From: Thermoguttaceae bacterium
GTDB taxonomy: Bacteria; Planctomycetota; Planctomycetia; Pirellulales; Thermoguttaceae
DNA length: 64,000 nucleotides
NCBI GenBank assembly: GCA_017447745.1
Contig: JAFSMW010000059.1
Coordinates: 1-64,000 of the forward strand
Direction: 5' to 3'
The notes beneath the pieces are model-generated. The model was not told the DNA's origin. It worked only from the letters and a program-made list of their open reading frames with translations, and did not search any database. The translations under genes and the position numbers were made by a program. Shown in pieces: positions 1 to 64,000 of this stretch (positions within the stretch are counted from its first letter, which is position 1; the number at the start of each line of letters is the position of its first letter).

Positions 1-293
1 AGGATTCTTTGGCGGCTGATACAGCCGCGATCCAGCGGGTCTGGCGGGTTTTGCTGCGAAAGAGTTTTTGGGAGGCTACCGCCGCAAGCGTTCACCAATT
101 AATAACTTCGCGTACTTCCTCCGCGTCTCTGCGTCTCCGCGTGAGATTTCTTCGGCGGCAGGGGACTGCCGCGAGCCGGCTCATCTGTGTTCGTGCGCGG
201 TTCAAAGCGTAACTACGTTCGCTTCGATATTCTTCCGGGGGCTTACGCACCCCGGCTCGCCAACCGCCTTTCATTGCTTTGCGTGAGGATTCT
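1..293. repeat. Noncoding palindromic-repeat patch
   Basis: No gene can be supported here. The stretch holds short perfect hairpins: GCGGCTG-ATA-CAGCCGC at 12-28 and GCGGCAG-GGGA-CTGCCGC at 155-172, each followed by CGCGA. At about 236-264 lies the GGGGGCTTACGCACCCC block followed by GGCTCGCC, whose inverse recurs near 2572, 5892 and 61468. The run at 105-150 is the 'cgcgt..ctccgcgt' type of low-complexity repeat. The open frames crossing it are by-products of the palindromes. Confidence 0.7.
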
Positions 294-1646
294 TTACTCC
301 TTCGCCTCCTGTAAAATCTCAGCTAAGGTTTTCATGACGTTTCGACCCAGTTCGCGTCCTGATACCGGCGTGATAATCGCGTTGCCGCACAGGGAATAGC
401 CGAATTCCATGCAGTTGGCGAAGTAGGCGTTGGGAAGACCTTGAATCCATACTCTCGAGGAGGACAGGTTGCCATCTTTCCCGGTAAACGATCTGATCGA
501 ATTGTATTTGCCGTCGCTGCGCCCCGGCACGTCCCGCTTGGACTCGTATTTCAGCGTTCCGTCTTTTTGGTTTTCTGTCAGTTTTTCGCGGAAACGGTTC
601 CAGATCGGGTTCATTTTTTCCATCTCAATGGGGCCGTGGGAGTAGTAGAATTCGTTGTTGCCCCCGCGGATATTGGGAGCGTGGAGATCCATAAAAACGA
701 GCGGAATCCCTTCAGATTCTTTTACGATGAGTGCCTTAAACGCCTTGACGGACGGGTACAGTTCCTGAACGTAGTCTCGGTTATGGTCGTGCGGACTGCG
801 GTTTTTGCCCTGATCGCCGTCCTCAACGCCGTCTTTATCCATGAACGGGATGAAGACGATTTCCGCGTTTTGACGAAGCCATTGCGCCTCCGGGGCGTCG
901 GAAAGACAGAACGAAATCATGCCTTCCATGACCGGACTGGCGGAGGACTCGCAGGCGTGATGGCGCGCTGTGAACGCGAGGTAAAACCGGGGTTTTCCCT
1001 GCCCGAGATACGGAACGCGGAAGAGTTCCACGTCGCGTTTGTCCAACCGCGAACGGCAGAGGGTTTCAAAACGAACGTCCTCCCGGGCGCGGTACTGAGC
1101 CATGAATTCGTCCCAGTTCGACTGCGTGTACGGCGTACCGAACGCGAACCGAACGTCCGAGTCGTTGGGACCGAACGACCACGTAAACTCATGCTGGTCG
1201 GCGGGGAATTTCGTCCCGGAGGCATAATAATCCTTCTCGCCGAGATATTTCCACGTTTTCCCGCCGTCGACGCTCACGTTCGGACCGACCGCGCCGAAAT
1301 TCGTGGACTTTTCCGGGAACTTGAACGTAACAGTTCGATTTTCCGCTCCGGTAACCCGGAAGTAAAAATAGAAATAGTTACTCTTTGTGTCGCGCAGGTC
1401 AGGTCGGACGCAAACCACGTTCGCCCCCGACAAGGTCGGTTCCTGATTGGATGAGGGTTGCGCCGAAACAGACGCGTTCGGAGACATAACCTCATCCTCT
1501 CCGCCCGTGCGGCTCGCACCCTGGTCGATGGACTCGACCTTGACGTTTCCGCCGGGGAAATCAGCGTCGACGCGAATCTCCGCCTGAACAGGGAACGGCG
1601 AGAGAATAGCGAGTAGTAACAACAGGAAAGCTATTTTCAGTTTCAT
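294..1646 (-). CDS. M14-type zinc carboxypeptidase-like exported protein
   Basis: A 450-residue protein with an N-terminal signal peptide (MKLKIAFLLLLLAILSPF, cleavage likely after VQA). A beta-sandwich-like region (about 65-190) precedes a peptidase M14-like domain. The zinc motif HxxE appears in HHACES near residue 230, and a later His in MDLHAPN may be the third ligand. Family knowledge suggests periplasmic cleavage of C-terminal residues or of peptidoglycan-like amide substrates; the substrate cannot be read from sequence. Between SID and NVVCVRPDLRDT, where the two halves of the N-terminal region should join directly, sits a 32-codon segment encoded by a repeat that also lies in the neighbouring acetyltransferase gene. 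It is divergent from that gene and appears to be monocistronic. Confidence 0.8.
   Translation of the reverse strand: MKLKIAFLLLLLAILSPFPVQAEIRVDADFPGGNVKVESIDQGASRTGGEDEVMSPNASVSAQPSSNQEPTLSGANVVCVRPDLRDTKSNYFYFYFRVTGAENRTVTFKFPEKSTNFGAVGPNVSVDGGKTWKYLGEKDYYASGTKFPADQHEFTWSFGPNDSDVRFAFGTPYTQSNWDEFMAQYRAREDVRFETLCRSRLDKRDVELFRVPYLGQGKPRFYLAFTARHHACESSASPVMEGMISFCLSDAPEAQWLRQNAEIVFIPFMDKDGVEDGDQGKNRSPHDHNRDYVQELYPSVKAFKALIVKESEGIPLVFMDLHAPNIRGGNNEFYYSHGPIEMEKMNPIWNRFREKLTENQKDGTLKYESKRDVPGRSDGKYNSIRSFTGKDGNLSSSRVWIQGLPNAYFANCMEFGYSLCGNAIITPVSGRELGRNVMKTLAEILQEAKE
1426..1521 (-). repeat. 96-bp palindrome-capped element inside M14 gene
   Basis: Read in the gene's sense it begins GGGTGCGAGCCGCACGGG and ends CCGACCTTGTCGGG, with a small hairpin at each end (GTGCG-AGC-CGCAC and CCGAC-CTT-GTCGG). 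It is exactly 96 bp and matches 2141-2236 at about 74 of 96 positions without gaps, best at the two ends. The first base falls on codon position 3 here but on codon position 1 in the other copy, so the same DNA encodes unrelated peptides. Confidence 0.85.
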
Positions 1647-1689
1647 GATTTCAGGAAGGGTTTGAGGATAATTGGGGTACGTTTTGATA

Positions 1690-1812
1690 TTGAGCTTTTA
1701 GCTTCTAGCTCCTAGCTTCTAGCTTTGTGATTTTAGCTTCCAGCGTTAAAATAAAATGCTGAGAACCACAAATACCCAAGCTAACAGCTAGCGGCTAATA
1801 GCTAACAGCTTT
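1690..1812. repeat. Heptamer repeats, direct and inverted
   Basis: At 1692-1727 a 7-bp unit (CTAGCTT/CTAGCTC) repeats about five times. At 1781-1812 a complementary run of GCTAACA and GCTAATA units occurs, so the two blocks could pair. This lies between two divergent genes and upstream of the acetyltransferase promoter. Confidence 0.7.
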
Positions 1813-1850
1813 ATTTTAACATAAGAAAAAATCGTTGTCAAGCGTATGGC

Positions 1851-1877
1851 TTGACAGGATTTTCAGAGGGATATAAT
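1851..1877 (+). promoter_or_regulatory. Putative sigma-70-type promoter for GNAT gene
   Basis: TTGACA at 1851-1856 and TATAAT at 1872-1877 with a short 15-bp spacer. Transcription would start near 1884, giving a leader of about 56 nt before the ATG at 1940. Confidence 0.5.
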
Positions 1878-1939
1878 AAAGTTTAGAATGGCGTCAGGTT
1901 AGACGTCTGTCTTTTAACTCATAACAATTTACTCGGATT

Positions 1940-2566
1940 ATGACTGTTTCAGACTTGGTTATACGACCTGCCGTTTGCGACGACGCGGAAGCTATCGCGG
2001 CGATTTACGCGCCGTACGTAACTCAAACGGCGGTTTCTTTTGAATACGTCGCCCCGACGGCTGATGAAATCCGGCGCCGGATGGAAAAGACGCTCAAGCG
2101 GTATCCGTATTTTGTCGCGACGGTCGATAACCGCCTGATCGGGTGCGAGCCGCACGGGTGGCAGGAAAAAGGTTTTGCCTCCGAAAAAGCCGGATTTGGC
2201 GTTACCCATGTCCAATCAGGAACCGACATTGTCGGGTACGCCTATGCCGGGCCGTTCCATCCCCGCGCCGCCTTCTTTCGTTCTGCTGAGACGTCCATTT
2301 ACGTTGAACGGGGCTTTCATCAGCGCGGAATCGGTCGAGCGCTGTACGAGCGTCTGGAATCCGCCCTGAAACAGCAGGGGATTCTGAACCTCAACGCCTG
2401 TATCGCCTATCCCGACCCGGAAGACGAATACCTGACCCTGGACAGCGTCCGGTTTCACGAACGGCTCGGATACGTCATCGTCGCCCATTTCCATAAATGC
2501 GGCTGGAAGTTCAACCGCTGGTACGATATGGTGTGGATGGAGAAGATGATTGGGGAGCACGAGTAG
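1940..2566 (+). CDS. GNAT N-acetyltransferase, phosphinothricin acetyltransferase-like
   Basis: A 208-residue acetyltransferase that would transfer acetyl from acetyl-CoA to a primary amine. It matches the Pat/Bar-like branch of GNAT: VIRPAVCDDAEAIAAIYAPY at the start, YAYAGPFHPRAAF in the middle, the acetyl-CoA loop QRGIGRAL, and ACIAYPDPEDEYLT plus RWYDMVWMEKMIG near the end. Family members are about 170-180 residues. The extra length is a 32-residue block between VDNRLIG and YAYAGPF, encoded by the repeat at 2141-2236. The block sits between two strands at a probable surface loop, so the enzyme may still fold. The substrate is unknown. It has its own promoter upstream. Confidence 0.88.
   Translation: MTVSDLVIRPAVCDDAEAIAAIYAPYVTQTAVSFEYVAPTADEIRRRMEKTLKRYPYFVATVDNRLIGCEPHGWQEKGFASEKAGFGVTHVQSGTDIVGYAYAGPFHPRAAFFRSAETSIYVERGFHQRGIGRALYERLESALKQQGILNLNACIAYPDPEDEYLTLDSVRFHERLGYVIVAHFHKCGWKFNRWYDMVWMEKMIGEHE
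2141..2236 (+). repeat. 96-bp palindrome-capped element inside GNAT gene
   Basis: The second copy of the element at 1426-1521, also in the sense of its host gene. It starts GGGTGCGAGCCGCACGGG and ends CCGACATTGTCGGG. TCGGGT occurs at both edges (2139-2144 and 2232-2237), which might be a short target duplication or part of the element. It adds 32 codons without a stop. Confidence 0.85.
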
Positions 2567-3140
2567 GTTGGCGAGCCGGGGTGCGTAAGCCCCCGGAAAA
2601 ATCTCACGCGAAGTTCGCAAAGTCCGCAAAGTTTTAAAAAATCATGGATTATTGTTGATTCATTTTAATTGTTTTTAGTTGCGTTTTATGGATATCCAAT
2701 TTCTTATTGTATTTTATACATTGTTAGCAGTAATTGTTAGCAGTATTGGTAGTATCCTTACTGATTTACTGGGTGATAAAACGCATTATGCCCCATTGGC
2801 TTGCTTTGACGCTCTCTTTTTTGATCGGTTTTGTACTTGCGCCAATTCTTCTTTTTATAGGTTTTATACTTCTTGTTAGTCGATAAGGGGGTAACGTGAG
2901 TATTTCCTGGGCTTGTTTCTTTGCGTCCTTTGCGTTCTTTGCGGCTTAAAAACATTTCGGCGGGCTTCGTCCGCGACCCGGAAACGTTTTCGGCTGCGTC
3001 GAAGTCTTTAAGCGGGGCAAGGAAGCTTCGGCGGACGATGTCCGCGAACCAGCAGGACGGTGCGCCAAGTGCGTTCAGAAGTTTTTTGGAAGCTTCCGCC
3101 GCAAGCGTTCCTCTCGAGATGGACTCTTTGCGTAATTCCT
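2567..3140. repeat. Intergenic hairpin and low-complexity repeats
   Basis: Most of 2567-3432 has no convincing gene. It opens with GGCGAGCCGGGGTGCGTAAG (from 2572), continues with 'cgcaaagtccgcaaag' type repeats, and at 2950-3120 shows the family of short hairpins with shared flanks (for example GCGGAC-GAT-GTCCGC near 3031-3045, followed by GCGAACCAGC). From 3138 to 3200 an AT-rich run with ATTAATAATTCCCC units follows. Confidence 0.65.
2688..2886 (+). other. Possible small membrane protein split over two frames
   Basis: From ATG 2688 one frame gives a hydrophobic stretch (MDIQFLIVFYTLLAVIVSS) and then degrades to a stop at 2877-2879. In another frame, from ATG 2788 to the stop at 2884-2886, a second hydrophobic stretch appears (MPHWLALTLSFLIGFVLAPI, then an Ile/Leu-rich segment ending SR). 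Together they look like a two-helix membrane protein broken by a frameshift near 2775, or two tiny overlapping genes. No clear ribosome site precedes 2688, and no family was recognised. Confidence 0.25.
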
Positions 3141-3214
3141 AATTCCGCATTCTAAATTCATAATTAATAATTCCCCATTAATAATTCCCCAATCTTTTTC
3201 TCCTCCACGGGTAC

Positions 3215-3242
3215 TTTTCAATCGGAAAAAAAGGTCTATAAT
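3215..3242 (+). promoter_or_regulatory. Weak promoter candidate for acyl-CoA synthetase
   Basis: TATAAT at 3237-3242 with a poor -35 (TTTTCA, 3215-3220, 16-bp spacer). The leader to the ATG at 3433 would be about 185 nt. The gene is preceded by AGAGG at about 3418-3422. Confidence 0.35.
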
Positions 3243-3432
3243 ATATATCAAGAAAATCGATTAGAGGGTTATCCCCTCTGATCGGGTTTATTCAATGGTT
3301 AGCCCCCGGAACGATTCGGCGGCTGGTATATTATTTTTATAGACTGGTTCTTGACCGCGAACGTGTTGGATGCGCTCATTCCAAAACGGAGAACGTCAAG
3401 AGCATGTAATTCCATTTAGAGGTAATTAGACT

Positions 3433-5565
3433 ATGGCAGACCTGTCTCGCATTAACACTCTGTTTTATCCGAAAAGCATTGCCGTCATCGGCGCGTCCAC
3501 GAAAGTCGGAACCTGCGGTAACGACATCGTCAAAAACCTGAAGGCGACGTTCAGTGGCGACATCTATCCGATCAACCCCAAAGCTCCTGAAATCTGCGGT
3601 TTGAAGGCTTACACCTCCGTTTTGGAAGTTCCGGGCGACATTGATCTGGCTGTTATTTCCGTAGCCGCTGGATTCGTTCTGGGCGTTGTCGATCAGTGCG
3701 TTGAAAAAGGCGTTAAAGCCATCGTCTGCATTACAGCCGGATTCAAAGAAATCGGCGGCGAAGGCGTTGAGCTGGAAAAGCAGTTCCAGGCGAAAGTCAA
3801 GGCGGCGAACATTCCGTTGGTCGGTCCGAACTGCTTGGGCGTTATCAACGCGGAATCGGACGCGTGCTACAACGCATCCTTTGCCAACCAGACCCCGCTT
3901 TCCGGCTCGCTGGCGTTTGTTAGCCAGTCCGGCGCTTTGTGCACGTCCGTTTTGGACTTCGCCGCTCAGCGTGAAATGGGATTCTCCAAGTTCGTCTCCT
4001 TCGGCAACAAGGCTGACGTCAACGAAGTTGACCTGCTCAACTATCTGGCGGACGACGACAAAACCAAGGTCGTTGCAATGTATTTGGAAGCTATCGGCGA
4101 CGGCGAAGGGTTCACCCAGGCGGTTCGCAGACTTCTGTGGGAAAAGCACAAGCCGGTTTTGATTCTCAAGTCCGGTCGTTCCGCCGCTGGCGCGAAAGCC
4201 GTTTCGTCACACACGGGTTCTTTGGCTGGCAACGACGCCGTTTACGAAGCTCTGCTCAAGCAGTCCGGCGCCATCCGCGTTGATTCCATTGAACAGCTCT
4301 TCGACTACGCCGCTCTGTTCTGCAATCAGCCGCTTCCGAAGGGCAACCGCTTGGCGATTATCACCAACGCCGGAGGTCCTGGCATCATGGCGACCGACGC
4401 TTCAGAACGCGTTGGCTTGACGTTGGCGACGCTGTCCGACGAAACCAAAGCTACGTTGAGAGAAAAGCTCCCGGCAGCCGCGTCCGTCCGCAACCCGGTT
4501 GACGTCCTTGGCGACGCCAAACACGATCGTTACGCCGACGCTGTTACAGTCGTCATGTCTGATCCGGACGTTGATATGGGACTGGTTATTCTTACCCCGC
4601 AGTCCATGACCGACACCGACGAAATCGGCAAGATCATTCCTGAAGTTGCCAAGACGTTGGGTAAACCGGTTGTCTGCGCGTTCATGGGCGCTGAATCCGT
4701 CAAAGTCGGAGCCGCCAACCTTCGCGCGGGAAACGTCCCGAACTACGCCTTCCCGGAAAACGCCATCGGCGCTTTGGCTGCTGGCTACAACCTCACTCAG
4801 ACCATTGCTCAGTCCGCTGACAACTCCACGCCGACCATTGCTGGCGCAGATTCCGCCAAGTGCGCTGAACTGATCAAAGAAAAGCTGGGCGACAACGATT
4901 CTGTTTACCTGACTCAGGCGGAAGCTCGTCCGCTGTTTGCCTGCTACGGCATGCCGTTGCTCAAGTCCGCCGTTGTCAGATCCGCAGACGAAGCCGCTGC
5001 TGTCGTTGGCGAATGGGGCGTTACCGTCGTTATGAAAGTCATGTCGGACGACGTCAAACACAAGTTCGACGCTGGCGGAGTTCTGCTCAACATCACCGGA
5101 GCTGACGCCGCGCGCGACGGATACAACAAGATTTACGAGAACATCGCCAAGAACGTCCCCGGCGCCAAGATCGACTCGATTCTTATCGAACAGATGGCTG
5201 CCAAGGGAACGGAAGTCATTCTCGGATGCAACCGCGACGCCAAGTTCGGTCCGTTGGTCATGTTCGGCATGGGCGGCACAACCGCTGAACTGATGAAAGA
5301 CGTTCAGTTCCGCCTCGCCCCGATGAGCCAGTACTGGATTCACTCCATGCTGGAAAACACCAAGGTTTACAAGCTCATGAACAACTACCGCGGTCTGGGT
5401 CAGCACGACTTGGCGGCTCTGGAAGACGCCCTGACTCGTCTTTCCGTCATGGTTGCCGAAAACCCGGAAATTGCCGAGCTGGACATCAACCCGCTTATCG
5501 TCCACGCCGAAGGACAGGGCTGCTCGCTGGCTGACAGCCGTATTGTTCTCAAGAAAGTCAAATAA
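3433..5565 (+). CDS. ADP-forming acetate/acyl-CoA ligase, fused alpha-beta chain
   Basis: A 710-residue enzyme that would interconvert acyl-CoA, ADP and phosphate with the free acid, CoA and ATP. The order is CoA-binding domain (SIAVIGAS at about 14-21, then GPNCLG), succinyl-CoA ligase-like domains with the phospho-histidine loop SHTGSLAGNDA (His near 258-259), and a C-terminal ATP-grasp domain (about 490-710). Length and order fit the one-chain AcdAB type. Such enzymes can make ATP from acetyl-CoA in fermenters or activate acids, so the direction is open. It stands alone on its strand. The coding sequence is unusually regular, with frequent AAG, GTT and GCC codons, and a strong ribosome site is missing; high expression is a guess from codon use only. 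Confidence 0.9.
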   Translation: MADLSRINTLFYPKSIAVIGASTKVGTCGNDIVKNLKATFSGDIYPINPKAPEICGLKAYTSVLEVPGDIDLAVISVAAGFVLGVVDQCVEKGVKAIVCITAGFKEIGGEGVELEKQFQAKVKAANIPLVGPNCLGVINAESDACYNASFANQTPLSGSLAFVSQSGALCTSVLDFAAQREMGFSKFVSFGNKADVNEVDLLNYLADDDKTKVVAMYLEAIGDGEGFTQAVRRLLWEKHKPVLILKSGRSAAGAKAVSSHTGSLAGNDAVYEALLKQSGAIRVDSIEQLFDYAALFCNQPLPKGNRLAIITNAGGPGIMATDASERVGLTLATLSDETKATLREKLPAAASVRNPVDVLGDAKHDRYADAVTVVMSDPDVDMGLVILTPQSMTDTDEIGKIIPEVAKTLGKPVVCAFMGAESVKVGAANLRAGNVPNYAFPENAIGALAAGYNLTQTIAQSADNSTPTIAGADSAKCAELIKEKLGDNDSVYLTQAEARPLFACYGMPLLKSAVVRSADEAAAVVGEWGVTVVMKVMSDDVKHKFDAGGVLLNITGADAARDGYNKIYENIAKNVPGAKIDSILIEQMAAKGTEVILGCNRDAKFGPLVMFGMGGTTAELMKDVQFRLAPMSQYWIHSMLENTKVYKLMNNYRGLGQHDLAALEDALTRLSVMVAENPEIAELDINPLIVHAEGQGCSLADSRIVLKKVK

Positions 5566-5569
5566 GCCT

Positions 5570-5700
5570 TTTAGGCAATAGGCAAGAGGCAGTAGGCAGT
5601 AGTGATTTTTTCTCTACTGCGTACTGCCTCATTTTATTTACTATTTACTATTTACTATTTACTATTGCCTATTGCCTACTGCCTACTGCCTATTTTCTTT
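5570..5700. repeat. Heptamer repeats (GGCAGTA / TACTGCC)
   Basis: Units of GGCAATA, GGCAAGA and GGCAGTA run from 5571 to 5604, and the complementary forms (TACTGCC, TATTTAC, TATTGCC) run from 5622 to 5697. The two blocks could form a long imperfect hairpin just after the acyl-CoA ligase stop and might act as a terminator. Confidence 0.75.
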
Positions 5701-5990
5701 TCGACAGCAACTTTTCTAAATTTTTAACTAATACGGATTCGCGCCGATTATTCTTCGGAGGGTCGCGTCCTCGTCGACCGCAGGCGTCCTCGCCTGCCAA
5801 TGGAAAACCGCCCTGCCGTCTCTCATAGACGCCGCCAAAGATTTTAGCCGCAAAAAACGCAAAGAAATGGAAGGCGGTAACGTAGCGAACAAGGCGAGCC
5901 GGGGTGCGTAAGCCCCCGGAATAATTCTCACGCAAAGTACGCGAAGTTCGCAAAGTTATTTAGGCGAGCCGGGAACGTCAGTTCCCGGGT
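5701..5990. repeat. Noncoding repeat stretch
   Basis: No gene is supported. It includes AAATGGAAGGCGGTAACG (from 5865), a block also found at 58413 and inverted at 7626-7643, the GGCGAGCCGGGGTGCGTAAG repeat (from about 5892), the 'cgcaaagtacgcgaag' repeat, and the perfect hairpin CCGGGAAC-GTCA-GTTCCCGG at 5969-5988. On the minus strand, the last few codons before a stop near 5693 resemble those of the gene at 7718, possibly a decayed copy. Confidence 0.6.
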
Positions 5991-6480
5991 GTAGAACCGC
6001 ATAGCGGTTCAATGTTTCTAGCCGTGGGTGAAACCCACGGAAGAAAGAAAAACAATAATAAAAAAATCGTCAAACACTCTTTTTCTCTTGCTCCTTTACG
6101 GGGCAAGAGAAAAAGATACTGCGACGATTGCAAACCTTTCGCAGCGTGCATAACAAAACGACGCAGCCGAAAACCTTCCCCGGATGGACTCAGCCTTCGG
6201 AGTCCAACTTGACGGCTACGCCGTCAAGGAAATAGCGGAAGCCTCCAAAAACTAAAGAACGTGGAAAGCCCGTCTGACCTGCTGGTTCGCGGACATTCTG
6301 TCCGCCGAAGAAAACAAGACCCGCACACGCACTGCGACGAAACCGAAAATCTTACTGGATCGCGGACGTAAGTCCGCAACAGAAATTGCGGAAGCCCCAG
6401 AAATCTACGAACGCGAAAAACACTCAAGTGACAATTCAAGCAACCTCACGTTGAGCCGAGAAGGGGATGTAACTGGATCG
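5991..6480 (+). repeat. Left arm of a hairpin array that brackets a gene
   Basis: In order: GAACCGC-ATA-GCGGTTC (5994-6010), CCGTGGGT-GAA-ACCCACGG (6022-6040), a large hairpin with 14-bp arms TCTTTTTCTCTTGC (6078-6091) and its complement (6103-6116), GGACTC...GAGTCC (6185-6204), TTGACGGC-TAC-GCCGTCAA (6209-6227), a GCGGAC...GTCCGC hairpin near 6286-6302, and GCGGAC-GTAA-GTCCGC (6362-6377). The same elements in the same order, apart from the large hairpin, occur inverted at 7203-7697. Confidence 0.75.
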
Positions 6481-6510
6481 GCGGAACTGCAAACACTTCC
6501 GCCAGCCCAT

Positions 6511-6930
6511 TTATGCGTCCCGTTCAGACGTGGTCTTTTCGGGGTTATTTTCTGTAGCTATATCAGAAACGGATGGATTGAGCAACTGCTTGCAAGTAGG
6601 ACAACGCGGTCCATCATTAGGACTAGCAGGAGGAAGTATATCCAAAGGCATAATTTTTTTACCACAATTAGGGCAGTTCATTTTATAAATGTCAACAGGT
6701 TTGGAGATGAGCCAAGATCGTACAAATAGATAAGTCAAAAGAAAACTTCCACCACCAAACAAAAATAAAAATAGAAGAAGCGTTGGAATGAATTGTTCCT
6801 TAGGAATACCGCCAATGCAAACGGCTACAATTGCAATAGCGGAAACAAAAAAGGAAACAACGCATCCACAACCAACGCTTTCCGTTTGATCAATGTCTTT
6901 ATTATATTTTTTAAGTTCTTCGTCAGTCAT
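6511..6930 (-). CDS. Zinc-ribbon membrane protein, unknown function
   Basis: A 139-residue protein with a short charged N-terminus, two predicted membrane helices (about residues 22-42 and 48-70) and a C-terminal zinc ribbon: CPNCGKK near 86-92 and CPTCKQ near 109-114, with about 19 residues between the Cys pairs. The fold suggests a small inner-membrane protein with a cytoplasmic metal-binding tail. No family was recognised. It is more AT-rich than typical genes here and lies between two inverted hairpin arrays of about 490 bp, so it may be cargo of a mobile or amplified unit. The start at 6930 was chosen because it gives the full N-terminal segment. No upstream gene shares its strand. Confidence 0.65.
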   Translation of the reverse strand: MTDEELKKYNKDIDQTESVGCGCVVSFFVSAIAIVAVCIGGIPKEQFIPTLLLFLFLFGGGSFLLTYLFVRSWLISKPVDIYKMNCPNCGKKIMPLDILPPASPNDGPRCPTCKQLLNPSVSDIATENNPEKTTSERDA

Positions 6931-7006
6931 AAGGAATTAAAATGGCAGAAACACAAGTTGGAAGCGCGGAAATTGAAATAACTGCGTAAGATAAAACACA
7001 ACCGGT

Positions 7007-7030
7007 ATTTTTATCGGTTTCCGATAAAAA
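7007..7030. terminator. Perfect hairpin in AT-rich gap
   Basis: TTTTTATCGG and CCGATAAAAA pair perfectly over a 3-nt loop near 7008-7030. It lies between the zinc-ribbon gene and the right hairpin array. No T-run follows directly, so terminator function is uncertain. The rest of 6931-7202 is AT-rich with no gene seen. Confidence 0.35.
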
Positions 7031-7202
7031 TAAAAATTTCGAAAATCAATTGATTATCTTAAACCATATCAAAAATATGTAGGGGGGGTAACATTATGAA
7101 TAGTTTAAACGTAACAACAAATGTTACAAGGACATTTGTTTGACCGTTTGACAAATTTGCATAATTATTTTATAATTTAAAGATAGATCAAGAGGAAAAA
7201 AG

Positions 7203-7697
7203 ATGGAATTTCCTGTCAAGAATACAGCATCGTTACAGAAAAGGTTTCTTCGGCGGGCGAAGATGTCCGCGAACCTGCGGGTCTGGCGGGCTTTCCGTAT
7301 TCTCAAGATTATTGGAGGCTGCCACGATTCTGTTGCGGACTTACGTCCGCGATCCAGTAAGGTTTTCGGCTACGTCGAAGTCTTTCAGCGGGGCAAAGAG
7401 GCTTCGGCGGACAGGATGTCTGTGAACCCGCAGGGTGAATGTTTTGCGCTGCGAAAAAGGATTTTTGGAGGTTTCCGCTTTCTTGACGGCTGCGCCGTCA
7501 AGCAGAACTCCGAGGGCGGAGTCCATCCGGGGAAGGTTTCCGGCTTCGTCGATTTGTTAAACACAATTCCAACGTTTTGTTCGCCGTTCCGGCGAACTGC
7601 GTAATTCCGCTCGCTTCGCTCACTCCGTTACCGCCTTCCATTTACGTGGGTTAAAACCCACTGCTATTAAAATTGAACCGCTATGCGGTTCTAGCGG
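7203..7697 (-). repeat. Right arm of the hairpin array (inverted copy)
   Basis: Read on the minus strand it repeats the left arm: GAACCGC-ATA-GCGGTTC (7675-7691), the ACCCAC hairpin (7646-7661), a GGACTC-like hairpin, TTGACGGC-GCA-GCCGTCAA (7493-7511), a TCCGCC-type hairpin near 7402-7420, and GCGGAC-GTAA-GTCCGC (7335-7350). In place of the large hairpin it has a TTCGCCG..CGGCGAA block (about 7578-7595) shared with 58500. An open frame runs through it on the plus strand, but its peptide only mirrors the palindromes. Confidence 0.75.
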
Positions 7698-7717
7698 ATG
7701 CGCTTCGCGCCTATTGT

Positions 7718-8062
7718 CTATCTTTTTTTCGACAACAACTTTTCTAAATCGTATCCCTTCTCTTTCAGAGCAAACTCAAGAGCTTTTTGGAAATAGTAGT
7801 AGCGGCGGCGCTTCTGCGCTTTCTTTCTGGCGTAGAAAAAGCATTTCTCTACAATCGACGGGGGAATAATCTGGTCTTCCGCCAAGTCAATGACGGCGTC
7901 AATATAGGCTTTTTGTTCGTCCGTCAGAGCGTACAGTTCCGCTTTGTAAACGTCTGCGTCCAAATATCTCTGTTGAGCGGAGCATACAGAATCAAAGCGA
8001 CCGGTTCCTGCCAGAACGGCGCAAAATAACGCAGCAGCAAATTGTCGGCGAGTCAGGGACAT
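7718..8062 (-). CDS. Small exported protein, unknown function
   Basis: A 114-residue protein. Its N-terminus SLTRRQFAAALFCAVLAG looks like a Tat-type or lipoprotein-free Sec signal: two arginines, a Phe, then a hydrophobic stretch ending near CSAQQ. The mature part is mostly helical and basic, with an Arg-rich patch (KKAQKRRRYYY) and ends LEKLLSKKR. No family was recognised. It is alone on its strand and its 3' end abuts the hairpin array. The last codons resemble a noncoding stretch near 5695-5720, hinting at a lost paralogue. A signal sequence is the best-supported statement about it. Confidence 0.55.
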   Translation of the reverse strand: MSLTRRQFAAALFCAVLAGTGRFDSVCSAQQRYLDADVYKAELYALTDEQKAYIDAVIDLAEDQIIPPSIVEKCFFYARKKAQKRRRYYYFQKALEFALKEKGYDLEKLLSKKR

Positions 8063-8330
8063 GATTAAATCCGTAGGTAAAATAATTGTTTAGTCTATTA
8101 CAATACCCTATCTTAGCGTTTTTTGGTAATTAGAGCAAGAGGGAAATTTTAGTTGCGAGTTGCGAGTTGCGAGAAACGCAAAGCGACCATCGGGAGCGGT
8201 TATAATACGTCTCGCGCGGTAGCGCGGACTGGGAGCGGCGCCTCGCCGCCCTTTTTTGAAAAAAAGGTTCTTCCCCTCTAACTCCCCTTTCCAAAAAACT
8301 TTAGTAAGGGAAGAACAAGCAGTGAGAGCC
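8063..8330. other. Intergenic stretch with GC hairpins, no gene
   Basis: It holds the 7-bp repeat GAGTTGC (8153-8172) and GC-rich inverted segments (CGCGCGGTAGCGCGG near 8213 and GGGAGCGGCGCC near 8230), followed by an AT-rich promoter region. No open frame with support was found. Confidence 0.55.
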
Positions 8331-8358
8331 TTGATTTAGTCTAAAATTGATGTATAAT
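8331..8358 (+). promoter_or_regulatory. Promoter placing transcription start at the ATG
   Basis: TTGATT at 8331-8336 and TATAAT at 8353-8358 with a 16-bp spacer. The start codon at 8365 lies only 7 bases past the -10 box, where transcription should begin, so the mRNA is probably leaderless. Confidence 0.55.
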
Positions 8359-8364
8359 TAAAAT

Positions 8365-9279
8365 ATGTTTTACATCGGATACAATACAAACGGACTGCCG
8401 AAACATTCGCTGGAAGAGTCGCTTGAACTGGCGGCGCAAAACGGGTTTGCCGGTTTGGGACTGACGGTCGATTACGGACTGCTTCAGCCCGGCGCGGCGC
8501 AAACCGCAGAGCAAATTCAGACGCTGCGAAAATGGAAGGCGGAGCGGGGATTTCGATTCGTTCTGGAAACCGGGGCGAGGTTCCTGCTCAATCCGGAAGT
8601 CAAGCACGAACCGACGCTCATTTCCCCGTCGGTCGTCGAACGGTTTGAGCGGGTCGAGTTCTATAAACGCGTTATCGACATGGCGGCGCAAATCGGGGCG
8701 GACTGCGTATCGATTTGGTCTGGCCGCTGTCCGGACGGGTCCGACAGAACGGCGTCGACGATTGACGCTCCCGGCGCGTTTCTGTTCTGGCATCTTATCG
8801 AAGGGCTGACTCAAACGCTGGACTACGCGGCGGAAAAAGGGGTCAGCGTCGCCTTCGAGCCGGAGCCGGGCATGTTCATTTCCAACATGCAGGAATTTCA
8901 GACTCTGTTAGAGTATCTCGACGGCGACAACCGATTAAAGCTGACAATCGACGTCGGACATCTGGTTTGTAACGGCGAGCCCGTTCGCGAGACGATTCTG
9001 CAATGGAAAGACCGCCTTGTCAATATTCATCTGGAAGACATGAAACGCGGCGAGCATAAACATCTGCCCTTCGGTCAGGGCGACGTCGACGTCAGCGAAG
9101 TTCTCGCCGCCTTGCGCGAGGCGAATTACAATTACGGCGTTTACGTTGAGCTGTCCAGAGAATCCCCGCATGCAGGAAAACGCGGCTGGGCGAATCTGAC
9201 AACGTCGGAAGAAAAAGCCGCCTTTGAGGACGAGGCAAGAGCGCTTGCCGAATCCGCTCAGGCGTTGAAGATTGGATAA
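8365..9279 (+). CDS. Sugar phosphate isomerase/epimerase-like TIM barrel
   Basis: A 304-residue protein of the xylose isomerase-like / AP endonuclease 2 TIM-barrel family. Characteristic strand ends with metal ligands are visible: VAFEPEPGMFI (Glu), LTIDVGHLVCNGE (Asp, His), VNIHLEDMKRGEHKHLPFGQGDVD (His, Glu, the HxPFGxGD signature) and GVYVELSRESPHAG (Glu). The family binds one or two divalent metals and isomerises or epimerises sugars, or cleaves related substrates; the substrate here is unknown. It runs convergently into the M28 peptidase gene with a 4-bp gap. The promoter suggests a leaderless transcript, which supports the ATG at 8365. Confidence 0.85.
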   Translation: MFYIGYNTNGLPKHSLEESLELAAQNGFAGLGLTVDYGLLQPGAAQTAEQIQTLRKWKAERGFRFVLETGARFLLNPEVKHEPTLISPSVVERFERVEFYKRVIDMAAQIGADCVSIWSGRCPDGSDRTASTIDAPGAFLFWHLIEGLTQTLDYAAEKGVSVAFEPEPGMFISNMQEFQTLLEYLDGDNRLKLTIDVGHLVCNGEPVRETILQWKDRLVNIHLEDMKRGEHKHLPFGQGDVDVSEVLAALREANYNYGVYVELSRESPHAGKRGWANLTTSEEKAAFEDEARALAESAQALKIG

Positions 9280-9283
9280 ACGT

Positions 9284-10315
9284 CTATTTGGTTTCTTTAA
9301 GCCATTCTGCAATCACCCAGCCGACTTTTGCCAGCGAGAGGGCGGAGCAGTTGGACGGGACGTCGTCCATGGTGTGCCAGTACGGATAATCGAAGTCGAT
9401 TATGTCAATACAGGGGATATTGCCGCGGCTGTGAAGCATTATATGGTCGTCGTTGATATCATATTTTGTCGTAGGAATAAACTCTTTGACTTTGAGCCGG
9501 GCGGCGACTCGCCAGATTTCTCGAGCGATTGGCGAACTGTCGCGCCACGACATCGAAACGCGTTCGTAATAAATCTGTAAATCGGAGTCGCCAACCATAT
9601 CCAGCAAAACGCCTTTGACGTATGTGTATCCACGCTGAGGATTGGCGGCGTACTGTGACGCGAAAAACTCAGACCCGACAAAAAAGCGACCAGTTCGGGA
9701 AAACAGAAACTCTTCCGCATCCAGAAAAACGAAATCGACGCCGAATTTGGGATTGATTGCGGTTTGACCCTTTTCCATCCACGTCGCCAGTTCCATTAAA
9801 ATCGCGGTTCCGCTGGCGCCGTCGTTCGCTCCGACGAAACGGCCTTTGGGATTGCGTTTGTCATTCATCGGATACGGGAGCGTGTCGTAATGCGTACACA
9901 GCAAAATGCGTTCCGTTCGTTCCGGACGCCATCGAACGATAATATTACAGCCCCGCGTTTTCTCTTTCGTCAGCGGGTGGGGGTAGTCGAAAAGCTGCCG
10001 TTCAACTTTGCAATTAAACTGTTGAAAGTAGTTGATTATATACTCTTGCTGACGCTTCATGCCCTCCGACCCGGTGCAGCGCGGACCGATGTCGCACAGA
10101 GCTTTGAGATGCTCCATTGCCTGCTGACCGTTAAACGGGATGTCCGACAGCCGGAGTTTGCTTTGGTATTTCGGCGTGAGCGGCTTGCGCCCGGAGAACC
10201 AGGAAAACTGTGCGGCGGCGATTGTTGCAGCAACAACAATTCCGGTAAATGCAACAAAGGCGATTAAACGGTTTCTTTTATGGCGCATGTCAGGTTCGTT
10301 TTCGGTATTGTTCAT
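9284..10315 (-). CDS. M28-family zinc peptidase, membrane-anchored
   Basis: A 343-residue protein with one N-terminal membrane anchor (about residues 17-37, IAFVAFTGIVVAATIAAAQF) and a periplasmic M28 domain. Expected zinc ligands are present: CTHYDT (His, Asp), GANDGASG (Asp), FLDAEEFL (Glu pair) and YWHTMDDV (His). This set and the domain arrangement are shared by M28 aminopeptidases and bacterial glutaminyl-peptide cyclotransferases, so either activity is possible. It probably acts outside the cytoplasm. It is first or single on its strand, with the methyltransferase gene upstream 40 bp away and a short heptamer repeat between. Confidence 0.82.
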   Translation of the reverse strand: MNNTENEPDMRHKRNRLIAFVAFTGIVVAATIAAAQFSWFSGRKPLTPKYQSKLRLSDIPFNGQQAMEHLKALCDIGPRCTGSEGMKRQQEYIINYFQQFNCKVERQLFDYPHPLTKEKTRGCNIIVRWRPERTERILLCTHYDTLPYPMNDKRNPKGRFVGANDGASGTAILMELATWMEKGQTAINPKFGVDFVFLDAEEFLFSRTGRFFVGSEFFASQYAANPQRGYTYVKGVLLDMVGDSDLQIYYERVSMSWRDSSPIAREIWRVAARLKVKEFIPTTKYDINDDHIMLHSRGNIPCIDIIDFDYPYWHTMDDVPSNCSALSLAKVGWVIAEWLKETK

Positions 10316-10355
10316 AATTTAGGGAATAGGGAGAAGGAAATAGGGAATAGTTATA

Positions 10356-11582
10356 CTATTGTCTAATCCCTAAAATCGCGTATTTGTCGAACAGCAGCAG
10401 CGTCAGCGCGTCCGGCGAAGCGGAATTGGGGAATCCCAGCCTCTTGAGGAATTCCTCCGGTTCAGGAACGGCGCCTCGTTTTTTAATTATTATACGGTCA
10501 ACGCCTCTTTGTTTCAAGCCCTGTTTGACTTTTTTCGCGTTGAGCGGAAAAACTTCCTCGATTTCAAACGCTGTTACAAACGGAGAAACAAACAGTTCGT
10601 TTGACCCCAAATACCCGCCGGGAGATAGCTCTGATAAACCAAAGTGCTGACAGAACGCGGAAATCAGTCCGGACGTTGACAGCGACGGCGCTGGCGCGTA
10701 AATGTATTTGCAGTCGCTCGGCTGAATCGTCTTTTGCGACTGATACGACAACACGCCTGAGCGTTTCGGCGCAGGGGCGGAAAAGGATTCAACACCCGTT
10801 TCCGAGACAATCGTTGCGCGAATCGTGTCGCCTAGGCGGCTTTTGAATCCGAACCAGCCGACGGCTTGTTTACATTCGCCGTTATGTTCAATCCATTCCC
10901 ATTGAGCGTTTTGACGCCACAGCTCTGGAATGCTCGCACCGGGCGCAGACTTGACAATAACCTGTCCAACGCGGCTGACAAGCTGGTCGATGAACTCGCG
11001 CGGCGGCTGAAAGAAATCCGCATTGGTCGTTCTTCGCCCGCTGGGGCGTCTGTCCGGGTCGATATGAACGAGATTGTAATCTGACAAATCGAATTCTTCC
11101 GCTGAACAGCAGAATACTTTAGCGTCAGTTCCCGCCAGTCGACAGTTGGTTTGAGCGAACAGCGCGGTTGTCGGGTCAATGTCAACCCCAACGGACGGAA
11201 CGGCTTTCGCGAACGCGATTAGATCCCCGCCGATGCCGCAGCAAAGGTCGGCAAAACGAACGCTTTCAGAGGGCAACTCCTTTAACGCGGCGTCGCGTTT
11301 ATATTGAGCAATCAAAGAATCCGTCGCCTGCTGAAGCCCTTTGTCTGTTACAAGCAAGAAGGGCAAATCCGGGAACTTGCGCTTGACCTTTTCATTCAGC
11401 GCAAGCTGACCCGATATAGCGACGGCGCGGTCGAAGGGGAGTTCTTTCCGAATCGCCGCGTCCAGCTTGAAAGAATCTGGATACTCGGCGATTCGTTGAC
11501 GCCAGAGCTTGAGCGTTTCCAGACCGTCGTCTGAAACCAGCCACTCATTCCCCGAACAATTCGGAACTGTTCCCTGCGTCAA
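10356..11582 (-). CDS. Class I SAM methyltransferase with THUMP-like domain
   Basis: A 408-residue protein. The Rossmann fold is marked by FADLCCGIGGDLIAFAKA (SAM loop, about residues 121-138), VGVDIDP (acidic ribose-binding residue) and LVHIDPDRR, a motif like the catalytic loop of this group. The C-terminal part (about 310-408) matches the THUMP-like domain seen in this family, ending with a GFP-type segment. These proteins are thought to methylate RNA, but the target is not known. It is 31 bp downstream of the OYE gene on the same strand, so the two may share a transcript. Confidence 0.82.
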   Translation of the reverse strand: MTQGTVPNCSGNEWLVSDDGLETLKLWRQRIAEYPDSFKLDAAIRKELPFDRAVAISGQLALNEKVKRKFPDLPFLLVTDKGLQQATDSLIAQYKRDAALKELPSESVRFADLCCGIGGDLIAFAKAVPSVGVDIDPTTALFAQTNCRLAGTDAKVFCCSAEEFDLSDYNLVHIDPDRRPSGRRTTNADFFQPPREFIDQLVSRVGQVIVKSAPGASIPELWRQNAQWEWIEHNGECKQAVGWFGFKSRLGDTIRATIVSETGVESFSAPAPKRSGVLSYQSQKTIQPSDCKYIYAPAPSLSTSGLISAFCQHFGLSELSPGGYLGSNELFVSPFVTAFEIEEVFPLNAKKVKQGLKQRGVDRIIIKKRGAVPEPEEFLKRLGFPNSASPDALTLLLFDKYAILGIRQ

Positions 11583-11613
11583 CTCCTCACTCCTATTGTC
11601 TATTGCCTATTGC

Positions 11614-13140
11614 CTACTTTCCCCCAAGTTTCTTTCGGATCTGCGCTTTTTTGTCACGCAAGACAGCGTTTTCTTCCCGGTTGCGGTAGAACTCGTCCAG
11701 AGGGAAACAGCCGCTGATGATGCCGTTGCGCGGCGCGGTTGTGCAGTCGCTGAACGTGCGGCAAATGCGGCGTTTGTCAAGCGGTCTGCCAGCCAGCGAG
11801 TCGGCGATGATATCGGGATAGCACAAAACCATGTGTCCGATGCCCGCCATGTCCGTCCAGCCGGCGCGAACAACCGCCTGCGCCACCTGCGGCAGGAAAT
11901 CCTGAAAATACGTGTAACCCGTTCCGATAATCGGGAGAGACGGGAATCGTTCTTTGACTTTTCGCACCTCATTGAGCATGCGGAACGCGCCCAAAAGCGG
12001 GTCTTCCGGCGGCTGATAGGCGTCGGACGCAGGGAAAAACGTTGGACGCGACGCGTGCGGCGTGTAGTACGGCGAACAGGCTGTCAAGTTGAGCAAATCA
12101 ATATGCGCCGACGGTTTGGGGCTGTCGGCTGTTGGCTGAGCGGTTACCATCTCAATGAGTTGAATCGGTTCCGTCAGGTCGATTTCCATCGGGTTGTTTC
12201 GATTCAATCCGAAGCCCGAATACGGCAGCGTGTATTCTACCGGAACGCCTCGCCCCAGCTTGCCGGGTTCCGCGTCGTTCGGGTCTGGCTGATAGGGAAC
12301 CATGTCGAACAGCGACATGCGAACGCCAATCATCAGTCCCGGACATGCAGCGCGAATCTTGTCGATAATAATTCGCATGAATCGGGTTCGATTTTCCAAC
12401 GAACCGCCAAAGTCTCCGGGACGGTCGTACGCGGAAAGCAGTTCGTGACCAAGGTAGCCGTGACAATGTTTGACGTCGACGAAGTCAAAGCCCGCTCGCT
12501 GAGCCGCTTTTGCCGCGTCAACGTAACAGTCCGTCAATTCGTACAGTTCTTCATCGGTAAGAATCTTGGAATCGTCGTTCGGATCAATCCCTTTGCGCTT
12601 GTCCAAAACGGGGTGATGATACGCAATTCTCGGCTCGGGTCCTGCTGTAGTCGGGATGGACTGCCGCCCGGAATGGGTCAGCTGCAATCCCAAAAGCAAG
12701 TCGGAAGACGAACCCGCGCCAAAAACGTTTTCATGAGCTGTAACAACCGTTTGACGCAGCAATTCCAGAGACTTGTCGACGTTGTCTGGATTGTAGTACA
12801 GCTGACGGGGATTAGCGCGGCCGTCTGGACGCACGGCAAACGCCTCGCCGCCAAAAATGACCTTTGCGCCCGAGCGTCCGAAATTGCTCCATCGGCGCAG
12901 CACAGTTTCTGACGGGCAGCCGTCCGGATTGGCGTCCCAGCCTTCCATGGGATGAATCGCCCAGCGGTTGCCGACGATTTTGGTTCCAATCGCCAGCGGC
13001 TGAGCCATGGGCGACCCCTGCTCTTCCGAAAGGATTTCGTCGTCGCAGGGAAGGTCGATTCCTATTTCAGCGCAGTAGCTTTTGAACTGTTCAACGTTTT
13101 CTAACGCGCCGATCTTTTGGTACTTGGTTGATTGTGTCAT
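11614..13140 (-). CDS. NADH:flavin oxidoreductase, Old Yellow Enzyme family
   Basis: A 508-residue TIM-barrel flavoprotein. FMN-binding and active-site segments include NRWAIHPMEGWDANPDG, GLQLTHSGRQS, VDVKHCHGYLGHELLS (the paired His type) and RPGDFGGSLENRTRF. Family members reduce activated double bonds with NAD(P)H. Near the C-terminus three cysteines occur in CRTFSDC and SGCFPLD; larger members carry an Fe-S cluster site in this area, but the spacing here is not the classical one, so a cluster is uncertain. Residues 1-45 form an extension. The substrate is unknown. A hairpin repeat separates it from nadE upstream. Confidence 0.85.
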   Translation of the reverse strand: MTQSTKYQKIGALENVEQFKSYCAEIGIDLPCDDEILSEEQGSPMAQPLAIGTKIVGNRWAIHPMEGWDANPDGCPSETVLRRWSNFGRSGAKVIFGGEAFAVRPDGRANPRQLYYNPDNVDKSLELLRQTVVTAHENVFGAGSSSDLLLGLQLTHSGRQSIPTTAGPEPRIAYHHPVLDKRKGIDPNDDSKILTDEELYELTDCYVDAAKAAQRAGFDFVDVKHCHGYLGHELLSAYDRPGDFGGSLENRTRFMRIIIDKIRAACPGLMIGVRMSLFDMVPYQPDPNDAEPGKLGRGVPVEYTLPYSGFGLNRNNPMEIDLTEPIQLIEMVTAQPTADSPKPSAHIDLLNLTACSPYYTPHASRPTFFPASDAYQPPEDPLLGAFRMLNEVRKVKERFPSLPIIGTGYTYFQDFLPQVAQAVVRAGWTDMAGIGHMVLCYPDIIADSLAGRPLDKRRICRTFSDCTTAPRNGIISGCFPLDEFYRNREENAVLRDKKAQIRKKLGGK

Positions 13141-13282
13141 TTTAGTTGCGAGTTGCGAAATTTTAAACAGACGCGAATGCGTTCTTCTAAAACCGCGTAG
13201 CGGTTTAATATTATTAGCCGTGGGTTTTAACCCACGGAGCGAGTTGCGAGAATTTTAAAAGGGATTATTTGCTAATTGCAAA
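13141..13282. repeat. Two-hairpin repeat (GAACCGC / CCGTGGGT pair)
   Basis: Contains AAACCGC-GTA-GCGGTTT (about 13190-13206) and CCGTGGGT-TTTA-ACCCACGG near 13219-13238, the same two hairpins in the same order as at 5994, 16942, and inverted at 54821. A 7-bp repeat GAGTTGC flanks both sides. Confidence 0.7.
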
Positions 13283-14770
13283 TTATTCCGTGAACCGACT
13301 TGTCATTGGACGCTGTTTCTGCGCCAGCGGGCAAGACGTCAAATACAGTCCCGGCGGGCATTGACGGCGTTTGAACTCGTTGCGGTTGTAAAGCTTCAAA
13401 GCCAGTTCTACCGCAGAACGGTCAAACCCGGAGGCAACGATTTCTTCTAGCGATTTTTCGTCCTCAACAAACATTTTCATAATCGGGTCGAGAACAGGAT
13501 AGTCGGGAATGGAATGGCGGTCTTCCTGATGAGGACGCAGTTCCGCAGACGGGACGCGGTCAATCGTGGAAACGGGAATAACCTCTTTTCCGGCGTGTTT
13601 GTTAATCCAACGTGACAACGCCCAGACGTCGGTTTTCCAAAGGTCAATCAGAACGCTCAAGCCGCCAACCAAGTCGCCGTAAAGCGTGCCATAGCCAACG
13701 GAGCCTTCCGACTTGTTGGACGTATTGAGAACAATGCGCCCAGTGCGATTGCTCAACGCCATCAGATAGACGCCTCGAAGCCGCGCCTGAAGGTTCTGAT
13801 CCGTCAGGTTTTGCGGGTCGCGCTGAGCGTCAAACTGTTTCAGAACCGGAGCCAACACGCTGTTAAAGGCGTTGTACGGTTCTTTAATGGGCAGGGAATG
13901 AAGTTTCAATCCCAGATTGTTAGCCAGCAGTTTGGCGTCGCGAAGCGTTTCATACGAGGAATACTGACTTGGCATTGTAACAGCGGTAACGCGATTGGGA
14001 CCCAACGCGGCAACAGCCAACGCAGCAACCAGAGCGGAATCGATTCCGCCAGAAAGACCAATAACAGCGCCGTCGAACCCGTTCTTTTCCACATAGTCTT
14101 TAATTCCCATCTTCAGCGCGTGGTAGACGTCTTCCAGACGTTTTTCTTCCGGAGAGGGAACCGCAGAAGCTCCGACTTCAGGTTGAATCGGCGCATCGTC
14201 CAGCGAACAGATGACAATGTCTTCTTCCCAGCGTTTGGCGGAAGCGATAACCTGTCCTTTTTCGTTACAAACGAACGAGCCGCCTTCAAACATGAGCGAG
14301 TCCTGTCCGCCAACGAGATTGCAGAAAACGCCCGGTCTGCCGCGGTCAGCGCAGAGCTTTTTGAATTCCGTATAAATCAGCTGATTGGGGTTGATATTAA
14401 ACGAAACAGGGTTCGTTTCGATAAGAATTCTGTAGTCAACCGCATCGTTTTCCGTTCGGAACTTGCCGTATTCCAAAACGCGATGGTCAATCGGCGAGCC
14501 TGGATGTCGGAAAACAAGATTGGCTTTGCATTGGGGAAGCTTTTTCGAGAGTCTGTCCCATGCCTGTTTATAGGCGTGAACGAACCCGGAATTGAATCGA
14601 AGATCTTCCAACGGAAAACCACTCAGAGCCCCAAACGGAAAGACAATCCAGTCGTCTTCCGTCCAGGAATCCAAATCGGGAATTCTGTTAAACGCGTCGA
14701 GAATCTTCGCTCCAGACTGATCGAAGTCGCCCAGTATCGGGTTGAGTTGAACAATAGCTATTTTAGTCAT
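13283..14770 (-). CDS. nadE: NAD synthetase with degenerate glutaminase domain
   Basis: A 495-residue protein of the glutamine-dependent NadE architecture. The C-terminal synthetase domain (about 210-495) looks intact: the ATP-pyrophosphatase loop GLSGGIDSAL, STIDRVPSAELRPHQEDRHS and NRNEFKRRQCPPG. The N-terminal nitrilase domain is not. The catalytic Glu position in the usual FPE motif reads FPFGALSGFPLEDL, and the segment that should carry the catalytic Lys and the Cys of CEDxW is missing, leaving the protein about 50 residues shorter than usual. GGQDSLMFEGGSF of the domain remains. I infer that it uses free ammonia, or gets it from another glutaminase. It catalyses the last step of NAD synthesis in the cytoplasm. 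Confidence 0.85.
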   Translation of the reverse strand: MTKIAIVQLNPILGDFDQSGAKILDAFNRIPDLDSWTEDDWIVFPFGALSGFPLEDLRFNSGFVHAYKQAWDRLSKKLPQCKANLVFRHPGSPIDHRVLEYGKFRTENDAVDYRILIETNPVSFNINPNQLIYTEFKKLCADRGRPGVFCNLVGGQDSLMFEGGSFVCNEKGQVIASAKRWEEDIVICSLDDAPIQPEVGASAVPSPEEKRLEDVYHALKMGIKDYVEKNGFDGAVIGLSGGIDSALVAALAVAALGPNRVTAVTMPSQYSSYETLRDAKLLANNLGLKLHSLPIKEPYNAFNSVLAPVLKQFDAQRDPQNLTDQNLQARLRGVYLMALSNRTGRIVLNTSNKSEGSVGYGTLYGDLVGGLSVLIDLWKTDVWALSRWINKHAGKEVIPVSTIDRVPSAELRPHQEDRHSIPDYPVLDPIMKMFVEDEKSLEEIVASGFDRSAVELALKLYNRNEFKRRQCPPGLYLTSCPLAQKQRPMTSRFTE

Positions 14771-14853
14771 AAAACTTTAGTTGTTAATGTTATAGTTAGC
14801 GCGCCTGTTATGCAGAACAAAGCTTCGGCTGAGTCCAGCAAACAAAACGCATT

Positions 14854-16743
14854 TCATTCATTGTGTTTGTCTCCAGTTCCCTTTTTTCCGGAACGATCAA
14901 AGGCGGATCTGCTAAACGCTTCCAGCTCTAAACTGAGCGGCGATTCGGACTTTGGAGCGTTTTCCAGTTTCCAGGGAACTCGAACGGTAAAAGTACTTCC
15001 GACAGCCAATTGGCTTTCGACGGTGATTTCTCCTTGCAACAGTTTACATATTTCTTTGACAATTGACAAGCCCAATCCAGTTCCAGCGTATTCACGCGTC
15101 ATAACGGAATCTGTACTGGCAGACGACCCTTGTCTGAATTTTTCAAAAATCTTTTTCTGGTCTTCTTCTGAAATGCCAACGCCCGTATCGGAAACGGACA
15201 TGACAAGCATATCCGCGCTTTCGTCCCGCTGAACAGTAACTTTTACAGTGCCGCCTTCCGGAGTGAACTTGATAGCGTTTGAAAGCAGATTGTTAAGCGT
15301 CTGCTGAAGCCGATTCTGATCCTGCCGTATAAGCGGCAATCCTTCTGGAACCTCTTCGATCAAAGCGATGCTCTTCTTTTCCGCCAAAGGACGCGCCATG
15401 TCGCACTGCGCTGAAACAATGCGTTCTATGGGAAATTCCGTAATATTGACGTTCATTTTCCCGCTGTCCAGTTTGGCAAGGTCGAGAATGTCGTTAATCA
15501 TGGCAAGAAGCATCTTTCCAGACGACTGAATATTGGCAACGTACCGTTTCTGCTTGGCGTCGAGCTGTTCAATTCCTCCCAGGACTTCGCTAAACCCTAA
15601 AATGGAGTTAAGCGGGGTGCGAAGCTCATGACTCATTGTCGACAAGAAAACGCTTTTAACCCGGTTAATTTCAAAAAGCTGAGCGTTTTTATGTTCCATT
15701 TCGCCAAGTTGAACTTTCAATGCGTCTTTCGCTTTTTGAGATTCTTCCTGAGCTGAAATAAGACTTCGAAGCATTCGGTTAAATGCGGAAGCCAAAGCCT
15801 CAAATTCGTCCTTTGTATGAAGATCTGCTCTCAAAGAAGTATTGCCATGGAAAACCGCGTCTGCAACGCCCCGAAGGTACGTTAGAGGTCTGATAATCAC
15901 AGCGCGAATTGTCATATAAAAGGCGATAAGCACTAAAAACAAGGCAATAATTCCAATTGCAAGAAGCGAATTGAATGATTGCTTGACAAGCTTTTGCATA
16001 GGAAGCTGCGGAATATTAACCTGAACGACAGCCATGAGTTTTCCGTCAGGAGATTCGTTTGAATCGGCAGAGTCCAAAGACGACGGCGGAATATTAGGCG
16101 CCCCAGGAATAATCGTCCCCGGCAAAGCTGTCAGACTTTGCGGCTGCAGTTCCGGATGGCAATATCCTGTAATGCACGATCGCTGCGCTCGAACGGCTTG
16201 AAAATATTCATAGTTCCCGTTATTGAGTCGTCCAACGTAGTCTGGCTCTATAGCCTGATCGACAAACAACTCTTTCTTTTGTTCCGCTGCATCGTCTGAA
16301 CCGGATTCAAACGTTGACGCAGGCGCATTGTTTTGAGCCGATTCCGCTGTCGAATCAGGATTCTCTTTGAATCGGTCTGGAATAACAGATGCAAAGCGTT
16401 CCATAGCTTCGCGACCAAATTCATCCAGTTTATCGTTGGGAACTCCCGGTTTGAGAACCTGATATTCAAAATTCTGCTGTGTCAGCTGCGATTGAACGAC
16501 TTTGGGAACGAGCTGAAAATTCTCGTTGGCGTCGAACGCTTCCCAGTGTTTAATCAGAACGACTTCGTCAACCAGCAGACGACCCGTCTGTGGATTTTGT
16601 TTGGCAATGAGCTTTTCTGCCGCAAACCAGATAGGCGTAAAAGACAAAGCGATAACAATAACCATACTGATGGCAAACATTCCCATGCATTTTAATTCAA
16701 GTCTGTTTTCGCCCAATATGCGTGGTATACGTCTATTGCTCAT
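14854..16743 (-). CDS. Membrane sensor histidine kinase with heme-like motif
   Basis: A 629-residue kinase: membrane helix (about 22-44), periplasmic sensor (45-250), second helix (about 255-278), HAMP, a short coiled coil, HisKA with phospho-acceptor FLSTMSHELRTPLNSILGF (His near 368) and HATPase_c with NLLSNAIKFT (N box), SDTGVGIS and GTGLGLSIV. The sensor resembles the Tll0287/DUF3365 type and contains CITGYCH near 188, a CX4CH form of the cytochrome c heme motif; most relatives have CxxCH. Redox or gas sensing is thus possible. No response regulator lies beside it; one OmpR-type regulator is found at 59.6 kb. About 60 residues at 125-180 are Ala/Ser/Glu-rich linker. Confidence 0.85.
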   Translation of the reverse strand: MSNRRIPRILGENRLELKCMGMFAISMVIVIALSFTPIWFAAEKLIAKQNPQTGRLLVDEVVLIKHWEAFDANENFQLVPKVVQSQLTQQNFEYQVLKPGVPNDKLDEFGREAMERFASVIPDRFKENPDSTAESAQNNAPASTFESGSDDAAEQKKELFVDQAIEPDYVGRLNNGNYEYFQAVRAQRSCITGYCHPELQPQSLTALPGTIIPGAPNIPPSSLDSADSNESPDGKLMAVVQVNIPQLPMQKLVKQSFNSLLAIGIIALFLVLIAFYMTIRAVIIRPLTYLRGVADAVFHGNTSLRADLHTKDEFEALASAFNRMLRSLISAQEESQKAKDALKVQLGEMEHKNAQLFEINRVKSVFLSTMSHELRTPLNSILGFSEVLGGIEQLDAKQKRYVANIQSSGKMLLAMINDILDLAKLDSGKMNVNITEFPIERIVSAQCDMARPLAEKKSIALIEEVPEGLPLIRQDQNRLQQTLNNLLSNAIKFTPEGGTVKVTVQRDESADMLVMSVSDTGVGISEEDQKKIFEKFRQGSSASTDSVMTREYAGTGLGLSIVKEICKLLQGEITVESQLAVGSTFTVRVPWKLENAPKSESPLSLELEAFSRSAFDRSGKKGTGDKHNE

Positions 16744-16929
16744 TGTTTTATCAGCTATTAAAAAATCCTTACGGTCTTAAAGACGACGGCGTCGTCATGT
16801 AATTCGCTTCCTGCTTGCTTTGACCGTTTTATCCAATTATATATATAAAAGAGATAAAAGCAAGGGGGCGGAGCGGAAGGATAAATTAGTAATTATTAAT
16901 TAGCAATTAGTAATTAAAAACTGACGCAA
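16744..16929. other. Intergenic AT-rich stretch, no gene
   Basis: Between the divergent kinase and gcvPB regions. It holds ATTA-rich 7-bp repeats (TTAGCAATTAGTAATTA near 16898-16915). Nothing else was recognised. Confidence 0.5.
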
Positions 16930-17170
16930 AGCGTTCCGCTAGAACCGCTTTAGCGGTTCAATTTTAATAGCCGTGAGTGAAACCCACGGACAAAATGATA
17001 CGAAAATAATAAAATAATCGACAAATACCCTTTTCTTCCTCTCCCTCACGCCAGACGTGAGGGAGAGGAAGAAAAGGGATTGACTCGATTAGATATGAGG
17101 GGTGATCGTTTCGCCGTCCGTAGACTAAAGTCGACGGTTATAGAAATGGCGTCTCTTCGAGACGCGATCC
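16930..17170 (+). repeat. Composite hairpin module, copy 2
   Basis: In order: GAACCGCT-TT-AGCGGTTC (16942-16959), CCGTGAGT-GAA-ACCCACGG (16971-16989), a perfect 23-bp hairpin (17028-17050 with 17056-17078, top CACG-CCAGA-CGTG), a GTAGACT..AGTCGAC segment (about 17114-17136), and GCGTCTC-TTC-GAGACGC (17149-17165). The unit at 54646-54869 has the same parts in inverted order, and the one at 5994-6116 shares the first three. Confidence 0.8.
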
Positions 17171-17398
17171 TATATTCATCTTATCATTTTTCGCAAGAAA
17201 TATTTGCGTTCATCCTCAGATTTTTGAAGGGAAGTGCATACTTGAATTATTTCTGAAAAATAGTAGAATAAATAATAGCGAGAGGCAAACGTCAGGCGAC
17301 AGCTTATGTTTACATATTCGCTTGGACAAACCCAAAAGAATCATTTTCCAAATTATCAAGCCCTCTCGCGGAACGTACATTTTTTTCAAGTATTTGTT
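17171..17398. other. gcvPB leader region
   Basis: An AT-rich leader with no gene; the reading frame of gcvPB is open from 17306, but the upstream 31 codons are not typical of the family. No glycine riboswitch was recognised. Confidence 0.45.
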
Positions 17399-18844
17399 AT
17401 GAAAGATTTTCCCGTACAACTGCTTTCGGAAACGTCCCATGCTGGAGCGCGCGCGCTGCGGTTCCCGAAACTGGACGTTCCCGCTGTGGATTTCGCTCAG
17501 AAATTCCCGGCAAACCAACTGGCGGAATCGACGCCCCGCCTGCCAGAACTGGCTGAAATTGACGTCGTTCGTCATTTTGTCAACCTGTCGTCCAAAAACT
17601 ACAACGTCGACGCCAACTTCTATCCGCTCGGTTCCTGTACGATGAAGTACAACCCGAAATGCTGCGATAAGTGGTCGACCATGGAAGGCTTTTGCGACCT
17701 TCACCCGTACCAGCCGGAATCGACTGTTCAGGGCGTTCTGGAACTGCTGTATAAAGTTCAGCAATGGACGGCGGAGATTGCCGGGCTGCCGAACGTGAGT
17801 CTGCAGGCGGCGGCTGGCGCTCACGGAGAGTTCAACTCTCTGGAAGTGGCGGCGAAGTATTTCCGCGAACATGACCCGGACAGAAAAGAAGTCGTTACCC
17901 CCGACGCCGCTCACGGCACCAACCCCGCGTCCGCCGCCATGGCTGGATTCAAGCTGGTCGTTTGCAAGAGCTCTCCCGAAGGGCTGGTCGATCTGGACGA
18001 CTTGCAGTCGAAACTGTCCGACAAAACGGCAGTGTTCATGATTACCAACCCGAACACGCTGGGGTTGTTCGACCCGAACATTTCCAAAATCGCGAAGATG
18101 GTTCACGACGCCGGCGCGCTGGTTTACGTAGACGGCGCCAACATGAACGCGATTATGGGCATCGCCCGTCCCGGCGACTTCGGCGCGGACATGATGCACT
18201 TCAACACGCACAAAACGTTTGCCGCTCCTCACGGCGGCGGAGGTCCCGGAGCCGGCCCGATTGCCGTCGCCGATTTCCTCAAAGATTACCTGCCCCATCC
18301 CCGCGTTATTAAAACCGACGACGGATACAAGCTCGACTTCGGAAACGAACACAGCATCGGGAAAGTCCGCATGTTCTTCGGATCGGTGGGCGTCCTTGTC
18401 CGTATGTACGGATACATTCGCGTTTTGGGAGCGGACGGGATTCGCAAAACCGCTCAGCGAGCCGTTCTGGCGGCGAACTACCTGGCAGCGCGGGTCAAGG
18501 ATTTCCTGCCCATTCCGCACCCGGAACACCCCATGCACGAGTTCGTCGCCTCGGCGGAATCCCTCAAAAAGGAAAAGGGAATCAGCGCGATGGAAATCGC
18601 CAAAGGGCTTCTCGATTTCGGCATTCACGCCCCGACGATTTACTTCCCCATGATCGTTCATGAATCCCTCATGTTCGAGCCGACCGAAACGGAACCGCTG
18701 GCTATGCTGGACTACACCGTCGAAAGTCTGAAAAAGATTGTCGAGATGGATTCTGAATACCTCCATCACGCTCCGCACACGACTGCCATCAGCCGTCCGG
18801 ACGAAGTAACCGCCGCGAAAAAGCCGGTTCTTAAAAGCGAATGA
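17399..18844 (+). CDS. gcvPB: Glycine dehydrogenase (decarboxylating) subunit 2
   Basis: The C-terminal half of the P protein of the glycine cleavage system, in the two-gene form. It decarboxylates glycine with PLP and passes aminomethyl to the H protein. The PLP lysine lies in HFNTHKTFAAPHGGGGPGAG (Lys near 272), and SCTMKYNPK and AAAGAHGEF are further family marks. From the ATG at 17399 it is 481 residues, the normal length; the frame opens 31 codons earlier at 17306, but those residues look unrelated. Subunit 1, the T and H proteins are not within this window. A hairpin terminator follows the stop. Confidence 0.93.
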   Translation: MKDFPVQLLSETSHAGARALRFPKLDVPAVDFAQKFPANQLAESTPRLPELAEIDVVRHFVNLSSKNYNVDANFYPLGSCTMKYNPKCCDKWSTMEGFCDLHPYQPESTVQGVLELLYKVQQWTAEIAGLPNVSLQAAAGAHGEFNSLEVAAKYFREHDPDRKEVVTPDAAHGTNPASAAMAGFKLVVCKSSPEGLVDLDDLQSKLSDKTAVFMITNPNTLGLFDPNISKIAKMVHDAGALVYVDGANMNAIMGIARPGDFGADMMHFNTHKTFAAPHGGGGPGAGPIAVADFLKDYLPHPRVIKTDDGYKLDFGNEHSIGKVRMFFGSVGVLVRMYGYIRVLGADGIRKTAQRAVLAANYLAARVKDFLPIPHPEHPMHEFVASAESLKKEKGISAMEIAKGLLDFGIHAPTIYFPMIVHESLMFEPTETEPLAMLDYTVESLKKIVEMDSEYLHHAPHTTAISRPDEVTAAKKPVLKSE

Positions 18845-18855
18845 TAAATAAAGCT

Positions 18856-18884
18856 GGGAGAGGCTGGAATTTCCAGTCTCTCCC
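18856..18884 (+). terminator. Hairpin after gcvPB
   Basis: GGGAGAGGCTGGAA and TTTCCAGTCTCTCCC form a strong stem 10 bases after the stop. The bases after it are T-rich but not a pure T-run. Confidence 0.6.
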
Positions 18885-18911
18885 GGTTCCTTCTCATCAG
18901 TTCCCCTTTAT

Positions 18912-18917
18912 TATAAT
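18912..18917 (+). promoter_or_regulatory. -10 box next to the hsdM start
   Basis: TATAAT ends 8 bases before the ATG at 18926, so transcription may begin at or near the start codon. No good -35 box was seen. Confidence 0.4.
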
Positions 18918-18925
18918 AGTCTATC

Positions 18926-20425
18926 ATGGTCAATAACGCCAACATCGGTTTTGAAAAAGAGATTTGGGACGCAGCCTGCGTCTTGTGGGGACACATTCCC
19001 GCCGCCGAATACCGAAAAGTTATCGTGGGGCTTATCTTCCTGCGGTACATTTCCAGCGCGTTTGAGAAAATCTATAAACGACTTGTCGAGGAAGGGGACG
19101 GTTTTGAAAACGAGCCGGACGCGTACCTTGCGGAGAACGTGTTTTTCGTCCCGGAAAAAGCGCGTTGGTCTGTGGTGTCCGCCGCGGCTCACACGCCGGA
19201 AATCGGAACGGTTATCGACGACGCTATGAGAGCCATTGAGAAGGAAAACAAGTCGTTGAAAAACGTTCTGCCCAAAAATTACGCCAGTCCAGACCTCGAC
19301 AAGCGCGTTTTGGGCGAAGTCGTCGATCTGTTCACCAATATGGACATGAGCGATACGGAAAACAGCAAAGACCTTCTCGGCAGAACGTATGAATACTGTA
19401 TCGCTCAGTTCGCCGCATACGAAGGCGTCAAAGGCGGCGAATTCTATACGCCGTCAAGCATCGTTAAAACAATCGTTTCTATTCTCAACCCGTTTAACAA
19501 CTGCCGCGTTTACGACCCCTGCTGCGGGTCAGGCGGAATGTTCGTTCAGAGCGCAAAGTTCATTCAGGCGCACAGCGGAAACAGAAGCGCTATTTCTGTA
19601 TACGGTCAGGAATCCAACGCCGATACATGGAAGATGGCGAAAATGAATATGGCTATCCGCGGAATTGACGCCGACCTCGGACCGTACCACGCCGACACGT
19701 TTTTCAACGATCTGCATAATACGCTCAGGGCGGACTTTATCATGGCAAATCCGCCGTTTAACCTGTCCAACTGGGGACAGGACAAGCTCAAAGACGACGT
19801 TCGCTGGAAATACGGGATTCCGCCAGCAGGCAACGCCAACTACGCCTGGATACAACACATGATACATCACCTCGCCCCCAACGGCAAAATCGGGCTTGTC
19901 CTTGCCAACGGCGCGCTGTCAACGCAAACAAGCGGCGAAGGCGAGATTCGTAAAAAAATTATTGAAGCCGATTTGATTGAGGGCATCGTCGCCCTGCCGA
20001 CGCAGCTTTTTTACAGCGTAACCATTCCTGTTACGCTATGGTTTATCAGCAAAAACAAAAAGCAGAAAGGAAAAACTCTGTTTATTGACGCCCGCAAAAT
20101 GGGCTATATGGTAGACCGCAAACACCGCGATTTTACCGACGAGGACATCGAGAAACTTGCCGATACATTCCATAAGTTTCAGAACGGCAAGTTAAAAGCA
20201 GTCAAAGGGTTTTCCGCCGTTGCGACAACTCAGGAAATCGCCGGGCAGGATTACATCCTCACGCCCGGGCGCTACGTTGGAATTGAGGAACAGGAAGACG
20301 ACGGGGAGCCGTTCGAGGAAAAGATGACGCGGCTGACGTCGGAGCTTTCGGAAATGTTCAAACAATCCCGCAAACTGGAAAAGGAAATTCGAGAGAAACT
20401 GAAAGGAATCGGATATGAAATATAA
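18926..20425 (+). CDS. hsdM: Type I restriction-modification DNA methylase subunit M
   Basis: A 499-residue N6-adenine methyltransferase subunit. It has the helical N-terminal HsdM domain (WGHIPAAEYRKVIVGLIFLR), the SAM motif YDPCCGSGGMFVQSA (about 195-209) and the catalytic NPPF in IMANPPFNLSNWGQD (near 272). With HsdS it methylates a target sequence to protect the host; with HsdR it restricts foreign DNA. It is the first gene of a run of same-strand defence genes ending with hsdR at 28736. Its last 11 bases overlap the MNT gene, indicating coupled translation. Confidence 0.95.
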   Translation: MVNNANIGFEKEIWDAACVLWGHIPAAEYRKVIVGLIFLRYISSAFEKIYKRLVEEGDGFENEPDAYLAENVFFVPEKARWSVVSAAAHTPEIGTVIDDAMRAIEKENKSLKNVLPKNYASPDLDKRVLGEVVDLFTNMDMSDTENSKDLLGRTYEYCIAQFAAYEGVKGGEFYTPSSIVKTIVSILNPFNNCRVYDPCCGSGGMFVQSAKFIQAHSGNRSAISVYGQESNADTWKMAKMNMAIRGIDADLGPYHADTFFNDLHNTLRADFIMANPPFNLSNWGQDKLKDDVRWKYGIPPAGNANYAWIQHMIHHLAPNGKIGLVLANGALSTQTSGEGEIRKKIIEADLIEGIVALPTQLFYSVTIPVTLWFISKNKKQKGKTLFIDARKMGYMVDRKHRDFTDEDIEKLADTFHKFQNGKLKAVKGFSAVATTQEIAGQDYILTPGRYVGIEEQEDDGEPFEEKMTRLTSELSEMFKQSRKLEKEIREKLKGIGYEI

Positions 20426-20705
20426 TATTCCCGACAGGGCTTTAGAAGATATTATAGCGTTAGCAAAGAAGAATGACATTAAAAAAGTTATTCTTTTTGG
20501 TTCGCGAGCAAGAGGAACGCATACCGAAAGAAGCGATATCGATCTTGCTGTCGTTGGCGGCGACGCTATGAATTTTTATTATGATTTAGAAGAAAAAGCG
20601 TGGACGCTTTTAAAGTTTGACGTAGTTAATCTGGATAAAGACGTCAGCGAGAAACTACAAAAGGAGATAGAAAGAGACGGAGTGGTTATTTATGGAAAAG
20701 TATAA
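20415..20705 (+). CDS. MNT-type minimal nucleotidyltransferase (antitoxin-like)
   Basis: A 96-residue member of the MNT/MntA family. The nucleotidyltransferase signature GSRARG followed by RSDIDLAV gives the metal-binding Asp pair, and the C-terminal DVVNLDK carries the usual third acidic position. In HEPN-MNT modules such a protein, an antitoxin, can modify or block the HEPN partner by nucleotide transfer. It overlaps hsdM by 11 bp and the HEPN-like gene by 14 bp, so all three are probably translated together. Confidence 0.85.
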   Translation: MKYNIPDRALEDIIALAKKNDIKKVILFGSRARGTHTERSDIDLAVVGGDAMNFYYDLEEKAWTLLKFDVVNLDKDVSEKLQKEIERDGVVIYGKV

Positions 20706-21087
20706 TAATTTCTGTAAAGCTCTTGCTAATTTGCATGAGGGCGTGAAACTCAATGAACCGTATTCAATCGTTGAACAAACCGGCATTGTTGGTTTATTCG
20801 AGATATGCTTTGAACAGTCCTGGAAACTGATGAAGGAAGTTCTTGAACAACACGGCAGATTTGAAGATAAAATCGGCTCTCCGAGAGCGTTGATTAAAAC
20901 GGCTTTTCAGTGCGGCATGATTAGCGACGAGGAACAGTGGCTCGAACTTCTCAAAACCCGAAACGTATTAGCTCATACTTACAGCGATGAACAAACGCTG
21001 AACGTAATCCGGTCGTTGAAAGAAAAATACATTTTCGCTTTTGACGACTTGAAAAAAGAGCTTGACGACAGATGGCTGGTTCAGTAA
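20692..21087 (+). CDS. HEPN-like partner of MNT (HI0074 substrate-binding type)
   Basis: A 131-residue, all-helical protein of the nucleotidyltransferase-substrate-binding (HI0074/HEPN) family. TGIVGLFEICFEQSWKLMKE and SPRALIKTAFQCGMI are family marks, and KTRNVLAHTY provides the Rx4H motif that in HEPN ribonucleases is catalytic. With the preceding MNT gene it forms a HEPN-MNT pair, a known toxin-antitoxin arrangement. Whether this HEPN cleaves RNA cannot be told from the motif alone. After its stop a repeat-rich gap of about 270 bp precedes hsdS. Confidence 0.82.
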   Translation: MEKYNNFCKALANLHEGVKLNEPYSIVEQTGIVGLFEICFEQSWKLMKEVLEQHGRFEDKIGSPRALIKTAFQCGMISDEEQWLELLKTRNVLAHTYSDEQTLNVIRSLKEKYIFAFDDLKKELDDRWLVQ

Positions 21088-21359
21088 AAACAAGGGAATA
21101 AAAGATTTCCCTTAAGCGCCTAAAGAGCGTCTATAGAAGCTCCTAAAATATACAAAGAACTTCCCAAAGAAGTTTCTATAATCTCGGGAACACTCGTGGC
21201 AGCCTTCGCATCAGTTCCCCTAGAAGCGCCTATAGAAGTTCACTTAGGAGTTCCCAAAGACGCCAGCCCTGCTGGATCGCGGGCGTGTCGCCCGCAAAAG
21301 AAGAACGAAAAAATACTAATTATACGACTTGAAAAATTAAAAATAAGGACTATTAAATT
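21088..21359. repeat. 12-bp-period degenerate repeats and a hairpin
   Basis: From about 21113 to 21170 and from 21219 to 21260 units resembling AAGCGCCTATAG recur with a period near 12 bp (AAGCGCCTAA, AAGCTCCTAA, AAGCGCCTATAG, GAGTTCCCAAAG). Around 21278 the hairpin GCGGGCG-TGT-CGCCCGC follows CTGGATC, like the one at 54873. No gene was supported. Confidence 0.5.
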
Positions 21360-22553
21360 ATGGTTAACATTTGGAAAGATTATCCGCAAAAACCATTACC
21401 TGACCTTTTAGAGTTCATTGTTGATAATCGTGGGAAAACCGTTCCAACAGTTTCGCAAGAAGAAGCTTGTGAGATAGTCCTTATTGCTACAAACTGTATT
21501 AGAAATGAAAATTTATATCCGGTCTATGAAAAAGTCAGGTATATTTCAAGGGATACCTACGAGAATTGGTTTCGCGCTCATCCCCAAAGTGGAGATATAA
21601 TATTTGTGAATAAGGGAACGCCAGGAAGAGTATGCTTTTGCCCTGAAAATATAGATTTCTGTATAGCACAGGATATGATGGCTTTTAGATCTGATTCTTC
21701 CCAGCTTTATAACAAATATCTACTTGCGTTATTAAGAAGTCGAGAATTACAGGAACAAATTAGGATTACAAGTGTTGGAGATACTATTCCACACTTTAAA
21801 AAAGAGTTCCTGAAAGAGCTTTCTATTCCTCTACCACCTTTATCTATCCAACATATTATTGGGGACTTTTACTTTACATTATCAGACAAAATCGAGTTAA
21901 ACAACAGAATTAACGCCAACCTAGAGCAGCAAGCGCAAGCGATATTCAAGTCGTGGTTTGTCGATTTCGAACCTTTTGGCGGAAAAATGCCAAAGGATTG
22001 GAAAATGGGGACAATTTCCGATATATGTTGTTATTCAAATAATAAGGTTAATGTTGAATATCTAACATTAGATAATTATTTCTCAACAGAGAATATGCAG
22101 CCAAATCGTCAAGGCGCTTTGCAGGCTACTTCTCTTCCCAATATCAAGCAGACAACAGCATGTAAAAAAGGAGATGTTCTTGTATCTAATATACGACCTA
22201 ATTTCAAAAAAATCCTTTATTGTTTTTCAGATTGTGGTTGTTCAACGGATGTTCTCTGTTTTGTACCCAATAATCGTGAGCTTTCTACATATCTTTATAG
22301 CGCTTTGTATTCAGATAAATTTTTTGATTATGTGGTAGCAGGCGTAAAAGGAACAAAAATGCCTCGCGGCGATAAACAGCAGATTATGAAATATCCTATT
22401 TATATCCCTACAACTGAATATTTTGAGCAATTCAATCAAATTGTTTCACCTATGCTTGAAACAGTATATATAAACAGACTTGAGATTAATAACTTGTCTT
22501 CTCTCCGCGACGCACTTGTTCCAAAACTGATGAGCGGCGAAATTAATGTTTAA
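21360..22553 (+). CDS. hsdS: Type I restriction-modification specificity subunit S
   Basis: A 397-residue HsdS with two target-recognition domains. The central conserved helix (LPPLSIQHIIGDFYFTLSDK, then NNRINANLEQQAQAIF) and the C-terminal one (EINNLSSLRDALVPKLMSGE) are the standard spacers; IPLPPL and YPIYIP mark the TRD ends. The subunit chooses the bipartite DNA target of the complex. The gene is clearly more AT-rich than hsdM and hsdR, as is frequent for swapped S genes. It is separated from hsdM by the HEPN-MNT pair and from hsdR by about 3.1 kb of other defence genes. The start at 21360 has only a modest AAGGA upstream. Confidence 0.9.
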   Translation: MVNIWKDYPQKPLPDLLEFIVDNRGKTVPTVSQEEACEIVLIATNCIRNENLYPVYEKVRYISRDTYENWFRAHPQSGDIIFVNKGTPGRVCFCPENIDFCIAQDMMAFRSDSSQLYNKYLLALLRSRELQEQIRITSVGDTIPHFKKEFLKELSIPLPPLSIQHIIGDFYFTLSDKIELNNRINANLEQQAQAIFKSWFVDFEPFGGKMPKDWKMGTISDICCYSNNKVNVEYLTLDNYFSTENMQPNRQGALQATSLPNIKQTTACKKGDVLVSNIRPNFKKILYCFSDCGCSTDVLCFVPNNRELSTYLYSALYSDKFFDYVVAGVKGTKMPRGDKQQIMKYPIYIPTTEYFEQFNQIVSPMLETVYINRLEINNLSSLRDALVPKLMSGEINV

Positions 22554-22580
22554 TTGTTACAATTTTAATTATTGGGGGAC

Positions 22581-22609
22581 TTGACTTATAATTGTTGATG
22601 TGGTATAAT
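22581..22609 (+). promoter_or_regulatory. Promoter of the Thoeris-like operon
   Basis: TTGACT at 22581-22586 and TATAAT at 22604-22609, with an ideal 17-bp spacer. Transcription would start near 22616 and leave a leader of about 148 nt before the ATG at 22764. This makes the three genes an independent unit inside the restriction-modification locus. Confidence 0.65.
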
Positions 22610-22751
22610 ATATGCTAAATGAAGTGATTATACAACAATTTACAAAATAATCATTGCTCAAAGATGGAAAATTGAGCATGATATATGGATACCAAATAGT
22701 AACAGTCGCAGATACACCTTCCAATTTATTCGAGTTTTTAATAACCATAGA

Positions 22752-22757
22752 AAAAGG
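22752..22757 (+). promoter_or_regulatory. thsB: Ribosome binding site of thsB
   Basis: AAGGAG lies 6 bases before the ATG at 22764 and decides this start over an upstream overlapping frame. Confidence 0.6.
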
Positions 22758-22763
22758 AGTATT

Positions 22764-23276
22764 ATGGCTTATAGAACCAGAACATATATTGCTGCTGATT
22801 GGGATTATGACAAAGATGCTGTTGATATACTTTGTCACTGGAATAAGAGTAGTAATAGAGAACTATCATTTGGGGATGCTCATGAGTTGAGCGAATGTCG
22901 TAGTGATAAAACCAATAACTGTAATATCAAAAGGAATTGCGCTCAGAATTTGGATCATTCCAAAGCATTTGTTCTCATAATTGGAGAACACACTAAAAAA
23001 TCGCGTGCAGGTTATTGTATGTATTGCAAGGATTATGATCATTGTCGATATAAATACACGTTAAATAAATCATTCGTTGAATTTGAATGTGACTATGCTG
23101 TTAGGAACAAATTGCCTATCATTGTTCTTTACAAATCGATCCAAGTTAAGAAATCTTTGTGTATTGAATCCGTTGTTAATAAAACGAATGTTCATGTTCC
23201 GATGTTGATGTATTCGAATGGAAAATTCTATTGGGACTACGAGAGTGTAGAGGAAGCCTTTGAAACATTAGATTAA
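22764..23276 (+). CDS. thsB: ThsB-like TIR domain protein (Thoeris sensor/synthase)
   Basis: A 170-residue TIR-like protein of the DUF1863/ThsB group. MAYRTRTYIAADWDYDKDAV at the start, FGDAHELSECR, HSKAFVLIIGEHTKKSRAGY and KSFVEFECDYAVRNKLPIIVLY are family features; the Glu in FVEFE (106 or 108) is the candidate NADase residue. A cysteine cluster (Cys53, 59, 85, 88, 94, 109) marks a known subgroup and may bind metal. In Thoeris the TIR protein senses phage and makes an ADP-ribose-type signal; for type II systems a histidine-linked ADPR has been reported. It abuts thsA with no intervening base, so both are translationally coupled. Confidence 0.8.
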   Translation: MAYRTRTYIAADWDYDKDAVDILCHWNKSSNRELSFGDAHELSECRSDKTNNCNIKRNCAQNLDHSKAFVLIIGEHTKKSRAGYCMYCKDYDHCRYKYTLNKSFVEFECDYAVRNKLPIIVLYKSIQVKKSLCIESVVNKTNVHVPMLMYSNGKFYWDYESVEEAFETLD

Positions 23277-24086
23277 ATGTTAATAAATCAGAAGTTTAAA
23301 AAACATTTGAAATATGCTAGTTCTAGGTTTTCTCATTGGATAGCTAAATTCTCAGTTTTAATTGGAATTTTTGCAGTAATACCATTGCAAAACTACCTAT
23401 CATGCCTGGCTCTAATTTGTATAGTATTAGCTATCTTCGCATTAGCATTTATTATACCATTAGTGGGTTCTTATATTCTCAAAGAATTTAGAATATCTAC
23501 CATAGGAAAATCAACCGTAACATTGAAATTTGACGATTTATTGGAACAGGATTGTTTTGTAATTACTACAAATCTAAATTTTGATGTTGAACCCGATGAA
23601 AAATATATATCATCTTTATCATTATTAGCGAAATTTGTTAAAATGTATTATCCTAATGATATTTCGTTATTAAAGCAAGAAATCCAGAAACAACTCTCCG
23701 TTCCTAAAAATAGACAGATTAAACCTCGTGATTATGGAACAACTGTCAGAATAGATAAAGAATCAAAAATAATATATTTAATGGCTTTTACAGATAGAAA
23801 TAAAAATGATCAGCCAGAAGATTTTTATATAACGTCTATTCGTGAATTTTTTAAAACAATTGCGAATGAAAATCATGGGAGAGTTGTTTCAGTTCCATTA
23901 TTTGGCAGCAATAATAATTTGAGCAATTCCGGGTTTATGAGTAAATCTATGGCATTAGAATCATTATTAACGATGATTCATGTATTTGAGATAGAAAACC
24001 AACGCTCAGAATTGAAATTTCAAATTGTCGTACTTCCCGAAGACAGAGCAGAAATTATAGATACTGTCGCCAAGTATGCAAGATAG
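23277..24086 (+). CDS. thsA: ThsA-like effector: two membrane helices plus Macro domain
   Basis: A 269-residue protein. Two hydrophobic helices (about 18-42 and 43-68) are followed by a Macro-like domain (about 85-265) of the type found in type II Thoeris ThsA (DUF6430-like): FVITTNLNFDV, PRDYGTTVRI, KIIYLMAFTDRNKN and RVVSVPLFGSNNNLSN are the tell-tale segments. It would bind the signal made by the TIR protein and damage the membrane, causing abortive infection. Its ATG directly follows the thsB stop (TAA-ATG). Base composition is very AT-rich. I call it ThsA from domain order and partner; the sequence match was recognised by eye only. Confidence 0.76.
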   Translation: MLINQKFKKHLKYASSRFSHWIAKFSVLIGIFAVIPLQNYLSCLALICIVLAIFALAFIIPLVGSYILKEFRISTIGKSTVTLKFDDLLEQDCFVITTNLNFDVEPDEKYISSLSLLAKFVKMYYPNDISLLKQEIQKQLSVPKNRQIKPRDYGTTVRIDKESKIIYLMAFTDRNKNDQPEDFYITSIREFFKTIANENHGRVVSVPLFGSNNNLSNSGFMSKSMALESLLTMIHVFEIENQRSELKFQIVVLPEDRAEIIDTVAKYAR

Positions 24087-24110
24087 TATCCAGTAATTAA
24101 GGAGAAAAAA

Positions 24111-25052
24111 ATGGGACAATATGATTTTACGTATGTAATACCAGATAATTTTAAAACTCGATTAAAACAATATTTACAGGGTTCTTACAGAAAGGAATTG
24201 TTCGATGCGTTTCAGCAATGCAAATTCGAGTATGAGGATGTTGGTTTAGCTTATTATGCAGGACTAAAAGGCGACAACTGGAATAAAAATGCTCTTGTTA
24301 TAACAATTGAGGGTTCAGAAGATAATATCAAATTATTAGAATCAAACCAAAAAATATTTAAAGAAAAAATTGAATTGTCTCTTAAGCCCAGCGAGTCTGG
24401 TTTTTTGGTTAAAGAAATTCATTTTCTAATATCGGATAATATTGAAAGCGTTCTTCCTCATTCAAAAGAAGAAAAACTTAATCAAATTCTCGCTGAAGCT
24501 AATTCCGTTCTTCAAGATTTAATAATAATTGGAAAAGAATTAATAAGTAATAATGTAAACTTCAATGAAGAATCTGGCGAGGATGAGATTAATGATATTA
24601 TCAGGAGTATGTTGAAGCTTACGAAGAAATACGAAATTAAAGATCAAACTCGACATGGCATTTCTTATAATAGGAAAAACGCCGGCGAAGTTGATATTCT
24701 AATATCAACGAAAGAAGGAAAGGAAATAGGGTTATTTGAAGGATTAAAACTAGACAGCGTTGATACCGCTTACATTGACAAGCATATTGATAAAACAATT
24801 AACAATTATAATGCTTTAGGAATTTCAACTTTTATAGTTGCTTATGTTTCCGCCGTGAATTTTGACGTTTTTTGGAAAAAGTATCTTGAGTATATATCAA
24901 ATTATTCGTATGATATGGAAGTAAAAAGAGCAATGGAACAAATAATTGCTCCTAATGCTCCAATCAAAATAGCTCAAACAATTTTATCAAAAGACGATCA
25001 CGATTTTCCTGTATATTTTATTTGTTTCAACTTCAGAAAGAATATTAAATAA
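24111..25052 (+). CDS. Unknown defence-operon protein, putative PD-(D/E)xK nuclease
   Basis: A 313-residue protein not assigned to a named family. The C-terminal half reads AGEVDILISTKEGKEIGLFE followed by GLKL: Asp195, Glu210 and Lys213 fit the spacing of a PD-(D/E)xK-type nuclease core (D...ExxK variant). The next segment, DSVDTAYIDKHIDKTINNYN, resembles helices seen in proteins from other conflict loci. Residues 1-130 contain a possible small globular domain with VITIEGSEDNIKLLES. The gene follows thsA by 24 bp with its own AAGGAG site, has the same AT-rich base composition and is thus probably the third gene of the operon. Type II Thoeris is described as a two-gene system, so its role is open. 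Confidence 0.55.
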   Translation: MGQYDFTYVIPDNFKTRLKQYLQGSYRKELFDAFQQCKFEYEDVGLAYYAGLKGDNWNKNALVITIEGSEDNIKLLESNQKIFKEKIELSLKPSESGFLVKEIHFLISDNIESVLPHSKEEKLNQILAEANSVLQDLIIIGKELISNNVNFNEESGEDEINDIIRSMLKLTKKYEIKDQTRHGISYNRKNAGEVDILISTKEGKEIGLFEGLKLDSVDTAYIDKHIDKTINNYNALGISTFIVAYVSAVNFDVFWKKYLEYISNYSYDMEVKRAMEQIIAPNAPIKIAQTILSKDDHDFPVYFICFNFRKNIK

Positions 25053-25091
25053 AAACAAAAACGCCATTATCATATTCAATACAAGATTATT

Positions 25092-25355
25092 ATGGCAAAT
25101 TTGCAAATCAGAATTAACGATGACCTTAAAACGCAAGCGGACAACCTTTTCGCAAGCCTGGGATTCGATACTTCTACAGCGGTAAGAATATTTTTAACTG
25201 TCGCAGTAGAGAATAACGGGTTACCTTTTGATGTTCGCCACAAAACCGTTCCCGAGAATATCAGACAAGCTGTAAACGAAAGCCGAAACAGAGTTAATCT
25301 CAACGGTCCGTACAACACAGCCGAGGAAGCGGTTGCCGCAATGATGGAGGAATGA
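25092..25355 (+). CDS. RelB/DinJ family antitoxin, no toxin gene beside it
   Basis: An 87-residue protein with the RelB/DinJ ribbon-helix-helix signature MANLQIRINDDLKTQADNLF followed by LGFDTSTAVRIFLTVAVENNG. Such antitoxins bind DNA and neutralise a RelE/YafQ-type RNase, whose gene normally follows at once. Here the next 330 bp hold only hairpin repeats, and hsdR comes after. It may be an orphan regulator or a remnant. A 39-bp gap separates it from the preceding gene, and no ribosome site stands out. Confidence 0.8.
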   Translation: MANLQIRINDDLKTQADNLFASLGFDTSTAVRIFLTVAVENNGLPFDVRHKTVPENIRQAVNESRNRVNLNGPYNTAEEAVAAMMEE

Positions 25356-25390
25356 GCTGAGAGTAGTTATAATATAGAGAAGAAAAAATC

Positions 25391-25600
25391 GTAGCCCACG
25401 CCTTTAGGCGTGGGATCAAATGCGACAAAAATAATATTATAACGCACAAATTCCAATCCCTTCCCCGCTCCATCAGGAGCGGGGAAGGGATTGGAAGGGA
25501 AGCGTTCGGGGAGAGAAGCCTTTGTTTAATCCCCCAGATAAATCTGGGGGCTACGAATTTTGAATAGTTTTTATTCCCCACGTCTAAAGACGTGGGAACA
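25391..25600. repeat. REP-like hairpin array between relB and hsdR
   Basis: GTAG then CCCACGCC-TTTA-GGCGTGGG (25391-25414), a perfect 21-bp hairpin (25451-25471 with 25476-25496, loop ATCA), CCCCCAGA-TAAA-TCTGGGGG then CTAC (25531-25554), and CCCACGTC-TAAA-GACGTGGG (25577-25596). The outer elements have GTAG next to the hairpin in opposite orientation, as in REP pairs. No RAYT transposase gene is in the window. Confidence 0.72.
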
Positions 25601-25685
25601 GGAATAGATAAATCCGGGAACGAAGAAAAGGGTTCAAACTCTTTCCCCACAACCCAAAATTGATAACACTCTTAAAGGAAATACC

Positions 25686-28600
25686 ATGCCCTACACCGAA
25701 CCCAGCTACGAAACCGCGATAATTCAGCTCTTTGAAAAGATGGGGTATTCCCACGTTTACGGTCCGGACGTGGAGAATCGGAACTTTAATTCTCCATTGT
25801 ATATGGAAAAACTGGAAAAAGCGCTTCATCAACTCAATCCAGGATTGCCGGAGGAGGCGATTTCCGACGCTATAAATAAACTTACCAATTTCGAAATCGG
25901 CGAGCTGGTTCAGAAAAACGCCATTTTTATGGACTATCTGCAAAACGGAATAGAAGTCCGCTATACAGAAAACGGCGTTCAGCGGTCGGCGTTATGTTAC
26001 CTAATAGACTATTCCAACTGCGACAACAACTCTTTTGATATCGCCAACCAGTGGACGTTCATTGAAAACGAAAACAAACGTCCAGACGTTCTTCTGTTTA
26101 TCAACGGTTTGCCGCTCGTTTTAATGGAATTAAAATCGCCGTCGCGAGAGGAAACGGACGCGTCAGAAGCCTATAAACAGATTCGCAACTATATGCAAGC
26201 CATTCCGTCAATGTTCATTTATAACGCCATTTGCGTTATGAGCGACATGGCTCTCAATCGGGCGGGAACGATCACCTCTGGCGAAGACCGCTATATGGAC
26301 TGGAAAACGGTAGACGGCAGTTATGAGAACACGCAGTTCGCAAACTTTGAAACGTTCTTTACTGGCATTTTTCAGAAAGAACGCCTGCTCGATATTCTGA
26401 AAAACTTTATTCTCTTTTCCAAAGAAGGGTTGACAAACTACAAGATTCTGGCGGGCTATCATCAGTATTTTGCCGTGCGAAAAGCGGTAGAGTCTACAAA
26501 GAAGGCGACGCTTACCGACGGCAAAGGCGGCGTGGTTTGGCATACGCAGGGAAGCGGAAAATCGCTGTCGATGGTCTTTTACGCTCATCTATTGCAATCG
26601 GAACTGGAAAGCCCAACTATCGTCGTTATTACCGACAGAAACGACCTGGACAATCAGCTGTATTTGCAGTTTTCCAAGTGCAAGGACTTTTTGCGTCAGA
26701 CGCCTGTTCAAGCCAAAAGCCGCGAGCATTTATCGTCGCTTTTGGAAAAACAAAAAGTGAACGGCATCATTTTTACAACCATGCAAAAGTTCGAGGAGCC
26801 GGGCGAACCGCTTTCTCTGCGGCGGAATATCATCGTTATCGCGGACGAAGCCCATCGCGGGCAGTACGGGCTGACAGAAAAAATCAAAATGAAGAAAAAC
26901 GCCGACGGGGAACTGGTCGCTCATCGTTCCGTTGGAATCGCCCGCATTATTCGTCAAACGCTCCCGAACGCAACCTATATCGGCTTTACCGGCACGCCGG
27001 TTTCACTTGAAGACCGCAACACGCGCGAAGTGTTCGGCGACTATATCGACGTCTACGACATGACGCAGGCTGTCGAGGACGGGGCAACGCGCCCGGTGTA
27101 CTACGAAAGCCGCGTTATGAAACTCAAGCTGGACGAAACGACTCTTCAGCTTATCGACGCGGAATACGATATTATGTCGCACAATTCCGACCCGGACGTA
27201 ATCGAACGCAGCAAACGCGAGCTGTCGCAGATGGAGGCGATTCTGGGTCATGAAGACGCTATCAATTCGCTTGTAGACGACATTCTTGATCATTACGAAA
27301 ATTACCGTCAGAACCTTCTAACCGGCAAGGCGTTGATTGTTTCGTATTCAAGAGCCATTGCAATGAAAATCTACAATCGCATACTTGAACTGCGCCCATC
27401 CTGGACGGACAAGGTTGCCGTCGTTATGACCTCGTCCAATAAAGACCCCGAAGAATGGCATGACATTATCGGCTCTAAACATCACAAAGAAGAGCTTGCA
27501 AAGGATTTCAAAAAAGACGACAGTCCCCTGAAAATCGCAATTGTCGTTGATATGTGGCTGACGGGCTTTGACGTCCCGTCGCTGGCGACAATGTACATTT
27601 ACAAGCCCATGATGGGATACAACCTCATGCAGGCAATCGCTCGGGTGAACCGCGTTTTTCAGGATAAAGAAGGCGGGTTGATCGTCGATTACGTCGGAAT
27701 AGCCACCTATCTCAAACTGGCGATGAACGAATACACCGTTCGCGACCGAAAGAATTACGGCAATCCCGATATCGCTCAGACGGCGTACCCGGTCTTTCAG
27801 GAAAAGCTGTCTGTTTGCCGCGACTTGCTTCATCCGTTTGACTATTCCGCCTTTTTCAACGGAAACGAACTCACCGCAGGCAGAACGATTACCGGCGCGG
27901 TCAACTTCCTTATGGACGTTTCGCGGGAGCAAGTTCGCAACGATTACATTAAAGAAGCCCTTCTGCTGCATAAAGCCCTTTCGCTGTGTTCTTCGATTGC
28001 AAAAGAAGACGAACGCGAGCTGGCGGCGTTTCTGGAAGCGGTTCGCGTTTTGCTCATGCGAATCGTCAGCCAAGGGGCGGGAAGAAGGCTGTCGCTCCCG
28101 GAAATCAACGCCAAAATTAACGAGCTGTTAAAGCAGTGCATCAAAGGCAGCGGCGTCATCAATCTTTTCTCCGACAGGGAACTGGAATTTTCGCTCTTCG
28201 ATCCAAAGTTCCTCAAAGAGATTTCTCAAATGAAAGAAAAGAACCTCGCCGTCGAACTGCTCCGAAAGCTGATTTCAGAACAGATTCACATTTACAAGCG
28301 GACAAACCTTGTAAAATCCGAACTGTTCAGCGAGCTAATGCAGAAAGCCATGAATCGCTACCTCAACGGTTTGCTCACCAACGAACAGGTCATTGAAGAA
28401 ATGCTCAATCTGGCAAGACAGATTCGGGAAGCTCATCAGGCAGGAGAAGAACTCGGTCTGAACGCCAACGAACTGGCGTTCTACGATGCCATTACCAAGC
28501 CGCAGGCGATCAAGGATTTCTACGAAAACGAGGAGCTAATCGCCATTACCAAAGAACTGACTGAAACGCTTCGCAAGAACTGTACAATCGACTGGCAGAA

Positions 28601-28736
28601 ACGCGAGTCCGCCAGAGCTAAAATGCGTATGATGATTCGCAAACTCCTGAAAGATCACCGCTATCCGCCAGAAGGCATGGAAGACGCAATCGTTACAGTT
28701 ATGAACCAGTGCGAGCTGTGGGCAGATGAACAATAG
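25686..28736 (+). CDS. hsdR: Type I restriction enzyme subunit R
   Basis: A 1016-residue HsdR. The nuclease core is RPDVLLFINGLPLVLMELKS (PD..ExK, about 133-152). The helicase follows: Walker A WHTQGSGKSLSMVFYA (near 284-299), the Q/DEAH-like IADEAHRGQYG (near 385), GFTGTP (motif III) and YNLMQAIARVNRV (motif VI). It translocates DNA with ATP and cuts at random sites once HsdM/S find an unmethylated target. A helical C-terminal domain (about 780-1016) would bind the methyltransferase core. It has the more GC-rich composition of hsdM rather than that of the thoeris genes. AAGGA at 25673-25677 serves its start. Confidence 0.95.
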   Translation: MPYTEPSYETAIIQLFEKMGYSHVYGPDVENRNFNSPLYMEKLEKALHQLNPGLPEEAISDAINKLTNFEIGELVQKNAIFMDYLQNGIEVRYTENGVQRSALCYLIDYSNCDNNSFDIANQWTFIENENKRPDVLLFINGLPLVLMELKSPSREETDASEAYKQIRNYMQAIPSMFIYNAICVMSDMALNRAGTITSGEDRYMDWKTVDGSYENTQFANFETFFTGIFQKERLLDILKNFILFSKEGLTNYKILAGYHQYFAVRKAVESTKKATLTDGKGGVVWHTQGSGKSLSMVFYAHLLQSELESPTIVVITDRNDLDNQLYLQFSKCKDFLRQTPVQAKSREHLSSLLEKQKVNGIIFTTMQKFEEPGEPLSLRRNIIVIADEAHRGQYGLTEKIKMKKNADGELVAHRSVGIARIIRQTLPNATYIGFTGTPVSLEDRNTREVFGDYIDVYDMTQAVEDGATRPVYYESRVMKLKLDETTLQLIDAEYDIMSHNSDPDVIERSKRELSQMEAILGHEDAINSLVDDILDHYENYRQNLLTGKALIVSYSRAIAMKIYNRILELRPSWTDKVAVVMTSSNKDPEEWHDIIGSKHHKEELAKDFKKDDSPLKIAIVVDMWLTGFDVPSLATMYIYKPMMGYNLMQAIARVNRVFQDKEGGLIVDYVGIATYLKLAMNEYTVRDRKNYGNPDIAQTAYPVFQEKLSVCRDLLHPFDYSAFFNGNELTAGRTITGAVNFLMDVSREQVRNDYIKEALLLHKALSLCSSIAKEDERELAAFLEAVRVLLMRIVSQGAGRRLSLPEINAKINELLKQCIKGSGVINLFSDRELEFSLFDPKFLKEISQMKEKNLAVELLRKLISEQIHIYKRTNLVKSELFSELMQKAMNRYLNGLLTNEQVIEEMLNLARQIREAHQAGEELGLNANELAFYDAITKPQAIKDFYENEELIAITKELTETLRKNCTIDWQKRESARAKMRMMIRKLLKDHRYPPEGMEDAIVTVMNQCELWADEQ

Positions 28737-28777
28737 CTGGGAGGATTCCCCTTCCCTGCGCTAATCAAGGAGAATTT

Positions 28778-29398
28778 ATGCCAAAAGAAGTTAATCCCAA
28801 GGACACGACCAGAGCGGATGCGTACGCGCTCTGGATACACGCGCCCAATCCGATGGTTACCTTTTTCAAAACGGTTGACGTTACAAACCTGATTAAGGTC
28901 AGCAAACGTCGGGGCATGAAGTTCAATATGCTTCTGGACTACTGCATCGGAAAAGCCGCGGTTGGGATTAAAGAGTTCTTTCTTCTCCCTGTTGGGGAAA
29001 AGCTCATACAATACGACCAACTTGCCGTTAATACGATTGTTAAAAACCGAAACGGCGAAGTCAGTTCCTGCGACATTTTATTCTCCGACGATTTAGAGAC
29101 GTTTAATCAGGAGTATCTAAAGTACACGTCTCTAGTCGCTCAATTCTGTCAGGACAGAGCGCTGTCAAAAGACTGCATGGTTATTGGAACGTCCGCTATC
29201 GTCGACACCGAACTTGACGGCGCGGTTGGCATGTACAGCGGCATTTTCAACAACCCGTTTCTCATCTGGGGACGATATAAAAAGAAATGGTTCAGATATA
29301 ATCTGACCATTTCTTTTCAGTTCCATCATACGCAAATGGACGGCTCTCACGCAGGGAAGTTTTTGGAAAATTTACAAGCGGAAATAAACCGCTTGTAA
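28778..29398 (+). CDS. CAT-like acyltransferase
   Basis: A 206-residue protein of the chloramphenicol acetyltransferase fold. The catalytic His motif is QFHHTQMDGSHAGKFLENLQ (HHxxxDG, near 186-192) and FNMLLDYCIGKAA is the N-terminal family helix. These trimeric enzymes move acetyl from acetyl-CoA to a hydroxyl. Many environmental members do not act on chloramphenicol, and resistance should not be assumed. It follows hsdR by 41 bp with its own AAGGAG site (28768-28773) and may be co-transcribed or simply adjacent. It is convergent with the BPL_N cluster. Confidence 0.82.
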   Translation: MPKEVNPKDTTRADAYALWIHAPNPMVTFFKTVDVTNLIKVSKRRGMKFNMLLDYCIGKAAVGIKEFFLLPVGEKLIQYDQLAVNTIVKNRNGEVSSCDILFSDDLETFNQEYLKYTSLVAQFCQDRALSKDCMVIGTSAIVDTELDGAVGMYSGIFNNPFLIWGRYKKKWFRYNLTISFQFHHTQMDGSHAGKFLENLQAEINRL

Positions 29399-29409
29399 TC
29401 CCCCCGCGG

Positions 29410-30177
29410 TTACTTCGCCGCGCAGGCGTCTTTGCTCTTTTGAGCGATAAAGCGGATCATTTCCATCATCAAGCCGTGCAGTTCCGGCGTCTGTTCCGGG
29501 TGCGGGCTGAGAATGAGCATCGTGCCTTTGCCGTAGGTTGTCAGGAGCATGGCGGGCGAGTTAATCTGAATCCCTTCCGGCGTGCCGTTCTTCGCCGTTT
29601 CCGTTCTGTACCACGCCAACACTTCCACCTTGGGACGGTCGGGGAAGACGTTTATGTTCATCACGGGACCGTTGCCGTACAAGATTTCCTGAAGTCCCTT
29701 GTACTTGTCGCCAAACGTCTTTAGACCGAGTTCGGAAAACTCGATTTTTAACATCGTAACGCCGCGCTGCCATCGTGGGTCTTTGGTTTGAGCGTTGAGA
29801 AAGCCCTGCTGAATCGGGAAATACGCGCCGGCACAAATGCCGATAAAGCCTTTTCCAGACGCGACGAACTGTTTGACTTTTTCGACCCCGTCCGGCCCCA
29901 GAGACGCTCCCTGCCCCTTTCCGCTGCCGCCGGGCAGGATAATCAGATCGAACTTGTCCAACGCCCCGTCGCGAATCTGCTGACCGTTGAGAACTTCCAT
30001 TTCAATCGTCGGGTCGTTCTCCACCAGCGGCGGAAAACGTTTCCAGCCGCCGGCTCCGTCGTCTCCATAAACAGCCAGACGAATTTTCGGCTGCTGCGGA
30101 GCCGGTTCGTCGTCAGCAAATGTTGTAACACAAAAAATGGATAATACTGCTAAAAGACAAAGGGTTCGTTTAAACAT
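29410..30177 (-). CDS. Secreted BPL_N-domain protein (single domain)
   Basis: A 255-residue exported protein with signal peptide MFKRTLCLLAVLSIFCVTTFA and one BPL_N domain, a class I glutamine-amidotransferase-like fold. The nucleophile elbow reads GICAGAYFPIQQ (Cys near 114). NGQQIRDGALDKFDLIILPG and LLTTYGKGTMLILSPHPEQ are also conserved. The role of exported BPL_N proteins is unknown. It is one of three tandem paralogues; unlike the other two it lacks the NlpC/P60-like C-terminal part. A duplicated repeat-filled spacer lies upstream. Confidence 0.8.
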   Translation of the reverse strand: MFKRTLCLLAVLSIFCVTTFADDEPAPQQPKIRLAVYGDDGAGGWKRFPPLVENDPTIEMEVLNGQQIRDGALDKFDLIILPGGSGKGQGASLGPDGVEKVKQFVASGKGFIGICAGAYFPIQQGFLNAQTKDPRWQRGVTMLKIEFSELGLKTFGDKYKGLQEILYGNGPVMNINVFPDRPKVEVLAWYRTETAKNGTPEGIQINSPAMLLTTYGKGTMLILSPHPEQTPELHGLMMEMIRFIAQKSKDACAAK

Positions 30178-30259
30178 GGTTGTACTGGGAAAGGGAGTAG
30201 GGAATAGGGAGTAGTTATTGTTGCGCTTGCGTCAATTGCTAATTGCTAATTGACAATTG
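30178..30259. repeat. Repeat spacer between paralogues
   Basis: 7-bp units (GGGAATA, GGGAGTA; then TTGCTAA, TTGACAA) fill this gap. The spacer at 31748-31830 is a near copy, so gene and spacer were duplicated together. Confidence 0.7.
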
Positions 30260-31747
30260 CTAATTACTTAAAATGTCCTCGTTAATTGCAATTGGCAGAT
30301 AACCGCTGTCCAAAAGGACGCTGTACGGCATCGGATGTTCAATCCGCCAGGTTTGATTGTTTCTTATCGTTCCCGTCTGTTCGGAAATATAGACGACTTT
30401 CGCCGCTTTATCGACTCGGCAAACCATCATGATGTGCCCGCTAGGACGTTTAATAAGAGCGTCGCCGGGCAGAAGCTGGTCGTAACAACGCTCCATAAAC
30501 GCAGAGCCGTTTTCCGCAATGACGTCTTTGCTCTTATGGAAATCCGTTATGTGATAATTCCCAACGCGCCTGAAAATCGGGACGGTCTTTCCTGTTTGCG
30601 GATTGATTATATGCAAGTAGCCCGGCCCCATGTTTCCTGTATACATAATCGGCAAATAGGGAATGACGCGTTTCCAGGAATATGAACAGGAACTGGAGCA
30701 GTCCGTTCCGCGGTATTGTTTTGCGCCAAACGGGCCGGAGTAAACGGACTGACCGTTTTCGTCTGTGCGGAGCATTGTTTTAAACTGTTCCAGACTGGTA
30801 TATCGTCCAGCTTGAGTGTACGGAATCCCTTTATATTTTTCGCCTGCGTGAAACGAGACTTTTTTAGACGGCTCATACCAGGGAATTTCTTTCTCGGGAA
30901 TCCATTCAACCGTTCCCATCGCGTTCATGCGCTTAACAGCTGACGCGACAACCGGATTGGACTGAGACGTTTCCGTTCTGAGGACGCACGGGGGTTCTTT
31001 TCCAAAGCAGAAGTTGTCCGCAACGTGACGAATGAGCTTAACCACAACTTCTTTCATCGACGGGGTTTGCTCAATGCGCGGGCTGACGAGAACGACGGTT
31101 CCCTTGCCGTATGTTGTCAGGAGGATAGCCGGGGAGTCGACTTGAATCCCTTTCGGCGTTCCGTTTTGCGCCGTTTCGGTTCGAAACCGCGCCAAGACTT
31201 CAACATTCGGTCGAGTGATGGAAATGTTGACGTCCATAACCGGGCCGCTGCAGTAAGAAACTTCCTGTTCTCCCTTGAATTTATCGCCGACGATTTTCAA
31301 GCCCAGCTCGGAAAAATCAATCTTCAAATTTGTAACGCCCCGATCCCAGCGAGGGTCTTTGGTTTGAGCGTTGATAATATCCTGTTGCAGCGTGAAATAC
31401 GCCCCGGCGCCAACGGCGATAAGTCCTTTTCCGGATTCAATAAACCGTTTGACCTTTTTGACGCCGTCGGTTCCCAGGGATTTAGCTTGTCCCGATCCGC
31501 TTCCGCCGGGCAGGATAATCAGATCGAACTTGTCCAGAGCGCCGTCGCGAATCTGCTGTCCGTTGAGGACTTCCATTTGAATCCCCGGGACGTCTTTCAG
31601 CAACGGCAGGAACAGTTTGCACCCGTCTGCGCCGCTGTCTCCGTAAATCGCGACGCGAATTGTCGGGGCTTGAATCGGTTGAGCGGCAAAAGCTGTTAAG
31701 CAAAAACAGGATAATACTGCTAACAGACAAAGCGTTCTTTTAATCAT
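30260..31747 (-). CDS. Secreted BPL_N plus NlpC/P60-like protein, nucleophile lost
   Basis: A 495-residue exported protein: signal peptide, BPL_N domain (about 25-245), linker, and a C-terminal cysteine-peptidase-like domain (about 340-480). The latter shows YRGTDCSSSCSYSW (candidate Cys), LLPGDALIKRPSGHIMMVC (candidate His) as in NlpC/P60 enzymes, which cut peptidoglycan peptides. In the BPL_N domain the elbow that reads GICAGAYF in both neighbours is AVGAGAYF: Cys is replaced by Gly. So the amidotransferase-like site should be inactive here while the C-terminal site looks complete. It is the middle one of three tandem paralogues. Confidence 0.82.
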   Translation of the reverse strand: MIKRTLCLLAVLSCFCLTAFAAQPIQAPTIRVAIYGDSGADGCKLFLPLLKDVPGIQMEVLNGQQIRDGALDKFDLIILPGGSGSGQAKSLGTDGVKKVKRFIESGKGLIAVGAGAYFTLQQDIINAQTKDPRWDRGVTNLKIDFSELGLKIVGDKFKGEQEVSYCSGPVMDVNISITRPNVEVLARFRTETAQNGTPKGIQVDSPAILLTTYGKGTVVLVSPRIEQTPSMKEVVVKLIRHVADNFCFGKEPPCVLRTETSQSNPVVASAVKRMNAMGTVEWIPEKEIPWYEPSKKVSFHAGEKYKGIPYTQAGRYTSLEQFKTMLRTDENGQSVYSGPFGAKQYRGTDCSSSCSYSWKRVIPYLPIMYTGNMGPGYLHIINPQTGKTVPIFRRVGNYHITDFHKSKDVIAENGSAFMERCYDQLLPGDALIKRPSGHIMMVCRVDKAAKVVYISEQTGTIRNNQTWRIEHPMPYSVLLDSGYLPIAINEDILSN

Positions 31748-31830
31748 GGCAAGGGAGTAGGGAATGGGGAATAGGGAATAGTAATTGTAACGCTTGCGTC
31801 AATTGCTAAGCGCTAATTGACATTTGCTAA
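31748..31830. repeat. Repeat spacer between paralogues, second copy
   Basis: Similar in order and sequence to 30178-30259: GGGAGTA/GGGAATA units, then GCGTCAATTGCTAA. Confidence 0.7.
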
Positions 31831-33339
31831 TTACTTTGTCAAAATGTCTTCGTTAATTGCGATCGGCAGATAACCGTCTTCAAGGAGTTTGTCGTACGTG
31901 AACGGGTGTTCAACGCGCCAGGTTTGATGGTCGCTGATAAACTGCGATCTGTCGTCTGGATTGGTTCCCGCCTGTTCGGTAACGTAGACGACCTTCGCCG
32001 CTTTGTCGACCCGGCAAACCATCATGACGTGCCCATGCGGACGCTTGACCAGGGCGTCGCCCGGCAGAAGCTGGTCGTAACAGCGTTCCATCGCCTCGCG
32101 GCCGTTTTCCGCAATGACGTCTTTGCTTTCGTGGAAGTCGGTAAAGCGATAATCGCCGACGCGTCTGAAAATCGAGACGGTTTTACCGGTTTGCGGATGA
32201 ATCAAATGCCAATCGCCCGGCTCCATGTGCCATGTTTTCATAATCGGCAAATACGGGATGGTATGCTTCCAGGAATACGAGCAGGAACTGGAGCAGTCTG
32301 TACCGCGGTATTTATCCGGCGCAGTCGGCCCGGTGTAAATCGGCTGACCGTCTACGTCTTTGAGAAGTTCCTTGAACATTTCCAGGTTCGTATATCGACC
32401 GTCTTGCGTATACGGAAGTCCTTTGTATTTCTCACCTGCTCGGAACGGGAGTTTTTTGGGCGTATTAAACCAAGAGACGTCTTTTTCCGGAATCCATTCA
32501 ACAGACCCCATTGCGTCCATATACGGAACCGCCGGGGCGATAACCGGATTGGGCTGCGACGTTTCCGTTCTGAGAACGCACGGCGGTTCTTTCCCAATGC
32601 AGAGGTTGTCGGCAACGTGATGGATGAGCTTGAGCAGGACTTCGTTCATCGCCGGGGTTCGTTCCGGGTGCGGACTGATTGTAACAACGGTTCCCTTGCC
32701 GTAGGTCGTCAAAAGAATAGCGGGAGAATTGACCTGAATCCCTTCCGGGGTTCCGTTTTTCGCGGTTTCGGTACGATACCACGCCAAGACTTCGACGTTG
32801 GGTTTGTTGGGAATCATATTAACGTTCATCACCGGACCGTTGCCGTAATGAACTTCCTGCTGACCTTTGAACTTGTCGCCGACGATTTTCAAGCCGAGTT
32901 CGGAGAATTCAATCATCAACTCCGTTGATCCTCGCTGCCAGCGGGGGTCTTTGGTTTGAGCGTTGATGAACTCCTGCTGAATCGGGAAATACGCTCCGGC
33001 GCAGATTCCAATATACCCTTTGCCAGATTTGACAAACTCTTTAACCTGTTTGACGCCGTCTTCTCCCATGGACGCCGCCTGTCCTTTTCCGCTTCCGCCC
33101 GGCAGGAAGACGATATCAAAGTTCTTCAGAACGCCATCGCGAATCTGCTGCCCGTTGACCAACTCGTATTCCAGAGTCGGGTCTTGCTCAATGACGGCAA
33201 CGTCGTTTTTGTACCCGTCTGAAACCCCGTCGTCTTTATACAGAGCAATGCGAATTTTCTCTTCTTCGGCGTTAGAACTGTTACAAATTCCGCAAATTAT
33301 CGCGGCAAGAAACAATGAACATAGAAAAAAACGTTTCAT
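31831..33339 (-). CDS. Secreted BPL_N plus NlpC/P60-like protein, intact sites
   Basis: A 502-residue protein from the ATG at 33339 (signal peptide MKRFFLCSLFLAAIICGICN). The frame opens 27 codons earlier at 33420, but those residues do not look like a signal and the later start fits. BPL_N holds GICAGAYFPIQQ, and the C-terminal domain holds YRGTDCSSSCSYSW and LLPGDALVKRPHGHVMMVC. It is likely to act on the cell surface or wall, given the domain pair. It is the first transcribed of the three paralogues and probably the ancestor-like form. Confidence 0.85.
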   Translation of the reverse strand: MKRFFLCSLFLAAIICGICNSSNAEEEKIRIALYKDDGVSDGYKNDVAVIEQDPTLEYELVNGQQIRDGVLKNFDIVFLPGGSGKGQAASMGEDGVKQVKEFVKSGKGYIGICAGAYFPIQQEFINAQTKDPRWQRGSTELMIEFSELGLKIVGDKFKGQQEVHYGNGPVMNVNMIPNKPNVEVLAWYRTETAKNGTPEGIQVNSPAILLTTYGKGTVVTISPHPERTPAMNEVLLKLIHHVADNLCIGKEPPCVLRTETSQPNPVIAPAVPYMDAMGSVEWIPEKDVSWFNTPKKLPFRAGEKYKGLPYTQDGRYTNLEMFKELLKDVDGQPIYTGPTAPDKYRGTDCSSSCSYSWKHTIPYLPIMKTWHMEPGDWHLIHPQTGKTVSIFRRVGDYRFTDFHESKDVIAENGREAMERCYDQLLPGDALVKRPHGHVMMVCRVDKAAKVVYVTEQAGTNPDDRSQFISDHQTWRVEHPFTYDKLLEDGYLPIAINEDILTK

Positions 33340-33437
33340 GTTGTTACAAGTCAGAAAGAGTGTATAGAAAAATACAATGGTCGGCAATAAACCGGGGCGA
33401 CCGCCACAATTTACTGCCAACCATCTACGAGTTAATT

Positions 33438-33601
33438 AAGGGAACTTCTAATAATTCAATTTTGAGTCAAGCTTGTTCTTTTTTCCGTCCGCTTTGAGTC
33501 GAAAAACCCACTCGTATGTCTAATACTGGGGCTTTTCTCCTCTGTGCGGACGAAAAAAACTCCATCGCTTGACAACGAAAGCAATTATTAGAAGTCCCCT
33601 T
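33438..33601. mobile_element. MITE-like element, 164 bp with long inverted repeats
   Basis: AAGGGAACTTCTAATAATT (33438-33456) is the inverted complement, with one mismatch, of 33583-33601. Inside, GTCAAGC/GCTTGAC and TTTTTTCCGTCCGC/GCGGACGAAAAAAA pair as well, so the whole unit folds into a long hairpin. It codes for nothing and lies between two genes of the same strand. Confidence 0.72.
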
Positions 33602-33612
33602 GATAGTGAACC

Positions 33613-34368
33613 TTAGTTTTCGGATTCGCTTTTGGGCGTGGAAACGTAGGGTTCGATGAACGTCTGTTCGCTTTGCGCCTTCTGCATGGCGAACTGCGCC
33701 AAGCTGGCGGCTTTCTGAAGTTTCGCCTGAGAGTAAACCGGGGATTTGGCGCCGTTAGCGCTTGTCCAGGTTTCTTTGGCGAGGTCGTCAGTCGTCATGT
33801 CGTTATTGAGCATCCAGGCAGCCATCTGAATGGTTTCGTGGTCAACTTTGGTTTTGCCCATCATTTTGCCCAGTTCGATAACAGCGGGACGATCGGTAAC
33901 TTCTTCAATCGGCTTGATTTTGTATTCGGTAAACGGAGTGGGGTCTTTCTTGCCGTGATCCAGACAGACGGCTTCAACATCGCGACGAACGATTTTTTCC
34001 GGGGCAACGCGGAACATACCGCCTCCGCCGCCTCCGCCGCCGTCCATATCTTCCATCATGCCCTGCAAACCGCCTTCGTTACTGCCGCCGCCGCCAAACT
34101 GCGCCAGAACTGGAACCGCGCCTGCTACAGGAGGCATAACAACGTTAAGCGGCTGCTTTGTTTTATTTTCAATTGAAACAACAGCGCTTTTACGGTTTTT
34201 AAACACAATTTTAGCGTCAATCTTGCCGTCTTTGATTCCTTCAAACAGATTAACGGATTCGACGCTGGCTTTGTCGCCGTTGGGCGCAGCCGCTATGACG
34301 TCGAACGACATCCCGCCGAGAATCAATGCGGAGAGAAGACCGAAAAACAAACTTCGAACGCAAGTCAT
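33613..34368 (-). CDS. Secreted glycine-rich protein, unknown function
   Basis: A 251-residue protein from the ATG at 34368, which has GGAG 7-10 bases upstream and begins a signal peptide (MTCVRSLFFGLLSALILGGM, cleavage after VIAAA). The frame is open 29 codons further up, without signal character. After a beta-rich segment (about 40-85, IVFKNRKSAVVSIENKTKQP) there are two Gly-rich runs (FGGGGSNEGG and an eight-Gly stretch), then a helical C-terminal half ending SESEN. This type occurs in planctomycete genomes as a conserved hypothetical; I do not know its role. It stands alone between a MITE and the uvrB terminator region. Confidence 0.6.
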   Translation of the reverse strand: MTCVRSLFFGLLSALILGGMSFDVIAAAPNGDKASVESVNLFEGIKDGKIDAKIVFKNRKSAVVSIENKTKQPLNVVMPPVAGAVPVLAQFGGGGSNEGGLQGMMEDMDGGGGGGGGMFRVAPEKIVRRDVEAVCLDHGKKDPTPFTEYKIKPIEEVTDRPAVIELGKMMGKTKVDHETIQMAAWMLNNDMTTDDLAKETWTSANGAKSPVYSQAKLQKAASLAQFAMQKAQSEQTFIEPYVSTPKSESEN

Positions 34369-34692
34369 TTTACTTTCTCCCAAACGATTTTCAAAAATGG
34401 AATTGTTGTTATTCGTATATTTTATTTGTCTGATGCAAACCATATACTTACGCATTTGTCAGCAACGGACGACAGCACTGTCTCCACTGACAACTCAATT
34501 CTATTATAATATGAATTTTATTTAAATGGAACCCTCTCCGGCAAAATTTCTCAAAAAACCGCTTTTATTCGGACAATTCTTCCGAAAAAGAGAACCTTGA
34601 CGGTTAGGAAACAGGGGTTGAGGCAGTAGGCAGTAGGCAGTAGTATTTAAATTCGCCGCGCAGGCGAATCCCTATTCCCTATTCCCTATTCC
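34369..34692. other. Intergenic stretch with heptamer repeats
   Basis: No gene. 34618-34692 holds GGCAGTA units followed by CCCTATT units, the same 7-bp families as elsewhere, immediately after the uvrB stop. Confidence 0.55.
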
Positions 34693-36657
34693 CTACTGTC
34701 TATTGCCTTTTAGCTCCTCAATTTTATCGCGGAGCATGGCGGCACGTTCGAATTCCAGATTGTCCGCCGCGGCAAGCATTTGCGTCTGGAGTTCCTGAAT
34801 GTACGCCTCGGTCGCTTGCTGATTGGGCATAATCCCGACAGCGGAATTCGACTTGACGTAGGCGTCCGCTTCCGCCTGAATTCCCTTGGAGATCGCTCTT
34901 TGAATGGTCTTGGGCGTGATGTGGTTTTCCTCGTTGTACCGTTCCTGCAAGGCGCGGCGACGTGCGGTTTCCTCGATGGCGCGCTGCATGGCAGGCGTGA
35001 TTTTGTCGCCGTAAAGAATGACTTTCGCGTTGACGTTTCTGGCGGCGCGCCCGATGGTCTGCATTAAAGACGTTTCCGACCGCAAAAAGCCCTCCTTGTC
35101 CGCATCGAGAATGGCAACCAGCGACACCTCCGGCAAGTCTAAGCCCTCTCTAAGCAGGTTGACGCCGACCAGGACGTCAAACGCGCCCTCGCGCAAGTCT
35201 TTTAATAAATCGACGCGTTCGAAGGCGTCCAGCTCGCTGTGAAGCCATTTGCAGCGGATTCCCTTTTTGACGAAGTACGCGGAGACGTCTTCTGCCAGAC
35301 GTTTGGTAAGCGTCGTAACCAGAACGCGCTCTTTCTTTTGGATGCGCTCTTCAACGCGTCGAAGCAGGTCGGGAACCTGATTTTTCGCCGGGCTGACTTC
35401 AATTTCCGGGTCGAGCAGTCCCGTCGGACGAATCACCTGTTCGATAAACGGCGGGCAATGTTCTTCCTCGTACGGTCCAGGCGTGGCAGAAATGAAAATC
35501 GCCTGATTGATTTTCGATTCCCATTCGGCAAACGTCAGCGGACGGTTATCCAGCGCAGACGGAAGGCGGAATCCGTGTTCAATCAACGTCTTTTTTCGAT
35601 TCCGGTCGGCGTTTTGCATGCCGCGAATTTGCGGGATGGTAACGTGCGACTCGTCGACAAAGAGCAGGAAATCGTCCGGGAAGAACGAATAGAGCGTATC
35701 TGGCGGCTCGCCGGGCTGACGGTTACTCAGATGCCGGGAATAGTTCTCGATTCCCGGGCAGTATCCGACCTGTTTAATCATCTCGATGTCGTATCGGGTT
35801 CGGGCGGACAGCCGTTGCATTTCCAGAAGCTTGTCCTGGCTTCTGAGTTCTTCCAGACGCTGATTGAGTTCCGTCCGGATGCGAATGAGCGATTCTTCGA
35901 CTTTCTCTTCCGGAAGGACAAAATGCTTGGCGGGAAAGATAATCAGCGAGTCCATTTTCTGGATGACTTCGCCGGTTGTCGGGTTGATGGCAGACAGAGA
36001 ATCGATTTCGTCGCCCCAAAATTCGATGCGAACGCCGTGTTCTTCGGACGTCGGGAAGACGTCAACGCAATCGCCGCGAACGCGGAATTTCCCGGACGTA
36101 AAGTCGTAGTCGTCGCGTTCGTACTGGACGTCCACCAGCTTGGCAAGCAGCTCGTCTCGTTCCATGCGGTCGCCCTTGTTGACGTACAAAATCATCTTGA
36201 CGTAGTCCGTCGGAGAACCGAGTCCAAAGATGCTCGAAACGCTGGCAACGACAATGACGTCGCGTCGAGAAACCAGAGAACTAGTCGCCGCCAGCCGCAA
36301 ACGGTCAATCTGCTGGTTGACGGCGGCGTCCTTTTCGATGTAAATATCCCGCTGGGGAATGTACGCCTCGGGCTGATAGTAGTCGTAGTAAGAAACGAAA
36401 TACGAAACGGCGTTGTGCGGGAAGAACTCCTTGAATTCGGCAAACAGCTGGGCTGCAAGAGTTTTATTGTGAGAAACGACCAGAGTCGGTCTGTTCATGG
36501 CGGCGATAACGTTCGCCATGGTAAACGTTTTTCCCGAGCCGGTAACGCCCATGAGGGTTTGCATCCTTTCGCCTCGACGCAAACCCTCAATGAGTTTTTC
36601 AATCGCCTGGGGCTGATCCCCCGCAGGCTTAAACGGAGAGACTAACTTAAAATCCAT
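34693..36657 (-). CDS. uvrB: Excinuclease ABC subunit B
   Basis: A 654-residue UvrB, the damage-verifying helicase of nucleotide-excision repair. Walker A MGVTGSGKTFTMANVI, the beta-hairpin YYDYYQPEAYIPQRDIYIEK, the DEAD-like FVDESHVTI, SYFPDDF-type segment and the helicase motif TIGRAARNVN are all present. The C-terminal UVR motif (LEFERAAMLRDKIEEL) that meets UvrC is intact. It is the last gene of a four-gene operon (ompH-like, lpxC, gfo/idh, uvrB), starting 3 bp after the upstream stop. Confidence 0.97.
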   Translation of the reverse strand: MDFKLVSPFKPAGDQPQAIEKLIEGLRRGERMQTLMGVTGSGKTFTMANVIAAMNRPTLVVSHNKTLAAQLFAEFKEFFPHNAVSYFVSYYDYYQPEAYIPQRDIYIEKDAAVNQQIDRLRLAATSSLVSRRDVIVVASVSSIFGLGSPTDYVKMILYVNKGDRMERDELLAKLVDVQYERDDYDFTSGKFRVRGDCVDVFPTSEEHGVRIEFWGDEIDSLSAINPTTGEVIQKMDSLIIFPAKHFVLPEEKVEESLIRIRTELNQRLEELRSQDKLLEMQRLSARTRYDIEMIKQVGYCPGIENYSRHLSNRQPGEPPDTLYSFFPDDFLLFVDESHVTIPQIRGMQNADRNRKKTLIEHGFRLPSALDNRPLTFAEWESKINQAIFISATPGPYEEEHCPPFIEQVIRPTGLLDPEIEVSPAKNQVPDLLRRVEERIQKKERVLVTTLTKRLAEDVSAYFVKKGIRCKWLHSELDAFERVDLLKDLREGAFDVLVGVNLLREGLDLPEVSLVAILDADKEGFLRSETSLMQTIGRAARNVNAKVILYGDKITPAMQRAIEETARRRALQERYNEENHITPKTIQRAISKGIQAEADAYVKSNSAVGIMPNQQATEAYIQELQTQMLAAADNLEFERAAMLRDKIEELKGNRQ

Positions 36658-36660
36658 TGC

Positions 36661-37740
36661 TTAGACCGCTTTGCGGTAATCTTCGATTCTGAACACTTCC
36701 GGCATGGGAGCAAATCGGTTGAGAACCCTCTGATTGCACTTGATGGAATTGAGAATCTTTTCCGCCACGACAACCGCTTCCGCTCCCGCCTGACCGGTAA
36801 CGCGCGGGTCTCGACCGCTGACAATCGAGCGAACAAAGTCGCGCATTTCCAATTCCAAAGCGTCTACAGAAGCGAACGACCGACTCAACTGCGGAAGCAT
36901 TTCTTCCATGAGATTGTTCTGGAAATAGATCAAATCGTCCTTATCCAACCGATTGACGTCAAAATCGCCGCAAAGAACCTGTTCGTCCGGATGAACGCAA
37001 GTCATAACGCGATTGGCAAAGTCGATTTCTGTAAAGCTGTCTTCAGACCAAACTTCCATGCAACGAGTTGGCGTTCGGCTGACGCGCGAGGCTTCCAGAT
37101 CGGCAATGCAGTCGTTTTCAAACAGCAGACGCGCCTGAACGACGTCTTCATGCCCGCTGACAAGGGTTCGACCGATAGCGTCAACCTGAGCAACCGGGCT
37201 ATTGACGAGCGTCAAGACAAGGTCTATATCGTGAATAAGCAGGTCAAGCGTAACGCTGACGTCAACAGAACGGAATGTAAACCCGCTGGTTCTCTTGGAA
37301 TGAATGTATCTGGGCTGATAAATATGCTTTCTGGCTTCCGTAAACGCGGGATTGAATCGCTCAACGTGTCCGACTTGCAGAATCGCGCCGGTTTTATGAG
37401 CTGCATTGAGCAGGTCGTTGGTCTGGTCAGAGGAAATCGCCATCGGCTTTTCCATCAAAGTATGAATTCCGCGAGAAAGAAGCGTAACGCCCAGATTCCG
37501 ATGCAGCAGCGTCGGCGCGGCAACGACGGCGGCGTCGATGTTGTCCAGCAAACCGTCATATAAATCGGCAAAGCCGCGACAATTGAGCTTTCTGCAAGCC
37601 TGAACGCGCTGCGATTCTGACGGATCGACAACGCCTACAAATTCCAGATTTAATTCATTTTCCAGCGCGCGAATCTTCTGTCCGTGAAAAGTTCCAAGTT
37701 TACCGGCGCCGATTACAACTATTCGAATGGGGTTACTCAT
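36661..37740 (-). CDS. Gfo/Idh/MocA-family oxidoreductase
   Basis: A 359-residue NAD(P)-dependent dehydrogenase. The Rossmann loop is VVIGAGKLGTFHGQK (about 9-23), followed by the family's GIHTLMEKPMAIS (EKP, catalytic Lys) and LLIHDIDLVLTLV (HDID, catalytic His). It sits 9 bp after lpxC and 3 bp before uvrB. Linkage to lpxC suggests a sugar-nucleotide substrate for lipid A, for example oxidation of UDP-GlcNAc as in GnnA, but this is inference; the residues do not prove it. Confidence 0.85.
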   Translation of the reverse strand: MSNPIRIVVIGAGKLGTFHGQKIRALENELNLEFVGVVDPSESQRVQACRKLNCRGFADLYDGLLDNIDAAVVAAPTLLHRNLGVTLLSRGIHTLMEKPMAISSDQTNDLLNAAHKTGAILQVGHVERFNPAFTEARKHIYQPRYIHSKRTSGFTFRSVDVSVTLDLLIHDIDLVLTLVNSPVAQVDAIGRTLVSGHEDVVQARLLFENDCIADLEASRVSRTPTRCMEVWSEDSFTEIDFANRVMTCVHPDEQVLCGDFDVNRLDKDDLIYFQNNLMEEMLPQLSRSFASVDALELEMRDFVRSIVSGRDPRVTGQAGAEAVVVAEKILNSIKCNQRVLNRFAPMPEVFRIEDYRKAV

Positions 37741-37749
37741 GGTTCTGTT

Positions 37750-38616
37750 TTATTCCTGGCGGCGTGTGACGCTTTGAAGCAGTTTTTCCAACAATTGACA
37801 GTTCAGCGCATGGCCGCTTCCGACGCCATGAAACCGTCCTGTCCATTCAATTCCTCCGAGATACAAATCGCCGGTGAAATCAAGTACTTTATGTCTGGCG
37901 CACTCGTTGGGAAATCGCAGTTGATTTTCCAGTACGCCCGTCCCTGTAAATACAAGGCAGTTTTGAGGGCTAACGCGCTGGCAAAGCCCGGCTGACTGAA
38001 GAACTTTCGCTTCATCCTGAGTTGCAAACGTTCTGGCGGGAGCGATTTCCTTTTGCAAAACGTCTGGAACAAACTCAGCGCTGAAAACCTGTTTGCCGAT
38101 ATCCGAACAATGCGGATAATCCAGTTCGTAGCAAATCGTTGACGTCAAATCTTCCGGCTTTGGCGGTTCGACTTCCAAATAAGATTTGTCCGTCCCAACG
38201 CGAATGGATTGTGTTACGCGTATTCTTTTTCTCTCTCCGGGCTGTTCAACAGTCCCAACGCTATTGATGGCGTCAACGTATGGCAGCGCTGAACCGTCTA
38301 AAGCAGGAAGTTCCTGCGAGTTGACCCGGACGCAGCAATTGGTTATTCCCGCCGCAAACAGAGCCGCCATGAGATGTTCGACCATATCAACCTGAACAAT
38401 CGTCTTGCCGTCATTCTGGATTCCCAGCGACGTTCGGCGTTCAACCGTCATCCGGTTTTCCAGCCTCGCCGGTATTTTCGGCGCGGAGGGAATGTCGTCT
38501 CGAATAAAGACGACTCCTGTATCGGGATCGGCGGGGGTCAGCGTTACAACAACGTCGTCGCAGCGCCAAAACCCAAAGCCTTCCAGAGAAACCGGTTTAT
38601 TTAACGTTTTCTGCAT
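37750..38616 (-). CDS. lpxC: UDP-3-O-acyl-N-acetylglucosamine deacetylase
   Basis: A 288-residue LpxC, the zinc enzyme for the first committed step of lipid A synthesis. Zinc ligands are in MVEHLMAALFAAGI (His) and ARHKVLDFTGDLYLGG (His, Asp); the general-base region is HGVGSGHALN. The oxyanion-type LPALDGSALPYVDAI is also present. It is in the cytoplasm. The operon with ompH-like and gfo/idh genes links it to the outer membrane. The gene ends 9 bp before gfo/idh. Confidence 0.95.
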   Translation of the reverse strand: MQKTLNKPVSLEGFGFWRCDDVVVTLTPADPDTGVVFIRDDIPSAPKIPARLENRMTVERRTSLGIQNDGKTIVQVDMVEHLMAALFAAGITNCCVRVNSQELPALDGSALPYVDAINSVGTVEQPGERKRIRVTQSIRVGTDKSYLEVEPPKPEDLTSTICYELDYPHCSDIGKQVFSAEFVPDVLQKEIAPARTFATQDEAKVLQSAGLCQRVSPQNCLVFTGTGVLENQLRFPNECARHKVLDFTGDLYLGGIEWTGRFHGVGSGHALNCQLLEKLLQSVTRRQE

Positions 38617-38659
38617 CGAGCGGGAAGTAGGGAAGAATTCCGAATCTTCCCTGTCCTTT

Positions 38660-39310
38660 CTATCGAGAAGTTGTAGGTCGAGCGGAATTGGACTGCGTGG
38701 TCGCAGCAGCGTTAAGCCGAGTCAAAATCTGGTCGGTAACGTTGATAGCTCCGTCATACCAGACAACCTGTCGCGCAGAAACTTCCTGCAGCGTAAGATT
38801 AGCAGCAGGAACTCGCGGATTGTAAACCTGGAATTCGTCAGCGGTGTTGACCTGAATAACGCAAGTCGCGCCAATCTGCTTGGCATAAAAAGCAGCGTGC
38901 TGTTTGATGTATTTGTAAGCATCCTGATAAATCTTGGCTTCCTGTTCATCAGCCTGCTTTCGCAAAATTGCGTCGTCAGTTTTGATATCCTGTTCTTTGC
39001 GGATAATCGAGTTTTCCATTTGAACGTATTCCGGCGTGCCGCGTTTCATGGTCTTGAGAACCTGATAATCTTTTTGAAGTTGTTCTGCGCGGGCTTTGAT
39101 GGGTTCAAACTTTGGTTCAAACTGTTTTTTCAAGTCTTCTTGACGAGCAGCAACGTATTTCCATTCGGTCATAATTTTACCGACGTCAACAACAGCAACG
39201 GACGAACGAACCGGCGTAGGAGCGGTTGCGGCGTTTTGAGCAACACCTGTAAGCGCCAATGCAACTCCAACAGCAAGAACCAGTAGACTGGTAACTACGA
39301 TTTTTTTCAC
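38660..39310 (-). CDS. OmpH/Skp-type periplasmic chaperone
   Basis: A 216-residue exported protein from a GTG at 39310: AAGGAGAG lies 7 bases upstream of this codon, and the peptide VKKIVVTSLLVLAVGVALAL is a signal sequence. The frame continues eight codons further up, with no ribosome site. The mature part has VAVVDVGKIMTEW (OmpH/Skp start strand) and a long coiled coil (about 45-150), as in the trimeric Skp jellyfish that carries unfolded outer-membrane proteins. It ends in a Thr/Ser-rich tail. It is the first gene of the operon with lpxC. Confidence 0.85.
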   Translation of the reverse strand: MKKIVVTSLLVLAVGVALALTGVAQNAATAPTPVRSSVAVVDVGKIMTEWKYVAARQEDLKKQFEPKFEPIKARAEQLQKDYQVLKTMKRGTPEYVQMENSIIRKEQDIKTDDAILRKQADEQEAKIYQDAYKYIKQHAAFYAKQIGATCVIQVNTADEFQVYNPRVPAANLTLQEVSARQVVWYDGAINVTDQILTRLNAAATTQSNSARPTTSR

Positions 39311-39601
39311 TTTCAATCTCTCCTTGTTAGTCAAAGGTCAAGTTCGACCTGACAAAATGGGTGATATAAACTGAATGACTCACAAAGAAACTGTTCTGTA
39401 TTTTGACAAACAGACCGCATTCTCGTCAGAGTTTTGAGAACGGCTGTCAGAACCCGTTTCGAAATTTTTCTCCTGTGGCGTATTGTGCAATATTTTTTCT
39501 TTTGAGTAAATAGCAATTTTATTCCTTTTCAGAAAAATTATTAAAATTTTGAGAAGTTTACATATTTTTTCATTGAGCAAATGAATTTATAAGGATTCGT
39601 C
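39311..39601. other. AT-rich divergent promoter region, no gene
   Basis: The stretch is AT-rich, with poly-T and poly-A tracts at 39440-39570, and separates the ompH operon from the KAS III gene. No clear minus-strand promoter was found by eye. Confidence 0.5.
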
Positions 39602-39630
39602 TTGACGCAACAAGACGATTATTGTACAAT
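39602..39630 (+). promoter_or_regulatory. Promoter of KAS III-like gene
   Basis: TTGACG at 39602-39607 and TACAAT at 39625-39630 with a 17-bp spacer. A leader of about 100 nt follows to the ATG at 39738. Confidence 0.6.
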
Positions 39631-39737
39631 TCAAAAACGTTTTAAACAGGGAATTTTAAGAGAACCAGAGAACGGCGTTGTCTGCAATAGCGTTCATGGT
39701 TCATTGAATTAAATAATAGACATAATCCAGCAGATTT

Positions 39738-40745
39738 ATGAAATACGCCCAAATTGGTCCCATATCGTCCTATTTGCCATCGACGGTTTTAACCAACGAC
39801 CAACTCAGAGAACAGTATCCTCAGTGGAATATAGACGCCATTGAAGAAAAAACCGGCATTTACGCTCGTCACATTGCAGGAAAAGACGAATTCGTTTCCG
39901 ATATGGCTGTCGCGTGCGCTGAAAAGCTGTTTTCAGAACATAACATCGACAAAAACAGCGTTGATTATCTTCTGCTTTGCACTCAAACGCCAGATTATAA
40001 CCTTCCAACAACGGCGTGCATCGTTCAGGACAGATTGGGACTTCCGAAAAGAATCGGGGCGCTGGATTTCAATCTCGGCTGTTCCGGTTACGTTGTCGGG
40101 TTGTCGTTGGCTCAAGGGCTGATTGCTGGTGGAATTGCCACTCGAATTCTGCTTATTACATCAGAATGTTACACAAAGTATATTGATGAAGAAGACCGTT
40201 CTTTAAGAACGATTTTTGGCGACGGCGCCGCCGCAACTTTAATAGAAGCCGGCGACGAACCGTCCGTCGGTCCGTTCGTGTTCAGCTGTGACGGAAGCGG
40301 CGCAGACCTGCTTGTAGCCCTCGATTCCGGTGCCCGCCGCGGAGAGCAGTGTCTCAAGCCGAAAGGACGAAAACGATGGAAAAGTCAGCTCTTTATGAAC
40401 GGTCCGGAACTGATTACCTTCGCCGCTGACAACATTCCCGGTCTGACGCGCGATTTATTGACAAAATCCGGCGTCGTCCCGGAAGAAATCGACTACTATC
40501 TGCTTCATCAGGCAACGCTCAAAATGATTGAAGACGTCTCATTTTTGATGTCGTGGTCCATGGAAAAAGTTCCACTGTACATGCGCGATATTGGAAACAC
40601 AGTTTCCTGTACAATTCCACTGCTGATTGAACACATGCGAAACAACGATACCATGACCCCTGGCAAACAAAGCCTGCTGGTTGGATTCGGAGTTGGGCTT
40701 TCGGCTTCAATGTGCGTTTGGAAAGAAACGTTCAAAAACGAATAA
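39738..40745 (+). CDS. 3-oxoacyl-ACP synthase III family protein
   Basis: A 335-residue thiolase-fold enzyme. The triad is visible: Cys in LDFNLGCSGYVVGLSLAQ (near 115), His in YYLLHQATLKM (near 255) and Asn in IGNTVSCTIPLL (near 285). KAS III enzymes start fatty-acid chains from acetyl-CoA. This one belongs to the broader FabH-like group that also works in hydrocarbon, pigment or secondary pathways, and no other fatty-acid gene is near. The LptF/G-like gene follows after only 6-78 bp depending on its start. Confidence 0.85.
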   Translation: MKYAQIGPISSYLPSTVLTNDQLREQYPQWNIDAIEEKTGIYARHIAGKDEFVSDMAVACAEKLFSEHNIDKNSVDYLLLCTQTPDYNLPTTACIVQDRLGLPKRIGALDFNLGCSGYVVGLSLAQGLIAGGIATRILLITSECYTKYIDEEDRSLRTIFGDGAAATLIEAGDEPSVGPFVFSCDGSGADLLVALDSGARRGEQCLKPKGRKRWKSQLFMNGPELITFAADNIPGLTRDLLTKSGVVPEEIDYYLLHQATLKMIEDVSFLMSWSMEKVPLYMRDIGNTVSCTIPLLIEHMRNNDTMTPGKQSLLVGFGVGLSASMCVWKETFKNE

Positions 40746-40823
40746 GACGTTTTGGGCGGTTCGATTTCGATTGGCGAGTCGTCCGAAATTCCTGTTATAT
40801 CAAACATATCTTCAACAATAATC

Positions 40824-42014
40824 ATGGGCATTGGCATTCTCGCTCGAAGAACCTTGAGCGACTTTATTCTTTTCGCTTCAGAGATTTTCCTCGGGCTTCT
40901 TATTGTAGGACTCCCCTCTCTGGTTTTACAACGTCTGTTGGTTTATCACATTCCATACACTTATATTCCGCATCTGATTTTTTATATATTTCCGGAATGC
41001 CTACAGATGTTATTGCCCTTGTCTTTGATGGGCGGCTCAGTAATTACGTTTGCCCGAATGGGGGCTGAAAACGAAATCATGATTTTAAAAGCCTCCGGGA
41101 TTCAACCTGTCTGGCTGATTTGTCCTTTGCTGGCGTTATCGTTTATATTGAGTTTTGGGGCGTGGTATATCAATGACATTTCCGCTATCAGCCGTGAACG
41201 CGGAATTAGAAACGTTTTGCTCAACGGTGCTGAAGACATCGTCAAAGGAATATTGAAATCAACCGGAGAAATCAACACTCCACAGTTGAGAATTAAAGCC
41301 GACTCTGTCGACAAAGATTACCTCTACGGCGTTTCTGTCCATTACATGCCGTCTCCGACTGCTACGCCGATAGATATCGAAGCCCAAAGAGCGCGAATTC
41401 AAACTGATAAATTGCAATGGGAATTTATTATTGAACTGGCTGACTGCAGGATTCGGGAAGGAAATGCGCAAATTGTTACTCATCGAAAAGTAGACCACTA
41501 TTCTATTCCAATTAGCGCATTTTTAACGCAAGACGCCGCCTCCAATATAACCAATGCGCCGATGGGTCAAATGTTTAAAGAGTTAGCCGTTCTGAACGAT
41601 AAAATAAAAGAAACGCAAGATCAGATTGCCGGCGACGCCGCGGCTATTCTCCTGACGGGAGAATACAGTCAGTACGATTCCGAATCCATGAAACGCTGCC
41701 ATAAAGATCTGAAAGATTATTCCAACACATATCGAAAGGCCATCATCGAACCGTACAGACGTTTTACGATGGGATTTGCCTGTTTGTGCCTCGTAATCCT
41801 TAGCGCGCCGCTGGCTATTTACTACAGTAAAATCGGCATTTATTATAATGTATTCTTTAGCGCCGCCCCAACAATATCCCTGTTTGCAATTCTATTTGTC
41901 ATAGGGCTAAACCTTGGAAAACAGGGCGCTGTCCCTCCTTGGACAATCTGTCTGGCAGACATTGTTCCATTTGTCCTCGGCGTTATTATGATAAAATACG
42001 TCTCAAATAAATAA
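40824..42014 (+). CDS. LptF/LptG family lipopolysaccharide export permease
   Basis: From the ATG at 40824 a 396-residue inner-membrane protein with two N-terminal helices (ILARRTLSDFILFASEIF is the family start), a periplasmic beta region (about 130-300) and further helices at the end. The cytoplasmic coupling region GGSVITFARMGAENEIMILK is diagnostic. With LptB and LptC it would pull lipopolysaccharide out of the membrane. A TTG at 40752 opens the frame 24 codons earlier; the ATG fits the family better. Only one of the usual two permeases is in the window. It runs convergently into the YfbK-like gene. Confidence 0.85.
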   Translation: MGIGILARRTLSDFILFASEIFLGLLIVGLPSLVLQRLLVYHIPYTYIPHLIFYIFPECLQMLLPLSLMGGSVITFARMGAENEIMILKASGIQPVWLICPLLALSFILSFGAWYINDISAISRERGIRNVLLNGAEDIVKGILKSTGEINTPQLRIKADSVDKDYLYGVSVHYMPSPTATPIDIEAQRARIQTDKLQWEFIIELADCRIREGNAQIVTHRKVDHYSIPISAFLTQDAASNITNAPMGQMFKELAVLNDKIKETQDQIAGDAAAILLTGEYSQYDSESMKRCHKDLKDYSNTYRKAIIEPYRRFTMGFACLCLVILSAPLAIYYSKIGIYYNVFFSAAPTISLFAILFVIGLNLGKQGAVPPWTICLADIVPFVLGVIMIKYVSNK

Positions 42015-42038
42015 AATCGTCTACCAAAACAACGTTTA

Positions 42039-43640
42039 CTATTCGGTTTTCGACTGAGCAGCTTCTGGCTTCGGAACGTTGCTGCGGTTGAGCGGCGTTC
42101 CCTTGATTTGACGAACCTGTTCGACAAATTCTTTTCTTTGCGGATCGTCTCCTTCGGCGTTTTGAGCCAACTGCAAAACCGCGTCAAGCGATCCATTTCC
42201 GGAATACTCGCTCTTTTGAAGTATTTGAGCAAAGAGCGCAACAGCGGCGGCAAACTGAAAATCGGGGTTGGCGCCGTTGTCTTTCAACAACTCTGCAGAC
42301 GGTAAATCAACGTTATGAGTTTCCGTTTGAAGCTCAGCATTCGCATCCGGGCGCTCTGCATTCGCATCCGGTTTACGGTACTTGATTGAAGCGACAAAAA
42401 GAGCGCTATTCGGTTTAACTTCAGGATTTGACAAAACAGAATCGTCCGTCAAAGCCAGTTCGTACAGAGCTACAACTTCTGTATTGGCGGCAATCTGAGC
42501 CGATTCCACGGGAGTATATGGCGTCGAGTCTTCATCCGTCAAGCGTTTTTCACATCCGATTAAACGATACGCCTTGACCTGTTCTGGACTAAACGTAATT
42601 TCAATTGAAGCGTCCTTGGCAACAACGTTCCCTTCAGAACCACTTTGAGAACGAACGTCGATTACAGCCAACAACAGCCCGGGCGTCCAAGGGTGAACTC
42701 CAATCAAGGCAGAAACGGAAAACGCTGAATTGGTCGTTTGAGACCGATTAAACGAATAACGAAAATGGTTTACATATTGCCCTGCCCTAACCGTCTGACT
42801 TGAAGGTAAAGAACCGGAATCCTTTAAGCTTTGCTGAAGAATTTTCCATGACGCCGTTTCAGGAACCAGTCCAAAACTGGACTTCGGCGCATCGGTAACG
42901 AATTCAACCGGATTCTCAATAATTAATTTGTCGGAAAAAACAGCGCGGACCCCAATTGCAGAGCCGGAGTTGTTCTGCTGCGGTTTATAAATTTTAGCTT
43001 GCCAACCGTCCGGATCGTGCAAATCGAAATAAGCCTTTATACGTTCTGTTTTATTGACCGCTTCCTGTGGAAAGAGGGCAATTATGTCAGTTTCCTGAGC
43101 ATTCGGCTGATCGCTGCACTGTCCCAACTGTTCGACCTGCTGCGAAGTCAGACCATATTCCTCCCATGTCTTGTCAATAGACGGTTGTAGATTCGAGACG
43201 TCTGTCGGAGCAAACGATACTTGAAGATCGCGATCGTTATCGCGTTCATTCGTCTGCGAAGACAAGTTTGAGGACGAATCGCCCGGCGTGAGAACCTGGT
43301 CGATCCCGGGATGGCAAAAAACGTAAATTCCCAGCCCAATGACCAAAGCAATAACGGCTTGCCATATAAACGTCAGCCATTTATTGTCTGTTTTGAGAAC
43401 CGATTTTTTCGAATCGTCTTTCGAAACGCCTTCCAACGGTTGTTCCGTTTTTTGTGAAGAACAATTCAGACTTTCTTCTGGCAACGCCAATTTGAGCAAC
43501 TCGATAGTTTGACGCATCTGCTCAACGTTCTTTGCCAGCGTTGGACTGGAACGAAGAGCCTGCTCAATGATCTCAACCTCGGCGGGGTCAAGCTCTCCGA
43601 GAAGATAAGCGGTTATTCGTGGATCGTTTAGTTTAATCAT
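42039..43640 (-). CDS. YfbK-like protein without vWA domain, fused to anti-sigma part
   Basis: A 533-residue membrane protein. Residues 1-60 (MIKLNDPRITAYLLGELDPA) look like an anti-sigma N-terminus; one helix (about 90-108) follows. The rest matches YfbK, von Willebrand factor proteins: AGQYVNHFRYSFNRSQ, then VHPWTPGLLLAVIDVRSQ, then VAKDASIEITFSPEQVKAYR, a DUF3520-like C-terminal part. Between the second and third of these, where relatives carry a metal-binding vWA domain of about 170 residues, only about ten residues remain. The rest continues in frame, so the product is shortened but not broken. The ECF sigma gene lies upstream on the same strand. Both likely act as a sigma/anti-sigma pair. 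Confidence 0.78.
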   Translation of the reverse strand: MIKLNDPRITAYLLGELDPAEVEIIEQALRSSPTLAKNVEQMRQTIELLKLALPEESLNCSSQKTEQPLEGVSKDDSKKSVLKTDNKWLTFIWQAVIALVIGLGIYVFCHPGIDQVLTPGDSSSNLSSQTNERDNDRDLQVSFAPTDVSNLQPSIDKTWEEYGLTSQQVEQLGQCSDQPNAQETDIIALFPQEAVNKTERIKAYFDLHDPDGWQAKIYKPQQNNSGSAIGVRAVFSDKLIIENPVEFVTDAPKSSFGLVPETASWKILQQSLKDSGSLPSSQTVRAGQYVNHFRYSFNRSQTTNSAFSVSALIGVHPWTPGLLLAVIDVRSQSGSEGNVVAKDASIEITFSPEQVKAYRLIGCEKRLTDEDSTPYTPVESAQIAANTEVVALYELALTDDSVLSNPEVKPNSALFVASIKYRKPDANAERPDANAELQTETHNVDLPSAELLKDNGANPDFQFAAAVALFAQILQKSEYSGNGSLDAVLQLAQNAEGDDPQRKEFVEQVRQIKGTPLNRSNVPKPEAAQSKTE

Positions 43641-43674
43641 GGCTTAAGCCTTTATCGTTAGGAATGAGGAGTTG

Positions 43675-43733
43675 GAAGACAGTAGGCAGTAGGCAGTAGG
43701 GAAATCTTAACTACTGCCTATTGCCTAATGCCT
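43675..43733. repeat. Heptamer repeats between sigma and YfbK-like genes
   Basis: GGCAGTA units (43684-43700) and TACTGCC/TATTGCC units (43711-43733) in opposite direction. Confidence 0.7.
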
Positions 43734-44246
43734 CTATTCCTCCCCATTATTATTTAGTTTAGTTCTCAATTTTGTAATAGCCTCGTGCAGCAGCCAACCG
43801 ATAGTCGTTTTTGTATCTCCGGTAATCTGTGAAATTTCATCGTAGGAAAGCCCCTGCTGAAATTTCAGGAGAACCACCTCTCGTTGTCTGGCAGGCAACA
43901 AGTCAACAGCGTCGAAAACTTCTCCATAGGACTCTTCCTGTTCCAAAGCGTGGTGCGGCTGGGAAATGCGCCGTTGAGTCATTTCCGGAACCAGATCAGT
44001 TTTAATAACGTTTTTGATTTTTTGAGTTCTTTTTTGTCTGCGAAACTGATCTATAAACAGATTTCGAGCTGTTCTGTATAGCCACGCTCGCCAAGAGTTG
44101 GGCTGAATATCGTCCTTGGTCTGAAGAAATCGAAGATACGTTTCCTGAACCAGATCGTCCGCCCAGGCGCTGTCGTCTGTTAAACGAATCGCATACAGGC
44201 GAATTTCTTCATAGAAAGGCATTTCGGGACTGGGACTGGATGACAT
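43734..44246 (-). CDS. ECF-type sigma-70 factor
   Basis: A 170-residue sigma factor with region 2 (AWADDLVQETYLRFLQTK, WRAWLYRTARNLFIDQFRR) and region 4 (LLPARQREVVLLKFQQGLSY, then ISQITGDTKTTIGWLLHEA, the helix-turn-helix). Region 3 is absent, as in all ECF factors. It is followed by the YfbK-like anti-sigma candidate. The pair would respond to an envelope or protein signal, but the trigger is unknown. Confidence 0.9.
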   Translation of the reverse strand: MSSSPSPEMPFYEEIRLYAIRLTDDSAWADDLVQETYLRFLQTKDDIQPNSWRAWLYRTARNLFIDQFRRQKRTQKIKNVIKTDLVPEMTQRRISQPHHALEQEESYGEVFDAVDLLPARQREVVLLKFQQGLSYDEISQITGDTKTTIGWLLHEAITKLRTKLNNNGEE

Positions 44247-44391
44247 GGCAGCTTTTGAATAACCGGGGCGACTTGAATCTGCAAGTATGATTAACCGATT
44301 CTATTTAAATAAAACGAATAAAGGACGTTTCTATTAGGCTTTATTATACGCCAATTATTGATTTTCGCAAGTCGAGGGTGTTTTTTAATTT
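44247..44391. other. Sigma-gene upstream region
   Basis: AT-rich, no gene. The promoter of the sigma gene should lie here, but no strong box was seen on the minus strand. Confidence 0.4.
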
Positions 44392-44571
44392 GGAGTGCGA
44401 CGGCTTGCCGTCGCTTTTTAAGAATAAAGCCGAGAACAACAAATAAAGTATTTCATGCCAATAACGTTGGAACTAAAAGGGATACCACTTCCAGCGTTAT
44501 GAGCACGAATAGTATTTTTCAAGGTTCTCAACGGCGCTGGTAATGAAAGCGGCGCCAAGGCGCCGCACTCC
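44392..44571. mobile_element. MITE-like inverted pair, 180 bp
   Basis: The ends are GGAGTGCGACGGCTTGCCGT (from 44392) and, inverted, CCAAGGCGCCGCACTCC (to 44571). The two arms are related along about 80 bp: CCAATAACGTTGG near 44458 pairs with CCAGCGTTATGAG near 44491. Each tip contains its own short hairpin (GCGACGGC..GCCGTCGC, GCGGCGCC..GGCGCCGC). A single arm recurs at 46056-46135. Confidence 0.7.
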
Positions 44572-44694
44572 ATATTAGATGATGCTTCGACTCCCAAATT
44601 GATTTTTTCCCTTTAAATTAGGAAAAATAATGGTTTTTTTGGGGTAAGAGTTCAGGATTTTTTGAAAAAATTTTAAAAATGGGCAAAAAATTCC

Positions 44695-44722
44695 TTGCAA
44701 ATGCCGATTTTTAGATTATAAT
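44695..44722 (+). promoter_or_regulatory. Promoter of Tat-substrate gene
   Basis: TTGCAA at 44695-44700 and TATAAT at 44717-44722, 16-bp spacer. The start of transcription would lie near 44729. The leader to the ATG at 44818 then has about 90 nt and contains TTGAGG...CCTCAA (about 44734-44755) as a small hairpin. Confidence 0.55.
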
Positions 44723-44817
44723 ACCATATGCTAGTTGAGGTAAAGTTATGCCTCAATAGGGATTTTATAACCATAAAAAAACAACTTTCCCCCATTTGCC
44801 TTTTGGCGCAAAATACC

Positions 44818-45726
44818 ATGAATACCAAATCCGAAGACGTCGTTAAAAATGTTGAATCAAATAATGTTGAATCGACTTCCAACAAACAGCGTCAGACTAA
44901 CAAGCCGATAGTGATTTCCCGTCGGCGCCTGCTGCGAGCAGGCGTTGCAGGCATACCCGTGGTATTGACAATGGCAGGGGTTGCGCCGGCAGCTGGTATT
45001 CAAACAACACCTTCCGCCGCATCAGGATTGATTTACGGCGGCAATAAGGTTTATAATCGATTTGCCGGTGATAATACCATTGAGAAAGACGGTTTGGTCT
45101 GGACAGACCATAACGGTTTTGTACTTCAAAGCGCTGGCGGCGTTAAAACCCAAGGTTTAACTATTACTACAGATTCGTCATCCTCTGGCGAAATCACGTT
45201 AGAATCTGTTACTGTAGAATATACCGGTGGAGGAGAAACGCCATCCGGTGATCCGCCGAGTAAATCATTTAAGGCATCCATTACCCCGCCAGCCAGTTTG
45301 AGTGTTAATGCTTACTTGCATAAAACAGGCGAATGGTATACCGATCGAATTGTTAGAACGGGTACGCCTACTGATTTGCTCGAATACATTAAAGGTTTGA
45401 CGTTGACAGTTAAAGACGGTTCAAATACGGTAACGGCAAACGTAACTGTTGAGGATGCAACGTTTAAAGACACCGTTGACAGTTGGATTAAAACAACCGT
45501 TCAGGGCTATTCATTAGTAGAGGGTTCTGAAGGCAGTCCACAAAACTATTACTTGTTGCCAGCGAGCGATACGTCAATTGACTCTGTTTATTACAACGCA
45601 AAGGTTTCTTTCACATATATAGTGGATGGTTATACCTACACATGTAATAATCAAACGGTTCAGATTCCTTTGAAACTTAATGTTACTAATATACCTTCAC
45701 CTACTAACGACGATCACGGCATTTAA
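44818..45726 (+). CDS. Tat-signal secreted protein, unknown function
   Basis: A 302-residue protein from the ATG at 44818. It has a long polar N-terminus, then a twin-arginine signal (VISRRRLLRAGVAGIPVVLT, cleavage near APAAGIQ), so it would be exported folded. The mature part is Ser/Thr/Gly-rich and beta-stranded, with no catalytic motif seen. The frame is open to 44728, where a nearly leaderless ATG exists; the downstream ATG gives the more usual Tat start, but this is not settled. The PqqD-like gene follows 29 bp later. No family was recognised. Confidence 0.62.
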   Translation: MNTKSEDVVKNVESNNVESTSNKQRQTNKPIVISRRRLLRAGVAGIPVVLTMAGVAPAAGIQTTPSAASGLIYGGNKVYNRFAGDNTIEKDGLVWTDHNGFVLQSAGGVKTQGLTITTDSSSSGEITLESVTVEYTGGGETPSGDPPSKSFKASITPPASLSVNAYLHKTGEWYTDRIVRTGTPTDLLEYIKGLTLTVKDGSNTVTANVTVEDATFKDTVDSWIKTTVQGYSLVEGSEGSPQNYYLLPASDTSIDSVYYNAKVSFTYIVDGYTYTCNNQTVQIPLKLNVTNIPSPTNDDHGI

Positions 45727-45755
45727 TCGTTGACATTCATACCGACCGTTTATTT

Positions 45756-46037
45756 ATGGCAGTTCTTTTGAAAGCGGCGCCAATATCCGTCTCGTTGCAG
45801 TTTAAGGACGGCGACGAGACGGTTATTTATCATGAAGCCTCTGGGAGCATTCATCTTATCAACGAATTGGGCGTTAAAATTCTCAATGCGTTATCTGAAC
45901 GTCCGTTGACTCTTAACGAACTTCTTGACGCCGTTCACGCTCGAGAAATTAACACGTTTGAATCTGTCCGACAATTTCTGAAGATCGGCGTTGAAGAAGG
46001 CTTTATTGAAGAGATTTCTGAAAACGAAACAAAATAA
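45756..46037 (+). CDS. PqqD-family small protein
   Basis: A 93-residue winged-helix-like protein of the PqqD type (VIYHEASGSIHLINELGVKI and ALSERPLTLNELLDAV). PqqD proteins bind peptide substrates and hand them to modifying enzymes, usually radical SAM, or occur in HPr-rel-A type clusters. No radical SAM gene is here. The neighbour upstream is an exported Tat protein, and a CPBP protease gene follows, so a peptide-processing group is possible. It lies between a full MITE-like pair and a single arm of the same repeat. Confidence 0.7.
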   Translation: MAVLLKAAPISVSLQFKDGDETVIYHEASGSIHLINELGVKILNALSERPLTLNELLDAVHAREINTFESVRQFLKIGVEEGFIEEISENETK

Positions 46038-46055
46038 AAAACATATTTGATTTCA

Positions 46056-46135
46056 CAGCGTTATTGGCACGAATAATTATTTTCAAGATTCGCGGCTAAA
46101 CTGGTAATGAAAGCGACGGCAAGCCGTCGCACTCC
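46056..46135 (+). repeat. Single arm of the MITE-like repeat
   Basis: CAGCGTTATTGGCACGAATA to GTCGCACTCC, matching 44492-44571 along its length with the tip hairpin changed but paired (GCGACGGC-AA-GCCGTCGC against GCGGCGCC-AA-GGCGCCGC). It is a direct repeat about 1.56 kb from the first. Confidence 0.75.
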
Positions 46136-46201
46136 AAATTTCCAATTTCTTCCCGTTTCCAAATTTTTTCCAGCCTTTTTGTTTTCTGTCCCTTTTAGCC
46201 C

Positions 46202-46229
46202 TTGCAAAGAAAACGCGTTTGACTATAAT
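46202..46229 (+). promoter_or_regulatory. Promoter of CPBP protease gene
   Basis: TTGCAA at 46202-46207 and TATAAT at 46224-46229, 16-bp spacer. The ATG at 46237 lies where transcription should begin, so the mRNA may be leaderless. Both boxes match the promoter of the Tat gene (TTGCAA-16-TATAAT). Confidence 0.55.
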
Positions 46230-46236
46230 TTATAAT

Positions 46237-46845
46237 ATGAATTCAAATGACAGCAATTCTTTTGTTCTGCAGACCATTATATTTGAAGGCGCATTGGCAA
46301 TTATCGGAGCGTTTTTGGCGTTGCTTTGCGGTCTTGATTTATGGAAAGCTTTTCAAACAAACAACGGTTCAGAGTTACTTTGTCAGTTAGGATTGGGGTT
46401 AGCAATATCGGCGGGAATGTGTCTTTTCTTCGCCATATTAGACCTCGTCCCCTTGAAATGTTTACAAGACGTGTCAGAAAAAACAAAAGACATTGTTTGT
46501 GAAACGTTTAAAAACACAACTCGCTTCAATCGGTTTCTTGTTTGCATGCAGGCAGGAATTGGAGAAGAGATTTTGTTTCGCGGATTCATTTTTATCGTCA
46601 TTTTCGAATACTGGCCCTGGGGGCTGGAATTCAACCTGAATATTATAGCAGCAATCGCCATATCCTCAATTCTTTTTGGATTAGGACACTGTGTAACGTT
46701 GTTATATTTTTTTATTACAGGACTGTTGGGCGTCTTTTTTTGTCTGGTCTTTCTCTGGACAGGGTCGCTCATTGCTCCGATTATCGCTCATGGGCTATAC
46801 GATTTCTATGCAATGGAAATGGCATTGAAAGAAAATGACGCCTAG
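46237..46845 (+). CDS. CPBP-family intramembrane glutamic endopeptidase
   Basis: A 202-residue protein with several membrane helices. Its motif MQAGIGEEILFRGFIFIVIF (EExxxR) and the following FGLGHC and APIIAHGLYDFYA are the Abi/CPBP signature with the two catalytic Glu and two His. CPBP enzymes cut near C-termini of prenylated or peptide substrates, or are immunity proteins in bacteriocin clusters. A TTG at 46219 opens the frame six codons earlier, but the promoter points to the ATG. It follows the Tat/PqqD pair by 200 bp. Confidence 0.85.
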   Translation: MNSNDSNSFVLQTIIFEGALAIIGAFLALLCGLDLWKAFQTNNGSELLCQLGLGLAISAGMCLFFAILDLVPLKCLQDVSEKTKDIVCETFKNTTRFNRFLVCMQAGIGEEILFRGFIFIVIFEYWPWGLEFNLNIIAAIAISSILFGLGHCVTLLYFFITGLLGVFFCLVFLWTGSLIAPIIAHGLYDFYAMEMALKENDA

Positions 46846-46931
46846 CGTTTTATAACATCGTTTCGTTTTTTGAATATTCAACCAGACGCATATAATCCGC
46901 TGTTAACAACCCAGCAAGAACTACTACAATC

Positions 46932-49481
46932 ATGCTTTCCTTTATATTCGGCTTCGGACTGGCGCGTCCAATTTTTTTGGCGGCAATAGCGGCGATTATC
47001 CCCATTCTAATCTGGCAATGGAGATCGTTAACTCATTTTCCGGCGTACTTAAAGGTATTGCTGCTCGGTCTGCGAATTGGCGTTGTTATAACAATTGTTT
47101 TTGCTTTGGCAGGTCCGCAGCGCATCGAGCAGAATTTTCAGAAATACGTTCTGTTTGCCGTTGACCAGTCCGGGAGCGTTCCTAACGGCGGGTACGACGC
47201 TCACAAAGCCGTTTTGGACGAAGCCCTGAAAAACAAAGGTTCCAATCAGTACGCGATCTTGCCGTTTGCCGGCAAACCGGGCGCCGTTTCCAGCGCCCCG
47301 CTCAAGCCTGGGGCGGAAAATAACTCTCCTTTAGAACCGCTGGACGTCAGTCATACAGACTATTCCAAAGCGACCGTTCTGGCGGAAGCGATTGTTCCAG
47401 AAGACTCCGTTGGCGAAGTCGTCATCATTTCCGATTTTCAAACGGCAGAAAACGCTCCGGAAATTCATAAACAGATCAATCGATTTGGCATTTCCAACCA
47501 TCGAATTGACATTTCCAACAAATCCATGCAGCCGGAAATCTGCATTGAAACCGTTTCAGCTCCGCAGCGCGCTCGAGTTGGACAGCCAATCACGGTCGAG
47601 GTTCTGGTCAAATCCAATTTCAATCAAAAAGCCGTTGTTGCTGTAACGCTTCAAAAAAATGAAGAAGCCAAAACCGAGGACAGCGCCGGTTCTCAGTTTA
47701 CTCCTCAGACGATTGAGTTTTCACGTCCAGGGCTTCAAAGCGCCCGGTTTGAATTCACTCCGGCTGAAGCAAAGACGTACGTTTTTGAAGCTCAGCTGAC
47801 CAACGCAGAAGGAACAGAACTCTCCGATACGCTTCCGGAAAACAACCGTTATTTTGCCGCGACGTCCGTTTTGCCGCAGGGAAAAGTTTTGCTGGTTGAA
47901 AATAAAAAGAATCTGGCAGCGCCCCTTTCCAAAGCGTTGGCTGGCGAGTTTCTCACTGTTACACCCTGCTCTGCAGACGCTTTCCCTAAAAATCTGGATG
48001 AGTTTGAGGCGGTTATTCTCTCTAACATTCCAGCTACGGCGCTGTCAGACGACAACCAAAGTCAGCTCGAAGCGTACGTCAAGTCTGGCGGAGGGCTGAT
48101 TGCACTGGGCGGAGATCAATCGTTTACCGCTGGCGGCTGGCACGGCACGACGCTGGAAGAACTCATGCCGGTAGAATGTATTCCACAAGAAAAACAGCCG
48201 CGGCAATCGCTGGCGTTGGTTCTGGTTTTAGACCGCTCTGAATCCATGATCGAGGGGAATGCAATCGAACTTTCAAAAGAAGCGGCGCGGCGAGCGTTAG
48301 AAGTTCTTGATCCTACAGACGAGCTGGGAATTCTAACCTACGAAGACAACTACGAATGGAACGTTCCGCTGACTCAGGTTTCAGATAAAGACGCCATTAC
48401 AGCAAAAATCGACGCGATTAAAGCTCAAGGGCGAACGAATCTTTATCCTGCTTTGAATCGAGCCTGTCAGGCGTTAGACGAATCTTTTTCCGACTTAAAA
48501 CATATTATCGTCCTGACAGACGGCGTTTCTCAGCCCGGCGATTTTGAAGACCTGGCTAAACAAATCGCCTCAAAGGGAATTACGATGTCAACCGTTGCCG
48601 TTGGCGAAGAAGCGGATCCTAAAATTCTTTCCGACTTGGCGCGACGTTGTAAAGGGTCAACATACATTTGTAAAAATCCGGAAGAATTGCCTGCGATTTT
48701 CACTTTGGAAACAGCGTCGGCGGCAAAAATCGGAATCGTCGAACGAACGACAAAACTTCAAACTGCCAGTTCTTTGTCGACGCTGGGCAAATTTGACGCT
48801 GGGAAATCGCCGTCGCTGCTTGGATACGTTCAAACTCAGGCGAAGCCAGACGCAACCGTCGTATACTCCGCCCCGGCAATTAACGGCGTTTCAGACCCGA
48901 TTCTTTCCTGGAGACGATACCAGTCCAAAGGCGTCATTGTGGCGTTTACCTCTGACGTCGAAAGCCGTTGGAGTCGCGCCTGGCTGCGATGGAACGGATT
49001 CGGTCCGTTTTGGTCAAGACTGGTAAACTTTGTCAGACGTCCAGACTCCGCCGAACAATACTCTGTTTCAGTTGATAACAACGCTGTCCTCGTCAAAGGA
49101 GATCTTGTTCAAGCTGACGCTACGTGTACGCTTACAGACTCAGCCGGAAAGACTTTCCCGATGAATCAGGCAGCTCCTGGCGTGTTCAAACTGGATTCGC
49201 TTCCCGCATTGGGCGAAAGCAAAGTTGAAATTGTTCATAACGACAAATCCGCCTGGACAGGTAAAGTCGGAATTGTCCAAAACTATACAGACGAATTTCG
49301 ACCCGACCGTTCCACGGCGTTGGCAGAATCGACTCTGCCGCCGGTTATTGAAGCCAGCCGCATTTTTGACAAGTCGGAAACCTCCGTTCCTAAAACGTAC
49401 CGCTATTGGCAATATCTGCTTTGGCTGGGCGTTTTAATGACCGCAGCAGAAGTTTTTCTCAGAAGAACGGGAATTGCGTAA
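46932..49481 (+). CDS. Large membrane protein with two vWA-like domains
   Basis: An 849-residue protein: membrane helices at about 13-30 and 41-62, a first vWA-like domain with VLFAVDQSGSVP (about 74-82), a beta/Ig-like segment, a glutamine-amidotransferase-like fold (about 315-415), a second vWA domain with complete MIDAS VLVLDRSESM (about 429-438) and a Thr in TNLYP, and a C-terminal helix near 825-845. It resembles secreted/membrane batch-operon relatives of planctomycetes and acts as a metal-dependent adhesion or assembly platform. It is not linked to an ATPase or other bat genes here. The start at 46932 is the first ATG of a long open frame. Confidence 0.82.
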   Translation: MLSFIFGFGLARPIFLAAIAAIIPILIWQWRSLTHFPAYLKVLLLGLRIGVVITIVFALAGPQRIEQNFQKYVLFAVDQSGSVPNGGYDAHKAVLDEALKNKGSNQYAILPFAGKPGAVSSAPLKPGAENNSPLEPLDVSHTDYSKATVLAEAIVPEDSVGEVVIISDFQTAENAPEIHKQINRFGISNHRIDISNKSMQPEICIETVSAPQRARVGQPITVEVLVKSNFNQKAVVAVTLQKNEEAKTEDSAGSQFTPQTIEFSRPGLQSARFEFTPAEAKTYVFEAQLTNAEGTELSDTLPENNRYFAATSVLPQGKVLLVENKKNLAAPLSKALAGEFLTVTPCSADAFPKNLDEFEAVILSNIPATALSDDNQSQLEAYVKSGGGLIALGGDQSFTAGGWHGTTLEELMPVECIPQEKQPRQSLALVLVLDRSESMIEGNAIELSKEAARRALEVLDPTDELGILTYEDNYEWNVPLTQVSDKDAITAKIDAIKAQGRTNLYPALNRACQALDESFSDLKHIIVLTDGVSQPGDFEDLAKQIASKGITMSTVAVGEEADPKILSDLARRCKGSTYICKNPEELPAIFTLETASAAKIGIVERTTKLQTASSLSTLGKFDAGKSPSLLGYVQTQAKPDATVVYSAPAINGVSDPILSWRRYQSKGVIVAFTSDVESRWSRAWLRWNGFGPFWSRLVNFVRRPDSAEQYSVSVDNNAVLVKGDLVQADATCTLTDSAGKTFPMNQAAPGVFKLDSLPALGESKVEIVHNDKSAWTGKVGIVQNYTDEFRPDRSTALAESTLPPVIEASRIFDKSETSVPKTYRYWQYLLWLGVLMTAAEVFLRRTGIA

Positions 49482-49489
49482 AATCGCTA

Positions 49490-49518
49490 TTGTACCAATA
49501 TAGAGAATACGCTATATT
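49490..49518 (+). promoter_or_regulatory. Promoter candidate for scpB
   Basis: TTGTAC at 49490-49495 and TATATT at 49513-49518 with a 17-bp spacer. The GTG of scpB is at 49587, about 60 nt downstream of the start. Confidence 0.4.
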
Positions 49519-49586
49519 GTAAGTCGCCTCAACAGAGTTGATTTGTATATAACAGGGCAAATAGTTAAAACGCAAGAGACGTTTAC

Positions 49587-51029
49587 GTGAAAAAAAGGAA
49601 TATGACTGCTGGCGGCGCGTCGAAACCGTTTCATTTTGGGCGCAAAGTTCAAAACTTTCAGACGTTAAATTCCCAATCGCATTTACACGGATGGTATAAT
49701 ACGTCAAAACGAGTCAAACGTTCAAAACCAGAAAAGCGTACAGCGTTAAAAATCAAATACGAAATTGAATCGACGTCGGATCCGTCAGACGTTATCCCTT
49801 TAACGCCTCAGCGTTCTGCGTCAAAATCGTTCACCCTCAGAGTTGAATCAACCGGCGCGCCAAAACCAAAAGAAAAACCTGTCGATTTGAAAGATCTGGC
49901 TACAGAACAGGCTCGACTGGAAGCCGTCCTGTTTTTGGCTAAAGAACCGTGGGGGGTGCGTCGCCTGGCGCAGTACGCTCATATCGAAAACAGTTCCAGA
50001 GTTAAAGTTCTTATTGAACAACTCAACAGCCTATATCGAACTCGTCGATACGCGTTCCGAATCGTTTCCGTAGCTGGCGGGTATTCGCTCATGACGCGTC
50101 CGCAATTCAGCCCCTGGTTAAGACGCATTCATCGAGGACGTGAAACGCAGCTCAAACTGACGCCGTCAGCGTTGGAAACGCTGATGATCGTCGCCGATAA
50201 ACAGCCTGTTTTACGCGTTGAAATCGAATCCGTAAGAGGCGTTCAATGCGGCGAAACGCTGCGAAATTTAATGGATCGCGGCTACATCCGCATCGTCGGG
50301 CGGTCAGACGAACTTGGACGTCCGTTTTTATACGGAACAACCAAGCTGTTTTTGTCTGACTTTGGCTTAAACAGCCTCAACGACCTGATTAACAAAAAAA
50401 ATACAGAAAATTTGGCTAATCCCGATAATTCCGTTAAAGACGAACGCTTATCCAAGGCGATAAATTCCGGGAAGAGCCAAGCTGATGACGCTTCAATGAG
50501 AAGCTCATCGCAAGACAATTCATTCAACGCCAGTCCAAAAACTCCGGCGGTCGGAGCGACTGACGTTACTGTTGATTCTGACGATTCTGATTCAGAATCG
50601 TCTAACGAAAAGGAGATTTCCATGCTTCACACAATTACTGATCCATCTGTTATCGAAATGGGAGACAACAACCTGTTTGGTTCGTTCCAGCTGGGAGACA
50701 ACGTTTCTGCCGCTGTCGTTTCAGACTATAACGACGATGAAGAAAACGAAGATTGGGAAGACGACGACGAGGAAGAAGACGACGACTGGGACGATGAAGA
50801 CTGGGACGACGAAGACGAAGACGAAGATGACGATGACGACTACGACGATGAAGACGATGAAGACTACGACGATGAAGACTGGGAAGAGGTAGAAGACGAC
50901 GAGGAAGAAGACGACGAAGAAGAGGACGACGAAGAGTGGGACGATGATTGGGAAGACGACGAAGACGAAGATGAAGACGACTTCGACGACGACTACGACG
51001 ACGAAGATGAAGAGGACGAAGACGCCTGA
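49587..51029 (+). CDS. scpB: ScpB with very acidic C-terminal extension
   Basis: A 480-residue protein. The ScpB core is residues 105-260, two winged helices: ARLEAVLFLAKEPWGVRRLA and SALETLMIVADKQPVLRVE, then GRPFLYGTTKLFLSDFGL. ScpB joins ScpA and SMC in chromosome segregation. Residues 1-100 are a basic, low-complexity extension and 345-480 an Asp/Glu-rich tail with over 60 acidic residues and Trp at intervals. ScpB proteins are normally about 200-250 residues. An internal AAGGAG lies 7 bases before ATG 50622, which may start the acidic part on its own. The GTG start at 49587 has AAGAGA upstream. Confidence 0.82.
   Translation: MKKRNMTAGGASKPFHFGRKVQNFQTLNSQSHLHGWYNTSKRVKRSKPEKRTALKIKYEIESTSDPSDVIPLTPQRSASKSFTLRVESTGAPKPKEKPVDLKDLATEQARLEAVLFLAKEPWGVRRLAQYAHIENSSRVKVLIEQLNSLYRTRRYAFRIVSVAGGYSLMTRPQFSPWLRRIHRGRETQLKLTPSALETLMIVADKQPVLRVEIESVRGVQCGETLRNLMDRGYIRIVGRSDELGRPFLYGTTKLFLSDFGLNSLNDLINKKNTENLANPDNSVKDERLSKAINSGKSQADDASMRSSSQDNSFNASPKTPAVGATDVTVDSDDSDSESSNEKEISMLHTITDPSVIEMGDNNLFGSFQLGDNVSAAVVSDYNDDEENEDWEDDDEEEDDDWDDEDWDDEDEDEDDDDDYDDEDDEDYDDEDWEEVEDDEEEDDEEEDDEEWDDDWEDDEDEDEDDFDDDYDDEDEEDEDA
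50622..51029 (+). CDS. Possible independent acidic protein inside scpB frame
   Basis: In the same frame as scpB, AAGGAG (50610-50615) sits 6 bases before ATG 50622, better spaced than scpB's own site. It would give 135 residues: MLHTITDPSVIEMGDNNLFG, a short hydrophobic region, and then an Asp/Glu-rich tail. This looks like the start of an independent small acidic protein. In that case scpB and this gene are fused by loss of a stop, or the ORF makes two products. Only ribosome data can decide. Confidence 0.45.
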   Translation: MLHTITDPSVIEMGDNNLFGSFQLGDNVSAAVVSDYNDDEENEDWEDDDEEEDDDWDDEDWDDEDEDEDDDDDYDDEDDEDYDDEDWEEVEDDEEEDDEEEDDEEWDDDWEDDEDEDEDDFDDDYDDEDEEDEDA

Positions 51030-51134
51030 TTCTTTCAATTAAAACGTTATTGATGTTTTCACAACTTGACAGAGTCTCCTTGAACGCATCGTTAGATGGA
51101 GCGTTTCTTCTGTGAAGATATGTCTTTACATACA

Positions 51135-51166
51135 AAAAGCGTTGACAACCGCCTGTCAACGCTTTT
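51135..51166. terminator. Bidirectional terminator hairpin
   Basis: AAAAGCGTTGACA and TGTCAACGCTTTT form a perfect 13-bp stem with loop ACCGCC, between the convergent scpB and PH-domain genes. Confidence 0.75.
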
Positions 51167-51190
51167 AATGACTTGAACTTGTCAAAAAAG

Positions 51191-51220
51191 AGGGGAAAGA
51201 TTAAAACGCATCTTTCCCCT
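51191..51220. terminator. Second hairpin terminator
   Basis: AGGGGAAAGAT and ATCTTTCCCCT pair over an 8-nt loop, just downstream of the first and 22 bases from the stop of the minus-strand gene. Confidence 0.7.
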
Positions 51221-51242
51221 TAAAATTTACTCTTACAGATTA

Positions 51243-52418
51243 TTATGGACCAGGCTGACGTCGGTGTCGTTCGCGAAGCCAACGTTCTCTGAACTTTTCA
51301 TATTTTTTCTCATAGTCCAAAAGACCATGAAGGACGTCTTTCTTTGTTACCGAAATAGAACCTTCTTTTTGGGATTGAGCGTCTTTATTTTCCCATTTCA
51401 GGTACAGGATAATGTTTCCAACGTCTCCGACAATCTTTTGCCAAAGGTTCTGAGACAGCGTGCAGTCCTGAATGTGGCACAGCACGTAAACGTCTATTTT
51501 TTTGGAAAAGAACCCAGACTCTTTTACCAGCGTTGCATTATAAAGCGTGTATTTGGTGCACCAGAGTTTGTCGATAAACGTCCAGCCCAACCAAATCCAG
51601 TATGCTGCCGGGATAACCAGCAGGGAATATCTCAGGAAATCGTTTCCCCATTGAAAATAATAGGTCAGACCTATTATACCTACCGTTACAAGAAGGATAA
51701 GAAGGCCCCAAATGATCTCGTCAATCAAATCGCGCACGCTATAGCGCCATTCCTGAACTGACGTATCTGTAACATTGTCTCTTTCAACTTTGACGTTTGA
51801 GCAGTCCAACGCATAGTCCTGGTAACGAGCCAACTCCCGGAAACGCGGACGAACGTCGCCAATATCGTTAATATGAAGAACTGGAGAGGTAACGTCATCT
51901 GAAAAAAGCGTTATTTTACCTGTTCCCAAAATTCTTTGAAGAATGTTTTGGCGCAATTTCATACCCCACAATTTCTCTAATAACATGGAGTTGGTTGTCA
52001 TGACAAAAACGCCTTTAATCAACCGTAGTTCCAAAGGATGCAATTCATATCTTTTGATAAACCAGTTGTAAATAAAAGATAAAAATCCAAGGAGGAAATA
52101 CACTGCAGGAATCGCCAAGGCGACGATCCAAATGGTTTCCTTCCACTTGATAAGAGTCTCGTTAGTTCCATAGAAATGGTACAGCGTCCAAACCCCAGCG
52201 GCAAGAATGCCAGCAAAAAGGACTGTATTCAAAAAGTGGAAAAACAGAGTCAGCCACGTGCAACGCCAGTGTAACGTTGGAAATTGTCTTTCTTCATCTA
52301 TCGCAGGCGTTGTCGTACTTGTTTGTTCAGGGGCGCTGGAACGTGAAATCCGGCGTCCGCAACTTTGACAAACGTCGTTTTCATCCGGCGTATTCGAGTT
52401 ACAATGAGGACATAACAT
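51243..52418 (-). CDS. Zinc-ribbon membrane protein with two bPH2 domains
   Basis: A 391-residue membrane protein. It starts with a zinc ribbon (CPHC...CQSCG, residues 3-20), then two pairs of membrane helices and two bacterial PH domains (bPH2/DUF304 type): WFIKRYELHPLELRLIKGVF with the following LRQNILQRILGTG, and WCTKYTLYNATLVKESGFF with LCHIQDCTLSQ. Each pair shows the typical helix pair-PH repeat. bPH2 proteins are thought to work in envelope stress or lipid sensing. It is 5 bp after csrA on the same strand, so both are co-transcribed. Confidence 0.82.
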   Translation of the reverse strand: MLCPHCNSNTPDENDVCQSCGRRISRSSAPEQTSTTTPAIDEERQFPTLHWRCTWLTLFFHFLNTVLFAGILAAGVWTLYHFYGTNETLIKWKETIWIVALAIPAVYFLLGFLSFIYNWFIKRYELHPLELRLIKGVFVMTTNSMLLEKLWGMKLRQNILQRILGTGKITLFSDDVTSPVLHINDIGDVRPRFRELARYQDYALDCSNVKVERDNVTDTSVQEWRYSVRDLIDEIIWGLLILLVTVGIIGLTYYFQWGNDFLRYSLLVIPAAYWIWLGWTFIDKLWCTKYTLYNATLVKESGFFSKKIDVYVLCHIQDCTLSQNLWQKIVGDVGNIILYLKWENKDAQSQKEGSISVTKKDVLHGLLDYEKKYEKFRERWLRERHRRQPGP

Positions 52419-52423
52419 GTTTT

Positions 52424-52642
52424 TTATTTCCTTTTTGAGGTTTTAGATTTCGTTTTTGGCAATTCTTCTTTTTCTTCTTCCGTCGACGGAATTGGAATAA
52501 CGACTTCTTCCCGAACAACGTTTAAATTTTCGGGAGCTTCAACGCCTAAGCGTACAGATCCTTGAGCAACGCGAACGACAGTTATGGCGATATTATCCCC
52601 TATCAAAATACGTTCGCCAACTTTTCGGGACAATACTAACAT
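52424..52642 (-). CDS. csrA: Carbon storage regulator CsrA
   Basis: A 72-residue RNA-binding regulator. The core MLVLSRKVGERILIGDNIAI carries the first strand with Arg6 and the GERILIG motif, followed by VRLGVEAPENLNVVREEV with the Arg pair used to bind GGA in mRNA leaders. The C-terminal Glu/Lys extension (EEEKEELPKTKSKTSKRK) is longer than in enterics. It represses or stabilises target mRNAs at the ribosome site. It precedes the bPH2 gene in one transcript. Confidence 0.95.
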   Translation of the reverse strand: MLVLSRKVGERILIGDNIAITVVRVAQGSVRLGVEAPENLNVVREEVVIPIPSTEEEKEELPKTKSKTSKRK

Positions 52643-52824
52643 AGCGTTGAGTAAACAAATAAACTTAAGGAATTAAATTTGAAAACGCCAAATTTTCAAA
52701 TTTCATATTATATATACGTAATTCCAAATCAAATTATAACAGCCGATTTCAATTATTTCAATCGGTTAGCATAAAAAACTTGAAAATATTTTAAAAATAA
52801 CAAACTAATAATATTTTTCTGATG

Positions 52825-54456
52825 TTATATTTTATCAGAATTATCTATTTGTTCATCATCAGTAATTTCGTCAACTGAGGTGCCGTCATCGGAAATAGCG
52901 TCTTCTTCGATATAATCGGAGCTGTTATCCGGATCGGCTTTCAGACCGCCAAAAACAACGGTGTCTAAATCGCGAGTAGTTGACTCCGATTCGGATTCGC
53001 CTGAAATAGCAAAGGCGAATTCCTCGTCCTCGGGCTGTTCCACAGGGAATTCTTCCATCATAATTTGCTGGAAGGTTTTGGGGTTGTCGTTGGATTGTTC
53101 AGTTGGAGCGATTGCCTTGTCGATTTCGTTTGTGCGGTCATAGTCTTCCCGTTTGCGGAAATGCACTTTGATGGGCGTTTCGCCAAAAGGCAGATAATCG
53201 CGCAAAATACTGAGCAAATATCGACGATACGGTTCGTCAATCAGAGCCGGGCTATTGCAAAACAGAGCAATTGTCGGCGGCTGAATGGCAACCTGAGTTG
53301 CGTAATAAATTTTCGGACGTCTGTTTTGACGCACAGGCGGAGGATTATGTTCAATCGCAGCGCGCACCAGCTTGTTGAGCGTCGACGTCGAAATTCGCTG
53401 CTGACTCTGCTTAAAAAGCATTTTAGCATGCTGAAGAAGCGGCTTGATGTTTTTACCCGTCTGACCGGTAATAAATGCGATAGGAACGTAAGGCATCGTT
53501 CTGAACGTGCTGCGAAGATAACGTACCCAACGTTCAAAAGGAACGCCTTGCGGAACCAGATCCCATTTATTGACAACAAAAATACAGGGCTTGCACTCTC
53601 GAACGATGTAGTCTGTAAGCTGCTTTTCGACTTTGCTGATACGCTGCATGCAGTCAAAAAACAAAAGGACGACGTCTGCGCGGCGTATGGAGCGCTCTGC
53701 CCGGTGCGTGCCGTAAAAATCTATATTGGTAGTAACGCTTTTTTTGCGGCGAAAGCCTGGCGTGTCAATTGCAATAAACGTTTTCCCATCCAATTCAAAA
53801 GTTACGTCGACGCTGTCTCGGGTTGTACCCGGCACGGAAGAAACAATCATCCGAGGCTCTTGCGCCAGCGTGTTGATAAACGTGCTTTTCCCAACGTTTC
53901 GACGCCCTACAATGGCGATTTTCATGGCATCGTCCTGAATCGGGCTTTCCGTCAGGTCGCTGGGAGGCAGTTTTTCGTAAATGGCTTCAATCAATCGATC
54001 TTTGCCATGGTTATGCATGACGCTGACCGGAATGATTTTCCGTCCAAATTTGTAGAACTCGTCTGCTCCGGCAAGAAGATTGGAATGGTCAATTTTATTG
54101 ACAACCGTCAAAACCGGGATGTCTAAAGGTCGAAGCTTTCGGGAGACCAGTTCATCCAGTGGAGTGATGCCGTCTCTGACGTCGACGACAAACAGGACAA
54201 TACTGGCAGACTCGATCGCAATTGCAATCTGCTTCTCGATGTCGTCCGTAAGATTGTCTTCATCTTTGACGCCCATTCCGCCGGTGTCAATCAGTTCGAT
54301 ATAGCGGTCTTTAATCGGCGTCAAATGACTGACTCGATCGCGGGTTACGCCCGCAGTGGGGTCGACAATGGCAATACGTCTGCCTGCCAGCCAGTTAAAC
54401 AGACTGGATTTTCCGACGTTCGGTCGACCAACGATAGCAATTTTTGGCGCTCCCAT
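52825..54456 (-). CDS. der: Ribosome-assembly GTPase Der (EngA)
   Basis: A 543-residue protein from the ATG at 54456 (the frame opens seven codons earlier at 54477). Two G domains are visible: IVGRPNVGKSSLF with TAGVTRDR and DTGG, and IVGRRNVGKSTFINTLA with DSVDVTF and DTPG; VNKID and VNKWD are the G4 motifs. A KH-like C-terminal domain (about 350-440) follows. It matures the 50S subunit. Der is usually 440-490 residues; about 80 extra C-terminal residues form an acidic Asp/Glu/Ser tail, another acidic-tail case in the same region as scpB. Confidence 0.93.
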   Translation of the reverse strand: MGAPKIAIVGRPNVGKSSLFNWLAGRRIAIVDPTAGVTRDRVSHLTPIKDRYIELIDTGGMGVKDEDNLTDDIEKQIAIAIESASIVLFVVDVRDGITPLDELVSRKLRPLDIPVLTVVNKIDHSNLLAGADEFYKFGRKIIPVSVMHNHGKDRLIEAIYEKLPPSDLTESPIQDDAMKIAIVGRRNVGKSTFINTLAQEPRMIVSSVPGTTRDSVDVTFELDGKTFIAIDTPGFRRKKSVTTNIDFYGTHRAERSIRRADVVLLFFDCMQRISKVEKQLTDYIVRECKPCIFVVNKWDLVPQGVPFERWVRYLRSTFRTMPYVPIAFITGQTGKNIKPLLQHAKMLFKQSQQRISTSTLNKLVRAAIEHNPPPVRQNRRPKIYYATQVAIQPPTIALFCNSPALIDEPYRRYLLSILRDYLPFGETPIKVHFRKREDYDRTNEIDKAIAPTEQSNDNPKTFQQIMMEEFPVEQPEDEEFAFAISGESESESTTRDLDTVVFGGLKADPDNSSDYIEEDAISDDGTSVDEITDDEQIDNSDKI

Positions 54457-54645
54457 AGTTCTATAAGTAAATAGCAATTGGTAAAAAATAATTCCCGCAA
54501 AGCGACTTTCCCGCCTCGCGACCTCATATCTTACTATATATTATATACTTTTTTTTAAGAAATACCAGTAGGGAGCAAAAAATTTTAGAAATATGGGTGC
54601 ACGCAAATTTTTCTTGCGAAAATAGAAAAAATGAGAAGCTGAATC
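54457..54645. other. der leader region, AT-rich
   Basis: No gene seen. A weak -10-like ATTATA (54540-54545, read on the minus strand as TATAAT) might serve der, but no -35 box stands out. Confidence 0.4.
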
Positions 54646-54925
54646 GCGTCTCGAAGAGACGCCATTTCTATAACCGTCGACTTTAGTCTACGGATTGAGA
54701 AACGCTCTATGCTGTCTCCTAATCGAGTCCGTCTCTTTTCTTCCTCTCCCCGGCGTCTACGACGCCGGGGAGAGGAAGAAAAGAGTATTTGTCGATTTCT
54801 TTTTTCGTTATTCTTTAAGTCCGTGGGTTAAAACCCACGGCTAGAAACATTGAACCGCTAACGCGGTTCTATGCGGGCGACACGCCCGCGAACCGGACTC
54901 AACCATCTGCAATCGCCAATCTAAT
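54646..54925 (-). repeat. Composite hairpin module, inverted copy 3
   Basis: GCGTCTC-GAA-GAGACGC (54646-54662), ACCGTCGACTTTAGTCTACGG (about 54674-54694), a perfect 25-bp hairpin (54733-54757 with 54761-54785, loop TAC), CCGTGGGT-TAAA-ACCCACGG (54821-54840), GAACCGC-TAAC-GCGGTTC (54852-54869) and GCGGGCG-ACA-CGCCCGC (54873-54889). It is the 16930-17170 module in reverse orientation. Confidence 0.8.
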
Positions 54926-56119
54926 TTACCGCCGATTATTGAGCTGATCAGCATGGGGTGAAATTGCATTTCCCGGCAGCCAGTTGAGTTTGACAGGCGG
55001 CGCTTGATAGTCAGCGGCGGGAGAAACTCCACTATACGCAGGCGCCGCTTCGTTATACGACGCGGGAGCGATTTCGTTGTACGACGATGTTGACATTTCA
55101 TTCCACGCGCCAGAGGGCTGCGGCATGGGTTCCGTATACGCGGCAACCTGATTTACAGGACGGGGAGCGGCAACGGTCTGATTGTTGACAGTTTCATTAT
55201 AAGAAGCCGCCAAAACTGCATTGGGATGCGCTGTCGACACCGGCGTGCGAAGCAGCAGATTGGGTTCCGGACGAGCTACTCGAGCGTATTGATCGTCCGA
55301 CGCCTGAGTCGAGTACGAATTATTGGATGCGATGCGAACATCCTCTCGCATCAAATCATTGTCGATTGTTGGAAATTGATTTCTAACCCATGCAAGCCAG
55401 ACATTTTGAAAATGGGATACATTCTCGTACCCGTAATACTGCTTCAGAGCGCCGTTCCAGTCGTTGGTTTGAATCCCCCGTTCAACAAAGGCGATATATC
55501 GCTTGCGTCCGCCGCGAGCGATAAGATATTCTGCCGCCGTAAAGCTTTGAGCGTAAAACGGCATAGCGTCCTGCGGATATTCTTTGGCGCTAACCATCGT
55601 TCTGAATGAAATGCCGCGGTTGGTTTGCAGAAAACCAATGAGCATACGACGATATTTTGTTCGCTCGGAAACGTGTTCGACGCTCGTAGCCGCCCCTTCG
55701 TCTACCCATCGTGGAACGGGCTGACGGAATCGACAGGCAAAAATCGTATGCGTAACTTCATGAGGAATAACAGAATCGATAATTCGTTCTGCCGATCCCT
55801 GAATGTTCATGTCCCAATCGAAGACTTCTCCATTGGCGAAAACAAAAGTCGTCGCCCCGCCGGGAGCCAAATTCTCTCCGACGGTTACCTTGACCTGACA
55901 CGGTTTCGCCCAATCGCGCAGCGGAGCCCCGAGCCAGTCGATAGCCTGCTTTCTGCGCTGATATTCAGCCGTCAGAGCAAATTCTCTAGCCAAATCCGGA
56001 TCAGACGTATGGACTACGAAATTCTTGGTTTTATAGACCGCCGCCGACGCCTCAAAACGCGTTGAGAACGTAAGCGCTGTCAAAATCATCAGAAAAAACG
56101 TAAAATGTTTTAAATTCAT
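54926..56119 (-). CDS. Secreted HExxH-motif protein, gluzincin-like
   Basis: A 397-residue exported protein: signal peptide (MNLKHFTFFLMILTALTFST, cleavage after ASA), a peptidase-MA-like domain (about 25-215) with VIPHEVTHTIFACRF (HEVTH, zinc motif, near 142) and a later Glu in WVDEGAATSVEHVS, which is the third ligand of gluzincins. Then a tail rich in Ala, Asn, Tyr and Pro with repeats of ASYNE. The tail lacks domain features. No substrate is apparent. It is alone and ends at the hairpin module. Confidence 0.72.
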   Translation of the reverse strand: MNLKHFTFFLMILTALTFSTRFEASAAVYKTKNFVVHTSDPDLAREFALTAEYQRRKQAIDWLGAPLRDWAKPCQVKVTVGENLAPGGATTFVFANGEVFDWDMNIQGSAERIIDSVIPHEVTHTIFACRFRQPVPRWVDEGAATSVEHVSERTKYRRMLIGFLQTNRGISFRTMVSAKEYPQDAMPFYAQSFTAAEYLIARGGRKRYIAFVERGIQTNDWNGALKQYYGYENVSHFQNVWLAWVRNQFPTIDNDLMREDVRIASNNSYSTQASDDQYARVARPEPNLLLRTPVSTAHPNAVLAASYNETVNNQTVAAPRPVNQVAAYTEPMPQPSGAWNEMSTSSYNEIAPASYNEAAPAYSGVSPAADYQAPPVKLNWLPGNAISPHADQLNNRR

Positions 56120-56566
56120 TTCCGGTTGTATCGTTTGTTTAAACTGTAACGACAGTATAGTCTATTTACCTAATTATGGAAAGAGGAATTCTTACAGAAA
56201 AATCGAAAATTCCAAAGAATTCGATTATTCTGTCCATACAATCATTACAATCGATACAATCGGCATATCAGGACGCCCCAAAATTATTTTTTAAGATATT
56301 TATATCAAGCTAATCTGTTAGTATAAAGTTTTTGTTTCGGAAGATCTTATAACCGTTTCGCTTTAGCCTAAAAAAACGTAAAAAATAAGGCGATATTCTA
56401 CCCAAATAAATAAATATCTGGTATAATATATTGGTAGAGTAATGCAATATATAAAATTGAATATACGTTTAAATCATATATTGGCGAGAAGGTTTTTGAG
56501 AGCGATTGCTTTGCCCTCTCTCATTATAGATACACTCCACAACTTTCTACCCTCAAAAAACGGCAC
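56120..56566. other. AT-rich intergenic region with possible -10 box
   Basis: No gene. TATAAT at 56422-56427 might serve the MacA-like gene, but no -35 is clear and the leader would be about 135 nt. TACAATC units recur at 56240-56262. Confidence 0.4.
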
Positions 56567-58399
56567 ATGTTAGACTTTTTGAAGAAAAACGGACTTAAAT
56601 ATGGTATATACACGATTCTGGTTATAGGAATCGGGTATTTCCTCGTATCGTGGATAGGCTCGGCGTTTTCCTCTTCTGGAGGCGAAGACATCATCGAATA
56701 CACCGCAACCAGAGAAAAATTCGTCAACGAGATTACCGAAAAAGGCGAAGTTTCCAGTTCTGAAAATAAAGAAATTCTCTGCGAAGTTCAAGCCAAGTAT
56801 ACCAGCAACATCACGATTTTAAAAATCATTCCGGAAGGAACTATGGTTAAAAAAGGCGATTGGCTTTGCACTCTGGACAGTTCCAAGCTGGAAGATCAGC
56901 GAGATTCTCAGGAAATCGCTCTCAACAACGCTGAAGCGTCTGTCGTTCAGGCGGAAAGCAATCTCGAAACGGCAAAAATCGCCAAAAAAGAATATCTGGA
57001 AGGGACTTATATTCTCAATGAAACCCAGTACAAGAGTAAAGTTACGGTCGAAGAAGAAGACTTGCGGCGTCTAAAGGAATATAAAGAATACTCTCAAAAG
57101 CTATACGAACGCGGTTACGTTACATCGCTTCAGCTGGAATCAGACGTCTTTGCGGTGGAAAGCGCGCGCCTTGACCTCATCTCCGCTCAAACGCAGCTCA
57201 AAGTTTATCAGGAGTATTCCAAAGCCAAGCAGGTCATTCAGCTTGACAGCGACATCGCCTCGGCGGAAGCCAATCTGGCGGCGAAAAAGCGCGCGCTTGA
57301 GGTTGACAAGCTCAAGATGGCTGAGATTGAAGACCAAATCAAAAAATGTAACATTACCGCGCCGCAGGACGGTCAAGTCGTCTACGCCAACGAATCCAGC
57401 CGACACGGCACCAACGTCGTTATCGAAGAAGGCTTGGCGCTTCGAGAACGTCAGGCGATTATTCGTCTGCCCAACCCGGAAAAGATGCAGGTGGAATGTC
57501 GAATCAACGAAGGCAAAATCTGGATGGTTCGCGTTGGAATGCAAGCTAACATTTTTATTGACTCCATTCCCGACACTGCCATTCCCGCCGAAATTGTCAA
57601 AGTCAACGACTATGCCGAGCCGTCCAACTTCTTTACCGGCAATATCAAGGAATATAAAGTTCGATTAAGAATTATCGATCCGCCAGCAGGAATTCGTTCC
57701 GGACTTACCGCCCAGTGCAAAATCCTTGTCGAATCTCAGGACAACGTTTTGACAGTTCCTGTTCATTGCGTTTTTGAACACGGCGGAAAACATTACTGCA
57801 TTACGCACAAAAACGGCGTCTGGGACAAACGCGAGGTGAAAATCGGTTCCTGCAACGACTTGCAGGTCGTTATTTTGGGCGGTCTGGAAGAAGGCGAAAA
57901 AGTCGTCGCCGGCGCAAACGCCTATAAGAAAAACGTTGATCTGCCTAAGCTGACAGACGCTTTGGAAAGAGCGAAAACCAACTCCGTCGTTTCTCAACGC
58001 GCTACAACGCTTCCTGAAAAGCCGACAGCGCCTGCCGCTCAGGATGGCGAGCGCAGAGGTCCCAGAAACATGCCCAAAATGCCAAGCTGGTGGAAGCCCG
58101 GTATGAGACCGGACGAAATGACCGACGAACAAAAGGCGGAAATGAAGGCGATCTTCCAGAAGATGGGACCGCCCCCGGGCATGAGACGTCCTCGCAAATC
58201 CAAAGACGATCCGTCATTTGGCGTTATGCTGCCAGAAGAGGGAGAGCAAAAGACCGAAAATCAATTCCCAGACGGAGATTTCCCGCCCCCGCCCGATGGT
58301 GGAGATTTCCCGCCTCCGCCGCCGGATGGAGCCGCTCCGCCCCCGCCGCCCTCTGGAGGCGGAGGTGGTCCAGGTCCCGGCGGACCGCCGCCAATGTAA
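56567..58399 (+). CDS. MacA/HlyD-type membrane fusion protein
   Basis: A 610-residue periplasmic adaptor. One membrane helix (about 12-30) anchors it, then a lipoyl/coiled-coil segment (about 60-260, long helical hairpin), a beta-barrel and a membrane-proximal domain (to about 450). LIPEGTMVKKGDWLCTLDSS is the lipoyl-like hinge and NITAPQDGQVVYANE the matching half. The last 130 residues are Pro/Gly-rich and acidic: MPKMPSWWKPGMRPDEMTDE and PPPPPSGGGGGPGPGG. With the ABC ATPase (58597) and permease (62352) it forms a MacAB-like tripartite pump. The start was placed at 56567; no good ribosome site. Confidence 0.85.
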   Translation: MLDFLKKNGLKYGIYTILVIGIGYFLVSWIGSAFSSSGGEDIIEYTATREKFVNEITEKGEVSSSENKEILCEVQAKYTSNITILKIIPEGTMVKKGDWLCTLDSSKLEDQRDSQEIALNNAEASVVQAESNLETAKIAKKEYLEGTYILNETQYKSKVTVEEEDLRRLKEYKEYSQKLYERGYVTSLQLESDVFAVESARLDLISAQTQLKVYQEYSKAKQVIQLDSDIASAEANLAAKKRALEVDKLKMAEIEDQIKKCNITAPQDGQVVYANESSRHGTNVVIEEGLALRERQAIIRLPNPEKMQVECRINEGKIWMVRVGMQANIFIDSIPDTAIPAEIVKVNDYAEPSNFFTGNIKEYKVRLRIIDPPAGIRSGLTAQCKILVESQDNVLTVPVHCVFEHGGKHYCITHKNGVWDKREVKIGSCNDLQVVILGGLEEGEKVVAGANAYKKNVDLPKLTDALERAKTNSVVSQRATTLPEKPTAPAAQDGERRGPRNMPKMPSWWKPGMRPDEMTDEQKAEMKAIFQKMGPPPGMRRPRKSKDDPSFGVMLPEEGEQKTENQFPDGDFPPPPDGGDFPPPPPDGAAPPPPPSGGGGGPGPGGPPPM

Positions 58400-58412
58400 A
58401 TTTTTAGGCAAT

Positions 58413-58559
58413 AAATGGAAGGCGGTAACGAAGCGACCAACAGGAGCGTAGTTACGCAGTTCGCCGAAGGCGAACCAAATAATTTGACCCATCGTTTTGT
58501 TCGCCGTTCCGGCGAATGCGTAATTCCGTTCGCTTCGCTCACTTCATTACCGCCTTTCA
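58413..58559. repeat. Inverted repeat between adaptor and ATPase genes
   Basis: AAATGGAAGGCGGTAACGAAG (58413) is mirrored by CTTCATTACCGCCTTTCAT (58541-58559), and TTCGCCGAAGGCGAACC (about 58462) by GTTCGCCGTTCCGGCG. Related sequence occurs at 5865 and 7576-7643. Confidence 0.6.
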
Positions 58560-58596
58560 TCTTCTCGCAACTCGCAACTCGTTACTCGCAACTCCC

Positions 58597-59283
58597 ATGT
58601 CCGAATACTCAGCTGAAATCATCGACCTTCACAAGCATTACGAGCTGGGCGGCGAAACCGTCCGAGCTCTCAACGGCGTGTCGTTTAAAATCAAACGAGG
58701 CGAATTCGTCGCGATTATGGGCGCCAGCGGTTCGGGAAAAAGTACGCTCTTGAATCTGCTCGGATGTCTTGACCGTCCTACGTCCGGCGTTATCAAACTG
58801 GACGGCGAAGACGTCAGTCAGCTGTCAGACGACCGGCTTTCGGAGATTCGCGCCAGTAAAATCGGGTTTATTTTTCAGTCGTACAACCTTATTCCTCAGC
58901 TGACGGTTCTGGAAAACATCGAAGTCCCTTTGTACTATCAGGGAATTATAAACGCCGAGTCTCAACAGCGATGTCGGGACCTGGCGACCAGAGTTGGTCT
59001 TAGCCAAAGACTTGAACACCGTTCTTTTCAGCTTTCCGGCGGACAGCAGCAGCGCGTCGGCATCGCTCGCAGTTTGATTAACAACCCGGCTTTCCTTCTG
59101 GCAGACGAACCGACCGGCAACCTCGACACCGCCACAACAGAGGAAATCATGAACCTCTTAAAAGAGCTTAACGCCGAGGGCAAAACGATTATCATCGTAA
59201 CTCACGAACCGGAAGTCGGCAACCAGACAAAGAGAATCATCCGCCTCAAAGACGGCGAAATCATAGAAGACACGGGCGCATGA
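58597..59283 (+). CDS. ABC transporter ATPase, LolD/MacB-type
   Basis: A 228-residue ATPase from the ATG at 58597; the frame opens 27 codons earlier in repeat sequence. Walker [17 protein letters not shown], signature [18 protein letters not shown], Walker [14 protein letters not shown] and the H-loop VTHEPE are complete. The short [20 protein letters not shown] (Q loop) is typical of LolD/MacB. It pairs with the adaptor upstream and the permease at 62352. Before its start is a GCAACTC 7-bp repeat. Confidence 0.9.
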
Positions 59284-59329
59284 CAGATCGTCGCAGTCGA
59301 AAAAACAGAGCAAAGCTTATTTATAGTTT

Positions 59330-59364
59330 GGAATGCTTCGTATAATTTGGACGCGAAGCGTTCC
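59330..59364. terminator. Hairpin after ABC ATPase gene
   Basis: GGAATGCTTCG and CGAAGCGTTCC (one G-T wobble) pair over 13 bases. It could end the adaptor-ATPase transcript. Confidence 0.5.
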
Positions 59365-59458
59365 TCTAACCGTCGAACGTTTTTACTTCTTCTTTTGTCT
59401 ATCTTCTCAGGAAAACGTACGTACACTCGCGCCGCAAATGCTTATTTTCCCGCCCTTC

Positions 59459-59487
59459 TTGACAAAGACGCCGTTTTCTATTAGAAT
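59459..59487 (+). promoter_or_regulatory. Promoter of response regulator gene
   Basis: TTGACA at 59459-59464 and TAGAAT at 59482-59487 with an ideal 17-bp spacer. The leader of about 125 nt contains ACTCCTC/ACTCCTA heptamer repeats. Confidence 0.6.
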
Positions 59488-59618
59488 GGAAACTAACTGC
59501 GAGTTGAGAGACAAGTTGTGAGAGAATTTTGTGAGGCGCTTGCGTAACTCCTCACTCCTAATTCCTAACTGCAAAATCGCCGTCTCTCTTTTCGCATTGT
59601 ATAATATTATATACTGTC

Positions 59619-60335
59619 ATGAGCGCTAACATACTGATTATCGAAGACGAATCCCATATCGCCAACGGATTGAAACTCAATCTGGAAGCGGAAGGCTACC
59701 AAACGGACATCGCGGCAGACGGACAGACCGGGCTGGAACTGGTTCAGAATTCCGAAGACGGGTACGATTTACTCGTTCTCGACCTTATGCTGCCTGGAAT
59801 GAGCGGTTATTCCGTTTGCCAGACGCTGCGTCAGCAGGGATACCTCATGCCGATTTTGATTCTTTCCGCCCGAACGCTGCCGGAAGATCGCGCGCGGGGG
59901 TTCGACGTCGGAGCCAATCAGTATTTGACGAAGCCGTTTGATCTGGACGAATTTCTCGCTCGAGTTCGCAACCTGCTGCGGCTTTCTTCAATGCGTCCGG
60001 AACAATCGCAAGACGAAGTCGAGACGTCGTTTACATTCGGTCCCAATTCAGTCAATTTCAAAACCTATGAAGCCTGCGGCGCGTCTGGAAAAACCGTCGT
60101 CCTGACCGTTCTGGAAATGAAACTGCTCCGGTATTTTATCAAACGCCAAGGAGAAATTGTTTCCAGAGAAGAACTTCAGAAAAACGTCTGGGAAATCCCG
60201 GCAGAAATGAACACCCGAGCCGTCGACCAGTTTATTCGCCGACTTCGCAAGATTTTCGAACCCGACCCGGCAAATCCGAAATACTTCGTTACTCTCCGCA
60301 ACATCGGATACCGATTCACGCCTGAATGCGAATAG
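59619..60335 (+). CDS. OmpR/PhoB-type response regulator
   Basis: A 238-residue regulator. Receiver domain: IIEDESH (acidic pocket), DLLVLDLMLPGMSGY (phospho-Asp near 54), ILSARTLP (Thr/Ser position) and LTKPFDLDEF (Lys). The C-terminal winged helix holds LTVLEMKLLRYFIKRQGEIV, AVDQFIRRLRKIFEPDP and YFVTLRNIGYRF, the OmpR DNA-binding signature. No sensor kinase gene flanks it. It is upstream of proC and lies inside the split transporter locus, so it may control that locus. Confidence 0.92.
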   Translation: MSANILIIEDESHIANGLKLNLEAEGYQTDIAADGQTGLELVQNSEDGYDLLVLDLMLPGMSGYSVCQTLRQQGYLMPILILSARTLPEDRARGFDVGANQYLTKPFDLDEFLARVRNLLRLSSMRPEQSQDEVETSFTFGPNSVNFKTYEACGASGKTVVLTVLEMKLLRYFIKRQGEIVSREELQKNVWEIPAEMNTRAVDQFIRRLRKIFEPDPANPKYFVTLRNIGYRFTPECE

Positions 60336-60650
60336 CGGTAAGCATCCTTTATTTTTATTTAACACGAAAAACACAAAATAAACGAAAAATCACGAAAAAT
60401 TAAAAAATAAATTTTAAAAAGCTTTCGTTTTTTTCGCTTCATTCGTGTATTTCGTGTTTAAAAGCTTCGCCGCCTCGCCGCTAATTATCTCAACTTTCTC
60501 TCTTGACAAAAAGTCTTTTTTTTGAAATAAGACGTCTAAACACAAGGCAGTAGGCAATAGGCAGTAGTGAAGCGCTTCGCGCTAACTCCTCCTTCCTCAC
60601 TCCTCACTCCTAACTAACACCCCCATAGTCTTTACAGATAGAGCAAGAAG
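60336..60650. other. Intergenic inverted repeat and heptamers
   Basis: TTAACACGAAAAACACAAAA near 60360 is mirrored by TTCGTGTATTTCGTGTTTAA near 60443-60462, a long imperfect hairpin. GGCAGTA and ACTCCTC 7-bp units follow at 60546-60615. No gene was supported. Confidence 0.6.
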
Positions 60651-61466
60651 ATGAACATTCCCCCTATTGGATTTATCGGAGCCGGTCAGATGGCAACGGC
60701 ATTGGCGAAAGGGTTTATCGGCAGCGGTCTGGTTGACCCGAAAAAGGTTATCGCGTCGGACTCGTACGACATGGCGCGTCGCAGTTTTACTCAGCAAACC
60801 AAAGCGGAAGCGAAGGAACGCAACGCGGACGTCGTCAACCAGTCAACGATTATTATTCTGGCTGTCAAACCGCAGGTTCTGCCGGGCGTTTTGACTGAAA
60901 TCGAACCGCTGATTACCGGGAACCATCTGATTGTTTCGATTTGCGCGGGCGTTCCCTTGAGCGCGATTTCCGCCGGATTGAAAGGAAAGGGACGGCTCAT
61001 TCGCGTCATGCCCAATACGCCGTGCCTGGTTGGACAGGGCGCGATGGCGTACAGCATGGGTCAAAACACGACGACCAACGACGGGCTGCTCATCCAAACG
61101 CTTTTGCAAACCATCGGGCTTGTCTATCAGGTTCCGGAGAAGTCGCTTGACGCCGTTACCGGCTTGTCCGGTTCCGGTCCGGCGTTTGTTTACATGGTTA
61201 TAGAAGCCATGGCGGACGGCGGCGTTCGAGAAGGACTTCCCCGCCCGATTGCCACTGCGTTAGCGGCTCAATGCGTCCTCGGGTCTGCCAGTATGGTTTT
61301 GAAGACGGGCGAACACCCCGGACTGCTCAAAGACAAAGTCTGCTCGCCGGCGGGCACGACCATCGAAGGCGTTGCCGCCCTGGAACGCAACGGAGTCCGA
61401 AACGCCTTTATCCAGGCAGTTCACGCCGCGACCATTCGCTCGCAAGAACTCGGGGGCAAGAAGTAA
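60651..61466 (+). CDS. proC: Pyrroline-5-carboxylate reductase
   Basis: A 271-residue enzyme for the last step of proline synthesis, using NAD(P)H. The dinucleotide loop is GFIGAGQMATALAKGF (near 6-21). The C-terminal dimer and substrate part shows AVTGLSGSGPAFVYMVIEAM and KDKVCSPAGTTIEGVAALE, the ProC signature. It is a complete, typical-length protein. The ATG at 60651 follows an AAGAAG, 4 bases upstream. It is on the same strand as the transporter genes. Confidence 0.95.
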   Translation: MNIPPIGFIGAGQMATALAKGFIGSGLVDPKKVIASDSYDMARRSFTQQTKAEAKERNADVVNQSTIIILAVKPQVLPGVLTEIEPLITGNHLIVSICAGVPLSAISAGLKGKGRLIRVMPNTPCLVGQGAMAYSMGQNTTTNDGLLIQTLLQTIGLVYQVPEKSLDAVTGLSGSGPAFVYMVIEAMADGGVREGLPRPIATALAAQCVLGSASMVLKTGEHPGLLKDKVCSPAGTTIEGVAALERNGVRNAFIQAVHAATIRSQELGGKK

Positions 61467-61604
61467 GGCGAGCCGGGGTGCGTAAGCCCCCGGAACAGCA
61501 AACATAGTTTGCAGTTCGCCGAAGGCGAACCAAAAATCTCCTCACCCCTCACTCCTAATTCCTAACTGGTTAACAACAGATAATACAATTAATAATATAC
61601 CATT
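61467..61604. repeat. GGCGAGCC hairpin repeat and heptamers
   Basis: GGCGAGCCGGGGTGCGTAAG at 61467, then TTCGCCGAAGGCGAACC near 61515 and CTCCTAA 7-bp units. The elements match those near 5892 and 58462. Confidence 0.6.
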
Positions 61605-62105
61605 ATGTCCCTATTCGACAATCCTGAATATAAATGGCGAGAAACGTACTTCGTGTACTATTCTCGAGAAACGGTTCCACAGTTTGAAAAGGCTTTGGGA
61701 AACGTGCGCAAGCGCATTCCCGGCGTCAGCGAAATTGACGTAACTCGCGACGAATCCGGGGCGCTGCAAGCGGTTTCGCTGCTCTTTCCGACCGGGGCAT
61801 CCGGGGTTGACCTGATTTTGACGTCCCCAACGGACGACGCGTCGCCCATAGAGGAAGCCAACAACATGCTGGACGAAATCCCGGACAAGCGGACGGAAAA
61901 AATTCTCAAACGTTCTGATTCCCGCGTCGATATTTTGCATTTTGAAAAGACGATGGAAAAGAAACGCACGTTTGACCTGTTCGGGTCAGAAGACGACGAT
62001 TTGCTGGAAGAATTCGACCCGTCCGGACTGCTCATGCTCATCGATCAGCTGGTTAAAACGTCGCACGGCGTTGCTATTGACCCGCAAACCGGAATTACGC
62101 TGTAA
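61605..62105 (+). CDS. Conserved hypothetical protein
   Basis: A 166-residue cytoplasmic-looking protein. It starts SLFDNPEYKWRETYFVYYSR and has an alpha/beta pattern (FPTGASGVDLILTSPT) and ends SHGVAIDPQTGITL. The middle is acidic (GSEDDDLLEEFDP). I recognise it as a conserved planctomycete-type hypothetical but know of no function. It follows proC by about 140 bp of repeats and precedes the permease gene by 246 bp. A strong hairpin lies 10 bp after its stop. Confidence 0.6.
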   Translation: MSLFDNPEYKWRETYFVYYSRETVPQFEKALGNVRKRIPGVSEIDVTRDESGALQAVSLLFPTGASGVDLILTSPTDDASPIEEANNMLDEIPDKRTEKILKRSDSRVDILHFEKTMEKKRTFDLFGSEDDDLLEEFDPSGLLMLIDQLVKTSHGVAIDPQTGITL

Positions 62106-62114
62106 TAGTCAATC

Positions 62115-62153
62115 TTGGACAATGGAGATAGAATTTTATTCTCCATTGTCCAA
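62115..62153. terminator. Hairpin after hypothetical gene
   Basis: TTGGACAATGGAGA and TCTCCATTGTCCAA pair perfectly (14 bp) over an 11-nt loop. Confidence 0.65.
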
Positions 62154-62351
62154 CGTTATACTCTTACTACTTTGAACATCTTCTTTAAACAGATTATTCT
62201 CTTTATTTTAGCTCTCAATCCAATATTTTTTTCTTTCAAATGCTTGATTCTTGCAATTAATAGAGTAAAATAAATATAATTGTAAATTAGCAGTTATTGA
62301 GGCGCTTGCGCCAATTACTAATTACTAATCACTAATTACTAATTAACTGAT

Positions 62352-63674
62352 ATGTACATTTGGTTTCGCACATGGCAGCTGGGCGTTAAAAGCCTGTTGC
62401 TGCACCCGCTTCGGTCGCTATTGACTGTGTTGGGTATTTTTATCGGCGTTTCGAGCGTAATCTGGCTTCTCGCTATCGGCGAGGGCATCAGCCAAAAAGC
62501 GCAGGAACAGATTGAAAACCTCGGCGCAACGAACATCATTGTTCGCACCGTCAAGCCGTCGGCGGACTCCGAAAAGAACCAGAGCCATATTCTGACATAC
62601 GGAATTCAGCGAGCGGACTACAATGTCTTGTCACAGTCTATTCCGTCGATTGTCAAAAGCGTTCCGATTCGTGAAATGCGGCGCAAGTTCACTGCTGGCA
62701 ATCAGGAAATGGAGGGGCGGCTTGTCGGCTGTACGCCGGATTATTCTGAAATCAACAAGCTCAAAATGGCGCGAGGGCGGTTTCTGACCACGACGGATTG
62801 TGAAACAAAAAAGAATTACTGCGTTTTGGCAAACGAGACGGCGGAACGTCTGTTTCGGTTTTCAAATCCGATCGGGAAAAACGTCAAAGTGGAAAACTCG
62901 TTTTATCAGGTTATCGGCGTTTTGGAACCGCGTCAGGCAACAGCCGCTATCGGCGGGTCGTTAGACGCCCAAGAGTTCAATACGGATATTTACATTCCAA
63001 TTAAAACTCTTTGGGAACGTATGGGCGACCTGACAGTCATCCCCCAAGGTTCGTCTCAAGAAAGAACGGAAATTGAATTAAGTCAGATTACGCTTCAGGT
63101 TGGTTCGGTCAACGAAGTTGAAGCAACAGCCAAAGCGGTTGAAACGATTCTTTCCGCCCGGCGGCCAGATAACGACTACGCTATCACGGTTCCACTTGAA
63201 CTGCTGGAACAGGCGCGAACGACGCGATTGATGTTCATTCTCTTTATGGGCATGATCGCCGCGATTTCTCTGGTTGTCGGCGGCATCGGGATTATGAACA
63301 TCATGCTGGCAACCGTTACGGAACGAACGCGTGAAATCGGCATTCGCCGCGCTCTGGGCGCCAAGCGAAGCGACATCACCCGGCAGTTCCTGGTCGAGAC
63401 GGTTGCGCTGTCGTCAGTCGGCGGAATCGTCGGGATTCTGGTCGGGTTTACGTGCGGTCCGATTATCGAATTCGGAAAGTACCTCATGAAAACGTCGTTT
63501 CCCAAAGTTATGGCGTCGCTGCCGCCCGAGGTGGTCAATATGACGCCGATTATCGTACCATGGAGCATTCCCGTCGCGTTTTTTATTGCTGTTGGAATCG
63601 GCGTTATTTTTGGGCTTTATCCCGCCAGACGCGCCGCCATGATGGATCCGATCGAAGCGCTGCGGCACGAATAA
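62352..63674 (+). CDS. MacB/FtsX-type ABC transporter permease
   Basis: A 440-residue permease with one N-terminal helix (about 22-42), a large periplasmic domain (about 45-295) and three C-terminal helices. The MacB/FtsX motifs are SLLLHPLRSLLTVLGIFIGV and GGIGIMNIMLATVTERTREI, then GIRRALGAKRSDI. It would be the membrane partner of the ATPase at 58597 and the adaptor at 56567. They are on the same strand but about 3 kb apart with unrelated genes between. ATTACTA 7-bp units precede the start. Confidence 0.88.
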   Translation: MYIWFRTWQLGVKSLLLHPLRSLLTVLGIFIGVSSVIWLLAIGEGISQKAQEQIENLGATNIIVRTVKPSADSEKNQSHILTYGIQRADYNVLSQSIPSIVKSVPIREMRRKFTAGNQEMEGRLVGCTPDYSEINKLKMARGRFLTTTDCETKKNYCVLANETAERLFRFSNPIGKNVKVENSFYQVIGVLEPRQATAAIGGSLDAQEFNTDIYIPIKTLWERMGDLTVIPQGSSQERTEIELSQITLQVGSVNEVEATAKAVETILSARRPDNDYAITVPLELLEQARTTRLMFILFMGMIAAISLVVGGIGIMNIMLATVTERTREIGIRRALGAKRSDITRQFLVETVALSSVGGIVGILVGFTCGPIIEFGKYLMKTSFPKVMASLPPEVVNMTPIIVPWSIPVAFFIAVGIGVIFGLYPARRAAMMDPIEALRHE

Positions 63675-63853
63675 TCGGCGAGGCGCCCGTCCTTGACAAT
63701 CCGTGAAGATTTGTCAGAATATTAAGTATAGCGTAACATTTATAGGAAACAAGCTTACGTGAGAAGTTTAGAGTTATTATTGAGGCGCTTCGCGTCAACT
63801 CCTCACTCCTCACTCCTAACTCCTAACTCAAATTATCCCCATACACTAAAAAC
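63675..63853. repeat. Heptamer repeat before galT
   Basis: ACTCCTC/ACTCCTA units at 63799-63823; a TTGACA at 63693 has no good -10 partner. Confidence 0.45.
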
Positions 63854-64000
63854 ATGCAAGATTATTTCCTTACTCACCCGCATCGTCGATACAACGCTCT
63901 GACAGGCGACTGGCTGTTAGTTTCTCCGCACCGCGCTCTGCGTCCCTGGCAGGGGAAAAACGAAACGCCGGCGCCGGATACGCGTCCGGAATACGATCCC
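63854..64000 (+). CDS. galT: Galactose-1-phosphate uridylyltransferase, N-terminal part
   Basis: Partial: 49 codons reach the window edge. The start [20 protein letters not shown] and RPWQGKNE is the GalT signature, a UDP-glucose binding segment; the active-site His lies further on. It is a Leloir-pathway enzyme and would be about 340 residues when complete. The ATG at 63854 is the only plausible one. Confidence 0.8.

Follow-up and report, generated by a model that had tools for sequence, protein, structure and literature searches.

Stacks of distinct hairpin modules (alpha, beta, A, B and C) are found across a Thermoguttaceae genus (Planctomycetota) of the ruminant gut. These stacks are nested REP/BIME arrays of at least four Y1-transposase systems, as modules A, B and C each flank their own clade of RAYT (REP-associated tyrosine transposase, of the HUH/Y1 type) and beta flanks an IS200-like TnpA. 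Where two arrays face each other, they probably form a slot, the contents of which lineages exchange, with junctions at the hairpins or beside them. The window, the stretch of 64,000 nucleotides that was analysed (64 kb), contains five array blocks.

Two facing arrays around a membrane-protein gene

Two collinear hairpin arrays of opposite orientation occupy 5864-6383 and 7248-7693, with a Zn-ribbon membrane-protein gene between them (Table 1). In a repeat search of the window, six pairs of inverted arms joined 5856-6384 to 7263-7693 with 71-89% complementarity: 6131-6231/7479-7579 (101 nt, 80%), 6320-6384/7328-7392 (86%), 5992-6029/7656-7693 (89%), 6278-6310/7402-7434 (88%), 6249-6296/7263-7310 (79%), and the alpha-like pair given in Table 1. 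The 290-nt A-B-C core matched its inverted partner with E=3e-42 and had 56 matches in its own genome, and the arrays are therefore far beyond chance. The six arm pairs and the module profiles bear out the proposal, made by a sequence-only reading of this DNA, that inverted hairpin arrays surround a single gene, and the core match and the arms show that the arrays are related by alignment.

Read inwards, both arrays present GAACCGC, CCCACGG, GGACTC, TTGACGGC, GCGGAC and GCGGAC, and profile searches gave the same module order, beta, A, B and C, on the two sides. The common inward order reported earlier thus stands, except that the left array starts further out, with alpha at its outer end (5864); the right array has an alpha-like arm. 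The hairpins named in the sequence-only reading were also recovered, but the structure at 6065-6129 belongs to beta (arms 6065-6094/6100-6129 in the repeat search), and the right array carries one B module more than the left. Beta elements around Y1 transposase genes have their hairpins in the same order as the left beta element of the window. A 133-aa ORF (7203-7604) runs across the right array; a coding function of the array was considered and rejected, aligned copies differing by 1-2 nt indels, and a Pfam search with this ORF matched no family.

Table 1. Features of the slot at the left end of the window
Feature	Position	Strand	Basis
41-nt direct repeat, left copy, resembling the 3' end of gene 7718-8062	5681-5721	+	repeat search
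Alpha module, GCGAGCCGGGGTGCGTAAGCCCCCGG hairpin and AAAG-rich tail	5864-5956	+	profile match, dispersed family
Beta element: GAACCGC hairpin, CCCACGG hairpin, long hairpin 6065-6129	5992-6129	+	profile 5992-6041
Module A: conserved linker, GGACTC hairpin, TTGACGGC hairpin; REP of clade A RAYT	6143-6230	+	
Module B: conserved linker and GCGGAC hairpin; REP of clade B RAYT	6235-6310	+	
Module C: linker and GCGGACGTAAGTCCGC hairpin; REP of clade C RAYT	6320-6383	+	
Cargo gene, 139-aa predicted membrane protein, weak Zn-ribbon match	6511-6930	-	ORF and Pfam
Module B, extra copy, innermost of right array	7248-7324	-	profile
Module C	7329-7392	-	repeat arms and profile
Module B	7402-7478	-	profile
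Module A	7481-7569	-	repeat arms and profile
Alpha-like arm, 71% complementary to 5856-5921	7587-7652	-	repeat arms
Beta hairpins CCCACGG and GAACCGC	7645-7693	-	repeat arms and profile
41-nt direct repeat, right copy, 3' end of gene 7718-8062	7709-7749	+	repeat search

The enclosed ORF was confirmed, with a Zn-ribbon match that falls below the Pfam cut-off; its product is likely a membrane anchor. The gene was not found in genomes G001 and G003 or in 26 other genera. A paralogue (40%) at G000:C161 lies among B, beta and alpha modules that all have the same direction. A candidate homologue at G002:C37 (31% identity) was rejected, its frame resembling a prepilin-peptidase N-terminus. The 864 bp enclosed by the arrays are 37% GC, compared with 49% over all sampled loci, in agreement with the earlier description of the gene as AT-rich.

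A duplication of the target had been suggested as a feature to look for outside the arrays, and no short one was found around the arrays of the window. The 41-nt direct repeat of Table 1 (copies 88% identical, both outside the arrays) was rejected for this role: it is the 3' end of a 114-aa gene, and G003 carries the repeat as well. In a scan of 482 genes, intergenic copies of 3' ends were no commoner than copies of 5' ends (5 versus 9, same strand). At locus L050 of G003 (1387-1450), a gene for a 180-aa membrane protein is followed by a second copy of the 3' end of a 710-aa gene, as would result if the former had inserted along with a copy of the end of its 710-aa host gene. Simple AGGCAGTAGGCAGTAG / ATAGGGAATAGGGA repeats, often in inverted pairs, are another dispersed intergenic repeat of the genus; they are present at gene ends at 5572-5700, 31750-31786 and 34667-34709 of the window.

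Modules, stems and Y1 transposases

Like REP and BIME sequences, the modules are palindromic, intergenic and present in high copy number. At least 30-36 matches to the A-B-C core (6131-6420) were obtained in each of three congeneric genomes; in 26 further genera from the family and order, no match reached E 1e-3. The exact module B pattern had no match in GTDB or viral collections; three congeners are in GTDB and yet the pattern was unmatched, so that it is probably too strict and these scans say little.

The hairpin structure is kept while the stem sequence varies. In module A, 97.9% of stem cells were paired, with 67 doubly changed cells, and in module B, 98.8% were paired, with 38 doubly changed cells; none of 500 shuffles reached the observed values for pairing and doubly changed cells in these two modules, and slid controls collapsed. 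Such strong covariation, together with the co-orientation of arrays with the upstream gene, would suit 3'-UTR or terminator-like structured RNAs that serve this gene, the bracketing of other genes being incidental. This RNA function is very improbable as an account of the arrays, considering that modules stand in opposite orientations on both sides of RAYT genes, that more than a quarter of the blocks are not co-oriented, that an Rfam search of the window matched no RNA family, and that stem sequence and module number vary freely, as they do in REPs. Hairpins with GTAG or GT[AG]G as a tag at their foot are not the rule: only some module A copies begin with GTAG, and modules B and C are preceded by GGTTC/GGATC. 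The tag is not strictly defining, since classes 2.6 and 3 lack it as well (PMC6006769).

The assignment of the modules to REP systems is supported by their association with transposase genes. A search of four genomes found 31 Y1 transposase genes, and the RAYTs matched REP_Tyr_transpos in NCBIfam. Clade A RAYTs (LPHWDYP) have inverted module A copies on their borders at four of four loci, clade B RAYTs (IPHWD, SFRLSDSL) have inverted module B copies at six of nine, and clade C RAYTs (LPHWDIPG and relatives) have inverted module C copies at two of four. The three other clade B loci carry a GCGGCAGTC variant, and the two other clade C loci a GCGGGTATTACCCGC hairpin. No module was paired with a RAYT of another clade (12 paired loci, permutation p=7e-5). 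The phylogenetic tree groups the RAYT clades with uneven support (A 100/99, C 89/95, B 89/91), clades A and B being drawn open. No clade A RAYT was found in the incomplete G000 and G003 genomes, despite the many A modules there.

Three forward and four reverse beta copies surround the IS200-like TnpA at L149, and a relative of this TnpA at L049 stands between two full beta-type elements in direct orientation, each including the long hairpin. For alpha, no enzyme was found at the loci examined. These layouts of module and transposase correspond to REPtrons as described in PMC6006769 and PMC8266576. The element of L049 is also present in the window (16940-17170), where the complete beta-type element, at 16940-17205, has two hairpins, a near-perfect long hairpin (17015-17091) and a GTAGACTAAAGTCGACGG tail; it is absent from the orthologous site in G003 and resembles a miniature element that would belong to a subclass 1.2 TnpA. 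In other genera of the same family, RAYT-like genes (L154, L155, L157 and L158) are accompanied by ordinary inverted hairpins, several of which are tagged GTAG (for example, GTAGGATGGGCATTCCTGCCCGTC).

Contents of facing arrays and their probable exchange

At loci fetched around array matches, which are therefore not a random sample of the genome, neighbouring array blocks formed 42 inward-facing and 18 outward-facing pairs. For pairs 0.4-7 kb apart, the median GC of the enclosed DNA was 0.39 in inward (n=28), 0.53 in outward (n=11) and 0.47 in same-direction pairs (n=26), inward pairs differing from all others with p=7e-6. DNA of less than 40% GC was enclosed by 16 of the 28 inward pairs versus none of the 11 outward pairs. 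According to the gene calls at these loci, which are crude, inward pairs contain Sel1-repeat lipoproteins, ankyrin proteins, two GmrSD-like nucleases, a Beta/PD-Lambda-2_C protein, and a gene cluster with a GHKL-type ATPase and a mad8-like protein. The search for the array around different genes in other genomes, a check proposed with the sequence-only reading, was thus positive: the array recurs genome-wide, with accessory AT-rich cargo.

Three orthologous slots have conserved flanks on both sides and different cargo or none. The first is the window slot, for which G003 has the same flanking genes, the same left array and the same right beta hairpins, with genes for a 615-aa ankyrin protein and a 176-aa protein replacing the Zn-ribbon gene. 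In G001 and G002, the two flanking genes of this slot are on separate contigs, and no A/B/C array adjoins them on the sides examined. At the second slot (L104/L127, G000:C162 versus G001:C58), the left flanks are 93% and the right arrays 85% identical, the right side being compared only as far as the array; the two cargoes are dissimilar at the DNA level, and their GmrSD-like proteins share 22% identity. At the third (L082/L067), G003:C39 contains 5.1 kb with two Sel1 genes and G000:C222 an array without cargo; the arrays themselves also differ between the loaded L082 and the cargo-free L067. On all six sides of the three slots, the homologous stretch stops either at a hairpin or no more than about 20 nt from one; given the density of hairpins in the arrays, breakpoints near them are partly expected and this observation is only suggestive. 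Cargo was retained across species at the L076/L101/L129 slots.

Ankyrin cargo with similar array parts was observed to the right of the 710-aa gene in G003 and to the left of it in G002, within an ankyrin family that is large here and with an array similarity that is partial. Left of the 710-aa gene in the window (2563-3099), alpha faces an alpha-C-A-B array with short AT-rich DNA inside; in G002 the same slot is occupied by two ankyrin genes, and in G003 it spans 27.7 kb. None of the sampled loci clearly showed an entire array-cargo unit moved to an unrelated position, and no excised intermediate was found. The sequence-only reading had likened the locus to a composite mobile unit. Two mobile repeats do bound the cargo, and the cargo differs at orthologous slots, but with no target duplication and no clear array-cargo unit moved whole to an unrelated locus this name overstates the case; an exchangeable slot with REP arrays at its two ends is the description that fits.

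In 86 cases versus 33, an array block has the same orientation as the gene to its 5' side; the spaces between convergent or unidirectional genes, at 3' ends, are a known location of REPs (PMC3733652), and the two neighbour genes of the window slot are convergent. REPs and foreign genes might accordingly gather, each independently of the other, between convergent genes, where an insertion is hardly harmful; an inverted layout would then only mirror the two convergent neighbours, and the arrays would have no role in cargo exchange. Such independent gathering, which would also suit an insertion at 18894-28749 of the window (about 10 kb of genes absent at the orthologous G003 site, the junction being clean and the edges free of A/B/C arrays), appears somewhat unlikely to account for the slots: homology stops at or near hairpins at six of six junctions, some cargo-bearing inward pairs are not between convergent genes, and the inward geometry is identical to that around RAYT genes.

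We favour slots with exchangeable contents. The REPs of each Y1 transposase have spread into intergenic DNA, mostly 3' of genes, and new copies have settled beside old ones. Two inward arrays reproduce the REPtron layout (REP, transposase gene, inverted REP) with an accessory gene in the place of the transposase. Contents might be exchanged if Y1 transposases cut and join single-stranded DNA at the hairpins, or if the arrays, similar throughout the genome, undergo homologous recombination with one another. We infer that the arrays cause the exchange of cargo, and on balance they would take part in it. Homologous recombination is in our judgement at least as likely as RAYT action in this exchange; as recombination between dispersed arrays would explain the swaps equally, transposition of cargo driven by RAYTs does not follow. 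It is doubtful that RAYTs excise the single-stranded segment between facing REP arrays and insert it at another array, which would make the arrays docking sites for gene cassettes; the known REPtrons reportedly do not move as single units (PMC6006769). Whichever the route, the genus offers at least four Y1-transposase systems in which the pairing of transposase and hairpin can be read, and the orthologous slots with swapped cargo include anti-phage-type genes. The system makes REP-array-mediated gene acquisition directly testable and bears on the role of RAYTs in the cell, and the facing arrays hint at a little-known route of bacterial gene gain and swapping.

Comparison with known systems

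REP, BIME and REPtron are known entities, and REPs and RAYTs are present in many bacteria. One of the traits that define the REP/BIME sequences of RAYT systems is that the transposase cuts and rejoins its own REP as single-stranded DNA. The arrays share with REPtrons (PMC2817692, PMC3116915, PMC8266576) high-copy intergenic hairpins, a preference for the 3' sides of genes, mosaic stacks, and a single-copy Y1 transposase gene surrounded by its own inverted repeat. They differ from REP/BIME sequences in module length (50-90 nt with conserved linkers, instead of 20-40 nt), in the stacking of several unrelated REP families in one array, in the enclosure of non-transposase accessory genes by facing arrays, and in having no obligatory GTAG tag.

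Clade A-C RAYTs share the motifs NH[VI]H and YIxNNP with TnpA-Y1 subclass 2.4, and the beta-linked TnpA shares DHVH and YIHNQKEHH with subclass 1.2 (PMC6006769). Subclass 1.2 is listed without REPs (PMC6006769), whereas two members here are bordered by beta-type elements. TIRtrons (PMC3733652) also have long inverted repeats around RAYT genes, some of which form repeat families; in contrast, extrapolation gives hundreds of copies for the repeats described here, most of which lie at a distance from RAYT genes, and it is other genes that they bracket.

As in composite transposons and in accessory or defence hotspots, variable genes of accessory and defence type lie between inverted repeats at fixed sites. 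Unlike those of composite transposons, the bounding repeats are REP hairpins that encode no transposase, and no target duplication was found. No report of REPtron or TnpA-REP arrays with cargo was found in the open-licence papers searched, and stacked multi-family REP arrays around accessory genes that can be exchanged seem to represent a new variant.

Follow-up and report, generated by a model that had tools for sequence, protein, structure and literature searches.

What kind of element carries a long central hairpin whose bases differ from copy to copy while its arms remain able to pair, and what keeps those arms complementary? The question arises from three composite hairpin modules in the window, by which we mean the whole stretch of 64,000 nucleotides analysed here. 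The window is contig C14 of a 4.35-Mb draft genome (own genome, G000). The Der GTPase encoded next to one of the modules is 92% identical to that of Thermoguttaceae RGIG2232 from goat duodenum and 91% identical to that of RUG11551, and we therefore place the host among the uncultured gut (rumen) planctomycetes. The features of the window copies are as follows.

16941..17215, plus strand: whole inserted element copy, ends approximate (same two-gene interval empty in the relatives G001, G002 and G003)
16942..16959, plus strand: hairpin 1 of unit A, GAACCGC...GCGGTTC (sequence and fold)
16970..16989, plus strand: hairpin 2 of unit A, GCCGTGAGTGAAACCCACGG (sequence and fold)
17017..17021, plus strand: left foot ATCGA; the CAAATA loop comes next (sequence, alignment and anchor search)
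17028..17050, plus strand: central hairpin, left arm of 23 nt (sequence and fold)
17056..17078, plus strand: central hairpin, right arm of 23 nt (sequence and fold)
17085..17089, plus strand: right foot TCGAT (sequence and alignment)
17118..17137, plus strand: hairpin of the inverted unit B, CCGTAGACTAAAGTCGACGG, in which almost every copy has an A/G mismatch (sequence, copies and fold)
17149..17165, plus strand: outer hairpin of the inverted unit B, GCGTCTCTTCGAGACGC (sequence and fold)
17192..17215, minus strand: right terminal inverted repeat, three mismatches against GGGTGCRCGCAAATNTTTCYTGCA (terminal-repeat scan)
54646..54869, minus strand: second full copy, with unit A, foot, 25-bp stem and inverted unit B (site empty in L037 and L050)
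54595..54618, plus strand: terminal inverted repeat of the 54646 copy (terminal-repeat scan)
5994..6130, plus strand: partial or variant copy, with unit A, foot ATCGT/ACGAT and a 17-bp stem, 3' unit absent
25390..25555, plus strand: copy of a second family, GTAG-tagged, with the same plan of foot and long hairpin

All three modules named in the preliminary description were recovered. Folded as single-stranded DNA, they reach z-scores of -11.3 (16941-17165), -10.9 (5994-6130) and -11.8 (54646-54869, minus strand), and for each of them none of 200 shuffles was equally stable. Their general layout is a double-hairpin unit, a 5-bp foot, a hairpin of 14-24 bp, the foot again and an inverted double-hairpin unit. 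Unit A consists of GAACCGC..GCGGTTC, a linker and GCCGTGGG..CCCACGG, and unit B of AACCCC.GGGGTT, CATTTCTATA and CCGGcGGTT..AACCtCCGG. Inverting a unit B with other stem bases gives the 3' unit. The units are separated by the foot (ATCGA/TCGAT), the CAAATA loop and the long hairpin. The common order and flanks first attributed to the modules, and their fully paired stems of 14, 23 and 25 bp, hold for the 16942 copy (23 bp) and the 54646 copy (25 bp), but the stem of the 5994 copy measures 17 bp with one T.G pair, and no 3' unit was found within 90 bases past its foot. The foot ATCGT/ACGAT of this copy, which recurs in several others, is altered at two positions and still pairs.

Copies of the module are numerous in the own genome and confined almost entirely to its genus. 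Using 16930-17170 as the query, we obtained at least 63 matches in the own genome; since 40 of the 230 first-look candidates were scored, and copies without both feet are missed, copy numbers given here are lower bounds. A search of 40 genomes, the own one included, returned 34 strong matches in the own genome and 28 (G001), 22 and 29 in three congeners, with two weak partial matches in one other genus and no match in 35 genomes. For the analysis of the stem, copies were selected by foot anchors and neighbouring units, without use of pairing. Looser anchors gave 260 and 509 candidates, and a stricter filter kept 78; removal of a coding false match at window position 3525 and re-anchoring of L149 left 77 copies (family 1), distributed as 36 in G000, 16 in G001, 9 in G002 and 16 in G003. 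The 5' unit is of type A in 34 of them, of type B in 41 and unassigned in 2, and the combinations A-stem-B', B-stem-B' and A-stem-A' are all present. Because A-stem-A' copies exist (L173, L176 and L181), the A-stem-B' form found at 16942 looks like a chimera.

Is the module a fixed gene or does it move? At 16941-17215, the same two genes are found without the element in G001, G002 and G003, and the junctions coincide with the start of unit A on the left and the terminal repeat on the right. The site of the 54646 copy, upstream of der, is likewise empty in two relatives (L037 and L050). Sites that are occupied in one genome and empty in its sister species identify the module as a mobile element rather than a fixed RNA gene. 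The preliminary description thus did not recognise its modules as copies of a mobile palindromic element.

Part of this mobility bears the marks of cut-and-paste transposition. Among the loci examined, we found 18 elements of 120-450 bp with terminal repeats. In 8 of the 18, the 9-bp flanks match at eight or more of nine positions, compared with 0 of 306 swapped pairs, and the repeats are exact at L308, L311, L314 and L181. The other 10 fall below 8/9, one of them (L004) having an exact 10-bp duplication outside the 9-bp register; no target duplication is evident at the 16941-17215 copy. A loose scan detected both terminal repeats in 11 of the 77 family 1 copies. Terminal inverted repeats and target duplications, the hallmarks of a MITE, are therefore confined to a subset of copies, and some of the 18 elements hold other central stems within the same plan. 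Y1 transposition is not known to make 9-bp target duplications, and a putative DDE transposase may move this subset. A search for an autonomous DDE element with the terminal-repeat ends (GGGTGCACGCAAAT) returned none in the four draft genomes, only short-spaced inverted pairs. The hairpin module is found in both orientations, and with another central stem, in terminal-repeat elements of G001 (L308, L310 and L314). A 145-bp terminal-repeat element at L191:1380-1524 contains no long hairpin.

Transposases of another kind are encoded between the copies. The own genome has six matches to PF01797. One of these genes (L033, a TnpA gene) has a B-stem-B' copy on either side; the same is true of the 99% identical ortholog in G003, and an 88% relative in G002 has one copy downstream. 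L032 is preceded by A units and followed by inverted A' units, and L031 lies between two copies of the second family. L031, L032 and L033 score 94, 73 and 80 bits against the IS200/IS605 model NF033573 (cut-off 55) and fall short of the RAYT model NF047646. A TnpA gene of the IS200/IS605 type between element copies is thus found three times (L033, the G003 ortholog and L031). The L033-type TnpA was not found in the G001 draft, despite its 28 element matches. Of 25 genomes searched in the family, 21 have PF01797, so its presence alone explains little. Such a TnpA may recognise the hairpins as folded single-stranded DNA. Separately, two Y1 transposase-type proteins (L034 and L035) are flanked by a further family of hairpin repeats, GCGGGCG..CGCCCGC. 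The NCBIfam RAYT model does match the L034 protein, whose gene is surrounded by other repeats.

The second family follows a related plan: CGTAGCCCACGCC..GGCGTGGG, an AT-rich spacer, the foot AACGC, a long variable hairpin, AAGCGTT and CCCCCAGATAAATCTGGGGGCTACG. It is tagged by GTAG and has 45 matches in the own genome, one of them in the window (25390-25555). Its ends are nearly invariant and its stem is variable, and it has its own transposase (L031) between two copies on contig C235. At the left foot the two families look alike, over a stretch too short to prove a common origin. We tentatively raise the idea, rather unlikely in our judgement, that foot, loop and long hairpin form a distinct functional domain which two otherwise different families of hairpin repeats have in common (left-foot sequences ATCGACAAATACCC and AACGCACAAATCCC), with a separate TnpA for each family. 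Such a domain would serve single-stranded transposition as a third site of recognition or processing, defined by structure only; in part of the family it would be carried within a cut-and-paste MITE and so give one element two mobility routes.

Pairing of the central stem was assessed across both families. In the 77 copies of family 1, 1638 of 1690 arm pairs (97%) are Watson-Crick and 52 are not, 68 stems are distinct, and 42 copies are perfectly paired; the pairing score is 20.3 for a copy's own arms and about half of that, 10.9, when arms are swapped between copies. Family 2 was represented by 27 of 29 segments (one overlapping wrong start and one segment without a right foot were left out), with 531 of 544 arm pairs Watson-Crick, 13 not, and scores of 19.0 for own and 8.8 for swapped arms. 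The alignment of these 27 sequences has a covariation score of 0.375, compared with 0.155 when shuffled, a value reached by 0 of 500 shuffles; 15 pairs changed on both sides, and slid versions score at most 0.166. A family 1 subgroup (35 of 76 distinct sequences, 97.4% paired) scores 0.168 against 0.087 shuffled, again reached by 0 of 500; its further pair types are not exceptional (77 of 500 shuffles). Stems one edit apart per arm differ symmetrically in 18 cases and in a single arm in 5 (p = 0.011, treating copies as independent). The symmetric cases include five transversions and three length changes, the latter partly dependent on where arm ends were drawn, and arm length varies from 14 to 24 with pairing kept. 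The covariation of the stem arms is real, as the preliminary description had read from three copies and proposed to examine by collecting more.

A long hairpin is also the rule when copies are chosen by the left anchor ATCGACAAATACY alone, which has 33 exact copies in the own genome. Thirty of these were examined and gave 28 different sites followed by 60 nt or more; five of them belong to a single tandem tract, and another three arose by chance and do not lead into an element. With the tract counted once, 20 of 21 element sites run into a long hairpin, compared with 2 of 400 random 72-mers of the window, and at the remaining site (L017/L349) the hairpin is shortened and imperfect. Further copies with non-complementary stems, which would have spoken against the original observation, are thus rare among the anchor-selected sites. 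The central stem of L014 is partly broken. At L274:1837-1914, the 13-base left foot sequence CATCGACAAATAC is repeated six times head-to-tail, immediately 5' of a central hairpin.

What causes the covariation is a separate matter. A selected single RNA strand should tolerate G.T mismatches more than A.C mismatches. Family 1 contains 27 of the former and 15 of the latter (p = 0.088), but family 2 points the other way (3 to 6), and the pooled counts of 30 and 21 (p = 0.26) reveal no strand bias; nothing in the mismatches therefore favours RNA over DNA, and RNA-level selection read from their asymmetry is unsupported in the pooled counts. We consider it improbable that the stem is a selected RNA structure (a small RNA, an mRNA stabiliser or a terminator) whose usefulness spread the repeat. 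The strong fold of all three modules and the position of 69 of 74 copies outside long open frames agree with such a role, as does the family 1 excess taken alone. However, where frames could be called to either side of a copy (48 cases), divergent frames enclose it 15 times and convergent frames only 4 times, and the T run sits within the 5' arm instead of 3' of the hairpin, so this is not a standard terminator. The window has no Rfam match at gathering thresholds, and identity with a known RNA family was rejected on this ground. The element may tend to insert next to hairpins that are already there: a hairpin precedes 29 of 55 located units, compared with 14 of 299 control positions, but many of these hairpins are the element's own parts.

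Template switching can perfect palindromes without any selection, and blocks of sequence can be exchanged between copies. Switching of this kind has been described at quasipalindromes (PMC7202029, available text). A purely mutational origin of the covariation, by template switching or by gene conversion of whole stems with the stem itself unselected, is a serious possibility to which we give somewhat less than even chances; it concerns the cause alone and is compatible with a mobile element. Symmetric changes by transversion (5 of 18) or in length (3 of 18) are in line with it, as are the variable arm length and the mismatches without strand bias. Orthologous copies give a mixed picture. The L030/L245 site (flanks 88-92% identical) differs by many matched changes in both arms, again as this origin predicts, whereas the L013/L161 pair and, with one matching flank, the downstream copies of L021/L193 each carry one uncompensated base difference in the stem, indicating that correction of one arm by the other is not immediate. 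Among the pairs alike in both flanks, which include L013/L161 and L030/L245, the arms are identical at L012/L153, in the upstream copies of L021/L193 and at L169/L238. Also against a purely mutational origin, nearly every copy retains both the sequence and the mismatch of the hairpin CCGTAGACTAAAGTCGACGG, which has not been made perfect. Orthologous copies and mismatches together cannot separate selection, template switching and exchange between copies. The preliminary description was thus right about the conserved pairing, but selection of the structure as DNA or RNA is not established as its cause. The stem may be kept paired at the DNA level because its arms are corrected against each other, because unpaired copies spread less, or both.

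Taken as a whole, the element probably belongs to the general MITE or REP-dimer kind of non-autonomous, palindromic mobile DNA, with two inverted double-hairpin units that flank a long hairpin on a short foot. The closest known systems are REPINs, in which, in the available text of Bertels and Rainey 2011 (PMC3116915), inverted repeat units enclose a hairpin-folding spacer, compensatory changes are common, and a link to tyrosine transposases is drawn. All of these are shared here: two inverted REP-like units pair around the spacer in the B-stem-B' and A-stem-A' copies, the arms covary, and transposase genes lie between copies. The element is nevertheless unlikely to be a true REPIN, in which a RAYT moves a REP pair. 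Its units are double hairpins, GTAG is absent beside the hairpins of units A and B and occurs only in family 2, the spacer is a foot with a separate hairpin of 14-24 bp, and a subset of copies has 9-bp target duplications. The enzymes adjoining the copies (L031-L033) fit IS200/IS605 TnpA, and we rejected a plain REPIN/RAYT assignment because they fail the RAYT model.

GTAG REP dimers with structured spacers are known in Planctomycetes, and REPtrons and TIRtrons are tyrosine transposase genes flanked by repeats or double palindromic terminal repeats (Di Nocera et al. 2013, PMC3733652). The likeness extends to the GTAG-tagged family 2; however, spacers in the available part of that source have complementary ends or small stem-loops, whereas most copies here have a foot and a long hairpin, and the same part describes no 9-bp duplications such as those of our subset. 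TnpA-REP reads folded single strands, bulge included (PMC8266576, available text), and nearly all copies here keep the A/G mismatch in CCGTAGACTAAAGTCGACGG. Bacterial MITEs resemble the element in being short and non-coding and, for the subset, in terminal inverted repeats with a 9-bp target duplication, but the interior here consists of nested hairpin units like those flanking tyrosine transposase genes, and many copies have no terminal repeats. PATEs of Haloquadratum, likened here by description and not by sequence, are reportedly palindrome-associated transposable elements of the IS200/IS605 type, non-autonomous and bounded by palindromes. The nested element was not found in the literature covered, incompletely, on REPs in Planctomycetes or on MITEs with these enzymes.

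Covariation of hairpin arms is itself already known, having been published for REPINs. The novelty lies in the nested plan, with a foot and long hairpin between two double-hairpin units, together with its chimeric combinations and its two mobility signatures. In two families with tens of copies each, the long stem changes its bases freely and stays paired, which makes them a good natural test of selection versus template-switching repair of palindromes in mobile DNA. In this uncultured gut lineage, single-strand (TnpA) and cut-and-paste (target-duplicating) signatures are joined in one nested element.

Follow-up and report, generated by a model that had tools for sequence, protein, structure and literature searches.

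The window, by which we mean the whole stretch of 64,000 nucleotides that was analysed (contig JAFSMW010000059.1 from a Thermoguttaceae bacterium), contains a type I restriction operon. A Thoeris pair and the gene under study are embedded within this operon. The genes are on one strand, in the order hsdM, a MNT/HEPN pair, hsdS, thsB, thsA, the gene under study, a relB-like gene, and hsdR. The genes and domains are:

18926..20425, plus strand: hsdM of the host type I restriction operon (family profile matches)
20415-21087, plus strand: a nucleotidyltransferase (Polbeta) and NTase_sub_bind/HEPN-like pair (MNT-HEPN toxin-antitoxin-like), between hsdM and hsdS
21360..22553, plus strand: hsdS (family profile matches)
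22764..23276, plus strand: thsB (TIR) of type II Thoeris (PADLOC, 2.6e-63; Pfam ThsB_TIR, 1.6e-8)
23277..24086, plus strand: thsA (TM-macro) of type II Thoeris (Pfam ThsA_Macro, 1.5e-21)
24111..25052, plus strand: the gene under study, 313 amino acids, with a sensor-like N-terminal domain A and a C-terminal PD-(D/E)xK-like domain
24111..24494, plus strand: domain A, residues 1 to about 128, with a different domain in its place in a sister genome
24495..25049, plus strand: the C-terminal PD-(D/E)xK-like domain (C-domain), residues 129-313, from an unnamed family
25092-25355, plus strand: a RelB/DinJ-like antitoxin gene (RelB, 1.4e-11), 39 bp downstream of the gene under study
25686..28736, plus strand: hsdR (family profile matches)

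An earlier note on this DNA described a 313-residue ORF that follows thsA by 24 bp, shares its AT-rich composition, and fits no named family, and all of this holds up. The frame opens with ATG and has zero internal stops; thsA ends at 24086; and the GC content is 0.305 in the N-terminal half and 0.295 in the C-terminal half, versus 0.294 for thsA. (The other values are 0.339 for thsB, 0.354 for hsdS, 0.504 for hsdM, 0.484 for hsdR, and 0.476 for the window.) There is a low-GC block (29-34%), versus 48-50% in hsdM and hsdR. The Thoeris neighbours are genuine as well: both PADLOC and Pfam identify a type II (TM-macro) pair. Pfam, NCBIfam, PADLOC, and PHROGs gave no usable match to the gene. (NAPRTase_N scored 13.4 bits for the whole protein against a cut-off of 32.6, and we consider this sub-threshold hit to be a chance match.) An HMM that was built from non-planctomycete relatives alone recovers the gene with E = 1e-38 and none of 2,000 shuffles was reported, so the homology to these relatives is not due to chance.

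By tblastn, the protein splits in two: residues 1-110 and residues ~130-290 match different proteins, and the latter match the C-termini of otherwise dissimilar proteins. Relatives of the C-domain include ORF333 of prophage P2-EC5; a LRR-Roc-COR protein of Spirosoma; plasmid proteins of about 1,260 amino acids from Burkholderia, Salmonella, and Edwardsiella; a Vibrio plasmid protein that is partnered with an AAA ATPase; and, from a genome scan, further LRR-Roc-COR proteins in Bacteroidota. In prophages, the C-domain is the C-terminal end of the partner of an AAA_15 ATPase (loci L014, L015, and L023-L031). A DNA pattern for the signature that is described below found ten stretches of viral contigs, and the eight new ones that were checked all encode the C-domain according to the HMM. 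At the phage and prophage loci, except for L032, the gene for the C-domain directly adjoins an AAA_15 gene similar to ORF555 of P2-EC5. The C-domain is rare within each phylum: it was found in 1 of 392 genomes of Planctomycetota and in 4 of 395 genomes of Bacteroidota that were sampled. The papers that we searched (open-licence texts) contain no description of this family.

The sister genome is from the rumen planctomycete RUG11551 (G002/L016), which belongs to the same genus and has the same type I restriction locus. By blastn, the sequence from 24497 through the RelB-like gene is 91.5% identical in RUG11551, and nothing is shared across 22620-24496. The exchanged block is:

22620..24496, plus strand: thsB, thsA, and domain A, in place of which RUG11551 has ~740 bp encoding another N-terminal domain (by blastn)

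The gene after hsdS in RUG11551 encodes 422 amino acids: a different N-terminal part of ~220 amino acids, which contains a domain that we call B, followed by the same C-domain (82% amino acid identity over residues 129-313). Both thsA and thsB are absent. RUG11551 also lacks the nucleotidyltransferase/HEPN pair (hsdS is directly after hsdM there), so there are two places in the operon where modules are exchanged.

We made three other observations about this operon. First, the stretch 21271-22619 (hsdS) has 98% DNA identity between the two planctomycetes, versus about 91% for hsdM and about 80% for hsdR; this suggests that hsdS was transferred recently. Second, a palindromic element, GCGGGCGTGTCGCCCGC, is found at 21272-21295, bordering the MNT-HEPN insertion, with a second copy at 54873-54896; none would be expected by chance. 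It is possibly a dispersed repeat that serves recombination. Third, the RelB/DinJ-like gene (25092-25355) is present before hsdR in both the window and the sister genome, and no recognisable toxin accompanies it. It had no match in two same-genus genomes, in a search that had no positive control.

Both kinds of N-terminal domain have relatives in other toxic proteins. Domain A is 54% identical, over 110 residues, to the N-terminus of a protein from Ruminococcus phage NatCom_2329; this protein has 253 amino acids and its C-terminus is Abi_C (Pfam, 5e-9). The matches of domain B are the N-termini of two kinds of protein: Abi_C "abortive infection family" proteins (from Legionella and Pseudomonas) and Mrr_cat proteins (from Rhizobium and Vibrio). 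So, both of the N-terminal domains that are joined to this nuclease-like domain are also found on Abi_C toxins. This is the Abi-style architecture, in which N-terminal domains are common to proteins with other toxic C-terminal domains. Neither domain A nor domain B matches a Pfam model. The window was the sole match to a profile of domain A among 334 planctomycete genomes and 345 Bacteroidota genomes (the Bacteroidota set had no positive control), and peptide patterns and a degenerate DNA pattern for domain A found nothing in viral contigs. Since domain A was seen in just two proteins and is poorly modelled (AlphaFold pLDDT mostly 28-60), we infer its role as a sensor from the architecture.

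The earlier note had suggested that the gene might be a third effector, a regulator, or an accessory of type II Thoeris. For example, it could be a second effector that is activated by the product of ThsB and contributes DNA cleavage alongside the TM-macro ThsA. The gene does lie 24 bp behind thsA, with the same strand and composition, and the exchanged block takes in thsB, thsA, and domain A together. But in the survey of homologues that the earlier note called for, every sampled homologue outside of the window lacks ThsA and ThsB: among the loci with the C-domain that we read, the window is the only one with either gene, and the sister genome retains the gene without Thoeris. For the homologues sampled outside of the window, this is the result that the earlier note had named as a refutation of its idea. 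Conversely, two other sampled planctomycetes have ThsA_Macro above the curated cut-off, beside thsB, and neither the C-domain nor domain A is present at these loci. The phage protein with domain A has no Thoeris within the stretch that was read, and the paper on TM-macro Thoeris that we searched describes ThsA and ThsB alone (PMC11204291). (By tblastn, the window's ThsA had no match in plasmids, and this query is unable to show Thoeris co-occurrence there.) Membership in Thoeris is not supported, and we consider it quite improbable that the gene is a third component of this system. Domain A may have a functional link to ThsA and ThsB, since all three lie in one exchanged block and were gained or lost together.

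To classify the C-domain, we relied on predicted structures. In the AlphaFold model of the whole protein, pLDDT is above 90 across most of the C-domain and the N-terminal domain is poor; an AF2 model of the C-domain alone has a pLDDT of 85.9 and a pTM of 0.85. The structure check that the earlier note proposed for this region turned up a predicted PD-(D/E)xK common core of helix-strand-strand-strand-helix-strand (helix 27-40, strands 45-48, 66-69, and 75-84, helix 89-103, and strand 109-116, in the numbering of the model). When the C-domain model was compared to known structures with VIA-align, the best matches were OkrAI (Z = 9.0, with 143 residues aligned at 3.6 A), BglII (8.7), McrC (8.7), and BamHI (8.3). 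These were followed by NucC (6.7) and SduA (6.5) and then by BspD6I2, EndoMS, VC1899, EcoT38I, PspGI, EcoRI, and others. The tool warns that Z scores near 8 are common on their own, but the top 24 rows are nearly all nucleases with the restriction endonuclease fold, and unrelated proteins (Rep15, gephyrin, and acetyl-CoA carboxylase) appear from about Z = 5.5. Because the top rows belong to one superfamily and the invariant residues lie on the active-site elements, we find the PD-(D/E)xK fold persuasive. Foldseek found no match in the PDB at E ≤ 0.001 with either the full model, which is diluted by its poorly modelled N-terminal half, or the C-domain alone, so the fold assignment rests on VIA-align and the motifs. 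(Tyrosine phosphatases were among the Foldseek rows for the C-domain, but they were scattered, had low TM scores, and were absent from the top of the VIA-align list.) Sequence searches of the PDB, with the protein or with a profile as the query, gave nothing meaningful. In BFVD, a single match, to an uncharacterised algal-virus protein, reached E = 7e-4, and the weaker matches include proteins that are labelled as PD-(D/E)XK nuclease and restriction endonuclease.

We then considered which residues of the C-domain might form an active site. The relevant features are:

24579..24581, plus strand: E157, putative motif-I acid, invariant, at the start of the first core helix
24642..24695, plus strand: signature DQTRxGxSxxxKxxGExD, from D178 to D195, with D195 as the putative catalytic Asp
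24738..24740, plus strand: E210, putative catalytic Glu, invariant, on the third core strand, with a hydrophobic residue at position 212
24783..24794, plus strand: the invariant residues H225 and K228, on the helix that comes after the third strand

In an alignment of 16 rows (A6), E157, D178, Q179, G183, S185, G192, E193, D195, E210, L214, H225, K228, and Y233 are invariant. The same positions, except for E193, are also invariant in an alignment of 9 rows that adds plasmid relatives (A1). Overall identity between relatives from different phyla is 24-33%. The earlier note had proposed D195, E210, and K213 as a PD-(D/E)xK-like triad. All three residues are where it placed them, and the two acids fared well: an acid is expected on each of core strands two and three, and D195 and E210 are invariant in both alignments (16/16 and 9/9). 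The role of K213 did not stand. Most relatives have K or R at this position and some have I or C, and the expected site of the ExK lysine, position 212, is L, M, or F throughout the alignments. We therefore revise the putative site to E157, D195, and E210 with, likely, K228, which would be a functional substitute for the canonical lysine. As the ExK lysine is not in place, we class the gene by its PD-(D/E)xK fold and not by the canonical motif.

The hydrophobic residue at the lysine position in all relatives could instead mean that the C-domain is a catalytically dead scaffold that merely binds nucleic acid or a partner. The ratio dN/dS between the C-domains of the two planctomycetes, at about 0.68 (0.103/0.152), points in the same direction, as it would suggest weak constraint. 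However, the two strand acids, the helix Glu, the His, and the Lys are invariant across phyla, which is the pattern expected of an active site. BamHI and BglII, which are among the closest folds, lack the ExK lysine yet cut DNA, and the PD-(D/E)xK superfamily tolerates such changes. We consider a dead scaffold to be very unlikely. That residues ~129-313 form a PD-(D/E)xK-fold nuclease is well supported by the predicted fold and by conservation; the C-domain would then be catalytic, probably with DNA as its substrate.

We propose that the gene is an Abi-style antiphage effector that functions as a single gene, independently of Thoeris, and that it joins an exchangeable N-terminal sensor or control domain to an unnamed PD-(D/E)xK-fold nuclease with E157, D195, E210, and K228 as its putative site. 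This is our best explanation and we consider it fairly probable. The N-terminal domain would keep the nuclease off, or unassembled, until a phage component is encountered. Once triggered, the nuclease would cut nucleic acid, most likely DNA, and this cleavage would halt phage replication or kill the cell. Backup modules such as this gene, which is docked between hsdS and hsdR, may be swapped in and out of the type I restriction operon. We infer the sensing by the N-terminal domain, the trigger, and cell death. A precedent is given by Anantharaman et al. (2013), who described fusions of Abi N-terminal domains with RNase, REase, or TIR domains (PMC3710099). In their proposal, the N-terminal domain detects components of the virus and controls the C-terminal toxin, and such fusions are often beside restriction systems (PMC3710099). 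The architecture that we see matches their proposal. In particular, the AbiJ-NTD1-5 domains are small N-terminal domains that are swapped among toxic C-terminal domains (HEPN, REase, TIR, and others) and are linked to restriction operons (PMC3710099). Unlike those fusions, the gene has no HEPN domain, its C-domain is an unnamed PD-(D/E)xK-like domain, and its N-terminal domains have no match in Pfam. It also differs from AbiJ proper in that the HEPN-like C-terminal domain of AbiJ/Abi_C was not found. So the mode of fusion was already known, and the family of the C-domain is new to Pfam, NCBIfam, PADLOC, and PHROGs.

A broader proposal, which we put at a little under an even chance, is that several unrelated immune receptors of bacteria, namely small Abi-style sensors, AAA_15 ATPase pairs of prophages, and NLR-like LRR-Roc-COR proteins, share the C-domain as a nuclease effector that is both unnamed and widespread. 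ORF333 of P2-EC5, whose partner is the AAA_15 ATPase ORF555, shares the C-domain with a different N-terminal half, and the gene in the window differs from the pairs of the P2 hotspot in having no AAA_15 neighbour. In L015, the AAA_15 pair follows an ORF similar to the P2 replication protein, which fits a location in the gpA-gpQ defence hotspot of P2 (described in PMC9122126). The gene does not resemble PARIS: besides the missing AAA_15 neighbour, it has no match to DUF4435, and AriB of the AriA/AriB pair is DUF4435/TOPRIM (PMC9122126), which is a different fold from the C-domain. The bacterial LRR-Roc-COR (Roco) proteins have the same C-terminal domain, with a signature of the DQTRxGxSGxGKxxGExD type, but where the gene under study has a ~128-residue N-terminal domain, they have a large LRR-GTPase receptor. 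McrC, NucC, SduA of Shedu, BamHI, OkrAI, and BglII have a similar predicted fold (Z = 6.5-9.0), but at 7-16% identity the relationship cannot be detected by sequence, and the lysine is elsewhere. Type II Thoeris (ThsB with TIR and ThsA with TM-macro) adjoins the gene in this window only and is not a conserved partner.

The position of the gene raises another explanation, which is that it is a guard similar to PrrC: the HsdMSR complex would hold the protein inactive, and a phage anti-restriction protein that disables HsdMSR would release it to kill the cell. The prrC gene occupies the interval between hsdS and hsdR in EcoprrI, and in both of our genomes, the type I operon is intact and has the gene between hsdS and hsdR, with different flanking modules in each genome. 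PrrC is a second line of defence that senses the inhibition of EcoprrI (PMC9122126). Against this, the ABC-type ATPase and the anticodon-nuclease (HEPN) domain of PrrC and RloC were not found in the gene, the relatives of the C-domain that we read are mostly outside of type I operons, and the position is known from two genomes only. We consider the restriction guard unlikely, but it is compatible with our best explanation and is a live variant of it, with the trigger as the sole difference.

The gene might also encode a toxin whose antitoxin is the product of the RelB/DinJ-like gene, which lies 39 bp downstream. The RelB/DinJ-like gene follows in both genomes, and there is no other toxin gene beside it. 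But these two genomes are related, and the shared arrangement counts as a single event; a RelB neighbour was not noted at the other C-domain loci that we read, and a toxin-first order is unusual. The usual partners of RelB are toxins with the RelE fold. This pairing seems scarcely plausible to us.

The single-gene effector that we propose corrects a tempting annotation as a third Thoeris gene. Several defence architectures have the nuclease-like domain, which is new to the libraries searched, at their effector end. If the C-domain cuts DNA, then this provides one activity for many "hypothetical" C-termini, including those of LRR-Roc-COR proteins and of the prophage AAA_15 pair. If the shared-effector reading is true, then a set of bacterial Roco proteins, which are cousins of LRRK2, would be nuclease-tipped immune receptors. 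More members of the family could be found with the signature DQxxxGxSxSGxxxGExD ... E ... HxxK. Also, the two sister genomes are a natural swap of sensors on a fixed nuclease and hence a ready pair for asking what the N-terminal domains sense.

Several other loci are of interest in their own right. In prophages, the AAA_15 ATPase and the gene with the C-domain occur as a conserved unit of two genes (L014, 3767-6480; L015, 3798-6480). The best PADLOC match of the AAA_15 ATPase from P2-EC5 is NsnB (1e-49), and its C-domain partner has no PADLOC model. In a transposon on a plasmid of Photobacterium toruni (L004, 2763-5501), a protein with LRR-Roc-COR and the C-domain is encoded between genes for TniB/HTH and TniQ, and the same transposon bears type I-F CRISPR genes. 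Finally, in the viral contig L032 (3472-5160), a M78/ImmA-like metallopeptidase domain is joined to the C-domain.
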